The position numbers were made by a program, and so were the translations under genes. Of a stretch of DNA of 62,321 nt, positions 1 through 62,321 are shown piece after piece; position 1 is the first letter of the stretch; the number at the start of each line of letters is the position of its first letter. The notes below the pieces were generated by a model. The model saw nothing but the letters and a program-made list of their open reading frames with translations, did not search any database and was not told the origin of the DNA. The stretch lies in the NCBI GenBank assembly GCA_947462815.1, contig CANHQR010000016.1, forward strand, positions 1-62,321. Direction: 5' to 3'. The stretch is from Pseudobdellovibrionaceae bacterium (GTDB lineage: Bacteria > Bdellovibrionota > Bdellovibrionia > Bdellovibrionales > JAMPXM01).

Positions 1-1111
1 GACTGCGATTGAAGTCTTTGAGGATCGAATCTACGGAAGGCGAATTCTTGAGAGTCTCGACGGCACTCGCGTACACCTTCGTCTGCTCAGCGCGCTCGTG
101 ACTTTCTTCATCGCGGGTCAATTGAATCAAAGTTTCTGACTGCGCGACCGCAACATTGGCGTAGGCGCGGCCGGCGCCATTTTGATTGAAGACCGGAAGA
201 TCCATCATCAAACGCAAACCGTACAGATTCTCGTTTTGAACGCTGTTTCGCTCGAGCTTCGCCATTGGGCCCAGTCGCAATTGCGGCCAAACTAGAGACT
301 TTTCGTTTGAGAGTCGCGCAAGAGCAAAATCACGATCGGCCATTGCTTTCATGATCGCCGGAGAGCTTTCGCCAGCAATCTTCGGAATCTCCGGCCAATC
401 GGTGGGAGCCGCCGGCAAAACTGGCTTCAACTCAGCCAGTGAATGCCCAGTCGATACGTGAAAGTAATGTTCAAGTTTTCTCTCTTCCTCAAACATTTCA
501 GACTGTTTGATTTTCGCATCTGCGAGCGCCATGCGATATACCGTAAGCGTAACTTGTTGATCAGGCGCCAGCGCCGGACGACTCGATTGCTGTGAGATGA
601 TTCTTTCGAGAGTTTCTACGGTTTCTTTAAGAAGAGACTTTTCGATTTCGACTTGGCGTAAGCGATGAAGATTTCGAACGGTTTCGCGTACGAGATCGGC
701 CTGAACTTCTCGTTGCTCAGCACTCAGGATCTTTCCTTGTGCTTCGGCAGATGAGATTCGAGCACTTCTCCGACCGCCCCATTCGATCGGTTGCAAAAGC
801 CCGATGTCGGTGCTCGATGCGTCACCTCCGTCTTTTCGGCCGGTCGCCGATTGAATGTCGATTTCGGGATTTGGAATCTGTCCGGCAATATCAACCAGTG
901 ATTTCGATTGATCTGTTGCGAGTCGGGCCCGTTTAGCCATTGGACTTTCCGCCATCGCGCAGGCGACGACATCCATCGCGCTTTTTGGTAGCGGACACTC
1001 CGGGTGGCTTCCGTGCTTGTGTTCCGTTGCCTCACTACCGGATGCAGCCACCGAAACTGAAGCTTTGCCGATGGCAAGAAGCAGGATCGCTGAGATAGCG
1101 ATGTGTTTCAT
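1..1111 (-). CDS. CzcC-like outer-membrane efflux protein (TolC family), 3' end cut by window edge
   Basis: An open frame runs from the ATG at 1111 to the left edge without a stop (about 370 residues), so the C-terminus is missing. It begins MKHIAISAILLLAIGKASVS, a signal peptide, followed by a His-containing mature start and long amphipathic helices rich in Glu, Arg and Leu, as in the outer-membrane component of RND metal exporters. It would form the outer channel of a CzcCBA/CusCBA-type tripartite pump. The genes for the adaptor and the RND pump would be expected just beyond the edge. It lies 76 bp downstream of the His-rich protein gene and probably in the same transcript as the CDF gene at 2167. 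TolC-family membership is supported by overall pattern rather than a single motif. Confidence 0.72.
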   Translation of the reverse strand, partial: MKHIAISAILLLAIGKASVSVAASGSEATEHKHGSHPECPLPKSAMDVVACAMAESPMAKRARLATDQSKSLVDIAGQIPNPEIDIQSATGRKDGGDASSTDIGLLQPIEWGGRRSARISSAEAQGKILSAEQREVQADLVRETVRNLHRLRQVEIEKSLLKETVETLERIISQQSSRPALAPDQQVTLTVYRMALADAKIKQSEMFEEERKLEHYFHVSTGHSLAELKPVLPAAPTDWPEIPKIAGESSPAIMKAMADRDFALARLSNEKSLVWPQLRLGPMAKLERNSVQNENLYGLRLMMDLPVFNQNGAGRAYANVAVAQSETLIQLTRDEESHERAEQTKVYASAVETLKNSPSVDSILKDFNRS

Positions 1112-1187
1112 TTGAAACCTCGTTGGTAAAACTCTTGATATAAAAAAATGAAGGCGTTCGATCGTGATTTAGGATCGGGTCCTAAGA

Positions 1188-1538
1188 TCAAACTTTCGGC
1201 GGACGTCGGAGAGTACCGTACGACGGCGAGTCGTGATTGAAAGCGTAGGCGCTATACCGATTAACTACGGTCGCGCCCTGTGTCGGCATTGGAACGGCAT
1301 TTGAAGTCGCAACGTGGCCGCCGTGGCAGTGCTGACAAGCCTCATGGGAAGAATGGTTGTCGCTGTGAGATTTCGAGCTTCCTTCGGACTGGCAAACTTC
1401 ATCTGCAGTTTGATTTGAATCGCAGTCACCAGCGACTGCCTGGCCGAGAACAGCGCCAGATGAATGAGAGATTTCTTCGATCATGCATGGATCAAAACAC
1501 GAGGAGAAGAAAATCAGCATGATCAAAAAGACGCGCAT
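1188..1538 (-). CDS. small exported His/Cys-rich putative metal-binding protein
   Basis: This is a 116-residue protein with an N-terminal hydrophobic stretch (MRVFLIMLIFFSSC) that is a signal peptide, perhaps of lipoprotein type. The mature part is rich in His, Ser and Cys, with a cluster reading HEACQHCHGGH near residues 66-76. It starts inside the stop codon of the upstream CDF gene (TGATG overlap), so translation is coupled, and it precedes the CzcC-like gene. By position it resembles the small periplasmic CzcI/NccI-type proteins of metal-resistance operons, but I do not see clear sequence identity with them. A periplasmic metal buffer or sensor is inferred. Confidence 0.6.
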   Translation of the reverse strand: MRVFLIMLIFFSSCFDPCMIEEISHSSGAVLGQAVAGDCDSNQTADEVCQSEGSSKSHSDNHSSHEACQHCHGGHVATSNAVPMPTQGATVVNRYSAYAFNHDSPSYGTLRRPPKV

Positions 1539-2167
1539 CAGTTTACCACCATCGGAGCACGGAGCTCGTCTTTTGCTTCATTGATAACTTCGTAAGCGGA
1601 TTTGAGGAATAAGCACGCAATGGCGACGCCAACGATTAGATCTGGCCATCCCGAATTCAATAAACCAACAAGAACGGATGCGATGATTACGCCCACATTC
1701 GACACGATATCATTGCGAGAGCAAAGCCACGTCGAGCGCATGTTGATGTCATCCGCACGGTGGCTATAGAGAAGAACAAGGCAAATCGCGTTTGCTACGA
1801 GTGCCACTGCGCCAATCACGCCCATCGTTTCTGCGACAGGCACCGAAGCCGTCAAAAAGCGATAGGTCGCTTGTCCGAGGACGACAAAACCAAAGATAGC
1901 CATGATGACGCCTTTAGAAAGTCCCGCTCGTGCACGCCAGATCGCACCACGATTCAAAGCAAAGAGGCTGAATCCGTAAACCGCTGCGTCACCAAACATA
2001 TCGAGTGAGTCGGCCATCAGGGCCGAAGAACGTGAAAGCCAGCCAAAAGTGAATTCGACGACGAACATGAGAGCGTTAATTCCAAGAACCCATTTAAGAA
2101 CGGTTCCTTGTTTCTCGCGCAACTTCGCGAGTTCGGCTGATTTAGCTTCGCAGCAGCTTTTTCCCAT
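1538..2167 (-). CDS. cation diffusion facilitator (CDF) metal transporter
   Basis: This 209-residue membrane protein has about six hydrophobic segments. It carries the CDF metal-site signatures: ADSLDMFGDA after the first membrane hairpin, and RNDIVSNVG in the fifth segment, where classical members read HxxxD-type pairs. CDF proteins export Zn2+, Cd2+, Co2+ or Pb2+ from the cytosol by proton antiport. The N-terminus has a CC pair (MGKSCCEAK). It is short for the family because the usual C-terminal cytoplasmic metal-binding domain is missing. It is the first gene of a leftward operon, preceded by a MerR-type operator and promoter and divergent from the MerR regulator at 2236. Substrate is likely divalent Zn/Cd/Pb given the regulator type. 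Confidence 0.85.
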   Translation of the reverse strand: MGKSCCEAKSAELAKLREKQGTVLKWVLGINALMFVVEFTFGWLSRSSALMADSLDMFGDAAVYGFSLFALNRGAIWRARAGLSKGVIMAIFGFVVLGQATYRFLTASVPVAETMGVIGAVALVANAICLVLLYSHRADDINMRSTWLCSRNDIVSNVGVIIASVLVGLLNSGWPDLIVGVAIACLFLKSAYEVINEAKDELRAPMVVN

Positions 2168-2194
2168 GTTGCTCCGTTCTAAATACTAATCAAC

Positions 2195-2218
2195 ACCCTG
2201 GAGTTACACCAGGGTCAA
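2195..2218 (-). promoter_or_regulatory. MerR-family (ZntR/CadR-type) operator and promoter for the CDF operon
   Basis: An imperfect palindrome at 2195-2215 (ACCCTGG arms, one mismatch pair) directly abuts a TTGACC -35 hexamer on the minus strand (complement of 2213-2218). The layout of -35 overlapping a CCTGGAG dyad, then an elongated spacer, is the hallmark of MerR-family promoters of the ZntR/CadR/PbrR branch. The -10 element is not sharply defined; AT-rich sequence follows at 2181-2193. It lies between the divergent CDF (2167) and MerR (2236) genes. Confidence 0.75.
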
Positions 2219-2235
2219 GTGGTAGCCTGTCTGCT

Positions 2236-2628
2236 ATGAAAATCGGCGAAATCTCAAAAAAGACCGGCCTCTCGATCGACGCTATTCGTTTCTACGAAAA
2301 ATCGGGACTTATTAAGCGACCGCTGCGCTCAGAGGGAGGATACCGAGACTTCAACTCGGACGCGGTGGCCGCCATCGAATTTATCGCGCACTGTCGCTCG
2401 CTCGATATTCCGATCGCAGAAATCAAGAAGCTACTGAACGTTCGTTCTGGCACCGCGAAATCATGTCGCCAAGCCAACGAAGTTATCAACGAACAACTTG
2501 AGAAATTGCGCATTCGGATCAAAGAGCTAAAGAAACTCGAGAGGAGTCTCGCGCAACTTCAGTCTGTTTGTAATGAAGAGCTGGATGCAAAAGATTGCCG
2601 GATCATTCAAGGCCTGCAGAGCCTTTGA
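2236..2628 (+). CDS. MerR-family heavy-metal-responsive regulator (ZntR/CadR/PbrR branch)
   Basis: This 130-residue protein has an N-terminal winged helix-turn-helix (KIGEISKKTGLSIDAIRFYE, residues 2-21), a dimerising helix, and a C-terminal metal-binding loop. Three cysteines sit where metal regulators of the Cd/Pb/Zn branch carry theirs: one at about residue 77 (AKSC), one near 114 (SVC) and one near 122 (KDC). This supports a divalent soft-metal sensor rather than a Cu(I) or Hg(II) one. It is transcribed divergently from the CDF operon, with the operator between them. The matching operator upstream of the second CDF gene (3965) suggests that it controls both. Its 3' end is 6 bp from the convergent TlpA-like gene. 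Confidence 0.88.
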   Translation: MKIGEISKKTGLSIDAIRFYEKSGLIKRPLRSEGGYRDFNSDAVAAIEFIAHCRSLDIPIAEIKKLLNVRSGTAKSCRQANEVINEQLEKLRIRIKELKKLERSLAQLQSVCNEELDAKDCRIIQGLQSL

Positions 2629-2634
2629 GCCGAT

Positions 2635-3126
2635 TTACTTCCTCAGAAGCTTTCGGATTTGTTTTTCGAGAATAGGCCCATCGCCGCTCTTAAAGCCCCG
2701 GTGGATATATCGAACGACGCCGGTTGAATCGACGAGATAGGACGTTGGCATGACCTCGACCCCAAGACTCTTCACGAGGTTGTGTTTTCGGTCGTCGAGA
2801 AGCGGATAGTCGATTTTGTATTCTTCGAGGAAATATCGAACGTCGTCATCGCTCTCATCGACATTGATTCCGAGAATCGAAAAATTCTTGTCGCGAAGAT
2901 TGAGATAAATTGTGTTCATTTTTGGCATCGCGAGCCGACACGGAGGACAGTCGCTTCCCCAGATGTCGATCAGAACGACTTTTCCTTGGATCGTTTTGCG
3001 ATCAAACTTCGTTTTTGAGTTGAGAAGATTAAGTTCAATTGCAGGAAATCGATCGCCAACTTTCACGCGCGCGTTTGCACTCGAAGTGATCAAACATATC
3101 GCGATGAACAGAAAAAATCGTTTCAT
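2635..3126 (-). CDS. exported TlpA-like thioredoxin-fold protein
   Basis: Reading from the ATG at 3126 gives 163 residues: a signal peptide (MKRFFLFIAICLITSSANA), then a TlpA/ResA-type thioredoxin fold. The active site is CPPC (WGSDCPPCRLAMP, about residue 60) and the cis-proline region is MPTSYLVD. Such proteins are periplasmic disulfide reductases or redox chaperones, or supply reductant for cytochrome or metalloprotein maturation. It overlaps the upstream CDF gene by 4 bp (ATGA), so it is in the same operon and under the second metal operator. A role in keeping periplasmic thiols reduced under metal stress is inferred. A longer reading frame upstream only duplicates the CDF coding region and is not used. 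Confidence 0.85.
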   Translation of the reverse strand: MKRFFLFIAICLITSSANARVKVGDRFPAIELNLLNSKTKFDRKTIQGKVVLIDIWGSDCPPCRLAMPKMNTIYLNLRDKNFSILGINVDESDDDVRYFLEEYKIDYPLLDDRKHNLVKSLGVEVMPTSYLVDSTGVVRYIHRGFKSGDGPILEKQIRKLLRK

Positions 3127-3965
3127 GCCGGGTTCCTGCTCATTCGTAAGATCCTGAAAGCGCCGCTTGCCACCACTACCGAGATGATGAGTCCGACAAC
3201 GAGATCGGGATATCTCGATTGAGTGAGAGCGACGAGTCCTCCAGAAATGATGACTCCGGTATTTGCGATTGCGTCGTTTGAAGAGAAGATCCAGCTCGCT
3301 TTCATGTGGTTTCCACCGTCGCGATGCTTGGAGATCAACCAAAGGCAAAAAACATTCGCGCACAATGCGATCAAAGATATTGCGATCATGAGAGTCGACA
3401 TGGGTTCGCTGCCCATGAAGAATCGCCGAACAACTTCGAAAAGACTTCCTCCGGCGAGGAGTAGCTGCAACCAGCCGCTAGTTCGAGCGGCCATGTTTTT
3501 GGCGGCGATGCTTTTGCCTACGGCATACAAACTGATGCCGTAAACGAGCGCGTCGGCCAGCATATCAAGTGAGTCCGCGATTAATCCCGTCGACTGAGCG
3601 ACGATGCCGAAAATGATTTCCACAAAGAACATCACGCCATTGATTCCGAGAAGCCAGTAAAGCGCTTTCATTTCGGCTTGATCGGTCGCCTGGATCGCTT
3701 CTTGGTTCGGAACACTCCCGCGCTGAGCTTTGCGGGTTTCCTTTTCCACCGCGCCATAGCGAAGCGGCTCTAGAAGGCCCAACAAATACGGCACAGAATC
3801 CGAATGAGCCACCGTGACCGTTCGTGCATTGAGATCAAATGTTACGTTCTCGATCTTCGTGCTGTTCTCAAGCGCCATTCGAACGAGGCGCTCTTCGGAT
3901 GGGCAGTCCATCTTGGGAATACTAAATACAGTTTCTTGCAGTTCGTTCGCGGGAGTCTGAGCCAT
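3123..3965 (-). CDS. CDF metal transporter with N-terminal HMA-like domain
   Basis: This 280-residue protein has an N-terminal ferredoxin-like domain of about 70 residues resembling heavy-metal-associated domains but with a single Cys (IPKMDCPSEERLVRM) instead of CxxC. Six hydrophobic segments follow. The CDF signatures are ADSLDMLADA in the second segment and SSNDAIANTG in the fifth, paralogous to the shorter CDF at 1538-2167. It should export divalent metals. It is the first gene of a two-gene operon with the TlpA-like gene and is preceded by its own MerR-type operator at 3981-4002. Two CDF pumps under one regulator suggest different substrates or affinities. Confidence 0.87.
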   Translation of the reverse strand: MAQTPANELQETVFSIPKMDCPSEERLVRMALENSTKIENVTFDLNARTVTVAHSDSVPYLLGLLEPLRYGAVEKETRKAQRGSVPNQEAIQATDQAEMKALYWLLGINGVMFFVEIIFGIVAQSTGLIADSLDMLADALVYGISLYAVGKSIAAKNMAARTSGWLQLLLAGGSLFEVVRRFFMGSEPMSTLMIAISLIALCANVFCLWLISKHRDGGNHMKASWIFSSNDAIANTGVIISGGLVALTQSRYPDLVVGLIISVVVASGAFRILRMSRNPA

Positions 3966-3980
3966 ACAGTAATTAGAAGA

Positions 3981-4002
3981 CCTGGAGTCACTCCAGGGTC
4001 AA
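3981..4002 (-). promoter_or_regulatory. second MerR-family operator and promoter, upstream of the HMA-CDF gene
   Basis: A perfect 8-1-8 palindrome CCTGGAGTCACTCCAGG lies at 3981-3997, directly next to a minus-strand TTGACC -35 box (complement of 3997-4002). On the other side CTAATT/TAATTA can serve as -10 with a spacer of about 20 bp, the elongated spacing that MerR proteins correct by twisting DNA. The motif matches the operator at 2195-2218, so the regulator at 2236 probably binds both. It sits 16 bp upstream of the start at 3965. Confidence 0.78.
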
Positions 4003-4051
4003 GCTTCTGTTCCGAAACAATGCAGCCTAAACGCAAGCCAGATGAAATCCA

Positions 4052-5371
4052 TTATCCATTGCGATGGATTCGAATTCGAGCCGCCCGAGCATGCGGAAAT
4101 TTCTGAATTCGAATACATTCTCCTATTCCAAGCGACTTCACCGAATTTGGGTGAATGAGATACTCCTCAACCTCGCGGTTGCTTCGGTTTCCGGTCTCGA
4201 TGTTGAATCCTAAAAAACTACTTGTTTGCAACGTCGTCTTCCAGACCTTTCGAGTTCCTCCGATTCCGGAGATCAGTTCCGCCGATTCAGGACGCTTCTG
4301 AAGAAACGCAAATAAGGTTGCGGTGTTTCCCATCAGACGACCGCAGAACTGCGGCGAGATGCGATCGAGATCCGAGACTTCTTGGTGTGCGAGAACAATG
4401 CCGATGCGACTGCTGCGCGCGCGATCTAAGAAACTGATGAAGTCTTCCTGCGCGAGGTCGGCAAATTCGTCGATGATAACCGTGAATGGTTTGCGATCGC
4501 TCCCGGCGACTTCGGAATCGATTCTCGCCGAAACGGCTTTAAGATCTTGAATCACGAACCGACCAACGGCGCGCGCGGTATCTCCATATCTTCTTGTATC
4601 GAGAAATATGAAAACGATCTTTCCGGCGCGTACCGCTTCGAAAAGATCGATGCTAGCTTCTGATCCCAAAATGCGCTCGCCGAATTCAGAATAGACGATC
4701 GATTCGAGCTGCGTACGTAAGCCCTGAAGAGAGTTGAAGTTGTCACTGCCGCTTAGAAACAAACGCGCTTCGTCCATCAGTTCGAACTCTCGTTCGCGAT
4801 CCGAAGGTATTTGGCTCAAAAACACTTCAATCGCGTCTGCGTGTTTCGCGCATCGAAGTATCGCAGCTAAATCGAGTCGAATGCTGCGGTTGTCGCGAAG
4901 CCAACAAAGACCGGTGAGCAACCGAAGAAGGAAGCTAGCAGATTGATTGCGGTAAAATTCTTCGCTCCAGTTGAGACTCGTCATGATTCGATCGCGCAAC
5001 TGAGTTGCCGAACCATTCGACAACAAATTGTAGTTTGCCGATTGATCGTGGGCACTCAACGAAAACACCTTGAGATCATCAATTCGACCTGCGGCGCGGA
5101 CGTAGGAGCTGAATTGTTCGATCGTTTCACGATCGCCCTTTTGGTCGACAAATAGAACTCCGCGACCGCCGTCGATACGGCTTTTCAAGATATGTGAGAT
5201 CAACACAGTCTTTCCGAAACCACTCGCGCCGACGATGTGAACGTGATGGTTCAGCTGTTTTTCGGTGATCCATTCTTTGGGGTATAGGAAGCCGCGAGCG
5301 CGACCAATATTGACCACGGCGTCACCTGGGCGCAGTCCGATATAAGTGCGGACCGTATCCAGCCAATTCAT
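4052..5371 (-). CDS. VirD4/TraG-like coupling ATPase (cytoplasmic type)
   Basis: The protein has 439 residues. Walker A is GASGFGKT (48-55), Walker B is VIIDEF (298-303), and a LAHQ sensor motif lies at 328-331, as in type IV coupling proteins and HerA/TraD-type DNA pumps. No N-terminal membrane segments are visible, unlike classical VirD4 or TraG, so it would be a soluble or peripherally anchored form. The family delivers relaxase-DNA complexes to a conjugation channel. It overlaps the replication-relaxation gene by 4 bp (ATGA), so the two are co-translated. No relaxase or mating-pore genes are seen here. They may lie beyond the left edge, or the element may be mobilised by another system. 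Confidence 0.8.
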   Translation of the reverse strand: MNWLDTVRTYIGLRPGDAVVNIGRARGFLYPKEWITEKQLNHHVHIVGASGFGKTVLISHILKSRIDGGRGVLFVDQKGDRETIEQFSSYVRAAGRIDDLKVFSLSAHDQSANYNLLSNGSATQLRDRIMTSLNWSEEFYRNQSASFLLRLLTGLCWLRDNRSIRLDLAAILRCAKHADAIEVFLSQIPSDREREFELMDEARLFLSGSDNFNSLQGLRTQLESIVYSEFGERILGSEASIDLFEAVRAGKIVFIFLDTRRYGDTARAVGRFVIQDLKAVSARIDSEVAGSDRKPFTVIIDEFADLAQEDFISFLDRARSSRIGIVLAHQEVSDLDRISPQFCGRLMGNTATLFAFLQKRPESAELISGIGGTRKVWKTTLQTSSFLGFNIETGNRSNREVEEYLIHPNSVKSLGIGECIRIQKFPHARAARIRIHRNG

Positions 5372-6225
5372 TTTCCACCTCGCAACGTAGTGCCCATTGG
5401 TTTACTTAGAACGACTTCAAATATATCGCCGTAGACTCGACACTCCGTCGACAACGCCTCAAACACAGGCTCCCGTAGGCATCGGTAAACGACCTTTCTC
5501 AAACCACTCGGTTTCGTACGCGATTCGCGAATGAGTCGCACGTAGCGCGAGACTTTATCTCGGTAACGATCACGAGACTTCATTGCGATTTCAAGTTCGA
5601 GTGCTGTTGTGCCGACACCAGGTAACTGGATCAGCGCGTCGGGAACATGCACGCCCGTAAGCCCTATGTGTGTAGCAAAGCCTTGCTTGAGTCGCCGGTC
5701 TGAAACCCACGACAACTCAGGCGTTGTGCGTTCGTATTCCATACGAACCGTGAGGAGCTCACGGTCGTGAACGAAGGTGCGAAGATCGAGACCGCCGGTC
5801 GGTTTCGGAAAGACGCGCTCAGGGTAAACCGAGCTCAAGGCGTAAAATGCTTTGAACGTCACAAAGTAGACACTTGCGCCGCCTTGAATACCGACACCTG
5901 CGCGAAGAAATCCACCTTGCGTGAGTTGCCTCAATCGCTTCCTTGTCCATTCGTGAGAGGCAGCCAGCACTTCGCCATCATGAACGCGTGAAAAGAATTT
6001 TTCGAAGACCTCGGCGCAGCCTGCGAATTTCATATCGAGCATAAATTCGAGAACCCGCAGATCGCGCTCTACGAGTTCAACTCGCATTCGCGAACGACGC
6101 TTTCCGAAAAACGAAAGCTGTTCTTCACGAACCGATTCGACAACTTCGCGCGCAACAACCGACACCGCGTCCTCGCTACCTACTGAACCTTCCTGAATCC
6201 GAACCGCACCTGTTTCCATTCCCAT
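5368..6225 (-). CDS. replication-relaxation family protein (winged-helix DNA-binding)
   Basis: The start was set at 6225 (MGMETG) because a strong GGGAGG Shine-Dalgarno precedes it; this gives 285 residues. The N-terminal half (VERDLRVLEFMLDMKFAGCA) has the repeated helix-turn-helix look of the Replic_Relax family found next to coupling ATPases in plasmids and integrative elements. The C-terminal half carries a conserved VPDALIQLPG segment and an ELE motif, typical of that family. The family's biochemical role is poorly known: it is proposed to act in plasmid replication or DNA processing. It is translationally coupled to the downstream ATPase gene, and its upstream region is a large inverted repeat, a plausible DNA target. 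Confidence 0.65.
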   Translation of the reverse strand: MGMETGAVRIQEGSVGSEDAVSVVAREVVESVREEQLSFFGKRRSRMRVELVERDLRVLEFMLDMKFAGCAEVFEKFFSRVHDGEVLAASHEWTRKRLRQLTQGGFLRAGVGIQGGASVYFVTFKAFYALSSVYPERVFPKPTGGLDLRTFVHDRELLTVRMEYERTTPELSWVSDRRLKQGFATHIGLTGVHVPDALIQLPGVGTTALELEIAMKSRDRYRDKVSRYVRLIRESRTKPSGLRKVVYRCLREPVFEALSTECRVYGDIFEVVLSKPMGTTLRGGK

Positions 6226-6251
6226 TGTCTCCCTCCCCAGAGAGAAAAAAA

Positions 6252-6425
6252 GTTCCAGGCCCACCCTCATCACCACTTCTTCAGTGGCTTCTTAGACTTT
6301 GAAATAAGCAGCTCCTGACCACCTGCCCAATCAACTCGTTGAGGGTGGGTGGTCAGGAGCTGCGTTTGAAAAGTCAGCCAAAGAAGCCAAGCTTTCGCGC
6401 GCAGTTAGAGGGTGGGCCTTGGAAC
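6252..6425. repeat. large interrupted inverted repeat upstream of the replication-relaxation gene
   Basis: Three nested blocks are inverted copies. The outer arms GGCCCACCCTC with flanking GTTCCA (6252-6268) match 6408-6425. The middle arms GGCTTCTT (about 6287-6294) match AAGAAGCC (about 6380-6387). The inner arms GCAGCTCCTGACCACC (6308-6323) match 6348-6363 perfectly. The block GAGGGTGGG also recurs at 6341-6349. The symmetry is centred near 6337, inside the gene-free 6226-6663 region. It could be an origin of transfer or replication, or a binding site for the adjacent DNA-binding protein. It has no T-run and sits upstream of the gene, so it is not a simple terminator. Confidence 0.8.
6308..6363. 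repeat. perfect 16-bp inverted repeat with a palindromic loop
   Basis: Arms 6308-6323 and 6348-6363 are exact reverse complements. The 24-bp loop itself contains a palindrome, TCAACTCGTTGA (6331-6342), flanked by CCC and GGG, so the whole segment can fold into a long cruciform. It is the core of the larger repeat. Confidence 0.85.
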
Positions 6426-6510
6426 CAAAGCAGCCCACGGTTGGGATGGTCGTTGAGATGAAGTGGCACTCTCGAAAAAATCTTCGACGCTTATGACCCT
6501 CGATTTCTAA

Positions 6511-6540
6511 GTAGGAAATCGTAGGAAAAAGTAGGAAACC
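6511..6540 (+). repeat. three 10-bp direct repeats (GTAGGAAA plus two bases)
   Basis: GTAGGAAAtc, GTAGGAAAaa and GTAGGAAAcc follow one another at 6511, 6521 and 6531. Exact 10-bp phasing puts each copy on the same face of the helix, as in arm-type sites for integrases or excisionases, or in iterons. They lie about 125 bp from the tRNA-His 3' end. The rest of the interval up to 6663 shows no gene. Confidence 0.7.
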
Positions 6541-6663
6541 GCCCGGACCCGAGCGACTCCCGCAGGACCTTTTCAGAGGTCTGCGCCGTCGTAACTCATT
6601 GAAAACACTTGTGAGGAATTTTGCTAACTTGCCGTATATTTCGCCAAAAGGATTTGGGAAAAA

Positions 6664-6741
6664 TGGGGTGACTGACGGGACTTGAACCCGCGACCCTCGG
6701 AATCACAATCCGATGCTCTAACCAGCTGAGCTACAGTCACC
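6664..6741 (-). tRNA. tRNA-His (GTG anticodon)
   Basis: The minus strand folds as a complete cloverleaf: acceptor GTGACTG pairing with CAGTCAC, D-arm containing AGCTCAGCTGGTTAGAG, anticodon loop TTGTGAT, T-arm GGGTTCAAGTCCC. The extra 5' G (G-1, position 6741) opposite discriminator C73 is the identity element specific to tRNA-His. The CCA tail is encoded (complement of TGG at 6664-6666). The 3' end faces the metal-resistance region, so it is a likely attachment site. Confidence 0.96.
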
Positions 6742-6980
6742 ATCGACGCGCGCTCGGATCATCATCGGGTGCAAAATGGCGACTCGGAAGCCGCCCATCC
6801 ACCCGCGCCGGCGCGGAAAAACGAAACGAGAGCTTACTGCATTCGGGCTTCGGGCGCAACGAGAGCCGCAGGCGACACGCATGGGGCCGCCGCCGCCCCT
6901 CGGGCTGCATGTCGCCTCAAAATCAGGCACGCGCTGCCTGCGAGCAACCGCGGCAAAACATAATGATTTCAATAATTTAC

Positions 6981-7664
6981 TTATTCAATCTCAAATTCAA
7001 CTTGGGTGACCACGCGGACCTTCTTCATCAGGCTTGAGCCGCTGCGGTCGCCGTCTTGATTGTCGATGCTGAACACACCCTGCGAGGCGGAGCGCAAAGC
7101 TCCGACATCAACCTTCATGGACTTGGCGAATCCGGCGGCGGCCTCACGCGCGTTTTGCGTGGCCTCCTCGAGCATCGGCGGCTTCACGTTGTTGAGCTGG
7201 GTGAAGTGAAAGTCCTTATCGGTGTTGGTGATCACGAGGCCCAACTTCAACAGTTCATCGAGCTTCTGCTCAGCGGCCTGCAGCTGATCGACTTTGCTGG
7301 TGCGAAGAGCGACGAAGGCGTTGGCGACAAAGCGCTTACCTTTTTGATCTCCATATTCACGCGCCTCTTTGTCGACCAGCGATGAGCCCTTGCTGATCTC
7401 CTCGGCGGCGAAGCCCTCGCGCGCGAGGAAATCCGTGACGTGCTTTTGCAACACGGGAAGGCGCTGCTGCACCTCCTCGAGGCGATCGCCGGAGACCACA
7501 TAGCGAATCGTCCACGTGCCGAGATCTGCTTTGACCTCGCGCTCAGCCAGGCCGCGTACCGAGATCGTGCGCTCGCCGCGATTGAAGGCCTTGAGGCCCT
7601 CCCCAAGGGAAATGCCGGCCAAAGCAATGGCGACGGAAATGAAGAGCGACGATGTGAAATTCAT
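6981..7664 (-). CDS. exported SIMPL-domain protein (DUF541)
   Basis: This 227-residue protein has an N-terminal signal or anchor (SLFISVAIALAGISLGEGL) and a SIMPL/DUF541 body. The features are RTISVRGLAEREVKADLGTW at the start, a central QL-rich helical hairpin, and the NNVKPPMLEEATQNAREAA motif characteristic of the family, ending with a beta-rich MKKVRVVTQVEFEI. Family members are periplasmic or outer-membrane-associated proteins linked to stress tolerance; the biochemical role is unknown. A GAGG Shine-Dalgarno lies 7 bp before the ATG. It is the first gene on the core-genome side of the tRNA-His. The 6742-6980 gap shows nothing recognisable. Confidence 0.85.
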   Translation of the reverse strand: MNFTSSLFISVAIALAGISLGEGLKAFNRGERTISVRGLAEREVKADLGTWTIRYVVSGDRLEEVQQRLPVLQKHVTDFLAREGFAAEEISKGSSLVDKEAREYGDQKGKRFVANAFVALRTSKVDQLQAAEQKLDELLKLGLVITNTDKDFHFTQLNNVKPPMLEEATQNAREAAAGFAKSMKVDVGALRSASQGVFSIDNQDGDRSGSSLMKKVRVVTQVEFEIE

Positions 7665-7801
7665 AGTTGAACCTCGCGTGAGTGGGGGGGGGCGGACTTC
7701 ACGAGAGTTTGGTCGGGAGGTTCAGCGAAGTCCAGCTTCGGCGGCCTGCGGCTGGCGCGACGCGCGTTCGTCGATTCAACATGAGGCTTGAGCCCAAAAG
7801 C

Positions 7802-8359
7802 TCACAAATCATCCAAATCATTTTGGACATGCTGAAGATTCTTATCCTGATCGATGGTCCACACATCCCAATCGGCATCACCGTCGAGATTGGCAAAGGC
7901 GAAGGCTTTGAAGCCTGACTCGGTCACTACGCAGTCGGGGCAAAGCTCACGCATGCGCGCGAGCAGCGTTTCTGGATCGGCCTCGTCGCGCGACTCACTG
8001 AGTTCGCTCAGTTGAAAGTGCCGCTGGGGATCCATGCCGAGAGCTTGAGTTTGCTCGTTGGCCGGCGACGCTTGCACGTAGCCGTAACTGTAGCGCGTCG
8101 ACGACGGCGTCATGTCTCCGTGCTGGAGATCGCTCGCATAAAAATCGTGCTCGGCTTTGATGAGCATTTGCGCTGTGAAGAGTGTCGTCAGCGTGAGCTT
8201 GGCTTCGCTTTGTTGGGCTTTGGATCGGTGGCCGGAGAGCTCGGAGCTAATCAGCCAAGAGGTGCCGCCGACGAGTGCCCCCACGCCGGCGAGAGAGCCA
8301 AAGATCGCCAAGAGCCAAACGCCGAGCTTACTTTTCTGGGGTGCCGAGTTCTTGTTCAT
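7802..8359 (-). CDS. pilin-like membrane-anchored protein without a prepilin cleavage motif
   Basis: About 185 residues from the ATG at 8359 (an in-frame GTG at 8377 is an alternative). One N-terminal membrane helix (GVWLLAIFGSLAGVGALVGG) is followed by SEAKLTLTTLFTAQMLIKAE. This matches the helix of type IV pilins just after their membrane part, where pilins read like SEAKxNLxxIYTAQ. A beta-rich C-terminus follows, ending in a DGDADWDVWTIDQDKN strand-turn-strand as in minor pilins. There is no G/FTLIE-type prepilin peptidase site, so it is probably not processed or polymerised normally. CPDC near residue 143 could be a disulfide. Function unknown. Confidence 0.55.
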   Translation of the reverse strand: MNKNSAPQKSKLGVWLLAIFGSLAGVGALVGGTSWLISSELSGHRSKAQQSEAKLTLTTLFTAQMLIKAEHDFYASDLQHGDMTPSSTRYSYGYVQASPANEQTQALGMDPQRHFQLSELSESRDEADPETLLARMRELCPDCVVTESGFKAFAFANLDGDADWDVWTIDQDKNLQHVQNDLDDL

Positions 8360-8404
8360 GCACCAAGGCTCACTCACGTCGGCAGTTTTGTCACTGGGAT
8401 CAAC

Positions 8405-9556
8405 TCAAGGCATTCGATATTCGTTCCAAAGGCGAGCCGCTTGAATTTCCAGGGCGGTGACGCCGAGGGGGCCCGTCACGTGTGATCGATCGCGTCCCAC
8501 AAACTCCACCGCTGGACGTAGGGAGAGTCGATCTTGCACGAAGGCCGTCAGCCTCGTGAGTCGCGGAGCATAGCGAGGATCTTGGTGACTGAGCTCGCGC
8601 AGATCGCGGCCGACTCGAGCGGCGGGCTCGAGAATTTCATCGATGATGTATTGAAGACCGGCGCGTCCGCGCGCGCTCTCGCTGAGATCGATGTCGACTT
8701 TGATGGCCAGTTTCCAGAGCTGCCCCCAGAGCGATCGATCGTTGAGATCTGTGGTCAAACCCATCAAGCCATAAGTGAACATATTGTAGCGAGTTTGCAG
8801 CAGCTGGTTCACGCGCGCTTCGCGGGCCAAGACCTCTTTGATGTAGTGAGGACCTTGAGGGAGCTGGAGGCGACCGGCGTCGATCTCGGGCTTCAAACGT
8901 AAAGCCTGTACGATCAGATCGTAGATCGACTGTGGCCGTCCCGTGCGAGGATCGGCATGCTGTTTGCGATTGATCTTGTGCAGTCCAAAGGCCAAAGCAT
9001 TGAAGGCCGAGGCCTTGTTCTCTTCGGAAGTCGCATCGGCTTGGGGTTGGGCCTGTGGCCACAACTCATGAAAGCGCGGTGCGATTTCATCCAGTCGCAA
9101 GAAGAACTCCACCATGGCCTGGTGGTAGAGCAGCTCGCGTCGTGCATCTTGCTGATCTAAAGCGTTTGCACCCAGAAGCTGAAACTCAAAGGACATGAGA
9201 TACAATCCCGCCTCGGCGACACGGGCCTCAAGACGGCTCGCCGTGAGCATGCGTTCGAAAGCGAGGCGACGAAGATTCGAGGCATCGCCTTGGCGCATGG
9301 AATCGTAGAGTTCGCCTACGCCCGCATCGATGTTGTTGAGGCCGCCGCGCAGATCATCTTTCGCAACTTCGCCGAGCTCACCGATTCGGTCGTTCAGCTC
9401 GCGCGTGGTTTCGCGCATTTCGGCTGTGTTGTTCTTCATCTCATCGAGTTTTTTCATCTCGCCGCAGCCGAGACTTATGGCCGCGATGAGGGACACGGCG
9501 AAGAGGAAAAGCAAGGCGGACCGAGGCGACCTGGAATTTCTCATACGGGCAGGCAT
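8405..9556 (-). CDS. predicted lipoprotein of unknown function, helical
   Basis: This 383-residue protein has a signal peptide ending in a lipobox-like ISLGC near residue 31, then a heptad-like Glu/Lys-rich segment (MKKLDEMKNNTAEMRETTRE) that should form a coiled coil. The remainder is alpha-helical with no motif I recognise. An alternative start is the ATG at 9544. It is expected in the periplasm, anchored to the inner or outer membrane. It lies downstream of the gene at 9689-10108 and upstream of the pilin-like gene, all on the minus strand, so these may be one exported-protein group. I do not recognise a family. Confidence 0.6.
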   Translation of the reverse strand: MPARMRNSRSPRSALLFLFAVSLIAAISLGCGEMKKLDEMKNNTAEMRETTRELNDRIGELGEVAKDDLRGGLNNIDAGVGELYDSMRQGDASNLRRLAFERMLTASRLEARVAEAGLYLMSFEFQLLGANALDQQDARRELLYHQAMVEFFLRLDEIAPRFHELWPQAQPQADATSEENKASAFNALAFGLHKINRKQHADPRTGRPQSIYDLIVQALRLKPEIDAGRLQLPQGPHYIKEVLAREARVNQLLQTRYNMFTYGLMGLTTDLNDRSLWGQLWKLAIKVDIDLSESARGRAGLQYIIDEILEPAARVGRDLRELSHQDPRYAPRLTRLTAFVQDRLSLRPAVEFVGRDRSHVTGPLGVTALEIQAARLWNEYRMP

Positions 9557-9688
9557 CTCATGCGAGTGGCCAGCGACGCAAGTTCAGGGCCGACGCCAAA
9601 GTGGGTGCCCATCCTTGAGCGGTGGGCTCGAAATGATGAGGCCGAGGCGCCGAAGCGCCCCTGTAAAGCCTACTCGATCAACGAGGAA

Positions 9689-10108
9689 TTACTGGCAGCG
9701 TCCGTAAGCGGCGTCGATGCGATCGATCTGCGCGTAGGCCTCGGGCGTGGGATTGCTGCCCGCATACCAAGACGATTCGACGACGATCACCGTCAGGTTC
9801 TGTGTACCGTTCACGTTGAACTCGCGAGCGACCAGCTGCGTGGTGTAGAAGTGATCGATCACACCTTGATCGATGCGCTCCACGCGCACTTCGGTGCTGA
9901 CCTCTTCAAAGCGCGTATTGGCGTCGAAGCGGCAGCGCTTGTCGAGTTCCCGGCGCAGTTGCGATTGCAGCTCGCCCGGAAGTTCAGAGTCCGCCAAGAA
10001 GAAAGTGCCGAACTGAACGGTTTCAGCGTGAATCGGGCTGGCAAAGGTCGCTCCCACCAACATCGAGACTGAAGCGACAAGTGTCATGAGGTTAAGTTGA
10101 GCTTTCAT
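9689..10108 (-). CDS. small secreted protein of unknown function
   Basis: This 139-residue protein has a clear signal peptide (LVASVSMLVGATFASPIHAE). The mature part carries two cysteines (KRC, and GRC near the end) that could pair. An AGGGGG Shine-Dalgarno precedes the ATG at 10108. The middle region (TEVRVERIDQGVIDHFYTTQ) looks like alternating beta strands. I do not recognise the family. Expected location is the periplasm or outside the cell. Confidence 0.6.
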   Translation of the reverse strand: MKAQLNLMTLVASVSMLVGATFASPIHAETVQFGTFFLADSELPGELQSQLRRELDKRCRFDANTRFEEVSTEVRVERIDQGVIDHFYTTQLVAREFNVNGTQNLTVIVVESSWYAGSNPTPEAYAQIDRIDAAYGRCQ

Positions 10109-10283
10109 GGGCGGGTCCCCCTAAAGTGTTTCTACAGCCGTTGATTCGGCGAGATGCGGAGGGGAGAACTAGCAAACTCTGCGGGACTTGCAAGTCTCGC
10201 TGTCAGGTGGTCCCGCTTTCTCTTTGAGCTGAGAAAAACTTTTCGTCAGGAATTCGTCAGACCCGCGGTTGTTGGCGAATTGC

Positions 10284-10712
10284 CTAGAGTGGCAGCAGGT
10301 AGCGGTGGAGAGCGTGATCCATCATGGCGTACTGCTGCTCAAGGCTCACTTGCACATGGCGTGGAATGAAGCGACTGAGCAGGCCGCGAAACACTTCGCG
10401 ATGCACGAGTCGCGTGCCGTTGGCCTCGGCATACAGCAAAAACTCATGCTCGCCGGTGAGGAGCCCGTGCACACCGCCGCGCCAGGCGAGACGATGGGTG
10501 TGACGGACTTCGAGAAGAGTGACGCGAAAGCGTAAGCCGACACCCCAAAGTCGTACGCTGAGGTGCGCGGGCTTTCCGGGCGCGAGGCCCTGGGGCGCTG
10601 CGAATTGGCGAATCAAGGGATTCCACTGTTTGTACTGAGGTGTGTCCACGAGGGCTTGCCAGACCCGATCGGGTGGGCAGGAGAATGTGAGGCTCGTTTC
10701 CAAGGTGAACAT
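10284..10712 (-). CDS. SRPBCC-family (START/Bet v1 fold) protein
   Basis: About 142 residues from the ATG at 10712, with GAGG just upstream. The start, FTLETSLTFSCPPDRVWQAL, followed by YKQWNPLI, is the typical opening of SRPBCC ligand-binding proteins: a strand, then the DRVWxAL helix and a Trp-Asn-Pro turn. The C-terminal half ends in the long helix that closes the hydrophobic cavity. These proteins bind or process lipids and small hydrophobic molecules in the cytoplasm; the ligand cannot be predicted. It stands alone, divergent from the gene at 10895, and the 10713-10894 gap has no recognised element. Confidence 0.75.
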   Translation of the reverse strand: MFTLETSLTFSCPPDRVWQALVDTPQYKQWNPLIRQFAAPQGLAPGKPAHLSVRLWGVGLRFRVTLLEVRHTHRLAWRGGVHGLLTGEHEFLLYAEANGTRLVHREVFRGLLSRFIPRHVQVSLEQQYAMMDHALHRYLLPL

Positions 10713-10894
10713 CAACCTCAGTTTGCAGCTGGCGTGAGGCGGCGTCGATGCTCGTCGTCCGAGGCCTCGACGAAAGTCGAAGCTTGGCGCTTCGCCGCGA
10801 CGGGTACAAGCCGATCAATTTATCCTAAAGAGAGTGGGATGGACGACGTGAAGTCGACGTATGGGGCGCGGGAGATCGCGCTGAGGGTGGCTTG

Positions 10895-12382
10895 ATGTTT
10901 CTCTTCAGAACTTGGCGGACCGTTTCGTTTTTTTTGCCCTGCGGATTAACGGGCGTCGCCTTCGTGCTCATGACTTTGCCGCCGCCGGAATCGCGGGCAG
11001 AGTCGCGGGCCAACCCTCGTCTCGGAGAAACGACGTCCAGTGCACCCGCTTCTCAAGCTGCGTCGCGACCCAACTGCACAGATTTGTATGCTGATCTTCC
11101 GCCCAACAATCGAGGCTCGGTGTGTGAAACTTGGCGCAGTCAGCGGCGGTCCGTGCTGGAGACTTACTCGGATGGCAGTGTGTTGCCCAATCCGCTGCGA
11201 CTGAGAAACTGGAAGACGGATCGAGAGCTGCGCGTCTTGGGTGCGCAGCCGCCACCGGCCACGCTCATCGCGGAACAGCGAACACATATCGATGCGCTTC
11301 GGGAAACTTTCATTCAGCGCGTCACACAGGGTCAGCCCGAGTCTCGTTGGACGGATCATCAGCGCTATTTGGTGAACCGCATTCGCGAACTGCGCATCGG
11401 CTACGCGGACGCCTCCGTCGATATTTGTCAGGAGACGCCGATGAACGCCAACTACCATGCGGCGAGCAACACGATCACCTTGTGCCCGCTCGCTGCGCGA
11501 TTGCCACGCGAATCGCTGCTACCTTTGCTGGCGCATGAAATTGGCCATCTGGCCGATCCCTGCAACTTCGTCGAGCCGCACCGGTTTCGCGGGGCTTTGC
11601 GAAATGCCGATGCTTCTTTGCGCATGCGTGAGCCGGCCATGGAAGCTGTACGGACTTGCCTCAGCTCTCGTCCACAAAGCGAGGTCGACGAAGTGGTGAG
11701 ATATTTAGCGGGTGGGAATCGGCAGCGCGAGCAAGCTCTGACCTTGTTTGCGGGCGATCGAAACTCCGCAACTCGAAGATCTGTTGAGGCCCTGACGGCT
11801 TGTGGTCTGCTGGATAGCCCCGCAGTGCGAGCCCCGAGTACGTATTCCCAATATCCCTTTCTCGAATCGGCCCGTTGCGTGAGCCAGAACTTACCTGAAG
11901 ATCAGCACTTGAATCTTCTCAACAACCGAGGCGCGCCTCGCGGTCAGACCTTTCAGCGAGATCCTATCGGGGAATCGACTCCGATCCACAACGATCATAT
12001 TCGGTGCGGACATCCGGAGCGCGTCGGCAGTGATCCCGAGAGTCTGCACGATGTGCATAAAGAGTGCTTAGCTGATCAAATTGGCGCGGATCTCTTAGCC
12101 GCCCACATTGCGAGAAGTCCGCAGAGTTTTCGCGAGCGCCCTCGGCAGGATTTGTTGTTTTTCTTTTCGGCCGCGCATTGCGATGAGGCGGGAGAGTTCG
12201 ACATCAACTACCCGCGCAGCCATTTGCGCGTCGGCACCTACTTGCAGATTCGCGAAGTCCAAAATTGGAGTGGCTGTGAAGGTCAGCGCTTTGCGCCGAT
12301 TTGCCCGCTGGGTTCAAGTCGCGGGCGCGAAGGGCGCGACGGGCGCGACGGATCGTCGGCCGTGCCGCGCACCTCGCGTTAA
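10895..12382 (+). CDS. exported HExxH putative zinc metallopeptidase with Cys-rich body
   Basis: 495 residues from ATG 10895; an in-frame TTG precedes it directly. An N-terminal membrane/signal segment (FFLPCGLTGVAFVLMTLPPP) is followed by a low-complexity linker. A zinc motif HEIGH sits at about residue 213 (LLAHEIGHLADPC), and a later HKECLADQIGADLLA could give the Glu ligand and second-shell Asp, as in gluzincin-type peptidases. About twelve cysteines suggest disulfides in the periplasm or outside the cell. The C-terminus ends in a few Gly-x-x triplets (GREGRDGRDG). It is convergent with another HExxH protein, 6 bp away. Peptidase activity is inferred from the motif alone. Confidence 0.6.
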   Translation: MFLFRTWRTVSFFLPCGLTGVAFVLMTLPPPESRAESRANPRLGETTSSAPASQAASRPNCTDLYADLPPNNRGSVCETWRSQRRSVLETYSDGSVLPNPLRLRNWKTDRELRVLGAQPPPATLIAEQRTHIDALRETFIQRVTQGQPESRWTDHQRYLVNRIRELRIGYADASVDICQETPMNANYHAASNTITLCPLAARLPRESLLPLLAHEIGHLADPCNFVEPHRFRGALRNADASLRMREPAMEAVRTCLSSRPQSEVDEVVRYLAGGNRQREQALTLFAGDRNSATRRSVEALTACGLLDSPAVRAPSTYSQYPFLESARCVSQNLPEDQHLNLLNNRGAPRGQTFQRDPIGESTPIHNDHIRCGHPERVGSDPESLHDVHKECLADQIGADLLAAHIARSPQSFRERPRQDLLFFFSAAHCDEAGEFDINYPRSHLRVGTYLQIREVQNWSGCEGQRFAPICPLGSSRGREGRDGRDGSSAVPRTSR

Positions 12383-12388
12383 GCGGCC

Positions 12389-13291
12389 TCAAGGCTTCGG
12401 GTGAACGCAAGCTTGCAGACGCCGGAGCAAGAGAGGATCGCTCGCCAGGCGTGCGCGAAGAGCTTGGCGATCGCGAAGCGGAGCGAGGGTCAGCTGCGCG
12501 TGTCGGGCGAGAGCTCGGTGGAGGGCCTGCCGTGCCGCCGGATGGGCCTCGAGATTGACTTCTTTCCCCTGAACATAAACGAACTGCGGCATGGCGCGAT
12601 CCAAGTAGCTCGATATGTTTTCGTACAAGTCGCGAACGCGAGCCTCGGGCCGTTGGCCTCGGCAAGTCCCTCGATCATCGAGCCCTGAAGACATTTCGAT
12701 TTCGATGCGATCTTGAGCGATCGCAGCGAGCAGATCGCCTCGGTAATAAGCGTAGAGCTCACTCGCGAGAAGTCTTCGCGTCCAAAGTCCAAGCTGCGCG
12801 TGAAAGCTGGGGAGCTGCGTCTTGAAGACGGCCAGCAGTTCACGATCTTCGGCGGTCGCCGCTTGTTCGACATAGAGATCCCATTCCGCGTGGGCGAGCT
12901 CGTGAAAGAGCGTGCCAGAACGCACCGTCGCGACGCTTCCCAGTTCAGCGCGAAGCTGCGACCAAGGTTTGAGAGCGAAGCTGGCATCGTGCAAAGTCTC
13001 CGTCAGTTCCGAAGGTACGATGAGTGTATTGATCCAATCGTTGTAGTGAGCCGCCGCGTCCGCGCCGACCCAACCCCATCGCTGAAGCGCCGAGGGCTGG
13101 GCGATGCGCACCTTCATGGCCACTTGCTGCAGGCGCGGCGAGTTCAAAAAGAACTCCCGCTCGATCGACCAGAGAAAGTTGCTCGCATCGGCAGCTGCGA
13201 GCTGCGGCGTGAGGACGAAAGCCGCGAAGAGTGCGCCCGCCAAGACGTTGAGACTTGGGAGCCGAAAATTGAATCCAGCTGATCCCTTCAT
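12389..13291 (-). CDS. exported protein with HELAH motif, possible metallopeptidase
   Basis: The 300-residue protein has a signal peptide (LAGALFAAFVLTPQLAAADA) and the motif TLFHELAHAEWD at about residue 129, matching the HExxH zinc-binding consensus. ELYAYYRGDLL, about 40 residues later, could supply a Glu ligand. The rest is helical with two Cys (GTC, ACV). An AAGGAGGG Shine-Dalgarno precedes the ATG. Its stop is 6 bp from that of the gene ending at 12382, which also has an exported HExxH product. I do not recognise a named family. Confidence 0.55.
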   Translation of the reverse strand: MKGSAGFNFRLPSLNVLAGALFAAFVLTPQLAAADASNFLWSIEREFFLNSPRLQQVAMKVRIAQPSALQRWGWVGADAAAHYNDWINTLIVPSELTETLHDASFALKPWSQLRAELGSVATVRSGTLFHELAHAEWDLYVEQAATAEDRELLAVFKTQLPSFHAQLGLWTRRLLASELYAYYRGDLLAAIAQDRIEIEMSSGLDDRGTCRGQRPEARVRDLYENISSYLDRAMPQFVYVQGKEVNLEAHPAARQALHRALARHAQLTLAPLRDRQALRARLASDPLLLRRLQACVHPKP

Positions 13292-13386
13292 CTTGTAGGC
13301 CCTCCTCCTTCAAGAATCGCCAGCTCATGCGGTGCGCATGGAACCTCGGCTTGAAGTAGTCGGTCTGGCCTAAAACACAAGAGGCC

Positions 13387-13414
13387 GCCCTCTTTTCCCA
13401 GTGGAAAAGAGGGC
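13387..13414 (-). terminator. hairpin downstream of the 13431 gene
   Basis: A perfect 12-bp stem GCCCTCTTTTCC / GGAAAAGAGGGC with a 4-base loop sits 16 bp past the stop of the leftward gene ending at 13431. Only a weak T-rich tail (CTCTTGTGTTTTA) follows on the minus strand, so it may be a terminator or a 3'-end-stabilising hairpin. Confidence 0.6.
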
Positions 13415-13430
13415 AATTTGTAGGCTTTGC

Positions 13431-14252
13431 TCAGCCCGCCGTCTGGCAGGCGGGCATTCGTTGTTGAACTTCCCGAATGATTTTATTGCGGCTGGGACGC
13501 CCCGATCGCAGGGTTCCCCAGTAGGCACCCATCACCTGCAGGAGATCGCGCTGGGCGTTTCTTGAACTGAGGAGCAGGCGCTTGGCAAAGCGGGCTCCGC
13601 ACTCGAGATTGCGATCCGGCTGAAGAATGCTTCGATGCGAGTTTTGCGCTTTCCAGCTCATGCGTTCGTTGCGAGCTTCAAAGTCTTGCTGGAACTCGCG
13701 GTGCTCTCGATCATAGTCGAAGCGACACCCGTAAATTCTGGCGTCTTGATAGGAGAGCTGGAGCAATCCCTCTGAGACATGCTCTTGACCCGTCGTGAGA
13801 TCGCGGCCGCTGATACTCGGCTCGAAGTACATCAGGTGGGGGCGAAAGTTGGATTCCGCTCTGGCGAGTGCGACAAAGAAATGCTGCAGAGTCTCGCGTC
13901 GCTCGTTCGTGGTCATTTGGTTCCAGCGCGGGCAGAAGCTCACGCGCAAGCGACCTGGCTCGCTCAATTCCGGTGCAAGGTGGCGATCGATGAGTTCGCG
14001 GATCTCTTGTTCTTGCACTCGGGAGGGCTCGGCATTGTTCGCTTGGGCGTGCGCCGAGGTCGCGCTTCCTGAGGCGAGGCCGCAGCCTGAGCTGAAGCTC
14101 GCGATCAACAAAAGTTTTTTGCTCGCCTGAAGGCTGCGATTTACTTTCTTGAGCCATTCCCTCATCGAGGGATGGATCTTGAAGTTTTTCCTCTGCGGAG
14201 TTTTCGATGTCACCGCAAGCTCATTCGAATCGGACGAGTTGAAGTCCTGCAT
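13431..14252 (-). CDS. putative exported lytic transglycosylase-like protein
   Basis: The start at 14252 was chosen for its AGGGG Shine-Dalgarno; this gives 273 residues. A long polar N-terminus of about 45 residues precedes a hydrophobic signal segment (KKLLLIASFSSGC) that may be a lipoprotein signal. The body has ARAESNFRPHL (candidate catalytic Glu) followed about 35 residues later by SEGLLQLSYQDARIYGC, which corresponds to the SLT-fold ES-x-F ... GLLQL pair. A role in peptidoglycan cleavage is likely but not certain, because the match is partial. It is probably followed by the hairpin at 13387-13414. Confidence 0.6.
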   Translation of the reverse strand: MQDFNSSDSNELAVTSKTPQRKNFKIHPSMREWLKKVNRSLQASKKLLLIASFSSGCGLASGSATSAHAQANNAEPSRVQEQEIRELIDRHLAPELSEPGRLRVSFCPRWNQMTTNERRETLQHFFVALARAESNFRPHLMYFEPSISGRDLTTGQEHVSEGLLQLSYQDARIYGCRFDYDREHREFQQDFEARNERMSWKAQNSHRSILQPDRNLECGARFAKRLLLSSRNAQRDLLQVMGAYWGTLRSGRPSRNKIIREVQQRMPACQTAG

Positions 14253-14585
14253 ACGGGTTCCCCTTTTTGAACCGTGAAAAATAGAGCGGAGGCACTTCGC
14301 CTCGCCAGCACGGCTCGGCATCTGGACTTTGCAAAGTCGTGCTCGACTTTGCCTACTGCGGAACGGATCGAGATTCGATTTGGCGAGGACTGCCCAAAGT
14401 TTTTACGATTCCAGAGACACTTTGGGTCACAATGCCACACGCGAGCTTTGCACCGCGGTGATTTGCTGAACGAGTGAAATTGGAGCGTGACTCAAGAATG
14501 AGTTCGTTTCAATTCTAGGGGCGTCGACTTGACGGCGTGCCTAACGGACTCATGGCGAGTCTCGGCCGAGAACGTGGAGAACCCA
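14253..14585. other. intergenic region with a 9-bp inverted repeat at 14331-14352
   Basis: This is the divergent upstream region of the transglycosylase-like and CoA-transferase genes. It contains GCAAAGTCG / CGACTTTGC (14331-14339 and 14344-14352, loop TGCT), itself overlapping the palindrome GACTTTGCAAAGTC. This may be an operator or a hairpin. No promoter hexamers stand out. Confidence 0.45.
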
Positions 14586-15896
14586 ATGCAGCCTCTTCAT
14601 CCTATGCCCATCGCCAATGACAACGCTGGAAAACAAAATCGGGTTCAAGAGCTGGAGTGGCGTCGCTATCTGAAGCCGGGCCAGCGGGTCTTTGTGCATG
14701 GTGGTGCGGCTACGCCGAACGCTTTGCTTCGGTCGCTCGTTCGCGAGGGAGATACGCTTCGTGATCTTGAGTTCGTTCACTTGCACACTGAGCTCCGCGG
14801 CGTGACCGCCAGCGAGTTGGTTCGTCACTTCCGGATTACCAATTTGTTTGTCGGTAAAGACTATCGCCGCCTCCTCGACCATCAGCGTGTCGATTACTTG
14901 CCGGTCTTTCTCAGCGAAGTCCCCGGTTTGTTCCGCAGCGGAAACCTGCCGTTGGATGCAGCTTTGGTGCACGTTTCGCCTCCCGATGCGCATGGATTCT
15001 GTTCACTCGGTACGAGTGTGGACGGGGCCAAAGCGGCGGTCGAGACCGCGAAGGTTGTGATTGCCCAGGTGAATTCGCAGATGCCGCGTGTGCATGGCGA
15101 TGGTTTCGTCCACATCTCCAAGTTTGCCGCTTGGATCGAGGTCAACGAGGAGCTGCCGGAGGTTCCGTCGAAACCTCTGAGTGATGTGGCTCTACGAATT
15201 GGCGAACATGTGGCGAGCCTGGTCGAAAATGGTTCCACCCTTCAAGCTGGCATCGGCCAAGTTCCCGATGCTTGTTTGGCGGCCCTTCGCGGGCACAAGT
15301 ATTTGGGGCTACATTCCGAGATGTGGTCGGATCATGCCTTGTCGTTGATTGAATCGGGAGCGATCGATAATTCGCAAAAGCGCGTGCATCCGGGCAAGTG
15401 CGTCTCGACTTTTGTGACGGGATCGCGGCGCCTGTATGAGTACATACACGACAATCCCAGTGTGATTCAACTTGAGGCCAGCTACGTGAACTTACCCAAC
15501 GTGATCGCGCGTAACCCCAAAGTTGTGGCCATCAATTCCTGTGTGGAGATCGATCTGACGGGTCAAGTTTGTGCGGACTCGATCGGATCACGGGTCATCT
15601 CGGGCGTTGGCGGGCAGATGGACTTCATGCGTGCGGCGGTGCTGAGTGAGGGTGGAAAGCCCATCATGGCGTTCAGTTCGCGTTCAGAGAAGGGTCAGGC
15701 GAGAATTGTTCCGCAGCTCAAACCGGGAGCGGGTGTGGTCACCACTCGCGCGCATGTGCATTGGGTGGTCACGGAGTGGGGAGCTGCCAACTTAGCCGGC
15801 TTGAATCTCAGTCAGCGGGCGCGTGCGCTGACCGATCTTGCACACCCAGAAGATCGTGAAAGTCTGCGTCGCGCTTGGGCGCACGCGGACTTTTGA
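14586..15896 (+). CDS. acetyl-CoA hydrolase/transferase family CoA-transferase
   Basis: 436 residues from the ATG at 14586 (GGAG Shine-Dalgarno). The family pattern is clear: VFVHGGAATPNALL near the N-terminus; VSPPDAHGFCSLGTSVD; the catalytic-Glu segment LGLHSEMWSD; and ISGVGGQMDFMRAA with KGQARIVPQLKPGAGV in the C-terminal half. These enzymes, such as 4-hydroxybutyrate or acetate/succinyl CoA-transferases, exchange CoA between acyl-CoA and a free carboxylic acid in the cytosol. Substrate specificity cannot be read from the sequence. It is monocistronic, convergent with the PAP2 gene 8 bp away. Confidence 0.88.
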   Translation: MQPLHPMPIANDNAGKQNRVQELEWRRYLKPGQRVFVHGGAATPNALLRSLVREGDTLRDLEFVHLHTELRGVTASELVRHFRITNLFVGKDYRRLLDHQRVDYLPVFLSEVPGLFRSGNLPLDAALVHVSPPDAHGFCSLGTSVDGAKAAVETAKVVIAQVNSQMPRVHGDGFVHISKFAAWIEVNEELPEVPSKPLSDVALRIGEHVASLVENGSTLQAGIGQVPDACLAALRGHKYLGLHSEMWSDHALSLIESGAIDNSQKRVHPGKCVSTFVTGSRRLYEYIHDNPSVIQLEASYVNLPNVIARNPKVVAINSCVEIDLTGQVCADSIGSRVISGVGGQMDFMRAAVLSEGGKPIMAFSSRSEKGQARIVPQLKPGAGVVTTRAHVHWVVTEWGAANLAGLNLSQRARALTDLAHPEDRESLRRAWAHADF

Positions 15897-15904
15897 ATCG
15901 CGCC

Positions 15905-16720
15905 TCAAGCCTTCATTGAAGCGGCGGCGTGCTTTGGCCGACGCGACCACAATAACCAAGCCATGATACTCGCCATGATGCCGCCCGCAGCGGCGTCGGC
16001 AACATAGTGCTGTTTAATGAGCACGGCCGAAACCGCCACGAGTCCTGCCATTGTCACATGGACGATCATCACCGTTGTCATGCCCCTTGAAGTCATAGGT
16101 CGCGTGAACCACTTTGCTTCGTATCGCACAAAGAACAAGGCGATTAGCGCCGTCTGGGCGACATGCAAACTTGGGAAAGTGTTGTAGGGATGGTCGGCTC
16201 GATAAAGTGTCTCGAGAATCGCGCGCGCCCAATCCTCCGGGAATTGCCAAGGCGTATTCGGGAGCGCGGGCCTCTCGATGGGAGTCGGGTACAAAATGAA
16301 GATGATGTAGGAAAAGGTGTTCATGGCCGCTTGCGCGAGAGTCAAGCGCGCGAGGCTTGCCACGCTCGGTGCAAAAGCGAGGGGGGTCAACAACAGTGGA
16401 TAATACAAAATGTAGAAGACGACCGTCTCCGGAACGTAAGGAAGTGCTGCATCGATTGAGGTAGCGATCGGCAGAGCCGGGCGATTCCAAGGATTCATCG
16501 CCGCGAACTCGTTCGTTCCTAAATAACCGATGAGCAAATAGCCCAAACCGATCAGATAAGACCAACGGGCCCGAGACCACTCCGAGTCGAGCCAGGGAAA
16601 CTCACGCCAGTGGAATTCGTGCCACGGAAGATTGCCCCGAGACCAAACCCCGGGGCCTGAAGAGGGTGCAGCTTCGCGCGCTTTTTTAGATTTCGATTTC
16701 GATCGCGGAGGTGCCGACAT
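15905..16720 (-). CDS. PAP2-family membrane phosphatase/phosphotransferase
   Basis: The 271-residue protein has a basic, Lys/Ser-rich cytoplasmic N-terminus and about six membrane segments. The PAP2 signatures are NTFPSLHVAQT (motif with the first catalytic His) and KQHYVADAAAG (second His with Asp four residues on), typical of the inositolphosphorylceramide-synthase-like branch. It would dephosphorylate or transfer a phospho-headgroup from a lipid phosphate at the inner membrane. It lies 3 bp after the acyltransferase stop, so it is the last gene of the long minus-strand operon that starts at 24262. Confidence 0.8.
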   Translation of the reverse strand: MSAPPRSKSKSKKAREAAPSSGPGVWSRGNLPWHEFHWREFPWLDSEWSRARWSYLIGLGYLLIGYLGTNEFAAMNPWNRPALPIATSIDAALPYVPETVVFYILYYPLLLTPLAFAPSVASLARLTLAQAAMNTFSYIIFILYPTPIERPALPNTPWQFPEDWARAILETLYRADHPYNTFPSLHVAQTALIALFFVRYEAKWFTRPMTSRGMTTVMIVHVTMAGLVAVSAVLIKQHYVADAAAGGIMASIMAWLLWSRRPKHAAASMKA

Positions 16721-16723
16721 AAT

Positions 16724-17581
16724 TTAGGTCAGCACGTCTTCGGGATGAGAGCAAGCGCGCTCCACATGTCGGACAAGGCCCGCGAGATGAAAGCCGTCGT
16801 ACAGTCGATGATCGAAAGTCGCTGAGATCGAAAGTTGCTCGCGCGCCACCACATCGCCTTGCTCGCTCACCGTCGGTCGCAGCGCCTTCTTGCCGATCGT
16901 GAAAACAAATCCGCAGCGTGAATAGGGGACAAGGGGAGCAAAGCCCGCATCGATCCCGAGGCTTCCGACATTCGTGACCATGAAGGTGCCAAAGGGATCT
17001 TCAGCGAGGCCCAAAGCACTGAGCTTCAAGTTCAGCGTGTAGCTGACCACCGACATCAGTTGAATGAAAGGGAACATCAGGAAAAACGGAATGGCTTGCA
17101 AGGCGCCTTTGGCCTTGGCGAACTCTTTGTCTTCGCCTTTACGAATCTTGGCGGCCTGCTGACGAACCTCTTGGGCAATCTCGATGAGGTCTTTACCTTC
17201 GAGCTTTCGAAGTGTGACACCCGAAAGATCCACATCATGATGGCCTTTGGCCGGAATGGCGACTTGGACGAGAGCAGCAACGTGACGTCGCACATAGGGG
17301 CGTCCAAAGCGCAAAAGGACGTTGGCCTCAGGATGCGCTTTAAAATACGCCGCAAGGACCGCGGTGAAAAAGTGTGTGTAGGTCAGTGCCTCGCCGCTGG
17401 CCTCGCGACGAACCGCGAGGAAGCGATCGATCGGCTCCGCATCCACACAGGTCCAACCGTAGACTGAGGGATCGTAAGCATCGCGCCAAGTTCCCAGCGA
17501 AAGTTTGCGAAAGCCGGAGACGCGTTCGACTCTTTCGCAGTCGACGTTGCGAAGCGAGGACCAGAAACTCGGAGAGCTCAT
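16724..17581 (-). CDS. stand-alone E2-type (2-oxoacid dehydrogenase) acyltransferase domain
   Basis: This 285-residue protein consists only of a CAT-like catalytic domain: TYTHFFTAVLAAYFKAHPE at about residue 75, FGTFMVTNVGSLGIDAGFAP, and the active-site motif ATFDHRLYDGFH (H and D of HxxxD) near the end. It has no lipoyl domain or E1/E3-binding domain, so it is not a normal dehydrogenase core. It probably moves acyl groups between CoA or another carrier and an unknown acceptor. It starts by ATGA overlap with the HAD gene, and the PAP2 gene follows 3 bp later. It has an internal hydrophobic segment (IPFFLMFPFIQLMSVVSY) that could contact membrane or substrate. Confidence 0.8.
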   Translation of the reverse strand: MSSPSFWSSLRNVDCERVERVSGFRKLSLGTWRDAYDPSVYGWTCVDAEPIDRFLAVRREASGEALTYTHFFTAVLAAYFKAHPEANVLLRFGRPYVRRHVAALVQVAIPAKGHHDVDLSGVTLRKLEGKDLIEIAQEVRQQAAKIRKGEDKEFAKAKGALQAIPFFLMFPFIQLMSVVSYTLNLKLSALGLAEDPFGTFMVTNVGSLGIDAGFAPLVPYSRCGFVFTIGKKALRPTVSEQGDVVAREQLSISATFDHRLYDGFHLAGLVRHVERACSHPEDVLT

Positions 17582-18129
17582 GGGGTGATCTCCTGTTGAG
17601 AAGTGAAAGCGGATGCAAAGTCAGCAGCAGGCCAGAGTTTCAGAAGTTCGGTTGTGTAGGCCTGATCGACAAGTCGCTGGGCTGGGTGAGAGATCCCGTA
17701 GCCCAAGTAGTGGGCGCCCAGAAAATGAGCGAGTCGAGCATCAGAAGCTCGGTCACCCAAAACGGCGAGGGCGCGCTCGAGCTTTTGCCTCTTCGCCCAG
17801 TCCACTTTGCTGTGCGGGTAGGAGCTTGCTGTTTGGTGAGAAGCTAAAAAGCTCGATTGTTTCACAGGTGTCAGAGGATTCGCGGTCAGCCAGAGGATCT
17901 CTCGATCGGCTTCTTGAGCGAAAGATTCAAACAGTGAAATGCGATCACGTATTTGGGATTCGCTCTGCTCCCACGCTTGATCGATGGCGCGATCGGCTTG
18001 ATCGGGAGACCAGCGCCAGAGTGCGTGACCCCAAGTGATCGGAGAAAAGGGATGGGCACGTAGGAACTCGGCCATTGAATACAGCGTCAGATCCAAGTCG
18101 ATGATGACGAGACGAGACCCGGAGTTCAT
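17578..18129 (-). CDS. HAD-superfamily hydrolase
   Basis: 183 residues. Motif I is LVIIDLDLTLYS (nucleophile Asp and general acid Asp, DxDLT). Motif II is LWLTAN. The motif III Lys is probably in SKVDWAKRQK, and motif IV is GDRASD. It would be a cytosolic phosphatase or phosphonatase-type enzyme; the cap is small and helical. It overlaps both neighbours by 4 bp (ATGA at 18126-18129 and 17578-17581), so expression is tightly coupled to the GNAT-like and E2-type genes. A final dephosphorylation step in the same pathway is inferred. Confidence 0.8.
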   Translation of the reverse strand: MNSGSRLVIIDLDLTLYSMAEFLRAHPFSPITWGHALWRWSPDQADRAIDQAWEQSESQIRDRISLFESFAQEADREILWLTANPLTPVKQSSFLASHQTASSYPHSKVDWAKRQKLERALAVLGDRASDARLAHFLGAHYLGYGISHPAQRLVDQAYTTELLKLWPAADFASAFTSQQEITP

Positions 18130-18956
18130 CGCTCGATCCTCGAGCCGAGTTGCCGAGTGAAGTTCTTTACGCCGGGCAGTAAGCGAAGCGGATGCCATAA
18201 ACCGATGCAGAGCACTTCGCTTTGGCTGGGAAGGATCTGCTCGCGATAGAACTGGAGAAGCTGCGGATAGAGTCGGTAATCATCGCTGGGGAGTTGAAAA
18301 CGAGCATCTTGATTGGCGCCCCAAAGAATCGGTGAGTCGCTGATGGGAAGTCCTAATGCGCTCTGTACGGCTTGCAACAGCTCTTCGGGGGCTGGAGTTA
18401 AGCCTCCGGCAGCATCGAAGGTCGGGTAAAATAGGGGTTCGGTGGCTCGCTTCAAGCTCTGGTAGCTCGCAGGGCTTGAGCACTTCGCCGAAAGCCAGAT
18501 GCCGAGCGTGGCGAACTTGAGAGGATGCTGGGCGAGGCCTCGGCGGACGAGTACCGTCGGCAACTCACGTGCGAGTCTCTGTCCGCGATGTTCGGTATGA
18601 ACCACGGATAATCCGAGATGGAGGAAGGGCCAGCGAAGGCCTCGCCAGTGAATCTCACTGAGGTGTCCGAACATCATGGCGACCCGCTCGCCGCGCCGAT
18701 CGTGGGCCTCGAGGAGAAGATTGTACTTTTTGAGGCGTTCATCGAGATAGTCTGCCGTGCATTGGCCCAAATGGGCTTGGAGGAACTGCAGACGTTCGGC
18801 GCGTGCCGCGACATCCAGAGCCTGGCCGGGTGAGGCGATAAAGCTCATGCGATATTTGTGCTGCGGAGGCCTTCGGTTGACCGAGTTCTCGCTCTTCATC
18901 GATGCCGTGTGAGCGGCCATTGTGTCGCTCGAGCTCGGCTTGGGTTCGACCTGCAT
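18126..18956 (-). CDS. GNAT-like N-acyltransferase, family not recognised
   Basis: The start at 18956 has a strong AAGGAGAG Shine-Dalgarno 7 bp upstream, giving 276 residues; a longer in-frame reading to 19028 would have to use TTG. The centre (LGLSVVHTEHRGQRLARELP) looks like the beta4-alpha3 acetyl-CoA pyrophosphate loop (RGxGL/A type), preceded by a strand pair as in GNAT enzymes. The rest is divergent, including a C-terminal half with YRLYPQLLQFYREQ and CIGLWHPLRLLPG. It is coupled to the HAD gene. Acyl transfer is plausible; the acceptor is unknown. Confidence 0.5.
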   Translation of the reverse strand: MQVEPKPSSSDTMAAHTASMKSENSVNRRPPQHKYRMSFIASPGQALDVAARAERLQFLQAHLGQCTADYLDERLKKYNLLLEAHDRRGERVAMMFGHLSEIHWRGLRWPFLHLGLSVVHTEHRGQRLARELPTVLVRRGLAQHPLKFATLGIWLSAKCSSPASYQSLKRATEPLFYPTFDAAGGLTPAPEELLQAVQSALGLPISDSPILWGANQDARFQLPSDDYRLYPQLLQFYREQILPSQSEVLCIGLWHPLRLLPGVKNFTRQLGSRIER

Positions 18957-19024
18957 CGTCGCTCTCCTTGGTCTCGGGCCTTTGCGTACCTCAGTGCCCG
19001 GCCTCCTCGAGGAGGAGTTTTGTC

Positions 19025-20161
19025 TCAATAAATGAGAACGGGTGGGGTGCTTTCGGCTTCCCGAGCCTCACGCACGCGCTGGAAAATTTCAGGCAGATAG
19101 CTTTCTCCGACGGATGTGATTCGCAGGAGACAGCGCCCGTCCTCGCTGGCTTTCAGTCGCGTTGAAATTCCAACTTGCATGAGAGCTTTATGAAAGGCGC
19201 TGAGCTGGAGCTCATTGGCGTGACCCAAGATGAAGTTACCGCCGGGTGGAACTTGCAGTTGGACGCCATAGGACCAAGCGAGAGCTGAAAGTCCACGATG
19301 CAATTCCTGACGAACGTCGAAAATACTTTGGCGTTCGACGGCATAGAAAGCGCGGTGATCCAGGCCATGCTGAAGCACGTAAAGTGCGGCTTCGGTGACG
19401 AGCTTTCGATTGTAGACGCGTTCAAAGTGTTCTTGCACCAAAGGTATATTGGTGGCGATTAAACCAAGTCGGAAACCGGCGATCGGTAGACACTTCGCAA
19501 AGCTTTTCACGGCAAGGGTGGGGCGATGAGAACAAAGTCGCTCGGCCACCCATGCCGCTTGGGCCTCACGTGCCGCGGTCGGCATGTAGTCCTCATAGGT
19601 CAAATCGAGCACCAACCACTTCGGCGTGCCCGATGAGGCGAGTTGCGCCTCGAAGTCTGGAACACTGATGCTCTCGCCGGTGAAGTCTCCGGTCGGATTG
19701 TTCGGCGTGCAGTGATAAACGATCTCAGCTTCACGAAAATCCTTCAGCATTTGGAGACCCAGCTGAGCGGCGAAGGTGCTGGCGTGCTCGTAAGAAGGTG
19801 CCCAAGACGTGGCCCAAGACAAAGCGCCCGAACGCTCGGCGATCTGTCCACCGGGTCGAGCGAGAGTCTGGCGAGCGCTGGTTTCATTGAGGCGCGCTGC
19901 CAGTAAGCTGTGGAGCAGAGCCTCGTCGGCCCCATGTGTGGCCCAGCATGGAGCCGCTCCAGACCAACCGGTCACTTCCCCGAGCAAATCCAGCAGGGGT
20001 CGTGGAGAGCTCATGGCATATTGGCGGGTGAGGTTTTCGACTTCAAAACCGCGAGCAAGATCGGGATGAATGCGCCCCCAATACTCGTTGTAGTCGAGGT
20101 GAAACATACGCGCACCGCGAGTGCGCGAGGCATAAGAATACGGAGGCGGACGACCTGACAT
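19025..20161 (-). CDS. fold-type-I PLP aminotransferase (class I/II, HisC-like)
   Basis: 378 residues, or about 360 from the ATG at 20107. It has the class I/II pattern: THGADEALLHSLL (glycine-rich phosphate site), CTPNNPTGDF, WLVLDLTYEDY (Asp and Tyr contacting PLP), AVKSFAKCLPIAGFRLG (Schiff-base Lys), and a C-terminal RLKASEDGRCLLRITSVG with the carboxylate-binding Arg. It is closest in feel to histidinol-phosphate aminotransferase or threonine-phosphate decarboxylase enzymes. The neighbours are not amino-acid biosynthesis genes, so it probably supplies or modifies an amino-containing building block. A 107-bp gap to the preceding DTW gene may hold an internal promoter, but none is obvious. 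Confidence 0.85.
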   Translation of the reverse strand: MSGRPPPYSYASRTRGARMFHLDYNEYWGRIHPDLARGFEVENLTRQYAMSSPRPLLDLLGEVTGWSGAAPCWATHGADEALLHSLLAARLNETSARQTLARPGGQIAERSGALSWATSWAPSYEHASTFAAQLGLQMLKDFREAEIVYHCTPNNPTGDFTGESISVPDFEAQLASSGTPKWLVLDLTYEDYMPTAAREAQAAWVAERLCSHRPTLAVKSFAKCLPIAGFRLGLIATNIPLVQEHFERVYNRKLVTEAALYVLQHGLDHRAFYAVERQSIFDVRQELHRGLSALAWSYGVQLQVPPGGNFILGHANELQLSAFHKALMQVGISTRLKASEDGRCLLRITSVGESYLPEIFQRVREAREAESTPPVLIY

Positions 20162-20268
20162 GAGGGCGTTAAATCAGATTTGCCTCGTTCGGGGGACGCA
20201 TCCCGAGGGCTTGAGTAAAAACTGGATCTTGTCACAAATAAAACAACACCGGGACTTTCACAGGGTGG

Positions 20269-21012
20269 TCAAACTTGCTCAAACTCCTCGGCGAGTTGCA
20301 GGTTCGGTGCATAGGTTCCCGATGGATCGCGCTCCAAATGCTCACGAATCAATTTCGCAAAAGCCAGGCGCAGACCTCGCGCGACCGTGGGGGCCTGCAA
20401 AAATTCCCCATCAGGGCGGCTTTCAGGGTCCAAAGCGAAGCGTTCAATGAATTCGGCGGTGGCCTCGAGGGTTGAGAGGCAGTTCGGAGCCGGTTGCTGA
20501 CGAACGATGAAGCGTGAGCTTTGTTGGGGGCTAAACATAAGCCGCGGGAGGCTCGTGAGTTGAGGGCTTCGCAGCATCCGTCGGGCCGTCGCCCAAGTTC
20601 CGTCGATCAAGATGAGCAAGAGTCGTCGATCATCGGGGGGCATGGGCATCAAGAGCGATCGTCGTGCCTGCAAATCGAGTCGATCCAGATCTACCGAACC
20701 AGGTCCTGGCGATAGCACAAAAGGCATGAGGCGCGTGTCTGAAAGCAAGCGCTGTAGACCTGGGTGATCGATGAATTCTTCGCCCTCATAGCAGATGGAG
20801 TTCTCGATCAGGGCATGCAGCAGGCGGCCCGAGGCCAAGCGGCGCTTTCGCTCGATGGGATGAATGAGGATGAGAAGTTGAAAAGGCAAGCTCTGCGGCT
20901 TGAAGTCTGCGCAGAAGCAAGCGAAACGAGGTTGCCAGCAGCGCGAGCATCGGCTGCGGCGCTCGATCGCGGACGGCTTTGCATGGGTGAAAGTTTGCGG
21001 ATCTGGGCTCAT
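20269..21012 (-). CDS. DTW-domain aminocarboxypropyltransferase (TapT/YfiP family)
   Basis: The start at 21012 overlaps the upstream stop (ATGA), giving 247 residues. An N-terminal zinc knuckle (RCSRCWQPRFACFC, CxxC...CxC) is followed by the DTW signature LILIDGTWATARRML and by NCLSTLEATAEFIE. Family members move the 3-amino-3-carboxypropyl group of S-adenosylmethionine onto tRNA uridine (acp3U at position 47 in bacteria). All hallmark motifs are present, so normal tRNA modification is the default call. Its location inside a putative biosynthetic operon leaves open a small-molecule acceptor. Confidence 0.85.
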   Translation of the reverse strand: MSPDPQTFTHAKPSAIERRSRCSRCWQPRFACFCADFKPQSLPFQLLILIHPIERKRRLASGRLLHALIENSICYEGEEFIDHPGLQRLLSDTRLMPFVLSPGPGSVDLDRLDLQARRSLLMPMPPDDRRLLLILIDGTWATARRMLRSPQLTSLPRLMFSPQQSSRFIVRQQPAPNCLSTLEATAEFIERFALDPESRPDGEFLQAPTVARGLRLAFAKLIREHLERDPSGTYAPNLQLAEEFEQV

Positions 21013-23138
21013 GCGTCGCCTCTTGCCGGTGAGGATGCGAGTGAAAAAGTAAGGCGCTGCATGAGGCGCGGAGCTCGCGCGCAATCGGGCGCGAGCTCTT
21101 CTTCGCGAACGCCAAAGCTTTCATCCACGATAAAGCCACGTTGGCGATAGAAGTTGGCGCTTTCGACCCAGGCGAAAATCTCGATTTCTCGATAATTCGG
21201 CGAGAGCACCTGCGGCAGCTGTTCCAATAGAGTGCGCAGCATTTGGGTCATGTGGCCCTGACCGCGATGCAGGGGATGCGTGACAAAGCCACGCAGGCGA
21301 ATGCGCTCCGGCGTTTGTGCAATGAGGTGAACCCATGCAACAGGCGGCTTGGCCTCCGAAGGTTGCCAACCCAAACTCATGCGCAGGTCGCGCCGAGCAC
21401 TGGCTCGGCCTGAGATTTGGCGGGCCGCGAACACGTTCGCCCCGAGAACGGCATCGGGAACGGCTTGCCGAAAAGCGGCGAGCCAGGCGTCGTGAGGAAC
21501 CTCTCGAAGTGGAGCTGTAAATGTCGATGGCCCTCGAAGCAGTGGAGGGATTTGTGTAAAGTCGGGATCTCGTCGAACGCAGCGCTGGGTCGGGCGACGT
21601 CCCACTCCAATTGAATAAAGAAAACTTTGTGTGTGGGCGAGGAGTTCCGACCAGGCCTCGTCGACCTCAGGCTTTGTTGTTGGGGCTGTCTCGCGGCCTA
21701 CGTCACTCGTCGCAGCAGTTGGATGTAGAGTGATGTCGAAGTGGCGAGCTTTGATGAAGCTCAGCCAACGCCCCAGGTTTTCGCTTTCATGCACGCACTT
21801 CGGCGACGCGCCCTCCGCTCGTTGAGCGACGCTCCAATGCGGGAGCACGCGAAAGTGCCCTTGGCTGAGAAGCTGGGATCGCCAAGCGGCCGCAAGGACC
21901 TCGGCGGAGCCCAGATCATACTCCAAAAAGTGTCGCATCATCCAAGCGGGATCAGGAAGAGCTCGCAGTGCATCCGGTTGGTAAGCGATGCTCGTCGCGG
22001 CAATGGCCGGCGAGGTCAGCGGCGCCTCGGTGAAGAAGATCTGGTCGGCATGCAAGCGACGATCGGTGAGTTCGTCGTCAAGTCCCCAACCCGCGATCCA
22101 CGTGCTGGGGCGCCAATCGCGGAGGGGGCGCAATTGCTGGTAGAGATCATAGAAGGGAATTGCAAAATTCTGATCACAGTGCGGGAGTTGCTCGGCGAGA
22201 CGTTGTCGCCATTGATCATGTTCCGCCTGCACAGCCTCAAAGCCATGCAGCTTGGGTCGCGCTGAAAGCTCGGGATAATCGTGAGCGAGAATCAAGGGCT
22301 TTGAGGTGCGAGTTCCCATCTTGCCATAGCGCTGGTGTTGAAACAGCTGGTGCAGGATCGGATTTTGCAAAAGTTGGGCGGCGAACTGTTCGGGTAAGAT
22401 TTGAAAGAAACTGGGAAAAGCCGGCAAATTCTGACGGATGAAATGTCGAAAGAGTCCACACAGGCGCTCGCTCTCCATCAGCTGCCAAAGACTGGGCTCG
22501 TACTCCTCGCGCTCCGGTCCGGATTTTTTGTAGTGCGCTTCGCCTTGGGCAATGATCGGGCAAGCCTGGGGAAATTTTTGGCGGTGAAGATCGATGCCGC
22601 GAAGAAGTGCAAGGAGTTGCGGACTGACGATTTGATCGGTTTCAGCATCCGCTTGTAAATCCGGTGAGCGCCAATATTCCAAAAGCTTGAGGTCGAGCTC
22701 GCGCGTTTGAAGATCGAGTCGAGTCGTCCGGGCTTTGAACTGGAGGATAAAACGTCGTGCATCCGCCAAGTCAGCGGCGTTAATCTCGGCACCTTGCGAA
22801 TCCAGCCATCGCAAGGTGACCACACCCAAGCGCAGCGGCTCGGGAAAAGTTTCGGCGGCTTCGATGAGTGCGGTGAAGGCGATTTCGGAGTCCAAGCCGC
22901 CACTATAAAACAGTGTCGGAATCAGCTTCGCCTCAGTGCAGGTGGTGAAAATGTATTCAGCGGCCCACTTGTTGGCCTCGCGAAAACTTTGGGCTTCGCT
23001 CTCAGCTCGGCCAAAGCGTGCGACAAAAGTTTCGCTTTCGGCCAGACGCTGGTGCATCCAGCGCGTATCACCTTCTTGGGTCCGGTAGCCAAACTCGAAA
23101 GCGGGCTGGCCGTCGCGAATGCGTGTGTAGGGCCACAC
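21009..23138 (-). CDS. PP-loop ATPase fused to a C-terminal GNAT domain
   Basis: 709 residues from a GTG start, 2 bp after the preceding stop. The N-terminal PP-loop is FYSGGLDSEIAF (about residue 79), the ATP-pyrophosphatase motif used by asparagine synthase, NAD synthase and tRNA-thiolation enzymes. The next 350 residues are paralogous to the neighbouring PP-loop protein: shared EYEPSLWQLMESE, RHFIRQ, FFQILPEQ and RPKLHGFEAV blocks. The last 190 residues form a GNAT acetyltransferase: RIRLRGFVTHPLHRGQGHM (acetyl-CoA loop) then FAWVESANFYRQRGF. Adenylation of a carboxylate or carbonyl followed by acyl transfer on the same chain is inferred. I do not know this fusion from characterised systems. 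Confidence 0.75.
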   Translation of the reverse strand: MWPYTRIRDGQPAFEFGYRTQEGDTRWMHQRLAESETFVARFGRAESEAQSFREANKWAAEYIFTTCTEAKLIPTLFYSGGLDSEIAFTALIEAAETFPEPLRLGVVTLRWLDSQGAEINAADLADARRFILQFKARTTRLDLQTRELDLKLLEYWRSPDLQADAETDQIVSPQLLALLRGIDLHRQKFPQACPIIAQGEAHYKKSGPEREEYEPSLWQLMESERLCGLFRHFIRQNLPAFPSFFQILPEQFAAQLLQNPILHQLFQHQRYGKMGTRTSKPLILAHDYPELSARPKLHGFEAVQAEHDQWRQRLAEQLPHCDQNFAIPFYDLYQQLRPLRDWRPSTWIAGWGLDDELTDRRLHADQIFFTEAPLTSPAIAATSIAYQPDALRALPDPAWMMRHFLEYDLGSAEVLAAAWRSQLLSQGHFRVLPHWSVAQRAEGASPKCVHESENLGRWLSFIKARHFDITLHPTAATSDVGRETAPTTKPEVDEAWSELLAHTQSFLYSIGVGRRPTQRCVRRDPDFTQIPPLLRGPSTFTAPLREVPHDAWLAAFRQAVPDAVLGANVFAARQISGRASARRDLRMSLGWQPSEAKPPVAWVHLIAQTPERIRLRGFVTHPLHRGQGHMTQMLRTLLEQLPQVLSPNYREIEIFAWVESANFYRQRGFIVDESFGVREEELAPDCARAPRLMQRLTFSLASSPARGDA

Positions 23139-23140
23139 GA

Positions 23141-24262
23141 TCAGCTTTCCTGCGCCGACGGCGTGTGCGTGAACCCGGGCGGAAGTTCGCGAGGATCGAA
23201 GTCCGAGTCCCAGGGAGAGTTCTTGAAACCCGCAAGGCGAGACGCCAGGTGGGGGCGATCGGGGTCTGATCGAAGTTGTTGAATCAAGGTCGGTACGGGC
23301 GTTTTGAAAATTTGCTGCGCTGGCGGAAGTCGCCGAGCCAACTCTTCACGAAGGCGCGTTTCGGCTTCAGCCACTCGCTCGTAGCCGGTGTACTTGGGTC
23401 GAGACTGCAGGCCAAAATGCGTTTGGTAGATGGCGAGTTTGCTCGACATCGAATCGAGTCGCCGATAGCACTGGTCCTTCCAGAGCGCTTGCGCCTGGGG
23501 ATCCATGAGCCAGGACAACATGATCTCCGGAGTGAATTGGAAAAAGCCGGGGCAGGCCTCGCGTCCGCGTACAATGAAGTGGCGGTACCAGCTCGCGATT
23601 TTCTCTTTCTCGTAGAGATCCCACAACGAAGGATGATACTCGTCGCTCTCTGGTAAATTCGGACGGCGTTTCACAATGTAGTTCTCGCCACTTCCCATGA
23701 TGCAATAGCCGGGAATCTGATCGGCGAGCCACATGGTCGGGAGCAGCTGTGGGCTGAGGCAAGTTGTCGCCTCGGCATAACTCCAAGCTTCGCTCTGCCA
23801 AAACTTAAGCAAGTCGAGATGATAGAAGTCGTAGGGAATCCCGAGCGTCTCGCAGGTGTTCACGGCCCAGGCGATGTCGTGCAAGTTGAGATCATTTTGA
23901 AAGCGCAGGATCGCGGCTCGAACGGGGACCCCCGCCTCATGAAAGCTTCGCAACGCCACTTCGCTGTCGGCGCCACCTGAGAACATCACATGGAGGCAAG
24001 CGGCCGATCCTGCCGCCTCGGCAACGCGTTTCGCCGTGCGAAGGCATTCTTCGCGAAAGCTTCCCGGCGGACGCTCGCATCGGCCATAGCGAACAAACCA
24101 TGTATCCTGCGGACTCTCGCGAAAGCCAAAAGGGCGTTCCTCGCCCGAGGGCGAGACGTAACCGAAAACGAAATGCTGGCGATCGCTCAGTTGCGGAACG
24201 GGTCTGTGGGTTGCGCGAGATTCGACTGTCGCGGATGGGGGGCGTTGGGATGCAGTGCTCAT
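23141..24262 (-). CDS. PP-loop ATPase, paralogue of the downstream fusion
   Basis: 373 residues from the ATG at 24262. The PP-loop MFSGGADSEVAL lies at about residue 92, followed by LSPQLLPTMWLADQIPG, GSGENYIVKR, EYHPSLWDLYEKE, RHFIVRG, FFQFTPE and RPKYTGYERV, most of which recur in the gene at 21009-23138. There is no glutaminase domain, so it is not a complete asparagine synthase. It should adenylate a substrate for attack by an amine or sulfur nucleophile. It is the first gene of the long minus-strand operon and is divergent from the oxygenase gene. The tandem arrangement suggests a heterodimer or two related successive steps. Confidence 0.75.
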   Translation of the reverse strand: MSTASQRPPSATVESRATHRPVPQLSDRQHFVFGYVSPSGEERPFGFRESPQDTWFVRYGRCERPPGSFREECLRTAKRVAEAAGSAACLHVMFSGGADSEVALRSFHEAGVPVRAAILRFQNDLNLHDIAWAVNTCETLGIPYDFYHLDLLKFWQSEAWSYAEATTCLSPQLLPTMWLADQIPGYCIMGSGENYIVKRRPNLPESDEYHPSLWDLYEKEKIASWYRHFIVRGREACPGFFQFTPEIMLSWLMDPQAQALWKDQCYRRLDSMSSKLAIYQTHFGLQSRPKYTGYERVAEAETRLREELARRLPPAQQIFKTPVPTLIQQLRSDPDRPHLASRLAGFKNSPWDSDFDPRELPPGFTHTPSAQES

Positions 24263-24326
24263 GTGTTTTGAGCCTAACGCGTGGGTGAAGGTTTGCGTAG
24301 CCAAATTTGGAGATGCTAACGTTCTG
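24263..24326. promoter_or_regulatory. bidirectional promoter region of the putative biosynthetic locus
   Basis: Only about 64 bp separate the chosen starts of the divergent PP-loop gene (24262, minus) and oxygenase gene (24327, plus), so both promoters must overlap here or extend into the coding ends. No clean -35/-10 pair or dyad stands out. The assignment rests on gene arrangement. Confidence 0.4.
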
Positions 24327-24956
24327 ATGATGATCTTTGAGCGCCTGGATCGAGGACTATTTTCGGTCGATATTGGGAACTTGCGAAAGTTTGTTCTCGA
24401 CGAAGTCTTGCCGCAGGCCGGCCCGCCGACCATGCTCGGGCAGTACTTCGGCGGCTGGTCGGTGTGGTCATCCAATGGTGAGATCCAAGACGGCTGGCAA
24501 AGGGGCGAGCTCCGTTACGCGGCGACCACTCCCGAACAGCGCCAAAGTTTAGAAATCCAAAGCGGAATTCTGCCTTCCAGAGCTTATCGCGTGCCGACGC
24601 CGATTTGTCGAGGTCCCTTGGCCGACGCCATGATGCAGATTCGAGCATTGGGTCTCGAGCCTTCGCGCGCTCGCTTGTCTTTGCTCAAGGCGCAGGGCCG
24701 ATCCACACGGCATCGAGATGCGCAGGATGACGAGTACTGCGTGCGACTGCATGTCCCGATCATGACGTCCGAGGCCGCCGTGTTCGCTTGTGACGAAGGG
24801 GAGGCCCACTTGCCGGCCGACGGCTCCGCTTACTTGCTGGCCGTCAATCGCTGGCACCAAGTCTTCAATCGCGCCGACACAGATCGACTTCACTTGATTA
24901 TGAATGTCGTGGATCGGCCGGGTGTTTCTCGCTTTCATCGGTGGGAGCCTCGATGA
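24327..24956 (+). CDS. Asp/Asn-hydroxylase-like (proline cis-4-hydroxylase-type) Fe(II)/2-oxoglutarate oxygenase
   Basis: 209 residues from ATG 24327, with GGAG upstream; an in-frame GTG at 24255 lies inside the divergent gene and is less likely. The C-terminal half has the jelly-roll pattern of the Asp_Arg_Hydrox family: RHRDAQDDEYCVRLHVPI (first His and Asp ligands, HxD), a DEGEAHLPADGSAYLL strand pair, VNRWHQVFN (second His ligand), and DRLHLIMNVVD (2-oxoglutarate-binding Arg). Enzymes of this fold hydroxylate Asp/Asn side chains or free proline. It is coupled by ATGA overlap to an ATP-grasp ligase, so the hydroxylated product is probably an amino acid or peptide used by the ligase. Confidence 0.72.
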   Translation: MMIFERLDRGLFSVDIGNLRKFVLDEVLPQAGPPTMLGQYFGGWSVWSSNGEIQDGWQRGELRYAATTPEQRQSLEIQSGILPSRAYRVPTPICRGPLADAMMQIRALGLEPSRARLSLLKAQGRSTRHRDAQDDEYCVRLHVPIMTSEAAVFACDEGEAHLPADGSAYLLAVNRWHQVFNRADTDRLHLIMNVVDRPGVSRFHRWEPR

Positions 24957-26242
24957 TCTTACTCTTGCAATCTCACACTTGGTTCGACGCCTATCGATAC
25001 TTCACCCTCAAGCGCTATGCGGCGCAGTGGGGTGTGCGTCTCATCAATGTCGTCGAAGCCGGCACGGCGAGCTATCGCGATTTGGATGACACTTCGGCCA
25101 TCCAACGGATCGAAGTGGGAATTCTCTCGACGGACGTTATCCTCGCAGCCTTAGAAAAGCGCGGCCTACGGCCCGCGGATCTGCGTTGGGTGGTTTCGCC
25201 CTCCGAAAATTTGACGAAGCTTGCCGGGAAAATTTCGGAACGCCTTGGATTAGTGGGGCCATCGGCCGAGTCGGCTGAGCTAGGTCTCGACAAAGCGGCT
25301 TTGCGAGAGTTCTGTCAAAAGCGGGGATTGGGTGGTTTGCCGAGCTGGAGCGCTCAGCCGGGTCCCAGCTCTCCCTCCGAGGGCGAAGCTTGGGAGCGCG
25401 AACTTCGCCAAGCTTCGAACGGCGAGTTGATTGTCAAACCACGACGTGGCCGCGGCGGATTTCAAAAGCAGCCTTGGCACTATCAGATCTTTCGAGATGC
25501 CGAGGCGCTCATCCGCTCGGACGCTTGGGCGCAGATGTTGGCGATTGGCGAGTGGCATGTCGAGGAGTACCGTTCCTCAGCAGAGCGACCTGCCTGGGAC
25601 GTGCATGTCGACTTCGGTGCATCAGACTATGAGATTTTTTTGACGGCGCAGACCTGGTGCTCCGCCCATGATCCTCGGATCGTGATTTCGGAAGGGCACG
25701 TGGCCATGCCGCCTGAGCTTTTGGCTTGTGTCGAACGACATGTGCAAGAGATCTGGCGGGCTGGTTATCGGCGGCATTTGGGCAATCTCCAATTCGTCGA
25801 AACCGCACATCGCTCCGGTCGCTCTGGCTCCGGCGCGCAAGGCCCGCTTCACCTCATGGATTTCAACACGCGCATGGCGGGAGTTTTGGCCTTGCTCGAA
25901 GAAGGCATGTGCCCAGATCTCGAGAAGAGGGCGGTGGAGATGTACGCCTTGGGGCGACCGCGACGCCCACTGAACTGGCGTTACACGCATTATCGGAAAG
26001 GGCCCTTGCCCGTTCTGGCGGGTCGCCGTTTGAAGTCGTCCAAGTGGCCGAGCCTCCAAGATGAGCGCCGTCACCACTATCTGCTGAAATATGAGGAGAA
26101 TTTGCGCAAAGGCGAAGTGACGCCCGACGTGATTCACTCTCTGCAACCCAAACCGCAAGTGGCCGCGCTTGGAAATAGCCTGCAAGAAGTCCGTTCGCGG
26201 CTTGACGAGTTTTGGCGCGACTGTTTGTTTGAGTACGATTAA
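24953..26242 (+). CDS. ATP-grasp ligase
   Basis: 429 residues from the ATG at 24953, which overlaps the oxygenase stop (ATGA). The N-terminal alpha/beta domain is followed by the ATP-grasp core: GELIVKPRRGRGGFQK (phosphate-binding Lys and Gly-rich loop), a WHVEEYR strand giving the adenine-contacting Glu, and LHLMDFNTRMAG (metal-binding DxNxR). ATP-grasp enzymes join a carboxylate to an amine, thiol or similar via an acyl phosphate. A pronounced Arg/Lys-rich C-terminus (residues 340-380) is unusual. It is the only evident ligase of the locus and would form the amide bond of the product. The substrate is unknown. Confidence 0.78.
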   Translation: MILLLQSHTWFDAYRYFTLKRYAAQWGVRLINVVEAGTASYRDLDDTSAIQRIEVGILSTDVILAALEKRGLRPADLRWVVSPSENLTKLAGKISERLGLVGPSAESAELGLDKAALREFCQKRGLGGLPSWSAQPGPSSPSEGEAWERELRQASNGELIVKPRRGRGGFQKQPWHYQIFRDAEALIRSDAWAQMLAIGEWHVEEYRSSAERPAWDVHVDFGASDYEIFLTAQTWCSAHDPRIVISEGHVAMPPELLACVERHVQEIWRAGYRRHLGNLQFVETAHRSGRSGSGAQGPLHLMDFNTRMAGVLALLEEGMCPDLEKRAVEMYALGRPRRPLNWRYTHYRKGPLPVLAGRRLKSSKWPSLQDERRHHYLLKYEENLRKGEVTPDVIHSLQPKPQVAALGNSLQEVRSRLDEFWRDCLFEYD

Positions 26243-26264
26243 TCGCACTCTGGAGGAACAGGAT

Positions 26265-26564
26265 ATGGGCAGAGAGTTTATCAGTTTTCTTAAAAACTAT
26301 GGCGTGGTGGGCTTGGCCATCGCGGTGATCATCGGCGGTAAATTGAACTCTTTGGTCGATGCCGTCGTGAAAGAGCTGTTGATGCCTTTTGTCGGTTTAC
26401 TCCTGCCGAGCGGCGACTGGCGCAACCTCGCCTTCACTGTGGGCGAGACGAAGTTTGGTGTTGGCCCAGTGCTTGCGGCGGGAATCGATTTTCTCATCGT
26501 GGCGGCCGTCGTTTTTGTGATCGCCAAAAAAGTGTTGCGCGAAGAAGCCGTCAGCAAAAAATAA
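26265..26564 (+). CDS. mscL: large-conductance mechanosensitive channel MscL
   Basis: 99 residues, with a strong GGAGGAAC Shine-Dalgarno before the ATG. The first helix, VVGLAIAVIIGGKLNSLVDAVVKELLMP, is the MscL pore-lining signature. The second membrane helix is AAGIDFLIVAAVVFVIAKKV, and the charged C-terminal helix is cut short. The family averages about 130 residues; the periplasmic loop and C-terminal helical bundle are both short here. It releases osmolytes upon sudden drops in osmolarity at the inner membrane. It follows the ATP-grasp gene by 22 bp and could be read through from it. Confidence 0.85.
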   Translation: MGREFISFLKNYGVVGLAIAVIIGGKLNSLVDAVVKELLMPFVGLLLPSGDWRNLAFTVGETKFGVGPVLAAGIDFLIVAAVVFVIAKKVLREEAVSKK

Positions 26565-26676
26565 TTCGATACGATGAGTTTTGCTTCGGGCCTTCTGCTC
26601 TCGAATCCTCTTTTGAGCGAAGTCGACGGGTCCGGACACGGTCGGGATAATTTGATAGTTCAAATCTGATAAAAAC

Positions 26677-26718
26677 GACGAGTGAGAAATGACGAGTCAG
26701 AAACGAAGAGTGAGGAAG
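26677..26718 (+). repeat. three imperfect 14-bp tandem repeats in the DUF481 leader
   Basis: The units GACGAGTGAGAAAT, GACGAGTCAGAAAC and GAAGAGTGAGGAAG follow one another directly upstream of the chosen start at 26737. They belong to a recurrent pattern of short tandem duplications between genes in this window. Confidence 0.75.
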
Positions 26719-26736
26719 TTGACCGTGAAGAAGTTG

Positions 26737-27534
26737 ATGAAGAGTTTTGAAGTGAAAATGCCGAAAACCTCAGCAGCCATGATGGCTCTTATCTTGAGCC
26801 TGACAATGGTGGCTTCGCCTGTGATGGCCAACGAATCCGCAGCGCCCGCAATGGCCGCTGAATCGGCGGCCCCTGCAGCTCCTCGATCTTGGGAAGGCAC
26901 CATGGAAGTGAGCTCCATCGTGACCAACGGTAACACGCGCAACCAAACCTCCGGTGTCGCCGCAGATGTCTTATTCAAAAAGTTTGATCCTTGGGAAATG
27001 AAGCTGAAGGCGAAGTATTTGACGACGATTTCTCAGGACGTGCGCACGGCGGAGAGCTTTGAGTCCACGGCGCGGGGTACGCGTAAATTGGATGATTGGT
27101 TTGATGTGTTCGCCGAAGGCGCCTATCTGAAGAATACCTTTGCCGGTGTCGAGGAGCGAACGACCAGCACGGTGGGTGCCGGTTACTTCCTCATGAAGAG
27201 TGATTTGCAAGAGCTCAAAACCGAACTCGCAGCCGGATACACGCATGAAGAGCGCGTGGATCGATCGAAGCTGGGCTTCGGCTCGGGACAAGTTGCCGCG
27301 ATCTACAAGTGGAAGATTTCACCGACAGCAGACTTTTCGCATGAGACGCGCTACACGCCAAACTTTAAGGTGAGCGAAGACTGGCGTTTGACATCGGAAA
27401 CCTCGCTGTCTGCAGCGATCACGTCCATGTTCTCTTCGAAGCTATCGTACAAATATGAGCACGTGAATTTGCCGCCCGCGGGCAAGATCAAAGGCGACAC
27501 GACCACGACAGTTTCGATTCTTGCGAAGTTTTGA
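26737..27534 (+). CDS. DUF481 (YdiY-like) outer-membrane beta-barrel protein
   Basis: About 265 residues from the ATG at 26737; an earlier ATG at 26689 lies within the tandem repeats. The signal peptide ends at VMANESAA, and an Ala/Pro/Glu-rich linker follows. The body is composed of amphipathic beta strands with alternating aromatic and polar residues and ends in TTTTVSILAKF, a C-terminal aromatic typical of outer-membrane barrels. VSSIVTNGNTRNQT at the start matches DUF481, which contains salt-inducible outer-membrane proteins of unknown function. It overlaps the EamA gene start by 1 bp. Confidence 0.8.
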   Translation: MKSFEVKMPKTSAAMMALILSLTMVASPVMANESAAPAMAAESAAPAAPRSWEGTMEVSSIVTNGNTRNQTSGVAADVLFKKFDPWEMKLKAKYLTTISQDVRTAESFESTARGTRKLDDWFDVFAEGAYLKNTFAGVEERTTSTVGAGYFLMKSDLQELKTELAAGYTHEERVDRSKLGFGSGQVAAIYKWKISPTADFSHETRYTPNFKVSEDWRLTSETSLSAAITSMFSSKLSYKYEHVNLPPAGKIKGDTTTTVSILAKF

Positions 27535-28439
27535 TGAGTCTGTTGATCGTCGCTCTCTCCGCTCTCGGTTGGTCGCTCTTTGACTTTTCACGGCGAAAGG
27601 TGGGCGAGGCGCTTTCGCCCGTGCCCGCCGTGATCGGCATCATGTTTCTACAGACCTTGGTGAATCTACCATGGTTCAGCCTGCAGGCGCTGCGCGATCA
27701 ATCCGTCGAATGGTGGTGGGCTGCACTGGCCTCGGTCATCTTCAATGCTCTGGCGAACGTGTTGTTTGTCGTCGCGGTGATGCGTGCGCCCTTCACGATG
27801 GCTGTTCCCTTGCTTTCGCTAACCCCCGTATTTTCGGCTCTCGTCGGTTGGATCGGATTTTCGGAGAGCTTGGGGCCTTGGGAAATTGTGGGTCTGGTCA
27901 TCGTGGTGTTGGCCGCCCTCTATTTGGGATGGAGGGGAGAGGCTCGTCGCCTTCAGAGGTCCGAATGGTGGGGCTTAGCCTTTATGACCGTGACCGCCGC
28001 ACTCTGGGCGGTGACGCCATTTTTTGATCGAATTTGCACGCAGTCCGGAGAGGTGGGCGTGGCCACCTATGTGGCAAGTCAGTGTTTAGGCGTCGCTGTC
28101 TTGTTGATTTTAGTTCAGGGAGCTCGCCGACTCTGGAGTCAGGGTTCATCCAAGCCCGAAATCGAAATTTGGCCGAGGGTTCGTACAACACGTTTGGGAG
28201 TGTGGATGGTGGTCGCGGCACTTGCGGCGACTTTGGGGCTCGGCTTTCAGATTCAAGGCGTGCAAATCATGCATGTGGGGAGCTTTGAAGCGATGAAGCG
28301 CGCGCTGACTTTGATGATCAGCCTCGCGCTGGGACGAATTTGGCTGGGAGAAAAGCTGAGTTTCGAGAAACTCGCCGCGGTCGCGGCAATGGCTTTGGGC
28401 GTGGCGCTCGCCAATTCGAGCTTTCACGCTGGGCCGTAA
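27534..28439 (+). CDS. EamA-family (DMT superfamily) transporter
   Basis: 301 residues with ten hydrophobic segments arranged as two five-helix halves, as in drug/metabolite transporters: VMRAPFTMAVPLLSLTPVFSAL in half one, and MKRALTLMISLALGRIWLGE in half two, the latter being the usual EamA end motif. The substrate is unknown. It starts by TGATG overlap with the DUF481 gene, so the two are co-expressed, and it is followed by a hairpin that includes its stop codon. Confidence 0.85.
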   Translation: MSLLIVALSALGWSLFDFSRRKVGEALSPVPAVIGIMFLQTLVNLPWFSLQALRDQSVEWWWAALASVIFNALANVLFVVAVMRAPFTMAVPLLSLTPVFSALVGWIGFSESLGPWEIVGLVIVVLAALYLGWRGEARRLQRSEWWGLAFMTVTAALWAVTPFFDRICTQSGEVGVATYVASQCLGVAVLLILVQGARRLWSQGSSKPEIEIWPRVRTTRLGVWMVVAALAATLGLGFQIQGVQIMHVGSFEAMKRALTLMISLALGRIWLGEKLSFEKLAAVAAMALGVALANSSFHAGP

Positions 28440-28461
28440 GCCTCGTGTTTGGCTACGGCCC
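28431..28461. terminator. hairpin at the 3' end of the EamA gene
   Basis: GGGCCGTAAGCC (28431-28442) pairs with GGCTACGGCCC (28451-28461) with one bulge. It spans the EamA stop codon and lies between convergent genes, so it could serve both. There is no strong T-run, so this is tentative. Confidence 0.45.
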
Positions 28462-28493
28462 AAAACCTTGATTCAACTCACGCCAAGATCTCA

Positions 28494-29498
28494 TCACTTC
28501 GCAGTGCAAGCATGGGGGCGGCCTTCGCAGGGGTGCGGTGCCGGAGGCAATGTGGGCGTCTGGCCCTCTTGCGGCCAATGAGCAAACAAGCCTTCGTTGA
28601 TCTGACCGTTGCCACAGAGGCTGCCCACAAAGACCTGGCCGGTGATGGCCAAATCACGCAGATCTGCCGCCGCGTAGGGCGCAAGAATCGAAGCTGGAAT
28701 TCCGAATGCACCGGAACCGGCGCGAGCCATGCGGAGACTTGAAGCCATCGGGAGGTTGAGCAACACGTCTTGTGGACGCAAGCCACCTTCAAGTTCGAAG
28801 GCCATGTTTTCCAGCACCACGTTGTTGCCGTAGATGGTCAGAATGGTTTTCTGGCCGGCGTTGCCAAAGATTTTCACGACCCGAGTTTGCGCCAGCTGAG
28901 TGGTGTCGGTGGAGTAGTTGCCGTCCCCGTGGCCGTAGCGACGATCGATCACGAGATAACCCTGCTGAGCTCGAACCGGAGTTCTCGCAGCTTCAGCGAA
29001 TTTCTTACTCGTGTCAGCGGCCCACATTTCAAATCGAGCCATGGGCTCAAAGCTTCGACGATCATGCGATGATCGCGCGCCCGTGTGAGCTCGAGAAGCT
29101 GCGATGCTATCAGCGCCCATCACTCCCTCAACGCGACCCGAGTGGAAGCCGATTGGACCTGCCACCGTGAGGGCAGGGCAGTTTCGCATCGACGAGGGAA
29201 GAGCCGCCCGCTCTTGAGGTTGAGCAATAAGAAAATTCGCGAAGCTCACGCCGCGACCAGAGAGTGTGAGTCCGTTGTAGTCCGAAGCCGAGGCTTCAAT
29301 ACCGCCGCGTGAGAAGACGTGCGTAAACTCAGGCTGCAGGCGGCAGCCCTGGAAGTTGGCTTGCCCTTGGGGGCGAGTTGCTCCGGCCTCGAAGGCTCCG
29401 AGGGAGAGAAGTCCCATGGTCAGGAGCCCGAGGAATCGGCTCATCGGAGCTGTTGTGGTTTGCGGACGGATCGAGCCAGCGTAAGAAATGGGCGGCAT
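28494..29498 (-). CDS. exported choice-of-anchor-A (CAA) domain protein
   Basis: 334 residues. A GAGAGG Shine-Dalgarno supports the start at 29498, giving a signal peptide with an extended N-region (hydrophobic part FLGLLTMGLLSLGAFEAGA). The body shows the CAA-type architecture: an opening SFANFLIAQP, central beta-helix-like strands (TILTIYGNNVVLENMAF), and the closing pattern FGIPASILAPYAAADL with TGQVFVGSLCGNGQIN, which matches the family's API-AP-A-x-ITG-x-VxGS-L ending. CAA domains occur in secreted adhesin-like or exosortase-linked proteins. There is no C-terminal anchor; it ends in a Pro/Cys-rich tail. It probably sits at the cell surface. Confidence 0.6.
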   Translation of the reverse strand: MPPISYAGSIRPQTTTAPMSRFLGLLTMGLLSLGAFEAGATRPQGQANFQGCRLQPEFTHVFSRGGIEASASDYNGLTLSGRGVSFANFLIAQPQERAALPSSMRNCPALTVAGPIGFHSGRVEGVMGADSIAASRAHTGARSSHDRRSFEPMARFEMWAADTSKKFAEAARTPVRAQQGYLVIDRRYGHGDGNYSTDTTQLAQTRVVKIFGNAGQKTILTIYGNNVVLENMAFELEGGLRPQDVLLNLPMASSLRMARAGSGAFGIPASILAPYAAADLRDLAITGQVFVGSLCGNGQINEGLFAHWPQEGQTPTLPPAPHPCEGRPHACTAK

Positions 29499-29917
29499 GA
29501 CGAGAACCTCTCGAATTGATCACAGGGGATTTGGCCCTCGGGATCTTGGCTTGGGGACGGGACGAACAAAATTGAAAGCGGAGTTTAACGCAAGATGCAA
29601 TGGCCGACTAGCGCGTTGGTGTGCTTGAGAAATGCTTGCGGGGTGGGTCACAATTTGGCACCTCAGGAAAGAAGGGCCGTTATTCGCTCGGCGCGCCCGG
29701 TTCCTCCGAGAAGGCGCGAATTGAGTGGGGAATCTTGAAGCGTGAGAGTTGAGCCGTGCGAAGTATGGACGAATTGAAAATGAGTCGTGTTGGAAATTCA
29801 TGATCAAAAGGGGTGTCGATTGTGGGCGTTCAAAATGAAGATCAACGAAGCATGAATCAAGTTGAAGCCGGTCTGTTCCCGCGACAAGACGAGGTGGCTC
29901 TCCACGTTGAGGGACTC
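29499..29917. other. divergent upstream region of the CAA-protein and pip genes
   Basis: No gene or RNA is recognised. The right part is AT-richer (around 29770-29815), consistent with a pip promoter, but no convincing hexamer pair is visible. In-frame ATG and GTG codons upstream of 29918 exist but lack Shine-Dalgarno sequences. Confidence 0.4.
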
Positions 29918-30865
29918 ATGTATCCTCCCCTCGAGGCTTATAAATCCGGATATTTTCGCGTCAGCGACCTTCACGAGTTGTATGTGGAGGAAGCCGGCAA
30001 TCCCAACGGGCAGCCTGTTGTGTTTTTACATGGCGGACCGGGAGCGGGCTTCTCAGCCTTGCATCGTCGGCTCTTTGATCCTCAGCACTATCGAATCATT
30101 TTGTTCGATCAGCGAGGCGCCGGTAAATCGAGGCCCCACGCCGAGCTTCGTGACAACACCACATGGGACTTAGTTTCTGACCTCGAGAAGCTTCGCGAGT
30201 CTCTGGGTGTTAAGAAGTGGATGGTGTTTGGCGGCTCTTGGGGATCGACCTTGGCGCTCGCCTACGCGCAGACGCACCCTCAGCGAGTTTCACATCTCAT
30301 CTTGCGGGGCATCTTTCTTTGTCGTGAGCAGGAGATTCGTTGGTTCTATCAAGAGGGAGCGCACTGGATTTTTCCAGAGATTTGGCAGAAGTATTTGGCG
30401 CCCATTCCCGAGGCCGAGCGCGGCGATCTTCTCAAAGCCTTTTATGCGCGACTCACACATACGGACGAGAAGGTTCGGCTCGAGGCTGCGAAGGCTTGGT
30501 CGGGTTGGGAGGGGGCGACGGTGCATTTGATTCCTCACCCCAAGACCTACGCCAAGTTCACGGGTGATCAAATGGCGGTCGCCTTGGCGAGAATTGAATG
30601 TCACTACTTCATGCACCGCTGTTGGTTCGAAACTGATGATCAGCTCCTGCGCCAGGCGCCTCGACTGCGTGAGATTCCCTCGGTCATTATCCATGGTCGA
30701 TATGATGTGGTTTGTCCGGTCAAGAATGCTTTCGATCTGCATGCAGTGTGGCCTGAGGCCGAGCTGAAAATCGTGCCCGATGCGGGACATGCGGTCGACG
30801 AGCCTGGAATCCTGCGTGAGTTGCTCGCAGCCACAGAAAAATTCAAGCATCGGCTCTATGCTTGA
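29918..30865 (+). CDS. pip: proline iminopeptidase
   Basis: 315 residues from ATG 29918 (MYPPLEAYKSG), chosen because family members begin this way and a GAGGG Shine-Dalgarno lies 4 bp upstream. Alpha/beta-hydrolase motifs are HGGPGAG (oxyanion region), DQRGAGKS, and the nucleophile elbow GGSWGSTLAL. Asp is in GRYDVVCP and His in DAGHAVDE; together with Ser they form the catalytic triad. The enzyme removes N-terminal proline from peptides in the cytosol. It is monocistronic, with a hairpin over its stop codon. Confidence 0.93.
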   Translation: MYPPLEAYKSGYFRVSDLHELYVEEAGNPNGQPVVFLHGGPGAGFSALHRRLFDPQHYRIILFDQRGAGKSRPHAELRDNTTWDLVSDLEKLRESLGVKKWMVFGGSWGSTLALAYAQTHPQRVSHLILRGIFLCREQEIRWFYQEGAHWIFPEIWQKYLAPIPEAERGDLLKAFYARLTHTDEKVRLEAAKAWSGWEGATVHLIPHPKTYAKFTGDQMAVALARIECHYFMHRCWFETDDQLLRQAPRLREIPSVIIHGRYDVVCPVKNAFDLHAVWPEAELKIVPDAGHAVDEPGILRELLAATEKFKHRLYA

Positions 30866-30868
30866 ATT
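30840..30868 (+). terminator. 11-bp perfect hairpin across the pip stop codon
   Basis: AATTCAAGCAT (30840-30850) and ATGCTTGAATT (30858-30868) are exact complements with a 7-base loop. No T-run follows. It is probably a 3'-end hairpin; the following 30 bp repeat CTTGAAT fragments. Confidence 0.45.
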
Positions 30869-31040
30869 CTTGAATCGGTGATTCATTTTCGGAGGCTTGA
30901 ATTCGCGATTTGATTTGATGGCTTGATGGGACGTGCGGCTCGGATCGCGGCGATTTATGTGAGTCGATGAGCTTTCAACAAATGCGAACGCCATGGCGTT
31001 CGCTCGGGAATTCGTTTTTGGAGGATTTGTTTCGGCGATC

Positions 31041-31706
31041 TTAATAGCCGGCGTAGGGATCGGGAACATTCCGACCCGTCAACTGTTTGAAGGCCGACGT
31101 GACGCCCGCGAAGTTTGAACCTTCGCGACGCTGTTCGGGTGTTGATGTGCTCTTATCGAAATCCCAAAACTCCACCGTCTGATAGCGTGACGTCGAGTTT
31201 TTCTTTTGTGCTTCGATCAGGACGACAGCCTTCGCGCAGTAAATGTCGCCGCAAATGCCTTGCATGATGTAAACGCTGTCCTCTTTTTCATCGTAGATCG
31301 AGTCCGATACGATCGGATTTGTATTCGGAAAAACCATCATATGAAGTTCTCGACCGCCATGCTGGACTACGGCGTACAGTCCCCACGCGGGCTCATCGTC
31401 GGTTCCCGCAAAAAAGCGCCGAACTGAGTTGACCTTCAAATTGGAAGCCGAAACTTCGCCCGTATAACCTTCGCGTGTTGTCTGAGCCGCTCCTCGGGCC
31501 GTGCCGTTGGGCTCGGCGCCTCGAAGAGTTCCGGCCGGCGTGAGCTTTGAACAAGCCATAGTGGAGAAGATCGTCGCGAAGGCGAAGCCAATCGACAACG
31601 AAAAGAGAGCTGCCCGTTTCCACGGGTGATGTGGCCGATGCGAATTTGGAGAGGGTGCCGCGAGGAATTCACGTTGGGAACTCATGTTGAACTTGTAAAT
31701 GTGCAT
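31041..31706 (-). CDS. predicted lipoprotein of unknown function
   Basis: 221 residues from the ATG at 31706, which has a strong GGAGG Shine-Dalgarno. The signal region is unusual: about 30 polar residues precede the hydrophobic stretch FSLSIGFAFATIFSTMAC, where STMAC is an acceptable lipobox-like site. The mature part has beta-rich segments (EPAWGLYAVVQHGGRELHMM) and a CGDIYC pair likely forming a disulfide. I do not recognise the family. It is expected in the periplasm or outer membrane. Confidence 0.6.
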   Translation of the reverse strand: MHIYKFNMSSQREFLAAPSPNSHRPHHPWKRAALFSLSIGFAFATIFSTMACSKLTPAGTLRGAEPNGTARGAAQTTREGYTGEVSASNLKVNSVRRFFAGTDDEPAWGLYAVVQHGGRELHMMVFPNTNPIVSDSIYDEKEDSVYIMQGICGDIYCAKAVVLIEAQKKNSTSRYQTVEFWDFDKSTSTPEQRREGSNFAGVTSAFKQLTGRNVPDPYAGY

Positions 31707-31903
31707 GGTGGTCCTCCACAAAATTGGCGATCAACTCTCGATGGAGCAAGATGCGCTCCGCTCCATTTGGAACTGAGGTGCAATAAAGTGAAAATGGCCG
31801 ACTTTCCGAGCTCAAATTTGTCACTGGGGGCGGCGTGGAGGGGAACAGTCGGGCCAATTCGAGTGCCGGCCCACTATCGAACGGCTCAAACTGGTTGGGC
31901 CAT

Positions 31904-32809
31904 CTAGCGGCGGTCGACCTCAGTCAGTGGTGGCACTTGGGCCACGGAAGGCGTCGCCGTCACGGCCTCAGCGGAGCGAGAACGAGCCGTCCAGCGCGAG
32001 GTGAGGATCGCGCTCAAGGTGATGACCACCATTCCCAGTGCCGAAAGATGATCAATGTGTTCATCATACAGCAAGTAGCCGATCAGAGCGGCGTAGACGA
32101 TTCCCAGGTAGTTGAGGTTAGAGATGTTGGCGGCTTTGTCTTCGGAATAGGCCAGCGTCATAAAGTACTGAGCGATCTGCGTGAACACCCCGATGAAGAC
32201 CAGGACCCCAACTTCCCAGAGTGTGGGATGTACGTAGTGAAAGAGCGTCCAGGGACCGATGATCAAAACGTTCATGAGCGGCAAGTACAGCATGACGGTC
32301 AAAGGCTGATCTTGATGGCGGAGGGCTCGGATCAGCGTATAGGCCATTGCCGAACACATGGCGCTCGCGATCCCGAGCCCCAAATCTAAGGGAGTCACTC
32401 GAGAGTCCACACCTTTGACGAGCATCACGCCGACAAAGGAAAGCGCGAAGAAGAGCCACTGTGTCTTCGTCGCGCTCTCGCGCAGAAAGAAGGTGGCGAG
32501 GATGACCGTTAGAATCGGATGTAGATATTGAATAGTGACCGCGCTGGCCAGCGGCATGGACTGCAGCGTATGAAAATAAAGAATAAGAGCGCCCGTACCC
32601 GCTAGGCCACGAAACACCAACATCAGTCGATTGTTTCCCCATAAGGGAAGGCCGGCGCGACGCACGGCCCACCACGTGAGGAGAAGGCCAATCAATCCGC
32701 GAAAGACGACAATCTCATGAGTGGGGATGCGTGGGATGAATTTGACCGCAGCGTGGACGAACGCGAAGCAGAGACCTGAGACGATCAGATGGCGAACGGC
32801 TGCGGGCAT
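31904..32809 (-). CDS. EamA-family (DMT superfamily) transporter
   Basis: 301 residues, ten hydrophobic helices in two halves. The first half contains VVFRGLIGLLLTWWAV and HTLQSMPLASAVTIQYLHPILTV (typical EamA helices 3-4). The second half contains YFMTLAYSEDKAANISNLNYLGIVYA and a final HLSALGMVVITLSAIL. It exports or imports an unknown metabolite. It is distinct from the EamA protein at 27534-28439, and stands as a single gene. Confidence 0.87.
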   Translation of the reverse strand: MPAAVRHLIVSGLCFAFVHAAVKFIPRIPTHEIVVFRGLIGLLLTWWAVRRAGLPLWGNNRLMLVFRGLAGTGALILYFHTLQSMPLASAVTIQYLHPILTVILATFFLRESATKTQWLFFALSFVGVMLVKGVDSRVTPLDLGLGIASAMCSAMAYTLIRALRHQDQPLTVMLYLPLMNVLIIGPWTLFHYVHPTLWEVGVLVFIGVFTQIAQYFMTLAYSEDKAANISNLNYLGIVYAALIGYLLYDEHIDHLSALGMVVITLSAILTSRWTARSRSAEAVTATPSVAQVPPLTEVDRR

Positions 32810-32899
32810 GGCGTTTAGAGTCTCAAATGGCTTTGAGTCTAAGCAATCGAGAAATGCTCGTCCTTGCCAGGGAGATAGAGTGCGCTTTCGCCAACTGTA

Positions 32900-34573
32900 T
32901 CATAATCTTTCGACGAGATCTCGCCAAGCGTAAGCCATGCCGCGACGTTGGCGGCCGCTCAATTGAGGATCGCGCGGCACAATATTCTCGGCATAGGCGA
33001 GATTGTTGATGGCGTTTTCGATGGATCTCGCGGAGGCCACCTCGCCGAAGTGGCGAGTTTGCTGTCGTGAATCCAACTGACGACGGAGATAAAACACGCG
33101 CAAATCTTCCCAGTTGTGCGCGTCCAGCTGCGTGCGGTGTTGGCGATTGAATCGCTCCAAATCCACTTTGGCTTGCAGGACCCAACCCTCGCCACCGTTG
33201 TATGCGGAGACGGTCAGGCGCCAAAGTTCATGATTGCTCATGCGTGAGGGTTCAAAGCCGCTGGTTCGTCCATCCATAGCACGAACGCGATGGGCGGTCA
33301 GGGTGTTGCGTTTCTGCAAGAGAATTCGAATCGCTTCGTCGAGGTTGACGACGGCATTCTCCAGACAGCGGGGGCCGCGCGGAAGGTCTGTGACACGCAT
33401 CCGTTGCAACTCTGCCTTTTGTGCCGTCGTACAGCGAGGGATCCGAGTTCCAGCGGAGTTGACCTGGAAAAGACCAACGCTCTGGGTGTTGTTGGATTCA
33501 GAGTTGAGGATGTTACAGCGACCCGATGACTCTTGGGTCATCAGACCCAACAGCACATCGGCGGGAATTCCATATTGTTCCGCGCGCTCTCGAACGACGG
33601 GTAATAAGCTGCGCAGGGAAAACCCACAGCTCTGCTGAAAGCGCTGTTCGATCCCACGCAAGTCATGGAGCGTGCGGCCTTCAGTCCGATGATGACGGGC
33701 TTCAGCCTGTTGGAGGCTCGGCTGCAGGAGAGCGATGAGATTCTGAAAAGGCTCGACGGTCGATCGCGGAATGACTTCGGCCTGCTGTTGGCAATTTCCC
33801 TGAGGGCAAGCTTGACCGGCTTCGACATGAGGCCGAGGCGCCGGCGCGGGGCGCGCCTCAAGAACTTGTCGTGGTGCTGGAGCTGAGGGCGCGACCACTT
33901 CCCGATTTCGTCCGGCGACCGGAGTTGCGGGGCGTGTGCGAGGAGCCTGCGGCACCGCGGTCGATGGAGCGACAGGCGGCGCAGCTGGCGGGCCAGATGC
34001 GCTCGAGGTCTCAATGGGCATTGGCAAATCTGGAGGTTGAGGGGTCATTGCGGTGATCTGGGCGTCGGTCCGCACGATCAAGGCCTGACCTCGACGTGTG
34101 AGGTGTCGAAGCGCAATGAAGTGTTGGCCGTTCTCTCGACCTGGGGCAAAGCTCGAACCGGGAGCGGTGTGAATCACGCGGACGGGGAAAAAGTAATCGC
34201 GTCGTTCGCCGTCGTAGGTGTGAACTCCAGGTGCAGCTTGTCCATCCAGCCGAACATTGTGCCCCGCGTGGCGAAGCCAATTGTTGAGGGTCAACTCGAG
34301 ATCCACGCGGCCATTTTTATAGACACGATAAAAGTCAGGAATCTGGATGACGGATCCGGCCTTTAAGAGACCGACACGCTCCATCTGCTGATCTTCGGGT
34401 TGTCGCACTTTGATGTCTTCACGAATTTGAACCGTGATCGCATGCGCGACCGGAAGAAAACTCACCTGACAGCCGAGAATGAGGGAGAGCGCCAACCGTA
34501 CCCAGCGAGATCGCGAAGCGCGCGAAATCCGCAGGCTCCGACTGAGACTCAGCTTGGCGTTTAAGGGCGACAT
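32900..34573 (-). CDS. exported lytic transglycosylase (SLT domain) with N-terminal beta domain
   Basis: 557 residues with a GAGGAGAG Shine-Dalgarno. A long basic N-region precedes the signal peptide (LALSLILGCQVSFLPVAHA). An SH3-like region (residues 50-175) and a Pro/Ala-rich linker (180-255) are followed by the SLT domain: GIPADVLLGLMTQESSGRC with catalytic Glu348, then QSVGLFQVNS and SAYNGGEGWV. These are the ES, GLxQ and AYNxG motifs of family-1 lytic transglycosylases, which cleave the MurNAc-GlcNAc bond to anhydromuropeptides in the periplasm. The C-terminal AYAWRDLVERL may dock on partner proteins. Confidence 0.87.
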   Translation of the reverse strand: MSPLNAKLSLSRSLRISRASRSRWVRLALSLILGCQVSFLPVAHAITVQIREDIKVRQPEDQQMERVGLLKAGSVIQIPDFYRVYKNGRVDLELTLNNWLRHAGHNVRLDGQAAPGVHTYDGERRDYFFPVRVIHTAPGSSFAPGRENGQHFIALRHLTRRGQALIVRTDAQITAMTPQPPDLPMPIETSSASGPPAAPPVAPSTAVPQAPRTRPATPVAGRNREVVAPSAPAPRQVLEARPAPAPRPHVEAGQACPQGNCQQQAEVIPRSTVEPFQNLIALLQPSLQQAEARHHRTEGRTLHDLRGIEQRFQQSCGFSLRSLLPVVRERAEQYGIPADVLLGLMTQESSGRCNILNSESNNTQSVGLFQVNSAGTRIPRCTTAQKAELQRMRVTDLPRGPRCLENAVVNLDEAIRILLQKRNTLTAHRVRAMDGRTSGFEPSRMSNHELWRLTVSAYNGGEGWVLQAKVDLERFNRQHRTQLDAHNWEDLRVFYLRRQLDSRQQTRHFGEVASARSIENAINNLAYAENIVPRDPQLSGRQRRGMAYAWRDLVERL

Positions 34574-34805
34574 GTGTCTCTCCTCTTCCTTCTCTTCAGT
34601 TCGTTAGGTGTTCCATGCCTTGTGCCACCTTAAATGCGCTCCAAGGGCTGCGGTGATCGTTCTCAGCCCTAAGGCCAGAAGCCTGTGCCGTCGGTGTTGA
34701 ACAGCTGTCGAGAAGTTCGACAGAGGGGGAATGGTCGGCGAAAATGTTTTCGGGGCCTAGGCCACCGAAGGCATCCCATAGACCGGCATCTCATCGAGGA
34801 GAACT

Positions 34806-36848
34806 ATGATGTGGGGGCAGCGAGATTTTGTCCGATATGCAAAGGCCTCTTCGCGGAGCATCTCTTTACCCATTCTGGCGCTCGGGTGGGGTTTCAGCGT
34901 CTTTCTTAGTCCCGTTATCGAGGCTCGACTTGTTGAAGACACGGATCTACTCAGCGTGGTCGAGAGTGCCCGAACCCGCTTCAAGGTGCGTCGCGATGGT
35001 AGTTATGAAGTGACCGAGGAATCGACGACAAAAATTTTGACGGAGGCGGCGCGAGACTCGTTGGCTGTGCGAACGGTGAACTACAACGCTCGTACCAGCC
35101 GCGTTGAAATCCTCAGCGCGGAGACCATTCATCCGGATGGAGCTCGACATCGGGTGTCGGCCAGTCAGATTGAAACGAAAGAAGTCGGCGATTCCCTCGT
35201 CTTTGACTCCACCAAGCAGGTGATCATTTCCTTTCCCAAAGTCACGGTGGGGAGCCGGCTGCACTTGAAGTTTCGCACGCGACTTAAAGAGCCGGCATTC
35301 CGTGGCTTTTTCTCAAGCGTGGTGGCGGCCACTCAGGAGCCCATCGACTCCGTGCGCTTTGAATACGAGAGTGAGTTGCCCTTGCATTTCAAGGTTCACG
35401 ATCCTATTCAGTTTTTTCGAATCCAGCACGAAAATCGCCCAAATGACGAAAATGACGATCGCCAAAAAAAGGATCGCCAATATGGTGGTCGAACGACCGG
35501 CACCAAGCTTGTCATTGAGTCGACCAAGCCCATGCGCTTCGGGACCACGCAAGAGGATGCGGCATTTCTGCGCGCCGGTCGTTTACCGCGAATCTTGATC
35601 TCTTCTGCACCGAACTGGGATGGCTTTGGCGCCGACGTCATCAAAGAACAAGAACGTGAATTAGCTCAGCCCTTGCCGCCCCTCTTTGAAGCGATCCGCG
35701 CCAAAGTGGCGGAACTGCCTGAGACCGAAAGGCTCGTACATCTTCAGGCCGCCGTGACCGAGGAGATCCGCTATTTCGGCGATTGGCGCCGTCGCAATGG
35801 AGGTTACGTACCTCGATCCCTTCGCGAGATCGCCGAGACTCGCTATGGCGACTGTAAAGATATGAGTCTTGTGATTGTCGCGATCGCGAGAAGTCTGGGG
35901 CTGAAAGCGGATATGGCGTGGGTTTGGCGGAGCGAAGTCGACATTGATGAGTATTACTACGAGCTGCCGACGGACTTTAGTTTCAATCACGCGATCGCGC
36001 GTGTTGAGCAGAACTTAAAAGTCTCATCCGCGAGTGGCGGCACATCAGCGGAGGTCGCGTGGTTGGATGCGACAAACGGCGTGGCCTTGCCGAAACTCAC
36101 TTTGGCCGATATTGCCGGACGCCCGGTTTTAGTCACGAAGGCCAGCGGCGCGGTTTGGGATAAGACGCCGCCGATGCGATTCGATGATGCGGTTGCCGAG
36201 AGCAAGCTGAAGTACCAATTCTTGCCGGATCAGAGTATTGAGATCGAAGGCCAGGTCTTGCATCGAGGGCGATTCGCCGCCAACGTCGAGTCACAAATTC
36301 TTTTCAAGCCAGCCGCTGAGTTTGAGTACGAGATCGCGCGTGACGTCGGTCGATATGAACACATGCTGAGTCATCAAGTTGAGATTCCCAAAAAAAAGAA
36401 TCGCGTGGTCCGCGAGCATCCCATTCATGCAAAAGTCAGAATTCGCGAAATTGGTTTGGTCACCTCAGCCGGATATGGCTTTCCAATCTTTCGAGACGAC
36501 GTCGTGGGTCTGCTGACCGTCGATGCGGAGAATCGTTTCAGTGATTTGTGGTTGGGTACGCCGCGAAGCATTTATACCACCTATGAACTGCGCGATGTAC
36601 GTCGGGTGGGTCAACGAGATCTGGGTTGTGAAATGAAGACGCCCTACGCTGAGCTCAGGCGAACCGTGCGTCCAAAGGCTCGCGGGATTGAGATCACCGA
36701 TGAAATCAAGGTTCTCAAAAGCATTGTGCCGAACGAAGAATTTCAGAAACCCGCATTTCGAGACATACAGCGCAAATTGCGCCAATGCTTTAACCGCTCG
36801 GCTGTGATCATTGAGCCTTTAGCGAAGGCAAAGCGCTCACCGAACTGA
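34806..36848 (+). CDS. exported DUF3857 / transglutaminase-like protein
   Basis: 680 residues. The start has an AGGAGAA Shine-Dalgarno. After a signal segment (LPILALGWGFSVFLSPVIEA), a DUF3857 beta domain (about 45-250) contains a charged low-complexity insert near 215-230 (ENDDRQKKDRQ). The transglutaminase core follows: Cys350 in RYGDCKDMS, His395 in FNHAIARV and Asp421 in WLDAT form the classical triad. A C-terminal beta-rich domain ends the protein. The family is periplasmic and thought to act on proteins or cell-wall peptides; the substrate is unknown. Its 3' end overlaps the convergent gene by 41 bp. Confidence 0.85.
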   Translation: MMWGQRDFVRYAKASSRSISLPILALGWGFSVFLSPVIEARLVEDTDLLSVVESARTRFKVRRDGSYEVTEESTTKILTEAARDSLAVRTVNYNARTSRVEILSAETIHPDGARHRVSASQIETKEVGDSLVFDSTKQVIISFPKVTVGSRLHLKFRTRLKEPAFRGFFSSVVAATQEPIDSVRFEYESELPLHFKVHDPIQFFRIQHENRPNDENDDRQKKDRQYGGRTTGTKLVIESTKPMRFGTTQEDAAFLRAGRLPRILISSAPNWDGFGADVIKEQERELAQPLPPLFEAIRAKVAELPETERLVHLQAAVTEEIRYFGDWRRRNGGYVPRSLREIAETRYGDCKDMSLVIVAIARSLGLKADMAWVWRSEVDIDEYYYELPTDFSFNHAIARVEQNLKVSSASGGTSAEVAWLDATNGVALPKLTLADIAGRPVLVTKASGAVWDKTPPMRFDDAVAESKLKYQFLPDQSIEIEGQVLHRGRFAANVESQILFKPAAEFEYEIARDVGRYEHMLSHQVEIPKKKNRVVREHPIHAKVRIREIGLVTSAGYGFPIFRDDVVGLLTVDAENRFSDLWLGTPRSIYTTYELRDVRRVGQRDLGCEMKTPYAELRRTVRPKARGIEITDEIKVLKSIVPNEEFQKPAFRDIQRKLRQCFNRSAVIIEPLAKAKRSPN

Positions 36849-38166
36849 GGCATGCGGATCGCGCGAGGCTCTTGGCGCTTCGAAAGGTCTGCGAGCATTC
36901 GCGACTGGCCTGAGTCGCGCGGCCGTCGGCCAAATCCAGAAGGCTGGCCGCAGTGAGGCACCCCAAAAAGTCCCGATCTTCAAAGGTCACCTGTTTCTTG
37001 CCACATCTCTCATAGAGCTTGATTCGCTCGGCTTGGGCGTTCGTCTGAAGGCTCAGAGCGTAGAGAAATCCGGCTCCCACTACGCAAGCGCCGCGCTCGT
37101 GATCATTACTGGTGTCAGCAACCAGTGAATCGCATCGCTTGCGAATCGTCTCGGCAAGATTGTCGCCGCTCGTCGATTTATTGAAGCCCACCAACGAGGA
37201 GCCGATCGGGCTGGCGTTTACGCAAGATCTGTAGCCCACATGAAAGCGAAGTCGATCAAAATACTTCTCGCAAAGGGCCAAATGCGCGGCGGGACGATTG
37301 TCCGCGGCGAGGGCCACGCCCACTTGGCAAGGCCCGATGAACGAAGGGTCAGGTGTGATCTTTGCGCAGATCTCGAGTTGGGGCGTCGGACTCCTCAGGA
37401 GCAATTCGCTGGAGTGAGAGCCGGCCAGGCAAGATTCCAACAGGCTCGCATCCAAATCATTCCGGGCGCTGAAGCTCTCCGAGCACATTTGCAGGCGTCG
37501 CTGCATCAGATCCATCAAGGGGCTTTGGCCTCGCTGTTCGATTCGTTCTTGCACGCCTCGCGCAAGGCGAGTCCCTATCAAGCAGGCCAAAGTTTCGCTC
37601 GGCTCTTCGCCGTATTGCAGGCGACATGATGTTTCTGGCGCCTTCGGATGACCAGCGAGAGTGCCGAACTTCTCAACGCTGATACCGCCCACAAAGCAAG
37701 CGCGGCGTAGGCCGGCTTGGATGCGTCCTGGATAATGGCGATCACAATGGCGTCGAACATCTTCCAGCCAGGTCGGAAGCGTGCGTGGGGGCGGTTCTGC
37801 CGTCGATGCGCTCGGTGGCGTAGAGGGCGTTGCGCTGGGGCGAACTCCCGAACGGGGTGTGGCTGTCGGAGCCACGGGTAAGTTGACGGGCGAGTTCGCA
37901 GCCTTTGATGTGGGCTCGACAGCAGACAGTGATGGCGACGGCGTCGGCGGAGCCGAGGGCAAGGGTGTCGCCGAAGGCATCGGCGCGGGCGCGAGCGAAG
38001 TGGCGCTTGAGGAGGCCGTGGGCGAAGCTTTGGGCGTCGAGCTCACTCCCGGCATGGGAGAATAGGCTTGCGCGTGTTGGGCGCGTCCCAGGTCGAGACC
38101 TAACCAGCACAGCGTGAAGATAAGGGAGTGGGGCAAGAAAGCTTGTCGACGGCGTGAGCGAATCAT
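36808..38166 (-). CDS. secreted Pro/Ser-rich protein with about eight Cys-pair repeats
   Basis: 452 residues. A signal peptide (SLIFTLCWLGLDLGRAQHAQA) is followed by about 95 residues of Pro/Ser/Thr/Ala linker. The last 320 residues form about eight repeats of 35-45 residues, each with two cysteines. The second Cys is usually followed by a hydrophobic residue, x, then Gly or Ala (ACFVGG, ACLIGT, SCLAGS, PCQVGV, ACVVGA, GCLTAA). This looks like a disulfide-stapled helical repeat solenoid at the cell surface. I do not recognise the family. The 41-bp tail-to-tail overlap with the DUF3857 gene is unusual. Confidence 0.65.
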   Translation of the reverse strand: MIRSRRRQAFLPHSLIFTLCWLGLDLGRAQHAQAYSPMPGVSSTPKASPTASSSATSLAPAPMPSATPLPSAPPTPSPSLSAVEPTSKAANSPVNLPVAPTATPRSGVRPSATPSTPPSASTAEPPPRTLPTWLEDVRRHCDRHYPGRIQAGLRRACFVGGISVEKFGTLAGHPKAPETSCRLQYGEEPSETLACLIGTRLARGVQERIEQRGQSPLMDLMQRRLQMCSESFSARNDLDASLLESCLAGSHSSELLLRSPTPQLEICAKITPDPSFIGPCQVGVALAADNRPAAHLALCEKYFDRLRFHVGYRSCVNASPIGSSLVGFNKSTSGDNLAETIRKRCDSLVADTSNDHERGACVVGAGFLYALSLQTNAQAERIKLYERCGKKQVTFEDRDFLGCLTAASLLDLADGRATQASRECSQTFRSAKSLARSACLSSVSALPSLKAQ

Positions 38167-38269
38167 GTCGCTCAGGTTTGAATCTCACTTAGTTTTTGTC
38201 AACTCGAGAGCGCTGCTCAATTCCCGAGAGCGCGACTCGCTACCGAGGAAGCCGGCTCGCCCCTGACGT

Positions 38270-40177
38270 TCAGTGCTCCATCGATCCCGAGTCGCGTTGT
38301 GCCTGGCTCTGCGCGCGCGTGATCTGCAACATGCTTTGTTCAACCTGGCGTTGAATGCGAAGTTTCATGTCGAAGCTATCCCCAAGGGGCGTAGCGCCTG
38401 TGATTGCGGTAACGATCATCGGGGGCTCGCTGGCTGGGCCGCGCTGGCCGCGGGAAGCTGGATTCAGATTCTGTGCGAACGTCGGCTGGGCGAAGGCATG
38501 GGGGCCGTAGAGTTTCGTGTACCAGAAGTAGTTGCGCAAAATCGTAGCAACGTACTCGCGGGTTTCACGAAAGGGAATCAGGTCCAAAAACAACAAGCGA
38601 TTGTCAGTCGGATAGCGTTTGCGCCAAGAATTCACCCTATGGATGCCTGCATTGTAGGCCGCCAAAGTGTGTTCCACATCGCCGTTGAGTTCGCTCAGGC
38701 GCTTGCGCAGGTAGCGGGTGCCAATTGCAATATTGGCCTTGGGGTCCATCAAACGGCGTGAGGCTTGTGCGTCAATCATGCGCGCGGTGGCCGGCATGAC
38801 TTGCATCAGGCCACGCGCGCCCACGCGTGACATCGCAAGAGGATTGAAAGCCGACTCTTGTCGAATCAATGAAGTCACCAGCAGGGGGTGAACGTGTTCG
38901 CCTTGTTCGTTGATGAGATCGAAGTACCACAAGGGAAAGAACATCCGCATGGTCGGTCCTGAAACCATACGTGGCACATCTTGGAAAAGATTGGTGAGAA
39001 TTTTGAACTTGGGAAGTGCTGATCCGTTTCGATGCATGAGCGAAGCGAGGTAAAGCCGAACCTCTGGCTCGAGGCCCACGATGCTCGCCGTATTCTTGTC
39101 GATCAACTCACTGGCCAAGTCGCTGCGCTGGAGGCGAATGAGAGCCTCAGTGGCGCGAATCAATGGGTTTAAATCGGTGCGAACGATCGATCGAAACGCA
39201 ATCGGTGGCGAGATCTCGCGGGCTACCCAAGTCATCGAGCGTTCGTCGGTTCCATTCGCCGCCAAGTTGTGAAAGCTCAAAGGGTGTTCGAGCAGCAAAG
39301 CCTGGCGCGCTTCACGACTGACGGCCGTTTGCCCGAGGACCTCGGCGCAATAGGCTCGCCAGTACTTCGCCCGCGAATAAAACTGTGAGGCCTCTTTGTG
39401 GCCCTCCACCTTCAGCATGAGATCCGGCACGCGTTCGCATCGGTTCTGCATGATCTCGAGGAGTGCTAAGCGGTAGGCGGCCTGTGCGCCCGCGTAGTCC
39501 GTCGTGCAACCTGCCGCATAGTCGTAAAGTCGCGCCGCGGTCTCGAGCATGCCGGGATCTGGAAAAAACTCTTCCATCTTATAGGCCAAAGCGGCGGCCG
39601 GGCGTGAAGCCGCGCAATCTGAGCTGCGAGTGAGATACTGAAGTGCGCGCTGCGAAGCTGTGACGACTTCTTCCGGAGACTCGATGGCGCCCGCAGCGGA
39701 AACCAACTTTTGATAAGGCAAATCTTTGAGGGCGGCCCAGTTTTCGGTGAGGAAAAGTTTCGCGGCTTCGCGCCGATGTGGGGCGGGAGCCGAGGTTTGC
39801 GAGGCGACGGTCTGAGCGGCATCGATCGCTTCAGCTCGGGGGGCGGGTCGGCGATCTCGCTCCAGGCGGCAAAGTGAATGGGTGAGGTTTTGTGGTTGAG
39901 TGCTGGCGCAAAAGGCATCGACGCCGCGTTGGCCGGCACCTTTCGCGGCCAAAAAGCGCCGGGCTTCCTCAAGGGCTCGGCGTCGATCGGACTCGCTCTC
40001 GAAGTCCAGTCCCACCCAGCGTTTACTCATCACATCTTCCATGCTGCGAGGTGCGGCCAAGCGCAAATTTTCCGTCACCGCGACGCTGCGGATGCGTGCG
40101 CGTTGGCCGTGCGCTGGCCATAAGAGTAGGGCTTGAAACAAGAGGGTGAGGGTCAAAAAGCTTGTCCAAAAGCGCAT
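38270..40177 (-). CDS. soluble lytic murein transglycosylase (Slt70-like)
   Basis: 635 residues. A signal peptide (FLTLTLLFQALLLWPAHG) is followed by about 390 residues of alpha-helical repeats like the doughnut of Slt70. The C-terminal SLT domain has catalytic Glu441 in SLIRQESAFNPLAMS, then SRVGARGLMQVMPATA, GTRYLRKRLSELNGD and TLAAYNAGIHRVNSW. It cleaves murein strands exolytically to anhydromuropeptides in the periplasm. It stands alone and is divergent from the methyltransferase gene at 40269. Confidence 0.9.
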   Translation of the reverse strand: MRFWTSFLTLTLLFQALLLWPAHGQRARIRSVAVTENLRLAAPRSMEDVMSKRWVGLDFESESDRRRALEEARRFLAAKGAGQRGVDAFCASTQPQNLTHSLCRLERDRRPAPRAEAIDAAQTVASQTSAPAPHRREAAKLFLTENWAALKDLPYQKLVSAAGAIESPEEVVTASQRALQYLTRSSDCAASRPAAALAYKMEEFFPDPGMLETAARLYDYAAGCTTDYAGAQAAYRLALLEIMQNRCERVPDLMLKVEGHKEASQFYSRAKYWRAYCAEVLGQTAVSREARQALLLEHPLSFHNLAANGTDERSMTWVAREISPPIAFRSIVRTDLNPLIRATEALIRLQRSDLASELIDKNTASIVGLEPEVRLYLASLMHRNGSALPKFKILTNLFQDVPRMVSGPTMRMFFPLWYFDLINEQGEHVHPLLVTSLIRQESAFNPLAMSRVGARGLMQVMPATARMIDAQASRRLMDPKANIAIGTRYLRKRLSELNGDVEHTLAAYNAGIHRVNSWRKRYPTDNRLLFLDLIPFRETREYVATILRNYFWYTKLYGPHAFAQPTFAQNLNPASRGQRGPASEPPMIVTAITGATPLGDSFDMKLRIQRQVEQSMLQITRAQSQAQRDSGSMEH

Positions 40178-40268
40178 GGACTTTCAGGCTAACGAAAGCT
40201 TGCAAGAAGGTCATCGGAACAAAGGGCCAGCTTGACCTGAAATCTTCCCCACGCGATGTTGCGCGTGC

Positions 40269-41738
40269 ATGTCGAACACACCCCCGAACTCGAATTCAAT
40301 AGCAGCGAAGTCCTCGTCAAAACTCAGCTCTTCGCCGGCGCGTTCCAGCGCGCCGACGATCTGGCGACTGAAGGCGGGGCTAGAAAAGAAGTTTCATCGC
40401 GGACATCCTTGGGTGTTTTCGAGCGATCTCGACCAAAGTCCAAAGGGACATTTACCGGGTGCGCCGGTCGAACTTCGCGATGCTCGAAATCAATTTCTGG
40501 CCCACGGTTACGGGCATCCCAACACCTTGATCGCCTTTCGAAAGCTGAGCCAACTTCCGCATTTGCATCTTCACGACGCGGAGGCGACTCAAGAACTTCT
40601 CAAACTTCGTTTGATCGAGGCCGCGAACCTTCGGCATCGGGCGGGTGTCGATCGATGGAGCCATCGACTGCTCTTCGGCGAAGCCGATCAACTACCAGGT
40701 GTGATCATCGATCGCTATTGGGTCGAGCCGGAAGAGCCTCGCGGGGCCGAGAGCGGCGATTCGGGCCACCAGGTGTTTGTCATCCAGAGCTCGACCGCCG
40801 GTGCAGACCGATTGCTACCTGAGCTTCAAACGGCTCTCGAAAGTCTTGTTGAGCATGGAGCTTTATCGGCGGCCTTTCGAGGACAAGGCGGGGCCCCACA
40901 GGTCAGCGTTTGGGCACAAGACTCTTCCTCGCGCGGATTAGAGGGCTTGGAGCGTCTCGATCGTCGCATCATCGGCGAAGCTGGAAAACTGGATTTGCGT
41001 GCCGCCTGGATCGCCGTTGAGAGTGCCGATCGGCAAGCGGCCGTGCGCTATCAAGTCGACTTCCTCGAGGGGCAAAAGACGGGTTTCTTTCTTGATCAAC
41101 GGGCCAATCTTCGACTGCTGGTCTTTCCCTGGCGCGAGCTCCTCAAGACGCGCTCGACCTCGTCCACCACTCTTCGCACCTTGGATCTCTTCAGCTACGT
41201 CGGCCAATGGTCGGTGCAGTTGGCCGCGCTGGCCGCTCAAGAAGCCGACCCCGCGACATCTCGGCTCTCGATCGAGCTCACCTTGGCCGATGCCTCCGCC
41301 ACCGCACTGGCTCATGCTGAGAAGAATGTTCGCCGTGCCTTGCGAAGTGGCGCTTGGAAGTTGGCCGAAGTGCAAGCTCGCAAAATGGATGTTTTAGATG
41401 GTATCAAGGATTTGCCTGTTGCCCATTACGATGTGGTGATCTGCGATCCACCGGCCTTTGTGAAAAAGAAAAAAGATTTGCCGACAGGTCGGGCGGCCTA
41501 TTTCAAAATTAATCGCGAGGCCATCAAGCGTGTTGCCCCGGGTGGCTTGTTTGTCAGCTGTTCTTGTTCGGGACTGTTTGAAGAAGCTGAATTTGCAGAC
41601 ATGCTGGCCGATGCCGTGCGAGCCTCCGGACGCTCAGTTCATTGGATTGCAAAGGGCGGCCATGGAGAGGATCACCCCTCACTCTCGAGCTTCCCGCAAG
41701 GCGTGTATTTGAAAGGTTGGGTCGCATGCGTGGATTGA
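40269..41738 (+). CDS. RlmI-like class I SAM-dependent 23S rRNA methyltransferase
   Basis: 489 residues. After a Ser-rich start, a PUA-like region (RGHPWVFSSDL) is followed by GYGHPNTLIAFRKLS and LLFGEADQLPGVIIDRY, the typical RlmI order. The Rossmann methyltransferase has the motif I-like TLDLFSYVGQWSVQLA and the catalytic motif CDPPAFVKKKKD; VSCSCSG follows. RlmI methylates C5 of cytosine in 23S rRNA. The protein is longer than E. coli RlmI (396 residues) mainly because of an insert near 160-210. It overlaps the following lipoprotein gene by 13 bp. Confidence 0.87.
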   Translation: MSNTPPNSNSIAAKSSSKLSSSPARSSAPTIWRLKAGLEKKFHRGHPWVFSSDLDQSPKGHLPGAPVELRDARNQFLAHGYGHPNTLIAFRKLSQLPHLHLHDAEATQELLKLRLIEAANLRHRAGVDRWSHRLLFGEADQLPGVIIDRYWVEPEEPRGAESGDSGHQVFVIQSSTAGADRLLPELQTALESLVEHGALSAAFRGQGGAPQVSVWAQDSSSRGLEGLERLDRRIIGEAGKLDLRAAWIAVESADRQAAVRYQVDFLEGQKTGFFLDQRANLRLLVFPWRELLKTRSTSSTTLRTLDLFSYVGQWSVQLAALAAQEADPATSRLSIELTLADASATALAHAEKNVRRALRSGAWKLAEVQARKMDVLDGIKDLPVAHYDVVICDPPAFVKKKKDLPTGRAAYFKINREAIKRVAPGGLFVSCSCSGLFEEAEFADMLADAVRASGRSVHWIAKGGHGEDHPSLSSFPQGVYLKGWVACVD

Positions 41739-42379
41739 TGCTCATGGCGCTCTTGGTGGTGAGTCCTTTTGGCTGCGCCAGTCGGCCCACGAACGCGACG
41801 ATGAATGTTTTGGCGTCATCGGGGGCGACATCGGGGGCGGTCACGTCGGTCGGGCAACAGGTCATTCAGGACGCCCTGCAGACAGCGGAGCTCAAGCCAT
41901 TCGATGCATCCACCCGCTATGCCTCTCTCGACTTGCCGTGGGACAGCTTCAACGAGCTTCGCCAGCAAATCGATACGGTCGATCGTCAAGGGCATGCGCC
42001 ACTTCGCCATCGTGGCGAAGCCCACATCACCTGGATTACGCCGCCTGAATTTCAGGTTTTGCTGAGGGATCTTAAGCCGTCGGTCATCGAAAGCATTTTG
42101 CGCCAGCACCTATTCGATGTACGAGCCTCACTGCGGGCGCTTTGCCTGGGGCGCTTTCAGGGAGCGGATTCCGAAACTTGGTTCGTGGTCGTGGAATCCG
42201 CGGCTCTGATCCAAGCCCGCGTCGCGATCCAACAGGCTTTCGTTGCGCAAGGGGGCTCGAGCGCCCTCTTTGAACCGAAGACTTATCATCCTCATGTCAC
42301 CTTAGGCTTTGCCCCTCGCGATCTGCACGCGCAAGATGGCGCCATCAAAGATTCGCGCAGCTGTCATCGCCCACTTTGA
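41726..42379 (+). CDS. putative exported 2H-phosphoesterase-like lipoprotein
   Basis: 217 residues from the ATG at 41726, inside the end of the RlmI-like gene. The signal peptide ends SPFGCAS, resembling a lipobox but with Pro at -3. The mature part has two H-x-T motifs about 120 residues apart: AHITWIT and PHVTLGF, the signature of the 2H (LigT/cyclic phosphodiesterase) fold. 2H enzymes act on 2',3'-cyclic phosphates or RNA ends and are normally cytoplasmic, so an exported member is unusual. Coupling to an RNA methyltransferase may be only positional. Confidence 0.55.
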   Translation: MRGLMLMALLVVSPFGCASRPTNATMNVLASSGATSGAVTSVGQQVIQDALQTAELKPFDASTRYASLDLPWDSFNELRQQIDTVDRQGHAPLRHRGEAHITWITPPEFQVLLRDLKPSVIESILRQHLFDVRASLRALCLGRFQGADSETWFVVVESAALIQARVAIQQAFVAQGGSSALFEPKTYHPHVTLGFAPRDLHAQDGAIKDSRSCHRPL

Positions 42380-42394
42380 GGAAAGCGGGTCGGT

Positions 42395-42970
42395 CTATCG
42401 CGTCGGGGGCGTATCGCCGTAAATTTGCCCGCTGATCTCGACATAACCGTCGGGGCGTCGACCGCGCGGATCAAAGTGGGTCCAGTGAAGTAAGCCACCC
42501 TTGGCGTTCCAGATGTATTCACCGGCAACGTTTTGAGCTTGGCCGATGCTGACGGGCACCCGCGGGCCAAAGTCAGAATTGTAGACAACTTGCACGCGAC
42601 GTTGATCGGCCAAGGCCACCACCCATTTTTGATGACGTCGCCCGTGGACGTCATCGGGCAAGATTTCCACGACAACGAGATCTTCCGCGATCACATGGCG
42701 GAGGCCACGACGCGCATCCATCGCTCGGCCCAACTCGAGCTGTCCGGCGGGAAGAGCGGGGGAACGCTGGCTGTTGAAAGTTTGGAGGTCGGTTTGGCGC
42801 TCCGGCGACTGTTCGGGCGAGAGGGCGAGAGGGGTGTTTTGTGGACCACAGCCAGTGACCAACAGCATCGAGAGCCCCAGCGTCTTGATCCAATAGCGGG
42901 CTGAGGTTGGGAGCGATGGGCCTGGCGTTGCACGGCGGCGACCGAACTTCGTGAATGATAATCTGAGCAT
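42395..42970 (-). CDS. DUF3465-domain lipoprotein
   Basis: 191 residues with a strong AGGAGG Shine-Dalgarno. An extended N-region is followed by a lipoprotein signal (LGLSMLLVTGCG). The C-terminal domain has the DUF3465 pattern: HQKWVVAL, VVYNSDFGPRVPVSIGQ, VAGEYIWNAKGG and HWTHFDPRGRRPDGYVEISG. Function of the domain is unknown; it is OB-like and exported. The gene is convergent with the 2H-like gene and divergent from the aminopeptidase gene. Confidence 0.8.
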   Translation of the reverse strand: MLRLSFTKFGRRRATPGPSLPTSARYWIKTLGLSMLLVTGCGPQNTPLALSPEQSPERQTDLQTFNSQRSPALPAGQLELGRAMDARRGLRHVIAEDLVVVEILPDDVHGRRHQKWVVALADQRRVQVVYNSDFGPRVPVSIGQAQNVAGEYIWNAKGGLLHWTHFDPRGRRPDGYVEISGQIYGDTPPTR

Positions 42971-43109
42971 AACCCCTCCTGAGCTCGCTTTTCACCTAGC
43001 GAATTGAAAATCGAATGTCTAACTCCAACTCGAACGTGAATCTCTTGCCTATTGGTACCGAGTTTGGCGTTAATCGGACTCCACGTCCTGTTATTTTTCG
43101 AAAGTCGTT

Positions 43110-43134
43110 GGATTTTGAGTTCCGGATTTTGAGT
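43110..43134 (+). repeat. two 11-bp direct repeats before the aminopeptidase gene
   Basis: GGATTTTGAGT occurs at 43110-43120 and 43124-43134, 14 bp apart, immediately upstream of the start at 43146. Another instance of the short duplications between genes in this window. Confidence 0.7.
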
Positions 43135-43145
43135 GTTTGGCACGG

Positions 43146-44969
43146 ATGTCAGGAAGCGAGGGTCTTTTGGTCACTTCGAAACCAGCAAAGTCGTCGGCAA
43201 AAAAAGCAAGTTCTCGGTCCGCACCGTCTTCGCGGAAGACCTCGACGCTCAAGAGTCCCGCGCGAACAAGGAACTCCTCGCGCCGAGGGGCTGAGAATCG
43301 CGATCGCCAAGAAGCCGCTTGGGTCGAAGAGCTCGATTGGTCGCGCTGGTTAAAATCTTGGGTGAGCGAGGCCAAAGCGGCGACCGCGAGTGATCGTCGC
43401 TCGAAGTCGAGCTTGCAAGTTCGTTGGTTGGCCAGCTCTGCGGCGCAAGTGAAAGCGCAAATGAAAGAGATCGCGCGAGATTTGGGGGCGCCCTCGCCTT
43501 GGGGCAAGCTTGTTCTGCAGCAACTTCAAACCTGGCTCAAGGATCCCTCGCAGGGGGATTCTTTGCAAATCGCCGCTCCGACGGGACCATGGCTTTTGTT
43601 GCGGCTGACTCCGTCGGCCTCGGCCGCAGATCTCACGCGCGATCCTCTGAATAAATCCGACTTTTTGAGAGCCCGCGATTTAGCGGGCGCCGTGTGGTCC
43701 GCCGCCAAGCTGAGTAAGGTCAGCAAGATCGTCGTGGATTTTCAGGATCTACCTCGCGAGTCCGCTCGTGGATTTTTGTTGGGCCTCGAGATGTGTAGCT
43801 ATTCCTACATGCAACAGTCCGGTCAAAAACCGATCGGGCCGCGCCCCGCCTTGGCGCTACAAGGGCGCGCCCTTCGCTCAGGAGGCGAATCAGGAAGCGA
43901 AGAAAAAAAATCGAAGGAGAATTTGAGCCTCGTGCGCGATGCGAGTCGACTGGGTGTTGCCGTCAACTTGGCTCGGCATTTGACCAATATGCCCGGCGGC
44001 ACGCTCACCCCCGCCGTGTACGCCAACCTCGCTCAAGATTTGATTCTTGCGGCGGCCTCGTCGTCGCGACGCCATGAAGTGAGTGTTGAAATTTGGGAAG
44101 GTGAGCGTCTTCGTCACGAACAGATGGGTCTCCTCTTGGCTGTAGGAGGTTCTGCCGAGGTCAAACCGAGATTTGTGCATATTCGCTATCGTCCCGATCA
44201 GCGTGGAGCGGAGACGCGGCCACTCGCTTTGGTGGGAAAAGGCATCACCTTCGATACCGGAGGTTTGGATATCAAACCGAGTCAGGCGATGCGCTGGATG
44301 AAAAAGGACATGGGCGGCTCGGCCGCAGCTCTCGCCGTGGCGTGGTGGGCCATTCGCACCGAGCTTCCTTTGGCCCTCGACGTGTATCTGCCGTTGGCTG
44401 AGAATGCTGTCGGCGCCGGAAGCTTCCGTCCGGGTGATGTCATTCGCTCACGCAGTGGCCGCACAGTTGAAATTCATAACACCGACGCCGAGGGTCGCTT
44501 GGTTCTTGCGGACGCGATGGATGTCGCAGTCAAGGCCACCGAAAAACCGGCTGCCCTCATCGATTTGGCCACTCTCACAGGGGCGATCAAAGTTGCGCTC
44601 GGAGCTGAGGTCGCAGGATTGTTTGCGAACTCGGACGACTTGGCGCGGGAGATCTACGATGCGGGACTCAAGCGCGGCGACTATGTTTGGCGTATGCCGC
44701 TCTTTCAGAATTATAAGACCGCTCTGAAGTCGAATGTCGCGGATCTAGTCAATTGCTCAGATGGTTTTGGTGGTGCGATCACGGCGGCTTTGTTTTTGGA
44801 AAGCTTTGTCGCGGGCACCGAGATTCCATGGGCCCATGTGGATTTGTACGCGTGGCGTGACACCGCCTCTGGTCCCTGGCAGGAGCCGGGCGGAAGCGGC
44901 CAAGGAGTCTCCCTGCTGGCCGACGTTCTCAGCCGCTTTGTCGGTGGCAAGTGGGCGGATGGCGACTGA
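43146..44969 (+). CDS. M17 leucyl aminopeptidase
   Basis: 607 residues from the ATG at 43146; the Shine-Dalgarno is weak. The catalytic C-terminal domain is clear: VGKGITFDTGGLDIKPS (metal-binding Lys and Asp), WMKKDMGGSAA, and NTDAEGRLVLADAM, the diagnostic M17 signature containing Asp and Glu ligands. The N-terminal 60 residues are Ser/Arg/Lys-rich low complexity and make the protein longer than E. coli PepA (503 residues). It removes N-terminal residues from peptides using two zinc or manganese ions. It probably forms a hexamer. A tandem repeat overlaps its stop codon. Confidence 0.9.
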   Translation: MSGSEGLLVTSKPAKSSAKKASSRSAPSSRKTSTLKSPARTRNSSRRGAENRDRQEAAWVEELDWSRWLKSWVSEAKAATASDRRSKSSLQVRWLASSAAQVKAQMKEIARDLGAPSPWGKLVLQQLQTWLKDPSQGDSLQIAAPTGPWLLLRLTPSASAADLTRDPLNKSDFLRARDLAGAVWSAAKLSKVSKIVVDFQDLPRESARGFLLGLEMCSYSYMQQSGQKPIGPRPALALQGRALRSGGESGSEEKKSKENLSLVRDASRLGVAVNLARHLTNMPGGTLTPAVYANLAQDLILAAASSSRRHEVSVEIWEGERLRHEQMGLLLAVGGSAEVKPRFVHIRYRPDQRGAETRPLALVGKGITFDTGGLDIKPSQAMRWMKKDMGGSAAALAVAWWAIRTELPLALDVYLPLAENAVGAGSFRPGDVIRSRSGRTVEIHNTDAEGRLVLADAMDVAVKATEKPAALIDLATLTGAIKVALGAEVAGLFANSDDLAREIYDAGLKRGDYVWRMPLFQNYKTALKSNVADLVNCSDGFGGAITAALFLESFVAGTEIPWAHVDLYAWRDTASGPWQEPGGSGQGVSLLADVLSRFVGGKWADGD

Positions 44970-45000
44970 AATCCAAACTGAAATCCAAACTGGAAAACAA
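44965..45000 (+). repeat. 12-bp tandem repeat (three copies) over the aminopeptidase stop
   Basis: ACTGAAATCCAA at 44965-44976 and 44977-44988, then a degenerate third copy (ACTGGAAAACAA) to 45000. The first copy contains the TGA stop of the aminopeptidase. Confidence 0.8.
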
Positions 45001-45075
45001 AGACCTGATCTTGTCAGCGCGTCTTCGGAAAGGCTCGAGCGCTCTGGGGTCAGCAAGTCTTCGGGCCAACGATAG

Positions 45076-45507
45076 TCAGTCGTGGTCCGTGGGGTCGTAT
45101 TGAAATTTGGCGCGCTCGCGCTTTTTCTCCCCGGAGTGTCGCTTATCCTGGATCCGACGGCGTTTGGAGCCCTTGGTCGGCTTGGTCTTGATGCGAGGCT
45201 TCGGTTTTTCCCACACGCTATCGATCCACTCGCAGAGCTTTTCGATACAATCGGCACGATTGCGCTCGCGATCCCGATGTCGTTCGCTGACCACCACCAC
45301 CAGTCCGTCGGCATCGAGGCGATTTCGATAGCGACTCATAAAGCGATGGATCACATCGGGGGGGAGGCATTCCGTTTGCGCGACCTCCCAGCGGAGCTCA
45401 GCTTTCGAGTTCACCTTGTTCACATTCTGTCCGCCGGCACCTGAGGAGCGTGAGAACTGAAAGCTGAACTCATCCTCGTTGAGTTGGTAGGGTCGTGATG
45501 CGCTCAA
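45076..45507 (-). CDS. arfB: alternative ribosome-rescue factor ArfB (YaeJ)
   Basis: 143 residues from a TTG start at 45507 with GGAG 8 bp upstream; E. coli ArfB has 140. The peptidyl-tRNA hydrolase motif SRSSGAGGQNVNK contains the catalytic GGQ. The C-terminal tail is strongly basic (KTKPTKGSKRRRIQDKRH), which inserts into the empty mRNA channel of stalled ribosomes. A longer upstream reading to 45672 runs through a terminator hairpin and tandem repeats and is rejected. The gene is convergent with the aminopeptidase. Confidence 0.9.
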   Translation of the reverse strand: MSASRPYQLNEDEFSFQFSRSSGAGGQNVNKVNSKAELRWEVAQTECLPPDVIHRFMSRYRNRLDADGLVVVVSERHRDRERNRADCIEKLCEWIDSVWEKPKPRIKTKPTKGSKRRRIQDKRHSGEKKRERAKFQYDPTDHD

Positions 45508-45535
45508 GGTTGTGACTCCAAAGCTGGCTTCAGTA

Positions 45536-45642
45536 ACTGCCCGAAAGATTACCCAAAAGACTACCCCAAAGATGGCCAAAAAATCGCCACAGAATAACGG
45601 CTCCAAACTTGCCACCAAACTTACTCCAACGCTTCCCAAAAG
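45536..45642. repeat. degenerate 12-14 bp repeats upstream of arfB
   Basis: Variants of ACCCAAAAGACT, ACCCCAAAGATG, GCCCGAAAGATT and CTCCAAACTTGCC succeed each other over about 100 bp between the arfB start and the terminator at 45644-45674. The region is AT-richer than the genes. Confidence 0.55.
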
Positions 45643-45643
45643 A

Positions 45644-45674
45644 AATTGAGAGAGGTGTTGGGCCTCTCTCAATT
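45644..45674 (-). terminator. terminator of the 45714 lipoprotein gene
   Basis: A perfect 12-bp stem AATTGAGAGAGG / CCTCTCTCAATT with a 7-base loop lies 39 bp past the stop. On the minus strand it is followed by TTCTTTT, a moderate U-run. Confidence 0.75.
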
Positions 45675-45713
45675 AAGCTGATTTCAAGTTGTCGATCAAG
45701 TTGCGTTCAAGTC

Positions 45714-46556
45714 TTACAGGCTGACGAAGCGTGCTGTGATCTTGAGTTTGAGTGCTGAGTGTTGGCAAGACTTCGCGACACCGCCACCGACATGCAAGCC
45801 GAAGCGATGTGTGAGGTCGCTGGAAGGTGACCGCGCCACCGAGGAATTGAAGAGTCCAGGCTGAAAGCTCATGCGAAGCGCGCCGGATTCACCCACCTCA
45901 GGCCAAGAGCACTGACCGCTCGGGCCGCAGTGTACACCGTGGCGACTGGGACGTAAGACTTCGCCCTTGATCATGCTCCAGTCCCAACGAGACAAGTTCG
46001 AACTCGAAGAACTTTGTTGGCGATCGGAGAGGTCGTACGAAGCGGCGATGAGCTGCGAGTTGAGGCTCACGAAGAAGTTTCCATAAGCGACAAAGTTGTC
46101 CTCGGAGGCCTCGATTCGGATGTGGCACAAAGCGGTCTTTGCGGGGAGCTTCAGCTCGCGGAACTGTTCCGCGCGAGCCTGGAGGCGCCCATCTATGCGA
46201 TCGAGGTTATCGTTTTGGCTGAAGGCGCAGTCGGCCGAGTTGGCGACAAAGTCGAGATCCACAGTTTGATATTGAGGTGCTTGGTTCTTACAGGCGTACT
46301 CGAGCGGATCCATATTGGGCGGCGATTGTACGGGGCCCTCCGAGGGAGGCTGAGCCGAGGGATCCTTCGGGTCGGTGGGCTGCACGATATCCGTGGAGTC
46401 GGTCTCGCCGGACTTTGTGAAAGCACCGGAGTCTGAGCCCGACCAAGAGTGATTCGACGAACAACCCATCATCAACATGGCGACAACAGCCATCAAAAAG
46501 CTCATGGGCACATAGAACACCGGCCAGTGAGCGGATTGTGTGTTGATGTCTTTCAT
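45714..46556 (-). CDS. predicted lipoprotein of unknown function
   Basis: 280 residues with an AAGGAG Shine-Dalgarno. The signal peptide has an 18-residue polar N-region and a good lipobox-like end, MLMMGCSS. A Ser/Pro/Asp-rich linker follows (residues 35-85). The mature domain is beta-rich with five Cys, probably paired: EYACK, SADCAF, ALCHI, HCGPSGQC and KSCQH. The end (LKLKITARFVSL) resembles a terminal beta strand. I do not recognise the family. It is expected on the outer membrane or cell surface, and is followed by its own terminator. Confidence 0.65.
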   Translation of the reverse strand: MKDINTQSAHWPVFYVPMSFLMAVVAMLMMGCSSNHSWSGSDSGAFTKSGETDSTDIVQPTDPKDPSAQPPSEGPVQSPPNMDPLEYACKNQAPQYQTVDLDFVANSADCAFSQNDNLDRIDGRLQARAEQFRELKLPAKTALCHIRIEASEDNFVAYGNFFVSLNSQLIAASYDLSDRQQSSSSSNLSRWDWSMIKGEVLRPSRHGVHCGPSGQCSWPEVGESGALRMSFQPGLFNSSVARSPSSDLTHRFGLHVGGGVAKSCQHSALKLKITARFVSL

Positions 46557-46778
46557 ACGTGCTCCTTAGTTCTGTCGCGCCATTGTGTGCGACGGTTCTG
46601 ACAAAGAGGAGGAGCAGGGGTCGGGCCAGGCTGAGCGGCAATAGAATGGCGGCCGCTGTCTGAGTCCTGGGTAGTCCCGCGTGACAGTTGGGCCAAGCGC
46701 CATATCTAAGACTTTGAAACTGCCACGTATTTTAGAATATTGCCGAGGCGCAAGGCGCTTTCGTCGACTTCGATAGGC

Positions 46779-46985
46779 GTGAGGTTTTTGAATGATTCTT
46801 ACGATCGCCCCAAAGTGGGCGAAATCCATAGAGTTCAGAGCATCCGTCGTACGGGATCAGGGCGAATTGAGCTCGCAACCGGCTTGACCCGCGATCGCAC
46901 CAAAGGAGATGAGTTCACGTTCATGCAAGTTGTGGACAAGCCGCCGCCTGCTTCGGTGTCTCGTTTTGATCCAGGTGGATTTTAA
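46779..46985 (+). CDS. small hypothetical protein (uncertain)
   Basis: 68 residues from a GTG at 46779; an in-frame TTG at 46740 is an alternative. Codon choice looks like that of neighbouring genes. The product is basic and polar (VGEIHRVQSIRRTGSGRIEL) without signal or motif. Its stop is 4 bp from the convergent phosphoesterase stop, a spacing like other convergent pairs here. No good Shine-Dalgarno is visible. It may be a real small gene or chance; the rest of 46557-46778 holds nothing recognised. Confidence 0.35.
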   Translation: MRFLNDSYDRPKVGEIHRVQSIRRTGSGRIELATGLTRDRTKGDEFTFMQVVDKPPPASVSRFDPGGF

Positions 46986-46989
46986 AGAA

Positions 46990-47754
46990 TTAGGAGGCCG
47001 AGGGGAGTGAAGTTCGAGTCCGCTCCCAACGCTCTAAGGTCACACATCCGTCTTCGATCCGAATCAGCGGTGTCCCGATGAGCCAACTCCCGCTGTTAAA
47101 GTACTCAGCACCTCCCGATAGCTCCACTCGCCCCGCATGGTGCGTATGTCCAAACACGATGGTGTCGAACCCCCGACGTGAGAGTTCCGAAGCCGCTTCG
47201 AAAAAGGAGGGATGTTCGCCGGGAATTCCAGCTTTGGCCTTCGATTTCCACAAATACTTCGACTTGAACTTCTCAAAGGCAATCCAGCTCTTGTAGAGCG
47301 ACGGACTGAGGTTCAAAAAAATACCCGCAAACCAGGTGAGGAACTCATAGAGCTCCGGATTATTCACGAATGATGGGTCGTAGAGATGACCGTGTTCGAT
47401 GCGAATACGTCGGCCGCCGCTCTTCACATTGAGAAATGGCGCCATTTTAAAGCCACCCCAGTCATTGAGCATGTTTTCGAGCACGATGTCGTGATTGCCG
47501 ATGATGTAGTAGAGGGATCGCCCTGTATCCGTAAAACTCTTGATCGCATGAAAGACGTCAGGAACATCGCGAGCAATCTTCGAAAACGAAACTTGCGCAA
47601 TCTCAAATCCGTCGCCATTGATACAGACATCATAGTTGTTCTGTGCGGCCCACCGCAGAAACTCGACCGTCGGTCGTGTGGCTTTTGAAAATGGATTGCC
47701 GAGATGCAGATCCGAAACGATCAGCAGACGGCGCGTGCTGATCTCCGTAATCAT
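46990..47754 (-). CDS. LpxH-like calcineurin-type metallophosphoesterase
   Basis: 254 residues. The five metal-binding blocks are visible: SDLHLG (residues 14-19), NGDGFE, IGNHD, EHGHLYDP and FGHTHHAGR. This order and the GDGFE/GNHDxx pattern are those of UDP-2,3-diacylglucosamine hydrolase-like proteins. Lipid A synthesis or a general phosphoesterase role are both possible. It starts by ATGA overlap with the cyclic-nucleotide-binding gene and is the last gene of the selD operon. Confidence 0.83.
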   Translation of the reverse strand: MITEISTRRLLIVSDLHLGNPFSKATRPTVEFLRWAAQNNYDVCINGDGFEIAQVSFSKIARDVPDVFHAIKSFTDTGRSLYYIIGNHDIVLENMLNDWGGFKMAPFLNVKSGGRRIRIEHGHLYDPSFVNNPELYEFLTWFAGIFLNLSPSLYKSWIAFEKFKSKYLWKSKAKAGIPGEHPSFFEAASELSRRGFDTIVFGHTHHAGRVELSGGAEYFNSGSWLIGTPLIRIEDGCVTLERWERTRTSLPSAS

Positions 47755-48281
47755 GCGGACTCCTGCTGACCAGGAGTGGTGTCCTTCGATGACTTCTCCG
47801 TGAGCGAGGCGAACTCGGCACCCGAGAGAATGCCGCTGAGTTTCTCGGCTGAGGTGATGCCTGTGGCCAGAGCCTTGGTGAGACTTTCATTCGTCACACG
47901 AATTCGCTTCGAAAGAGATTGCATCAACTCAAACGCAAAGGTCGGATCCCGGCGAATCTTAATTAAAAAACCGCCAGGCTGAATCGCCAGCAGTCTCACC
48001 GGAGTCAGTGCGCGTGCGGTCGCCGAACGAGGCAAGGACTCCAACAGCGACATTTCGCCAAGAAAGTCGCCGCGCACGAGCCTCGCCAGCGAGACCTCGC
48101 CGCCTTTCACAGCTTTCACGATCTCGACTTCGCCTTCGACGACGACGAACATTTCGCGCGAGTCGTCGCCTTCGACAAAGATGTTTTCGCCAGGCTGAAA
48201 GCTGCGAACGGCTTCAGCCGCGAACTTTTCACTGACGAGAGATAAAGAGGCCGAGAGTGCGGATTGTGCAGGAGTTTTCAT
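47751..48281 (-). CDS. cyclic-nucleotide-binding domain protein
   Basis: 176 residues from ATG 48281 (GAGAG upstream); ATG 48293 is an alternative. A single CRP-type beta-roll: FQPGENIFVEGDDSREMFVV, VEGEVEIVK, and the phosphate-binding-cassette-like RGDFLGEMSLLESLPRSATARAL with its conserved Gly-Glu and Arg. There is no DNA-binding domain, so it is a stand-alone sensor. The C-terminus is helical (KRIRVTNESLTKAL). It sits between selU and a phosphoesterase gene, overlapping the latter. Binding of cAMP or cGMP is likely by motif; its effector is unknown. Confidence 0.85.
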   Translation of the reverse strand: MKTPAQSALSASLSLVSEKFAAEAVRSFQPGENIFVEGDDSREMFVVVEGEVEIVKAVKGGEVSLARLVRGDFLGEMSLLESLPRSATARALTPVRLLAIQPGGFLIKIRRDPTFAFELMQSLSKRIRVTNESLTKALATGITSAEKLSGILSGAEFASLTEKSSKDTTPGQQESA

Positions 48282-48307
48282 CACTGCTCTCATCGGCAAT
48301 CAAGGGG

Positions 48308-49390
48308 CTAAACTCGAGACGGACTCGACCATGAAATCCAATCAGCCGGCGAACCGCGAAACACGATGCGGTCGCGGTTTTGGTCGAGATGCTTGAGGTA
48401 CATGGGATCGTAGTAGATCTCGAGGAGCCGCTCGACCCAAGTCCAGAAGGAGGCAAAGCGTCCCGTCACAGAAAAGTCTCGAACGGATTCGTCGAGCTGT
48501 AGGGCAAGCTTCTGCGTTTCTAAGCCCCCGAGTCGCTTTTGCAGCTGCAGAAGCTTGGTGTGCAAAGTTTGTCGCACTTTCTCAACTTCGATCTCCGTCG
48601 GAGGCACGCCCTCTTGGGCCGAAAACATCTCTGAAAGGTATTGCTGCGTGAGACGTCGCGCTCGTTCGCTACGGGGAACTTCGATCACAGCCAGAGGAGC
48701 CGATTGCATGCGCTCAAAGAGAAAGGAGGGAACTACAAGGCGTCCAATGGTACGCGATTCATCTTCGATCCAAATGGGTGTTGTGGCCTCCATGACGCGC
48801 GCGAAATCGACGGCCAAGCGATTCTCGAAGACGGCTTGATGGGGAGGCGTGACGCCTCGGGCGCCAAAGGCGCTGCCTCGATGTTCGGCTGCGGCCTCAA
48901 GATCCACATGCGGCCGAAGCTTCAGGAGGTCCGTCTTGCCACTTCCCGTCAAGCCACCGAGCACCACAAGAGGTTGCCCAACGCGAGCCAAGAGCTCGAC
49001 CGCGGTTTTTCGAAGTGCTTTGTATCCGCCCTTCACAATTTCCCGATCGACTCCGTGTCGACCTAACTCGGCTTGCACGAGTTGACTGCGGAGTCCGCCG
49101 CGAAAGCAGCAAATCTTCGCCTCAGGTCGATCCTTCAAAAAGTTAATCCAGCCCTGAAGGCGCCGATCACGTGTTTCACCGTCGACGAGCTGATGCCCTA
49201 ATTGCAGAGCGGCATCAGCACCTTGCTGTTTGTAAGCGGTGCCGACAGCTGCGCGTTCGTCATTGTTGAGAAGCGGTAGATTGGTGGCGCCAGGGAAATG
49301 TCCCGACTGAAATTCGATCGGCGCCCGCACATCAAGGAGTTCGCCGCCTTCAGCGAGGCGCTGGATCAGTTGCAGCGCCATCTTTTTCAT
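48308..49390 (-). CDS. selU: tRNA 2-selenouridine synthase (SelU/MnmH)
   Basis: 360 residues. An N-terminal rhodanese domain (LLDVRAPIEFQSGHFPGATNLP) carries the catalytic Cys in KICCFRGGLRSQ. A P-loop domain (GGLTGSGKTDLL) follows, then ENRLAVDFAR and WIEDESRTIG, all standard for SelU. It replaces sulfur with selenium in 2-thiouridine at the wobble position of some tRNAs, using selenophosphate and a geranylated intermediate. It starts by ATGA overlap with selD, its selenophosphate source. Confidence 0.94.
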   Translation of the reverse strand: MKKMALQLIQRLAEGGELLDVRAPIEFQSGHFPGATNLPLLNNDERAAVGTAYKQQGADAALQLGHQLVDGETRDRRLQGWINFLKDRPEAKICCFRGGLRSQLVQAELGRHGVDREIVKGGYKALRKTAVELLARVGQPLVVLGGLTGSGKTDLLKLRPHVDLEAAAEHRGSAFGARGVTPPHQAVFENRLAVDFARVMEATTPIWIEDESRTIGRLVVPSFLFERMQSAPLAVIEVPRSERARRLTQQYLSEMFSAQEGVPPTEIEVEKVRQTLHTKLLQLQKRLGGLETQKLALQLDESVRDFSVTGRFASFWTWVERLLEIYYDPMYLKHLDQNRDRIVFRGSPADWISWSSPSRV

Positions 49391-50520
49391 GCGCGAAAAA
49401 CCAATCGAGGCGAATTCTCAAGCATGACTTCTCCGACGCGACTGAGATCAGGAAAGTGAGGGCGGAGCGCAGACATCACTTCGGCCGCCTGATCGGCTCG
49501 GACGGACAGCAGCAGACCGCCGCTGGTTTGCGGATCGGCAAGGAGAAGCCGCTGTTGTTCGGTGAGGCCATCGACGACCCAATGATCTTGAACGTAAAGT
49601 TGATTGCTCTTGTGAGCTTTCGTCAAGAAACCATCGGCCAAAAAATGCCAAGCTCCCGGCAGCACAGGCAGCGCCTGCACGTTAATGGCAAAGCTGACCT
49701 GGCTCGCGTGAATCATGTTGAGCGCGTGGCCTGCGAGTCCGAAGCCCGTAATGTCGGTAGCCGCATGAATGGCCGAGCGCAAGCCTCGCGCTTGCAAGGG
49801 TGAAACGGCATCGTTGAGTCGGCACATGGACTCGAGAGCGGGCCGCATATCTTCTTCGGTCAACGCACTTCTCTTGAGTGCGGCCGAAAGCGTTCCTGTG
49901 CCCAGTGCTTTGGTGAGAAGCAGGACGTCGCCGGGCTGAGCTCCTGAGTTTTTCCAAATTTCTTGAGGATGAACGAGGCCGCTCACCGCGAGACCAAATT
50001 TGAGTGTGTCATCATCGATCGAATGGCCGCCGGAGAGCGAGGCGCCTGCCCGACGCAATTGATCGCAAGCGCCTTGTAGCACTTCGATGAGGGCGCTCTC
50101 TGGAAGAGTGCTGATCGGGAAAGCCAGGATTCCAAGAGCTGAGATGGGCTTCGCTCCCATCGCGTAGATATCCGAGAGAGCATTTGTGGCGGCAATAGCT
50201 CCAAACATTCGAGGCGAATCTACGATCGGGGTGAAGAAGTCGACCGTATTCACGAGGGCCAACTCATCCGTCAGTTGCTGAACGCTGGCATCGTCAAACA
50301 GCCGACCGTCCACGAGAAGTTCGGGAGGGCGAGGCGGAAATTCCACGCGTTTCAAAATGCGGCGAAGTTCACTTGCGGCAATCTTTGCGGCACAGCCGCC
50401 CTTCTGAACAGTCTGCGTGAGGCGCAGGGCTGCGAGTGGTGAAGCTTCTGGGGAGGCCGTGGGGACTTGTGGTTTGCTCGGAGCGTCCATGAGGGCCGAC
50501 TGTCTTACTCCGCTCCACAT
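49387..50520 (-). CDS. selD: selenide, water dikinase (SelD)
   Basis: 377 residues, or 367 from the ATG at 50490. The N-terminal RLTQTVQKGGCAAKI matches the SelD active site: Cys and Lys in the positions of E. coli Cys17 and Lys20. Then come VDFFTPIVDSPRMFGAIAATNALSDIYAMGA, ATP-binding GGHSIDDDTLKFG, and the C-terminal ADPQTSGGLLLSV signature. It makes selenophosphate from selenide and ATP. Here it heads a four-gene operon with selU. No selA, selB or selC is visible in the window. Confidence 0.95.
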   Translation of the reverse strand: MWSGVRQSALMDAPSKPQVPTASPEASPLAALRLTQTVQKGGCAAKIAASELRRILKRVEFPPRPPELLVDGRLFDDASVQQLTDELALVNTVDFFTPIVDSPRMFGAIAATNALSDIYAMGAKPISALGILAFPISTLPESALIEVLQGACDQLRRAGASLSGGHSIDDDTLKFGLAVSGLVHPQEIWKNSGAQPGDVLLLTKALGTGTLSAALKRSALTEEDMRPALESMCRLNDAVSPLQARGLRSAIHAATDITGFGLAGHALNMIHASQVSFAINVQALPVLPGAWHFLADGFLTKAHKSNQLYVQDHWVVDGLTEQQRLLLADPQTSGGLLLSVRADQAAEVMSALRPHFPDLSRVGEVMLENSPRLVFRA

Positions 50521-51144
50521 CGAGTCAATCGGCTCTTTGACGGATCAAGGGCCGCACGTGAACCTCACCATCTCGTGGGTTCGCGCCTTGAAGCGAGTTG
50601 AGGCGTTCCGAGTTGGGCCACTGACTCCTCGACGGCCGGGCCTCGTGTCTCACCACCCGCGATCCCCAACTCCTCTTGTCGATTCGGCCTTCGCCCGCCT
50701 TCGAGGCGAGACGGACCTTCACGCAAGCGGAGCGCTGCGCAATTGGTTTTGTCGAGCTGCGTAGATCATAGGCAACCTGCAAAACCTCAGTGACACGGAA
50801 AGGCGAGCGCGTTAGTGGTCCAAGCCCTCAAGTAAGGTGAACCACTCCGTTTTGGCGGAGCGCGACTTTTTGCGAACTGACTCAGAGCTAGTTCGGTTGG
50901 GTGAGTTTTCTCGGGCGCGACCCGATCGGAAACTCAGCTCAATCAGAGGCGCAATCAGAGAACGAGACGGACCGGAGACGGACTTGAGGCGGAACTGGGG
51001 CGGAACTGGGGTGGAACTGAGCCGCAGGCCCTAGGACTGAGATTGAATTGACGAAAATGAGTTTTAAAATTCGAGCTTTCAAAATTCGAAAACTGAAATG
51101 CAACCGAGTGAAGCCCGACGAGTTTCACTCAGAGGAGAGCAAAT
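50521..51144. other. long gene-free leader region before the pyrophosphatase, with nested tandem duplications
   Basis: No gene, tRNA or known riboswitch is recognised. The right half holds successive duplications: CAATCAGAG twice (50940-50960), GAGACGGAC twice (50964-50983), GGCGGAACTGG three times with one degenerate (50988-51020), and AAAATTCGA twice (51066-51089). The start at 51145 has a GGAGAG Shine-Dalgarno. Confidence 0.6.
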
Positions 51145-53658
51145 ATGTGGCGATCAGATGCTGGTGAAGCTCAGGTCGGACTGAAAAGTCGCTGGGTCAC
51201 GCTAATGGGAGTTCTATGGGCCGCCCTCGCGGGCACTTTGGCTCATGCCGGTGAGGCCGATTTGGTGATGCCTCCTTTGGACGGAGTCAGTTTCACTCTG
51301 TTGGGCGTGACAATGTCGGGCACACAAATTTTGTGGGCCGGTATGGTGGTCGGCGCTCTCGGTATTGTCTTTGGTCTATTCGAGTATTCGAAGATTAAGG
51401 CTCTCAGGGCTCACAAGTCGATGTTGGAAGTTTCGGCTTTGATTTACGAGACCTGCAAAACCTATTTGCTCCAGCAGGGCCGATTCCTCATCATTCTCGA
51501 GCTGTTCATCGGCGCTTGTATCATCTACTACTTCGGTTTCTTGAAGCACATGGGCTTTGATAAAGTCCTGCTGATCCTCTTCTGGTCGGTGCTCGGGATC
51601 CTGGGTTCCTTCGCCGTGGCTTGGTTCGGTATCCGAATCAACACGCTGGCGAACTCGCGAGCGGCGTTTGCGTCGTTGGCTGGAAAGCCCTACCCGGTGA
51701 TGGACATTCCGCTCCGCGCGGGAATGTCGATCGGCGTCGTCCTCATCTGCGTCGAAATCATTTTGATGCTCGCCATTCTGCTTTTGGTGCCTGCGGAATC
51801 CGCGGGTGCTTGCTTCATCGGTTTTGCAATCGGTGAATCGCTCGGCGCCTCGGCACTTCGAATCTGCGGCGGTATTTTCACAAAAATTGCGGATATCGCG
51901 TCGGACTTGATGAAGATCGCGTTCAACATCAAAGAAGACGATGCCCGTAACCCGGGTGTGATTGCGGACTGCACAGGCGACAACGCCGGTGACTCGGTTG
52001 GTCCAACAGCTGACGGTTTCGAAACTTATGGCGTCACGGGTGTTGCACTCATCACCTTCATTTTGTTGGCGATGGGAACAACTATGGGTCCCGATGGTAA
52101 GACCGTTGTCGATCCATCGTTGGCGAACATTCAGCCGACTTTGATTGTGTGGATCTTCGCTATGCGAATCCTCATGGTCATGACCTCGATCGTTTCGTAT
52201 TGGGTGAACAATGCGATGTCGAAGTCTCTGTTCTTCAACAAAGACAAGTTCAACTTCGAAATCCCCCTCACCACCTTGGTTTGGATCACTTCGATCTTGT
52301 CGATCATCGTCACCTTCTTCGTTTCTCATGCGATGCTGGGCGAAGAGTACGGTTCGCTCTGGTGGCGTTTGTCGGTCATTATCTCGATGGGAACTTTGGG
52401 TGCGGCGATCATTCCTGAAGCCACTCGAATCTTCACATCGGCGAATTCGGCTCACGTTCGCGAGGTCGTTGATGCTTCCCGTGAAGGTGGCGCATCTTTG
52501 ACAGTTCTCTCGGGCTTCGTGGCGGGCAACTTCTCGGCCTTCTGGAAGGGCAGCATCATTGCCGTCCTGATGTTGGTCTCCTATCTGGCTGCCGATCATC
52601 CCGATCTGAAGAACTTGATCCCGATGGCGGCCACAGGCGCTTTCCCGGATATTCACGCCGTCTTCGCCTTCGGTTTGTTGGCGTTCGGATTCTTGGGTAT
52701 GGGTCCCGTGACCATCGCGGTCGACTCTTACGGCCCCGTAACCGACAACGCTCAATCGGTCTTCGAATTGTCGATGATCGAGACTTTGCCGGGTATCAAA
52801 GAAGAAGTGAAAAAGGACTTCGGCTTCACGCCGGACTTCCAACGCGGCAAAGAACACCTCGAAGAGAACGACTCTGCGGGTAACACCTTCAAGGCCACAG
52901 CTAAACCGGTGTTGATCGGAACAGCTGTCATCGGCGCGACCACCATGATCTTCTCCATCATCTTGATGTTGAATATTCAGTTGTCGTTGCTGGATCCGCA
53001 GGTCTTGTTGGGCATCATCATGGGCGGCGCGGTGATCTATTGGTTCACAGGTGCGTCGACGCAAGCTGTGACAACAGGTGCGAACCGTGCCGTGGTTTAC
53101 ATTAAAGAAAATATGAAGCTGGACACAAATAAGGCAGCTTCGAAGGAAGATTCGAACGAGGTCGTACGAATCTGTACGGTGTACGCACAGAAGGGGATGT
53201 TCAACATTTTCATGGTGATCTTCTCCTTTACGCTGGCGTTTGCATTCTTCTCGCCGAAGTTCTTCACGGCGTATTTGATCTCGATTGCGGCCTTTGGTCT
53301 GTTCCAGGCTCTGTTCATGGCAAATGCCGGCGGTGCTTGGGATAACGCCAAGAAAGTTGTCGAAGTTGAATTGAAAGCGAAGGGAACACCCCTTCACGCT
53401 GCGACAGTCGTGGGCGACACAGTCGGCGACCCCTTCAAAGACACGTCTTCGGTGGCCTTGAACCCCATCATCAAGTTCACGACGCTCTTCGGCCTTCTGG
53501 CTGTTGAAATCGCGGTGTTGATGAAAGACACAGCGCCGATGATCGGCACGATCTTCTGCGCGATCGGACTGTTCTTTGTCTATCGATCGTTCTACGGGAT
53601 GCGTATCGGCTCTGCCGAATCGCAAACTTCGGCTGCGGCGAAAACGGCGAAGGCCTAA
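51145..53658 (+). CDS. hppA: membrane-bound ion-translocating pyrophosphatase
   Basis: 837 residues, longer than the usual 660-770, with about sixteen membrane helices. The pyrophosphate site reads DDARNPGVIADCTGDNAGD (about 264-282), close to the family's DDPRNPAxIADxVGDNVGD but with AR and CT substitutions. The region after it, SVGPTADGFETYGVTG, is also atypical. GNTFKATAK (about 579-587) places Lys at the position that distinguishes K+-independent from K+-dependent (Ala) enzymes. It hydrolyses cytosolic pyrophosphate and pumps H+ or Na+ outward. A strong terminator follows. Confidence 0.93.
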   Translation: MWRSDAGEAQVGLKSRWVTLMGVLWAALAGTLAHAGEADLVMPPLDGVSFTLLGVTMSGTQILWAGMVVGALGIVFGLFEYSKIKALRAHKSMLEVSALIYETCKTYLLQQGRFLIILELFIGACIIYYFGFLKHMGFDKVLLILFWSVLGILGSFAVAWFGIRINTLANSRAAFASLAGKPYPVMDIPLRAGMSIGVVLICVEIILMLAILLLVPAESAGACFIGFAIGESLGASALRICGGIFTKIADIASDLMKIAFNIKEDDARNPGVIADCTGDNAGDSVGPTADGFETYGVTGVALITFILLAMGTTMGPDGKTVVDPSLANIQPTLIVWIFAMRILMVMTSIVSYWVNNAMSKSLFFNKDKFNFEIPLTTLVWITSILSIIVTFFVSHAMLGEEYGSLWWRLSVIISMGTLGAAIIPEATRIFTSANSAHVREVVDASREGGASLTVLSGFVAGNFSAFWKGSIIAVLMLVSYLAADHPDLKNLIPMAATGAFPDIHAVFAFGLLAFGFLGMGPVTIAVDSYGPVTDNAQSVFELSMIETLPGIKEEVKKDFGFTPDFQRGKEHLEENDSAGNTFKATAKPVLIGTAVIGATTMIFSIILMLNIQLSLLDPQVLLGIIMGGAVIYWFTGASTQAVTTGANRAVVYIKENMKLDTNKAASKEDSNEVVRICTVYAQKGMFNIFMVIFSFTLAFAFFSPKFFTAYLISIAAFGLFQALFMANAGGAWDNAKKVVEVELKAKGTPLHAATVVGDTVGDPFKDTSSVALNPIIKFTTLFGLLAVEIAVLMKDTAPMIGTIFCAIGLFFVYRSFYGMRIGSAESQTSAAAKTAKA

Positions 53659-53696
53659 TCACCTCCAAGCCGACTGGATTGAACCCCAGAAATTCA

Positions 53697-53729
53697 AGCC
53701 CCAACCTTTCGCGGTTGGGGCTTTTTTTT
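53697..53729 (+). terminator. Rho-independent terminator of hppA
   Basis: AGCCCCAACC / GGTTGGGGCT perfect 10-bp stem with a 6-base loop, followed by eight T residues, 38 bp after the hppA stop. Confidence 0.95.
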
Positions 53730-53798
53730 GACCAAAGCCCAGCTGGATGGCGCGAACCTCGACTCGTGAGTGGAAGCTCCATCGAGTAGACTCGAAGT

Positions 53799-54182
53799 AT
53801 GCCGTTTTATGAATACGAGCCTAAATCTGGGATCTGTGAGCTTTGCCAGGGGCGCTTTATGGATCTGCAAAAGATCTCGGATCCACCGCACGTGAATTGT
53901 CCCGATTGTGGTCAAGCGTGTCATCGGGTGTTGTCGGTTCCACTCCCGTCGGTCCGAGGCGAAGCCTACCGTAAGGCTGAATCCCACGAGCGACGGGCTG
54001 TCGCCGAGAAGGCCGCGCTTCGGGAAATTCAGCAGTCGCGATCCGAGAAGCTTGGCCATCACCAGCACGACTGTGCTCTTCACGGCTGCCAGGGGAAGAC
54101 GGCCAACGAGGGACGAACGACGGATTCAAAGACCCAAAGACTCTTAGGGCCGAGACTCGTCGGGCAGACCAAGAAACCTTGA
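53799..54182 (+). CDS. FmdB-type zinc-ribbon protein
   Basis: 127 residues. It begins MPFYEYEPKSGICELCQGRF and continues to NCPDCGQACHR: two CxxC knuckles about 23 residues apart, as in the FmdB/CxxC_CXXC regulatory-protein family (MPxYEY start). The C-terminal half is charged and low complexity with a DCALHGC segment. The family has no firm function; regulatory roles were proposed. It is separated from hppA by a terminator and precedes the Crp-type gene by 39 bp. Confidence 0.75.
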   Translation: MPFYEYEPKSGICELCQGRFMDLQKISDPPHVNCPDCGQACHRVLSVPLPSVRGEAYRKAESHERRAVAEKAALREIQQSRSEKLGHHQHDCALHGCQGKTANEGRTTDSKTQRLLGPRLVGQTKKP

Positions 54183-54221
54183 TTGCTTGGGTTGCTCTCG
54201 CAGCTATGCTAGCTTTTGCCC

Positions 54222-54848
54222 ATGCAGCTCAGCGAGTGGCTCACGGGTCAGGCCGACGACTCCCTTCATACAATACGCGAGTTCAAGCGAGGGGATCGAA
54301 TTTATTCAACCGGTGACACACCGGAGTACCTCTATCTCGTGAGCTCCGGACTCGTCGGCCTCACGATCCTCTCGCCGGCAGGTGCCGAGCATTTGCTTCG
54401 GCTTTTTGGCCGAGGCTCCTATTTTGGGCATCGCTCTTTTCTGGCTCAAGAGACCTACCATGCCGATGCCATCGCTTTAGAGCCTACTCGGATCTATTGT
54501 GTTCCCGGTGAGTTTGTTCGTTCGGCTCTCAAGAACGATTTTCAACTCACCTCAGACTTACTTCAGCAGCTCGCCCGGGATTTGGGCCGGGCTGAGCGGC
54601 AGCGGGTTGATTGGCTTGAGGCTGATGTGAACTCGAGGGTGGCGCAGGCTTTGATTTATCTCAAGGAGAGGTACGGTCAGCATCGATGGACCAGGGCTGA
54701 AATTGCGAGTTTTTGCGGTAGTACAGTTTCGACAGTCATCAAGACTTTGGCGCGGTTTGAAGATCAGGGTTGGATTTCGCAACAGGGTCGCGAAATCATT
54801 GTGCGAGATCGGCATGCACTCTTAGCCTTGAGCGCCGAGGACTCGTAA
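54222..54848 (+). CDS. Crp/Fnr-family transcriptional regulator
   Basis: 208 residues from ATG 54222; an in-frame TTG at 54216 is an alternative. The N-terminal beta-roll (FKRGDRIYSTGDTPEYLYLV and RLFGRGSYFGHRSFLAQETYHADAIAL) lacks the cysteine set of Fnr, so it does not hold an Fe-S cluster of that type. A dimer helix leads to the C-terminal HTH (TRAEIASFCGSTVSTVIKTLARFEDQG). It is the first gene of the sulfur operon and is contiguous with the permease gene (TAA then ATG), so it probably controls the operon. The single cysteines (CVP, FCG) could sense sulfur species. Confidence 0.9.
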   Translation: MQLSEWLTGQADDSLHTIREFKRGDRIYSTGDTPEYLYLVSSGLVGLTILSPAGAEHLLRLFGRGSYFGHRSFLAQETYHADAIALEPTRIYCVPGEFVRSALKNDFQLTSDLLQQLARDLGRAERQRVDWLEADVNSRVAQALIYLKERYGQHRWTRAEIASFCGSTVSTVIKTLARFEDQGWISQQGREIIVRDRHALLALSAEDS

Positions 54849-55619
54849 ATGGACACCAATTTTTTTCGACCATCGATGAAGCTCGTCGTCCTTCCCGTTC
54901 TGAGTTTTCTCATTTTCTCGCTCGCATGGTGGGGGTTGACGACCGGCGAGTCGAACTCAGCATGGCCCTCACCGACGGACGTGGGGCGCGCCCTCCTGAG
55001 TGAGTGGCAGAGTGAGAGACTTTGGGCCGACTGGTGGGCCTCAATGAGTCGAATCATGATCGGCGCGGGCTTTGCCATCATCGCGGGAATCGGTCTGGGG
55101 CTTTTGTTTTGGTCGAGTTTGATTTGCCGTTTAGCTCTTCGGCCGTGGGTTGACTTCTTGCGCTTCGTTTCGCCGATCTCCTGGATTCCACTCGCTATCA
55201 TGTGGTTTGGAATCGGTGATCTGCCCGTGATTTTTCTGATTTTCGTGTCCGTCGTGTTCCCGATGACGATTTCGACTTTGGCGGCTCTCGAGAATATGCC
55301 GCAGCTTTTGCCTCGGGTCGCCCAAGACTTTCGCTTGAGCCGCAGTAGCACCTTGCTTGAGGTGATCTTGCCGGCGGTGTGGCCAGATCTTTTGACGGCG
55401 ATTCGAGTCATGCTCGGAATGGCGTGGGTGGTGATGGTTGCAGCTGAAATGATTGCGGGAAAACAGGGCTTGGGATTCGGTATTCACGACGCGCGTAACG
55501 GCATGCGGATCGATCTCGTGATCCTCTACATGTTGTTGATTGGCGTGACGGGTTGGTGCATGGACCGTGGATTGAGATGGGTCCAAGGGCGGCCTCGTTG
55601 GAGGTGGAAGAATGGCTAA
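54849..55619 (+). CDS. ABC transporter permease, NitT/TauT (SsuC-like) family
   Basis: 256 residues, about six membrane helices. The EAA-loop-like region is LEVILPAVWPDLLTAIRVMLG, and WIPLAIMWFGIGDLPVIFL matches the SsuC/TauC/NrtB permease core; GLGFGIHDARNGMRIDL follows. It imports sulfonates, taurine, nitrate or related anions. It starts immediately after the regulator stop, and the ATPase gene begins 8 bp before its own stop. Confidence 0.87.
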   Translation: MDTNFFRPSMKLVVLPVLSFLIFSLAWWGLTTGESNSAWPSPTDVGRALLSEWQSERLWADWWASMSRIMIGAGFAIIAGIGLGLLFWSSLICRLALRPWVDFLRFVSPISWIPLAIMWFGIGDLPVIFLIFVSVVFPMTISTLAALENMPQLLPRVAQDFRLSRSSTLLEVILPAVWPDLLTAIRVMLGMAWVVMVAAEMIAGKQGLGFGIHDARNGMRIDLVILYMLLIGVTGWCMDRGLRWVQGRPRWRWKNG

Positions 55620-56382
55620 TTCGATGGCCGCTCTCGAGCTTCGGGATTTGAGTTTTGCTTACCCCCGACGTGAGGCCTTGCTCGCGGCAAATGCGAGCAT
55701 GAATCTCACCATACCGTGTGGTGAGATCTTGGCGCTGGTTGGTCCCTCTGCCGTCGGCAAAAGCACTTTGTTGCATTTGATGGCCGGCCACCTTCGCCCA
55801 CAGGCCGGTCAGGTCTGGCGATCGGGACCGACCCTTGTCATTTACCAAAAAGACGCTTTGTTGCCTTGGCTCAATGTGGAGGAGAATCTCCAGTTTGCGA
55901 TGACGTATGCGTTGACGCCGCATAGCCCTGGCGAAGTTCGACAGTCCGCGCGGAATGCGTTGGTCGAAAGCTTTCAACTCAGTCCTTACATGTCCCTCTT
56001 TCCTCGTGAGCTGAGCGGAGGACTTCGTCAACGTGTTGAAGTCGCCCGAGCTTTGCTCGCGGGCGCCGAAATCTTGTTGATGGATGAACCCTTCTCGGCC
56101 CTCGATGCTCTCACTCGCGTGCGCGTTCGCCAGGAGACATTTCAAATTCTGCGTCGACGACGTACAACCGTTGTGTTGGTCACCCACGATTTGCTCGAGG
56201 CAGCTCAGGTCGCGGATCGCGTGCTGGTTTTGGAGCCGAACCCTTGTCGTGTGCGAGCGGAGGTGAGGCTGGAGGGGGAGATCCCACGCTCGATGACGGG
56301 AATGGAATTTCAGCGAAGCTTTCAAGAACTCAATCGCTTTGCTTTAGACTCGGTCGATGTTCGATTGGAGAGTACGCGATGA
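55612..56382 (+). CDS. ABC transporter ATP-binding protein, NitT/TauT (SsuB-like) family
   Basis: 256 residues. Walker A is GPSAVGKSTL (about 44-53), then Q-loop VIYQKDALLPWLNV, ABC signature LSGGLRQRVEVARALL, Walker B ILLMDEPFSALD and switch His in VLVTHDLLEAA. The sequence around the Q-loop (DALLPWLNV) is that of SsuB/TauB/NrtD subunits. It overlaps the permease by 8 bp and the substrate-binding gene by 4 bp. Confidence 0.93.
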   Translation: MANSMAALELRDLSFAYPRREALLAANASMNLTIPCGEILALVGPSAVGKSTLLHLMAGHLRPQAGQVWRSGPTLVIYQKDALLPWLNVEENLQFAMTYALTPHSPGEVRQSARNALVESFQLSPYMSLFPRELSGGLRQRVEVARALLAGAEILLMDEPFSALDALTRVRVRQETFQILRRRRTTVVLVTHDLLEAAQVADRVLVLEPNPCRVRAEVRLEGEIPRSMTGMEFQRSFQELNRFALDSVDVRLESTR

Positions 56383-57404
56383 AGCAAAAGTTTTTGATCG
56401 GGCTGGCTATCATTTTCGCGGTTTTGGCTTTGATTCTGGTCGGTCGAGCCCTAGATCCCTCCCAGCGGGCTGAACAAGAAAAGGCACTTGAGGTGGGCTT
56501 CCTCCCGGTCACCTGCCACCTCACATGTCCTGTCACAGATTTTGCGACCAAGACGTCGACGGGTTTCCACTATGTTTCTAAACGCTTCACTGACTTTCCA
56601 ACCGTCGCTGAAGCCTTCAAGTCAGGTCGACTTCACGCCACATTTTTTGTTGCACCTCTGGCGATGAAACTCGTCGAACAAGGCGTTGCTGCGAAAATTG
56701 TTTATTTGGGCCATCGCGATGGCAGCACGGTGATCGTCCAGAAGGACGATCCCGCAAGAGATCTTCGCGATCTCAAAGGCAAGCGATTCGCGATTCCAAG
56801 TCGCTACAGTAACCAGTTTTTGGTGATTCGAAAGCTGATGAAGGATCTCGGCATGAAGCCTGAGGATCTTGAGTTTGTGGAGATGCCACCACCCGATATG
56901 CCGGGAGCGATCGCAGCCAAGAGTATCTCGGGCTATTTCGTGGGTGAGCCCCATGCGGCCGCGGCTGAATTGAAGGGCACGGGAAGAGTCCTGCATCATG
57001 CGAAAGATATTTGGCCACAGTTCATTTCCTGCGTCTTGGTGGTGAGTCAGCACTTGATCGACGAGAAGCCTGAGGTCGTCCGAGATCTCGTGCGGGGGAT
57101 TGCGGAAAGTGGTGAGTGGGCTGAAACTCATCGCGACGAAGCGGCCAATCTGGTTGCGCCCTATTTTCGTCAAGATGAGAAGCTCATCCACTATGTTCTG
57201 CACCAGCCGCCCGACCGAGTGAGCTACCGGACTTTGACCCCAACGGATGAAGAAATGATGAAAATTCACGATATGGGTCGCGAAGTGGGGATTTTGGAAA
57301 GAGATCTCAGGCTTGAAGACTATTTGGATCGTCGCTACATACCCAAAGAACTCCAGGTGCCCGCTGCCCTAGAAAAGTATCAGAAGTCTCAGCTCGCGCC
57401 CTAA
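56379..57404 (+). CDS. membrane-anchored periplasmic substrate-binding protein (NitT/TauT-like) with a Cys pair
   Basis: 341 residues from ATG 56379 (ATGA overlap). An N-terminal hydrophobic anchor (FLIGLAIIFAVLALILVG) without lipobox is followed by the type-2 periplasmic-binding fold: ALEVGFLPVTCHLTCPV at the start, FTDFPTVAEAFKSGRLHATF, then GKRFAIPSRYSNQFLVIRKL and ISGYFVGEPHAAAAE, as in NMT1/NrtA/SsuA-type proteins. Cys46 and Cys50 lie in the first strand-loop where family members contact the ligand. With sulfur genes downstream, the substrate is likely a sulfur compound, but this is inference. Confidence 0.8.
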   Translation: MKQKFLIGLAIIFAVLALILVGRALDPSQRAEQEKALEVGFLPVTCHLTCPVTDFATKTSTGFHYVSKRFTDFPTVAEAFKSGRLHATFFVAPLAMKLVEQGVAAKIVYLGHRDGSTVIVQKDDPARDLRDLKGKRFAIPSRYSNQFLVIRKLMKDLGMKPEDLEFVEMPPPDMPGAIAAKSISGYFVGEPHAAAAELKGTGRVLHHAKDIWPQFISCVLVVSQHLIDEKPEVVRDLVRGIAESGEWAETHRDEAANLVAPYFRQDEKLIHYVLHQPPDRVSYRTLTPTDEEMMKIHDMGREVGILERDLRLEDYLDRRYIPKELQVPAALEKYQKSQLAP

Positions 57405-57496
57405 AATCGCGATTCGGAGTCCTGAGCGTTAGAACATTGCGTCGATTGTGTCGGCCGACATAACCGTCGGCCCGGGTCTTCGTTCACGATGAGGTC

Positions 57497-58960
57497 ATGG
57501 GCGAAGTTCAATTTCTCAGTCTGAAACAGCTGGCGAACCTGTGGAGCACGGAGCCTGAAAGCTTACGCCTCTGGGACCTTCGCTCTCCCTTGGAGTTTGA
57601 ACGCTGTCGGATTGCGGGTGCGAAGTCCGCGACCTTGCAGGAACTCCAAGAAGCCCTGAGACTTGATCCCCACACGGACAGACTCCAAGTGGTCATCGCC
57701 CAGCAGCCCGAGCAACTTGCGGATCAGTTGCGAAACCTGGATCCCAGACTTGTTGTTTTGAGGGGAGATCTACAAGATTGGTGTCGAGAAGGTTGGGTGA
57801 CTGTTCAACATGGTCGCGCTGACCTTTCGAGTGCGCGAGCGGGGCGTGAGCCTCGGGAGGAAATGATGAGAAGTCGAAATCTGGTTCTCCATCAGCTGTT
57901 TGAGCATGAGTCATCGACCTACACCTATCTCGTTGCGGATCAGCAAACGGGCGAAGCCGTCTTGATCGATCCCGTCCTTGAAACCGTAGATCGTGATCTC
58001 AAACTCATCGACGAACTGGGGCTGAAGTTGCTCTACGTTCTCGATACTCACGTGCATGCCGATCATGTCACAGGTGCGGGCGTGATTCGCGAACGCATGG
58101 CGTCTTCAGCTGTGAAAACGGCCGTCAGCGAGCGCGCCGAGGTGCCTTGTTGTGATCTTCGCCTCAGCGATGGCCAACAACTGCAAATCGGTTCGCACAA
58201 TTTGACGGCGCTTGCGACTCCGGGCCACACCGATGCTTGCATGAGCTTTCTCTTGAAAACAGCCGACGGTGATCTCATGGTGTTCACCGGAGACGCCCTT
58301 CTGATCAGAGGCACGGGACGCACGGACTTCCAGGGTGGCTCATCGGAGAATCTCTACCAGAGCATCACTCAGCGACTCTTTGCTTTACCTGACGAAACCA
58401 TCGTTCTTCCCGGTCATGATTACCGCGGACAAACGTCATCAACGATCGGCATGGAGAAGAAGTACAATCCCCGTGTCGGCGGAGGTCGCTCGCTCGAGGA
58501 TTTCACTAAACTCATGTCTGAGCTTCGCTTGGCTTATCCTAAGAAAATTCATGAGGCCTTACCGGCAAACATGAAGTGTGGTTTGCGACGTGATGGCCGA
58601 GTTTTCCATCCTCAAACCGTCAACGCCATTCCTGAAATCACTTGCGAAGACCTGCACCGTGCCTTGTCGGAATCGAAGACCAAGGGTGTGCGCCTCATTG
58701 ATGTTCGTCGGCCCGATGAGTTCACAGGTGAACTCGGCCACATTGCAGGCTCAAGTCTTGTCACATTGGGGCCTGACCTTGAGCAATGGCTGACCCGTGC
58801 GGATCGCTCCGAGGAAATCGTCTTCATTTGCCGGAGCGGAGGCCGATCGGGGCAAGCCACGTTGATGGCGAAGGAAAAGGGCTTCCAGTTTGCGGTTAAC
58901 ATGCAGGGTGGGATGTTGCGTTGGAATGAGTTGAAATTGACATCGCCGAAGCTGGTTTAA
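57497..58960 (+). CDS. persulfide dioxygenase (ETHE1-like) flanked by rhodanese domains
   Basis: 487 residues. The N-terminal rhodanese-like domain (LRLWDLRSPLEFERCRIAGA) lacks a Cys in its active-site loop (VVIAQQPEQ). The central metallo-beta-lactamase domain has THVHADHVTGA (His185, His187, Asp189, His190), TPGHTDACMSF, FTGDALLIRGTGRTDFQGG and LPGHDYRGQ, which is the ETHE1 pattern. The C-terminal rhodanese has its catalytic Cys445 in FICRSGGRSG. The enzyme oxidises glutathione persulfide to sulfite, and the rhodanese can then form thiosulfate. It precedes sulfur transport genes. Confidence 0.9.
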   Translation: MGEVQFLSLKQLANLWSTEPESLRLWDLRSPLEFERCRIAGAKSATLQELQEALRLDPHTDRLQVVIAQQPEQLADQLRNLDPRLVVLRGDLQDWCREGWVTVQHGRADLSSARAGREPREEMMRSRNLVLHQLFEHESSTYTYLVADQQTGEAVLIDPVLETVDRDLKLIDELGLKLLYVLDTHVHADHVTGAGVIRERMASSAVKTAVSERAEVPCCDLRLSDGQQLQIGSHNLTALATPGHTDACMSFLLKTADGDLMVFTGDALLIRGTGRTDFQGGSSENLYQSITQRLFALPDETIVLPGHDYRGQTSSTIGMEKKYNPRVGGGRSLEDFTKLMSELRLAYPKKIHEALPANMKCGLRRDGRVFHPQTVNAIPEITCEDLHRALSESKTKGVRLIDVRRPDEFTGELGHIAGSSLVTLGPDLEQWLTRADRSEEIVFICRSGGRSGQATLMAKEKGFQFAVNMQGGMLRWNELKLTSPKLV

Positions 58961-59006
58961 GATCGAATCGTTGTTCGCAGATCCGTAAGAGCGAAAGGTA
59001 GAAGCT

Positions 59007-59450
59007 ATGAACATCGTCTGGAACGTACAGGAAGTTTTGATGGCAGGCCTCGGCGGAGTGATCATCGGGATCGCCGTATCGCTGATGCTGCTTTGGAATG
59101 GGCGAGTCACAGGAATCTCAGGAATTGTCGGACAATCTCTCAAGCTTGTTCGAGGTGATTGGTACTGGCGGATGGCCTTCATCGTCGGGTTGTTCTTGGG
59201 CGGCGTCTTAATGTTGGCCCTTTCGGGACCCGAGCGCTTTATCGACACAACCGATGTGAGTATGGGCACAACGATCATCGCGGGCCTCTTGGTGGGGTTC
59301 GGAACTCTCATGGGCTCAGGTTGTACGAGTGGGCATGGTGTCTGCGGATTGTCTCGATTTTCACCGCGAAGCTTAGTCGCCACCTTGAGTTTCATGGCTT
59401 CAGGTTTTGTTCTCGTTGCGATTTTGCGCGCCGCTTTCGGGGAGGCCTGA
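59007..59450 (+). CDS. YeeE/YedE-family sulfur transporter, first half
   Basis: 147 residues with four hydrophobic helices. GSGCTSGHGVCGLSRFSPRSL is the conserved Cys-containing YeeE/YedE motif; in TsuA-type proteins such cysteines guide thiosulfate through the membrane. The protein equals one half of a full-length YeeE. It lies 46 bp after the persulfide dioxygenase gene and 1 bp before its partner half. Confidence 0.88.
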   Translation: MNIVWNVQEVLMAGLGGVIIGIAVSLMLLWNGRVTGISGIVGQSLKLVRGDWYWRMAFIVGLFLGGVLMLALSGPERFIDTTDVSMGTTIIAGLLVGFGTLMGSGCTSGHGVCGLSRFSPRSLVATLSFMASGFVLVAILRAAFGEA

Positions 59451-59451
59451 G

Positions 59452-59928
59452 ATGACAAACGATCGAATGTCAAACTATCGAGAAAAGCTCAGTCATATTG
59501 TCGCGGCGGGTGCCATCGGCCTTATTTTCGGAGTCGGCTTGGTGATCAGTGGCATGACCCAACCGGGGAAAGTCATAGGGTTTTTAGATTTGACGGGCAA
59601 CTGGAATCCCGCCTTGGCTTTTGTGATGGGTGGAGCCTTGTTGATCAGCACATTCACTTATCCTTTGATTCGTCGTTTGGAGCATCCCTTGCTCGATGCG
59701 CACTGGCATGTGCCGACATCTCGACGGATCACGCCGCGATTGGTTTTGGGATCTCTCATGTTTGGCGCGGGATGGGGCCTCGCCGGATATTGCCCGGGAC
59801 CTGCGATTACGTCTCTGGCAACTTTCAATACGAAGCCAGCTGTGTTTGTGTTGGCGATGTTGGCAGGTATGGCCGCGTATCACGCCTTTGAGAAGTTCTT
59901 TGGTCACCGATGGCCGGGACCGAAGTGA
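59452..59928 (+). CDS. YeeE/YedE-family sulfur transporter, second half
   Basis: 158 residues with four hydrophobic helices: SGMTQPGKVIGFLDLTGNWNPALAF and FGAGWGLAGYCPGPAI match the second YeeE half, with the Cys in GYCPGP. It follows the first half after one base, so the two products surely assemble together, as in PmpA/PmpB pairs of persulfide-detoxification operons. Confidence 0.9.
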   Translation: MTNDRMSNYREKLSHIVAAGAIGLIFGVGLVISGMTQPGKVIGFLDLTGNWNPALAFVMGGALLISTFTYPLIRRLEHPLLDAHWHVPTSRRITPRLVLGSLMFGAGWGLAGYCPGPAITSLATFNTKPAVFVLAMLAGMAAYHAFEKFFGHRWPGPK

Positions 59929-59981
59929 TCGAATCCGTATCCTTTTGGTGAGAGTGTTGCGAACGAGGGAGCGAGGTGGGT

Positions 59982-60887
59982 ATGGAAATTTTAGGCCTGA
60001 TCGCAACCTTGATCATGGGAATGGTGCTTGGGGTTGTGGGTGGCGGTGGATCGATCCTGACCGTTCCGATTCTGGTCTACCTGTTCGGCGTATCGCCTGT
60101 TCTGGCGACGGCTTACTCTTTGTTTATTGTTGGCTCCACATCTCTTCTGGGCGGTTGGGGGTATCACCGTCGGGGCGAAGTGGATTGGTCAACAGGACTG
60201 ACGTTTTCAATACCGAGCTTTTTAGGTGTTTACGTCACGCGGGCCTATGTCATGCCCAATGTCCCAGATTCAATCGGCCTGTGGGATCACCTCAAGGTTT
60301 CCAAGCCCATCCTCATCATGGGTGTGTTTGCCACTTTGATGATCCTCGCTTCTTGGTCCATGTTGAAGAAGCCGCAGGCTGCAAAGCCTGACTCAGAGAT
60401 GAACACAGCTCAAGCCAAGTTGACTCCGCCTCGAAACCAATTCCGTTGGTTATTGATCGGACTCGAGGGATTGGTGGTCGGGAGTATCACGGGTTTTGTC
60501 GGGGCCGGAGGCGGCTTTCTCATTATTCCCGCGCTTGTTGTGCTCGTGGGGCTCTCGATGCGCGTGGCGGTTGGGACCTCGCTCGTGATCATCGCGTTTA
60601 AGTCACTCCTGGGATTTTTGGGTGACGTGCAAACTCAGGCACAAATTCAATGGTCACTTCTCATTGTCCTCAGCGGCGTGGCTCTGGTGGGCATGATGGC
60701 GGGGCTGCGAATCGCGCCTCGAGTTCCCGAGACTCGACTGAAGCGAGCTTTCGGTGTCTTTGTCCTCCTCATGGGGGCGGTGATCATGGCGGATCAAGTC
60801 CGACAGCTCAATAAGGCTTCGGTTCCAGCTCATGTACGATCGGAAGCTTTGCAAGTCGCGCAGAGTCCATTGAACTCCAATCGATGA
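59982..60887 (+). CDS. TauE/SafE-family sulfite/anion exporter
   Basis: 301 residues from ATG 59982 (GAGGTGGG upstream). Eight hydrophobic helices in two halves, with the family's VVGGGGSILTVPILVYLFG in the first and VGAGGGFLIIPALVVLVGLSMRVAVGTSLVII in the second. TauE/SafE proteins move sulfite, sulfoacetate or related anions. Placed after a persulfide dioxygenase, it probably exports the sulfite produced. Its last 58 bp overlap the convergent Fur-family gene. Confidence 0.88.
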   Translation: MEILGLIATLIMGMVLGVVGGGGSILTVPILVYLFGVSPVLATAYSLFIVGSTSLLGGWGYHRRGEVDWSTGLTFSIPSFLGVYVTRAYVMPNVPDSIGLWDHLKVSKPILIMGVFATLMILASWSMLKKPQAAKPDSEMNTAQAKLTPPRNQFRWLLIGLEGLVVGSITGFVGAGGGFLIIPALVVLVGLSMRVAVGTSLVIIAFKSLLGFLGDVQTQAQIQWSLLIVLSGVALVGMMAGLRIAPRVPETRLKRAFGVFVLLMGAVIMADQVRQLNKASVPAHVRSEALQVAQSPLNSNR

Positions 60888-61321
60888 TGAAGATCGGCGT
60901 AGCCGCGTGCTCGCAGCTCCGCCTCGATTTCGTGGAGATCACAGCTCGGAAGCTGTTCCCGCCGCTGACAGCTTCGGCACAAGACATAATGATGATGGTG
61001 ATCCGCATGATCAGCGGCCGCGATCTCAAACAAAGCGTGATCTCCCGAAAGGTCGACCCTCCGAATGATCTCGAGGCTCTGCAAGAGCTGCAAGGATCGA
61101 TAGACCGTCGCGAGATTCACGCCGACTTCCTTTTTGAGGCCTTTGAAAAGATCTTCGGCGCTAAAGGGCGTACGCGTGCGCATGACAGCCCTCAAGATTT
61201 TACGTCTGGGGTCGGTGAGGCGCTGGCGTTTGGCCCGCAAGGCCGACTCCAGTCTTACCAGCGCCGTTTCCAGGTCGAGATTTGTGTGGCAAGTCTTCTT
61301 GCCTTTCTCCCTGTTTTTCAA
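60830..61321 (-). CDS. Fur-family metalloregulator
   Basis: 163 residues from a TTG at 61321 with GAGAGGA just upstream. The winged-helix part has RLTDPRRKILRAVMRTRTPFSAEDL and VGVNLATVYRSLQLL (recognition helix). The dimer domain has HADHHHHYVLCRSCQRRE and GLCATC: two CxxC structural zinc sites and the His-rich regulatory site. It could be Fur, Zur or Mur; the HHHHYVLCRSC pattern is compatible with Zur or a Mn sensor. It lies 9 bp downstream of a TerC-family gene, so they are probably co-transcribed. Confidence 0.88.
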   Translation of the reverse strand: MKNREKGKKTCHTNLDLETALVRLESALRAKRQRLTDPRRKILRAVMRTRTPFSAEDLFKGLKKEVGVNLATVYRSLQLLQSLEIIRRVDLSGDHALFEIAAADHADHHHHYVLCRSCQRREQLPSCDLHEIEAELRARGYADLHHRLEFNGLCATCKASDRT

Positions 61322-61330
61322 CGGTCCTCT

Positions 61331-62320
61331 CTACGCCTTATTGCGTTTTGGGAAGACGAGACTCAATGCGATCGATGCGGTGATCACGCCGCCGATAATG
61401 GCCAGTGACCAAGAGATTGGAAACTTACCGCCAAAGAGCTCGTTCAAGTAGGCCATCTTCGCACCGACAAAGACCAACACGATGGCGAGTCCATACTTCA
61501 GAAGATGGAAGGCATCGATCACATTCGCCAACAAGAAGTAAAGACTTCGAAGTCCCATGATCGCAAAGATGTTGGACGTGAAGACGATCATCGGCTCGCG
61601 GGTGATCGCAAAAATCGCAGGAACTGAGTCCACGGCAAAAATGATGTCGGTCGCTTCAACAAAGACCAGCGCGATCAGTAGCGGCGTGGCATGCCAGCGG
61701 CCCGAGATCTTTTTGAAGAAATCTGGCCCTTCAATCTTTGTCGTGACAGGCATGAGTTTGCGCAGGCCTCGAACGAGAAGGTTCTTCTCAGGCTCGATCT
61801 GCTGATCGCCCGCAAAGACCAACTTGATGCCGGTGAAAACAAGAAAGATGCCGAAGACAACGGCCACCCACTGGTACTGCATAAGAGCCGAGCCGATGGC
61901 GATGAAGATGGCTCTGAAAACCAGCGCACCGATGATTCCATAAAACAAAATGCGGTGTTGGTAGGTCGCCGGAATGGCGAAGTAACGAAACACCAAGACG
62001 AAGATGAACAGGTTATCGACGGACAGAGATTTTTCGATCACAAAGCCGGTGAGGAACTCGAGGGAGACTTGGTCGGCCCAGATATTGGCCAACTCCGGCG
62101 TGAATCCAGGCCACTGAGCGAGGCGCGGACTGTTCAAGAACCTAAATTCGGCATACTCGTTCAGGGCAAAGCCAAAGCCGATCGCCATGGAGATCCATAC
62201 GATCGACCATCCCAGAGCCTCCTTGAAGCCAACGGCGTGAGATTTGCGGTGAAACACGCCCAGATCGAGCTCGAGCATGAAGAAAACAAAGGCCGTGAAG
62301 CCGAGATAGAACCACCAGTA
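61331..62320 (-). CDS. TerC-family (Alx-like) membrane protein, N-terminus cut by window edge
   Basis: The frame continues through the ATG at 62278 to the right edge: the upstream residues WWFYLGFTAFVFF followed by LELDLGVFHRKSH are the normal TerC/Alx beginning, so the real start is outside. Visible are about 330 residues and eight or more helices, with FLTGFVIEKSLSVDNLFIFVL and VFVEATDIIFAVDSVPAIFAIT, the paired acidic motifs of the family. Members such as Alx and MeeF/MeeY export Mn2+. It is upstream of and likely co-transcribed with the Fur-type gene. Confidence 0.92.
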   Translation of the reverse strand, partial: YWWFYLGFTAFVFFMLELDLGVFHRKSHAVGFKEALGWSIVWISMAIGFGFALNEYAEFRFLNSPRLAQWPGFTPELANIWADQVSLEFLTGFVIEKSLSVDNLFIFVLVFRYFAIPATYQHRILFYGIIGALVFRAIFIAIGSALMQYQWVAVVFGIFLVFTGIKLVFAGDQQIEPEKNLLVRGLRKLMPVTTKIEGPDFFKKISGRWHATPLLIALVFVEATDIIFAVDSVPAIFAITREPMIVFTSNIFAIMGLRSLYFLLANVIDAFHLLKYGLAIVLVFVGAKMAYLNELFGGKFPISWSLAIIGGVITASIALSLVFPKRNKA

Positions 62321-62321
62321 C

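Follow-up and report, generated by a model that had tools for sequence, protein, structure and literature searches.

Results

Gene content and borders of the locus

The window, that is, the whole stretch of 62,321 nucleotides that was analysed, carries a group of ten genes between coat and mscL. A reading-frame check of the window has shown that all ten are open at the coordinates below, where the two border genes are also given.

14529 to 15896, plus strand: coat, acetyl-CoA hydrolase/transferase-like, convergent with PAP2 and outside the pathway claim
15905 to 16720, minus strand: PAP2-type integral-membrane phosphatase or phosphotransferase
16724 to 17581, minus strand: stand-alone E2/CAT-type acyltransferase, DHRxxDG intact, hydrophobic insert
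17578 to 18198, minus strand: putative HAD-type phosphatase, DLDLT motif, probable start ATG 18129
18126 to 19028, minus strand: stand-alone GNAT acyltransferase (by predicted fold), probable start ATG 18956 or TTG 19028
19025 to 20161, minus strand: PLP enzyme, HisC/CobD fold-type-I group, 378 aa, Lys in SFAKCLPIAGFRLG
20269 to 21084, minus strand: DTW-domain protein (tRNA acp3U-transferase family), probable start ATG 21012
21009 to 23138, minus strand: PP2-GNAT, 709 aa, N-terminal PP-loop half, variable linker and C-terminal GNAT
23141 to 24262, minus strand: PP1, PP-loop synthetase, 373 aa, unnamed family, predicted AsnB/beta-lactam-synthetase-like fold
24327 to 24956, plus strand: OXY, Asp/Arg-hydroxylase-family (PF05118) 2-oxoglutarate/Fe(II) oxygenase, 209 aa
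24941 to 26242, plus strand: ATP-grasp-like ligase, 433 aa, translationally coupled to OXY, motifs read by eye
26262 to 26564, plus strand: mscL, right border of the locus

Eight genes form a tightly coupled minus-strand run from 24262 to 15905, in the order PP1, PP2, DTW, PLP, GNAT, HAD, E2 and PAP2. With likely start codons, the distances are +2 bp for PP1/PP2, -4 bp for PP2/DTW (DTW ATG at 21012), +107 bp for DTW/PLP, -4 bp (TTG 19028) or +68 bp (ATG 18956) for PLP/GNAT, -4 bp for GNAT/HAD (HAD ATG at 18129), -4 bp for HAD/E2 and +3 bp for E2/PAP2. The divergent gap between the PP1 start at 24262 and the oxygenase ATG at 24327 is 64 bp, and the start of the ATP-grasp gene overlaps the end of the oxygenase gene. 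Frames, gaps and overlaps thus confirm the eight-gene run and the divergent oxygenase/ATP-grasp pair described in the first-pass annotation. Its impression that there is no NRPS or PKS also holds, since Pfam and NCBIfam find no carrier, adenylation or ketosynthase domain among the ten genes.

Coat is a conserved left border (71% identity, adjoining PAP2, in genome G011), and mscL is kept as the right border in four relatives. A prophage origin of the locus was rejected because the borders, coat on one side and mscL-DUF481-EamA-PIP on the other, are syntenic in relatives that miss parts of the locus.

Conservation in related genomes

Relatives have the runs PP1-PP2-PAP2 and PP1-PLP-GNAT-HAD-E2-PAP2 at the corresponding position of the chromosome, while the distribution of PP1 among them is patchy. 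Two genomes of the genus g5 (G004 and G010) keep PP1-PP2-PAP2 without PLP, GNAT, HAD and E2; G011 has PP1 and the PLP-GNAT-HAD-E2-PAP2 module, and PP2 was not detected there. These subsets therefore count against one obligate pathway. The locus, which had been proposed as one set, falls into two or more modules, each with its own history of gain and loss. Homologues are not scattered without linkage: relatives carry the runs too, and in other bacteria and in viruses the PP-loop family is again accompanied by oxygenase, GNAT and desaturase genes. A chance arrangement of the genes is excluded by the linkage kept across related genomes, and the proposal of an undescribed biosynthetic locus is supported.

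Potentially, the region between coat and mscL could be a variable spot where unrelated accessory genes have collected without a common pathway. Differing gene subsets lie there in G004, G010, G011 and G008, and OXY/ATP-grasp is inserted between coat and mscL only in the genome studied here, as such a spot would suggest. On the other hand, 4-bp overlaps extend across most of the run, conservation extends to the PP1/PP2 pair, the PP2/GNAT fusion and the PLP-GNAT-HAD-E2/PAP2 association, and OXY accompanies PP1 even if unlinked, so that we consider a mere collection of genes improbable.

The PP-loop pair

PP1 and PP2 are members of a single family (E = 1.9e-120 and 1.3e-54) and share the motif SGGxDSE. 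The family has no name in Pfam, NCBIfam or PHROGs. Neither protein reaches the cut-off of a PP-loop family in Pfam or NCBIfam, and neither matches asparagine synthetase B (PF00733) at the Pfam gathering score. The only family matches of PP1 are MnmA and QueC, both weak: the scores lie below the cut-offs for tRNA_Me_trans (15.7 bits, cut-off 20.6) and for QueC (12.9 bits, cut-off 22).

The AlphaFold model of PP1 (pLDDT 88, pTM 0.85) was compared with the PDB using Foldseek. The best matches, over 308-415 columns, are beta-lactam synthetase, asparagine synthetase and carbapenam synthetase. Beta-lactam synthetase 1mc1 ranks first (E = 1.1e-6), human ASNS and E. coli AsnB match with a probability of 1.00 (E = 4.5e-6 to 1.5e-4), and NMN/NAD synthetase, LarE and MnmA rank lower. 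The match to asparagine and beta-lactam synthetases extends across most of the PP1 chain and is partial in structure (TM 0.3-0.4), with 11-14% identity to beta-lactam and carbapenam synthetases in the structural alignment. A profile alignment with AsnB near the PP-loop (E = 2.4e-7) spans the first half of the PP-loop domain only.

Among 55 homologues, S95, G96, G97, S100, N126, D129, K275, K290, G293 and E295 of PP1 are kept in 53-55. Within the SGGxDS loop itself, which AsnB shares, S95, G96 and G97 are found in 54-55 and S100 in all 55, and position 99 is D in 45 and E in 9. The family also has a conserved C-terminal K...RxKxxGFE motif, which we take to resemble the C-terminal lysine motif of AsnB.

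Unlike asparagine synthetase B, PP1 has no Ntn glutaminase domain and no PF00733 or NCBIfam match; before the PP-loop segment the model has a strand region of its own of about 60 ordered residues, in which Pfam finds no domain. Beta-lactam synthetase forms an amide in a small molecule without using glutamine. Judging by the PP1 model, PP1 and PP2 look like acyl-adenylating amide ligases without a glutaminase domain, and the two ATP-using PP-loop enzymes probably link molecules through amide bonds. The earlier description of the pair as adenylating PP-loop proteins had missed their AsnB/beta-lactam-synthetase nature. A standard AsnB of the host was dropped as a possible partner, since the genome has no convincing AsnB.

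The C-terminus of PP2 carries a GNAT domain (Pfam, 3.3e-5), and PP2 and GNAT are separate neighbouring genes at three other loci (L034, L056 and L064). In the tree, PP1 and PP2 fall into separate, well-supported clades. Both are present in G000, G004, G010 and G053, and also in a MAG that has them side by side (L056). They are thus two old paralogues retained together in several Bdellovibrionales.

The DTW gene

The DTW protein matches PF03942 with 142.8 bits (cut-off 33.7; E = 1.4e-41). Its place inside the run, together with the MnmA and QueC matches of PP1, could suggest RNA modification, that is, PP-loop enzymes of the thiolase type and a DTW acp3U transferase acting on tRNA. We find this very unlikely. 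DTW orthologues are unlinked in 24 of 40 relatives whereas PP1 is patchy, beta-lactam synthetase and AsnB rank first in the fold search, and the neighbours of PP-loop genes elsewhere are metabolic. Furthermore, PP1 has no invariant cysteine, as tRNA thiolases require (C168 is present in 34 of 55 homologues). DTW, previously counted as a pathway member, is probably an ordinary gene caught up in the run. Because it is ordinary and unlinked elsewhere, and because the fold of PP1 points to AsnB and beta-lactam synthetase, tRNA modification was rejected as the main reading.

Oxygenase and putative ATP-grasp ligase

OXY belongs to the Asp_Arg_Hydrox family (PF05118; 5e-7, 30.1 bits, cut-off 22.6), and its HxD...H iron motif (H129, D131, H177) and R187 are invariant across 14 homologues. 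Among 79 genomes, OXY and PP1 are each present in 8, and 7 of the 8 have both, mostly unlinked. At the genus level, 4 of the 5 genera with a PP1-type gene and all 4 with OXY are shared (Fisher, 3e-5).

The ATP-grasp candidate was recognised by eye from the motifs KPRRGRGGF and MDFNTRMAG; it has no Pfam match, scores 12.9 bits with NF002563, far under the cut-off, and gave insignificant matches only in a PDB sequence search. No homologue was found in 79 relatives, in IMG/VR (a search reaching close relatives only), in 50,697 phage genomes or in plasmids, and we therefore place it outside the conserved core. Of the co-occurrence that the first-pass annotation proposed to check, linkage was found for the PP1/PP2 pair and mostly unlinked co-occurrence for the oxygenase with PP1; the ATP-grasp candidate was found only in this genome.

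The second module

Pfam identifies the PLP enzyme (Aminotran_1_2, 1.5e-11), the E2-type acyltransferase (2-oxoacid_dh, PF00198, 2.9e-17) and PAP2 (PF01569, 4.7e-8), and has no match for HAD or the 275-300 aa GNAT. The predicted model of the latter (pLDDT 64) confirms the gene at 18126-19028 as a GNAT superfamily member by fold: its best 50 PDB matches in Foldseek are GNAT-fold acyltransferases or related (E = 1e-4 to 1e-3). The putative HAD assignment is based on the DxDxT motif. A PDB sequence search gave nothing for HAD and insignificant matches only for the stand-alone GNAT; the PLP gene was not found in plasmids. Among 369 Bdellovibrionota genomes, the stand-alone GNAT is present in 3, every time within a PLP-GNAT-HAD-E2/PAP2 run, which is thus a rare module of three genomes.

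Viral cassettes

Many uncultivated viral contigs hold the PP-loop family in conserved cassettes together with GNAT, desaturase, oxygenase, SDR and radical SAM genes, a connection that the earlier annotation of the locus lacked. The family also lies in Bdellovibrionales loci that carry almost the same genes. Around the PP-loop gene of 26 viral loci, the densities per 10 kb (within 4 kb, compared with the flanks) are 1.12 vs 0.12 for OXY, 0.77 vs 0.04 for desaturase, 1.25 vs 0.16 for GNATWP and 0.43 vs 0 for SDR. A PP-loop gene lies within 8 kb in 63 of 79 viral desaturase loci. TauD-type enzymes and aminotransferases are also found in the cassettes, and some have glycosyltransferase-like and methyltransferase-like genes. 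OXY as a strict partner of the PP-loop gene in viruses was rejected, since its closest viral relatives are mostly without one. PP1 had no match in 50,697 phage genomes, and two viral PP-loop proteins used as queries gave zero matches to named phage records in the same set. A literature search found no paper on a PP-loop-centred cassette.

Since the cassettes recur in viruses, the enzymes could modify proteins of the host or the virion by Asp/Asn/Arg 2-oxoglutarate-dependent hydroxylation, N-acetylation and amidation of side-chain carboxylates. Aspartyl/asparaginyl hydroxylases do fall within PF05118, and phage GNATs have been proposed as modifiers of ribosomal proteins (PMC7824862). The viral desaturases, SDRs, TauD-type enzymes and aminotransferases better suit small molecules or lipids, and we hold protein modification to be quite unlikely.

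Discussion

Our preferred reading, which we would back at about even chances, is a modular and so far undescribed biosynthetic pathway with a core of PP1 and PP2 (AsnB/beta-lactam-synthetase-like), the PP2-fused GNAT and the 2-oxoglutarate oxygenase. Most likely it is an amide-forming small-molecule or lipid pathway that has not been described before. From the gene content, linkage or co-occurrence, family relations and the predicted folds of PP1 and one GNAT we infer the adenylation chemistry, step order and lipid-like product that follow. PP1 and PP2, probably jointly, would adenylate a carboxylate with ATP, and a bound amine would attack the adenylate to give an amide. Because the glutaminase domain is absent, the amine may be free ammonia or an amino-bearing intermediate. 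The GNAT domain would acylate an amine on the same intermediate, and the Asp/Arg-hydroxylase-type enzyme would hydroxylate it. The HisC/CobD-like PLP enzyme, GNAT, HAD, the membrane-associated E2/CAT-type enzyme and PAP2 may work at the membrane to provide or complete an amino-phosphate building block, for which reason the product is most likely an amide-linked amino-lipid or an N-acylated small molecule. The genome-specific ATP-grasp enzyme may attach one further residue.

Alternatively, the PP-loop pair, GNAT, oxygenase and second module may decorate LPS, capsule or peptidoglycan sugars by amidation, amidination, acylation and hydroxylation, with no free metabolite or lipid being made. O-antigen sugars are substrates of WbpG/WbuX-type PP-loop amidotransferases, and the oxygenase LpxO belongs to the PF05118 family; PAP2 and the hydrophobic acyltransferase suggest a membrane, and the glycosyltransferase-like and methyltransferase-like viral genes would also fit. 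However, the locus lacks a glycosyltransferase, a nucleotide-sugar enzyme, a HisH/HisF-like ammonia partner and a polymer export gene, and the best PDB fold matches of PP1 are beta-lactam synthetase and AsnB. We regard envelope modification as unlikely.

The amide-forming pathway resembles several known systems in part. Beta-lactam and carbapenam synthetases are the closest in fold, but the neighbours of the PP-loop genes differ from those in clavam/carbapenem clusters. The ornithine-lipid pathway (OlsB GNAT, OlsA, OlsC/LpxO-type hydroxylase) has the same logic of GNAT, acyltransferase and PF05118 hydroxylase, but it has no role for the PLP enzyme, PP-loop pair, HAD or PAP2, and NCBIfam finds no OlsA, OlsB or OlsC family member at the locus. 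NRPS-independent peptide/metabolite operons combine ATP-grasp, AsnB-like and GNAT enzymes (PMC2922099). They share with our locus an AsnB-type PP-loop enzyme, GNAT, 2-oxoglutarate oxygenase, PLP enzymes and peptide ligases, whereas the locus has no paralogous Met-tRNA synthetase or cupin, its PP-loop family is another one and its ATP-grasp is not conserved. Stearoyl-CoA-type desaturase and Asp/Asn beta-hydroxylase have been reported in phages, e.g. pelagimyophages, as single genes, with no mention of a PP-loop-centred cassette in the parts of that report considered here (PMC7029224).

Since the same PP-loop enzymes occur in a similar viral cassette, the cluster probably makes an amide-containing compound or lipid used by both bacteria and viruses. 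Only tentatively do we go further and suggest that an undescribed class of amide ligases, with the AsnB/beta-lactam-synthetase fold but without a glutaminase domain or a family model, forms the centre of a biosynthetic cassette exchanged between Bdellovibrionota and large DNA viruses not yet cultured, with a shared amide-containing metabolite or lipid serving infection or predation. If this is true, one unnamed enzyme family accounts for a large unannotated gene stretch in huge and marine/freshwater viruses and predatory-type bacteria, and complete small-molecule or lipid pathways founded on an amide ligase are part of viral genomes. The bacterial locus would then be a compact, expressible gene set for finding the product, and many viral contigs could be annotated immediately with a PP-loop family profile.

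Organisation of the locus

The contig (62.3 kb) belongs to a 3.43-Mb metagenome-assembled genome that is 96% complete and whose named relatives are Bdellovibrionales. All ten genes that the first-pass annotation had assigned to a biosynthetic locus were located in the window. Its eight-gene run on the minus strand, from 24262 to 15905, was confirmed: neighbouring genes overlap by 4 bp or are 2-3 bp apart, except for a gap of 107 bp ahead of the PLP enzyme gene; a gap of 68 bp exists only if the GNAT gene starts at the ATG at 18956. The divergent pair was also found as described, with the oxygenase gene OXY starting 64 bp from PP1 on the opposite strand and overlapping the putative ATP-grasp gene.

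Two genes did not keep their place in the set. DTW had been counted as a pathway member; since its orthologues (37-46% identity) are scattered over relatives, unlinked to the PP-loop genes and on other contigs, it is best read as an ordinary gene. The ATP-grasp assignment is putative, its motifs having been picked out by eye. Because the gene has no relative in 79 genomes, phages, plasmids or, at the level of close relatives, viral contigs, it would be at most a local addition.

A probable family of amide-forming PP-loop enzymes

PP1 and the N-terminal half of PP2 are paralogues with 36% identity.

23141-24262, minus strand: PP1, PP-loop protein
21009-23138, minus strand: PP2, PP-loop protein in its N-terminal half

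Neither passes the PP-loop models of Pfam, NCBIfam or PHROGs, where MnmA and QueC come nearest, below the cut-off; 54 relatives were gathered from bacteria and viral contigs. The AlphaFold2 model of PP1 is good (pLDDT 88.4, pTM 0.85). In the PDB it best matches beta-lactam synthetase (1mc1, E 1.1e-6), the human and E. coli asparagine synthetases and carbapenam synthetase, in alignments that span most of the chain; LarE and MnmA rank below them. TM-scores stay low, at 0.3-0.4, partly owing to an extra glutaminase-type domain in the known enzymes. An AsnB profile made from proteins of related genomes matches the family with E 2.4e-7 over 109 columns around the PP-loop. Nearly all relatives keep S95, G96, G97, S100, N126, D129, K275, K290, G293 and E295, and the spacing K...RxKxxGFE resembles the C-terminal lysine motif of AsnB, which is a lead only.

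The safest reading is that PP1 and PP2 are acyl-adenylating, amide-forming enzymes that would work like AsnB and beta-lactam synthetase, yet fall outside PF00733. A stand-alone asparagine synthetase B was not convincingly found in the window genome (best Asn_synthase match E 3e-4, 47 positions).

At one locus of a related genome (L044, G020:C1:28501-48500), both members of a tandem pair of family proteins (8626-9765 and 9885-11081) end in a twin-arginine-like leader and then a Cys-rich tail (...SCCCDYANNLGCIITSPAGCKAHLATCY; ...MWCCCSDGNCFSTTPKMCKQMCL), giving the impression of a small, secreted, Cys-rich peptide fused to the ligase.

Pairing and the oxygenase partner

In a maximum-likelihood tree, PP1 and PP2 form two separate, well-supported bacterial clades. 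Both occur in the window genome, in the related genomes G004 and G010, and in G053 from another family; they are adjacent at locus L056. PP2 is fused to a GNAT domain in the first three of these genomes, and at L034, L056 and L064 an unfused PP2 has a GNAT of the same kind nearby.

OXY belongs to PF05118, and its iron ligands are intact. Within the same family, orthologues with 53-56% identity lie at unlinked places in G004, G008 and G010, and G011 has a 38-residue piece (63% identity). Among the 79 genomes, 7 of the 8 of PP1 type have a strong OXY match (Fisher 2e-8 by genome and 3e-5 by genus, which are not clean probabilities as the genomes are related). A second OXY paralogue of the window genome (L160, G000:C48, 9112-10451) adjoins an oxygenase-like gene (c26) and a rhodanese protein; at L169 (G062), OXY and c26 lie beside an FGE-sulfatase-type gene.

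Module B and the variable spot

Module B comprises a PLP enzyme (HisC/CobD group), GNAT, HAD, E2-type acyltransferase and PAP2. G011 has the order PP1-PLP-GNAT-HAD-E2 up to a contig end, and on another contig the remainder of E2, PAP2 and the same converging acetyl-CoA hydrolase/transferase-like gene (coat). G006 carries a complete PLP-GNAT-HAD-PAP2-E2 set without PP-loop genes on a 4.2-kb contig. The GNAT, whose model is moderate (pLDDT 64) yet clearly a GNAT, is rare: among 369 Bdellovibrionota genomes it was found in just 3, each time in the module setting. Near E2-like relatives elsewhere in the order, the other module genes were not found. The presence of PAP2 and a hydrophobic acyltransferase points to the membrane as the likely site of the final steps.

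Coat and mscL-DUF481 flank the locus. At this spot G004 and G010 have PP1-PP2-PAP2, G011 has PP1 and module B, G008 has a broken PP2 and PAP2, and the OXY/ATP-grasp insertion is confined to the window genome; this differing content accounts for the composite look of the operon. In G008, a stop interrupts PP1 and two frames share PP2 (L035, 9953-10807; L036, 6131-8652), which reflects either errors in sequencing or a pair in decay.

Proposed pathway

PP1 and PP2 would activate a carboxylate and form an amide, GNAT would N-acylate and OXY would hydroxylate; we give this core an even chance. In the window genome, the PLP enzyme may supply an amino-phosphate block, to be acylated and dephosphorylated by GNAT, HAD, E2 and PAP2 at the membrane. 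The product would most likely be an amide-linked amino-lipid or an N-acylated small molecule; that it is a lipid, taken alone, seems to us somewhat doubtful.

Viral cassettes

A scan of IMG/VR with the family gave 36 loci. By all-against-all comparison of neighbours and by profile counts, the genes that cluster within 4 kb of the viral PP-loop gene are those for oxygenase, fatty acid desaturase (DESAT), SDR, radical SAM and TauD and for two further families:

L078 12469-13617, L091 14520-15590 and relatives: c10, second PP-loop family (SGGIDS, SGESGDQLFG), AsnB-like by profile comparison, no Pfam match
L091 10948-11565, L073 7266-9091 and relatives: GNATWP, second GNAT-like family, adjoining the viral PP-loop gene, conserved C-terminal motif WP.D..I...L, no Pfam match

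At 26 viral loci, near and far counts over about equal DNA lengths were 26/3 for OXY, 18/1 for DESAT, 29/4 for GNATWP and 10/0 for SDR; since the profiles were built from these same loci, and many contigs are related, the evidence is the near/far contrast and not the number of matches. Among 79 loci with a viral desaturase gene, 63 have a PP-loop gene within 8 kb, mostly arranged as C6-PP-GNATWP-DESAT (C6 being a neighbour family). Loci anchored on ThyX have one in 13 of 80 cases, all 13 also with OXY and DESAT, but the anchor was taken from a virus that carries the cassette and so does not give a neutral background. Among the closest viral relatives of OXY, most occur where no PP-loop gene is present.

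The bacterial loci L034 and L065 hold nearly the full viral set (PP-loop, GNATWP, DESAT, OXY, SDR, radical SAM). In the tree, viral and bacterial family proteins are interleaved: its starred branches require at least 4 switches of label. Movement of the family between viruses and bacteria is therefore probable. The check on viral nature consisted of PHROG matches to phage ATPase and endonuclease near one cassette, uncultured Caudovirales matches in BFVD and the IMG/VR label.

Our literature searches found no paper describing a PP-loop-centred cassette. AsnB-type PP-loop enzymes were predicted earlier in peptide-metabolite operons (PMC2922099), and phages are known to carry desaturase and Asp/Asn-hydroxylase genes singly (PMC7029224). 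We file the locus as an NRPS-free amide-ligase biosynthetic cluster that has a viral branch and a ligase family lacking a name.

Two contigs labelled Nitrososphaerales archaeon (L066, L067), with a PP-loop and two desaturase genes, fall inside a viral branch and are probably viral contigs binned with the archaeon. OXY or the PP-loop/desaturase cassette is also found on viral contigs of 335-608 kb (L209, L424, L428, L430, L241), so that the carriers include very large phages.
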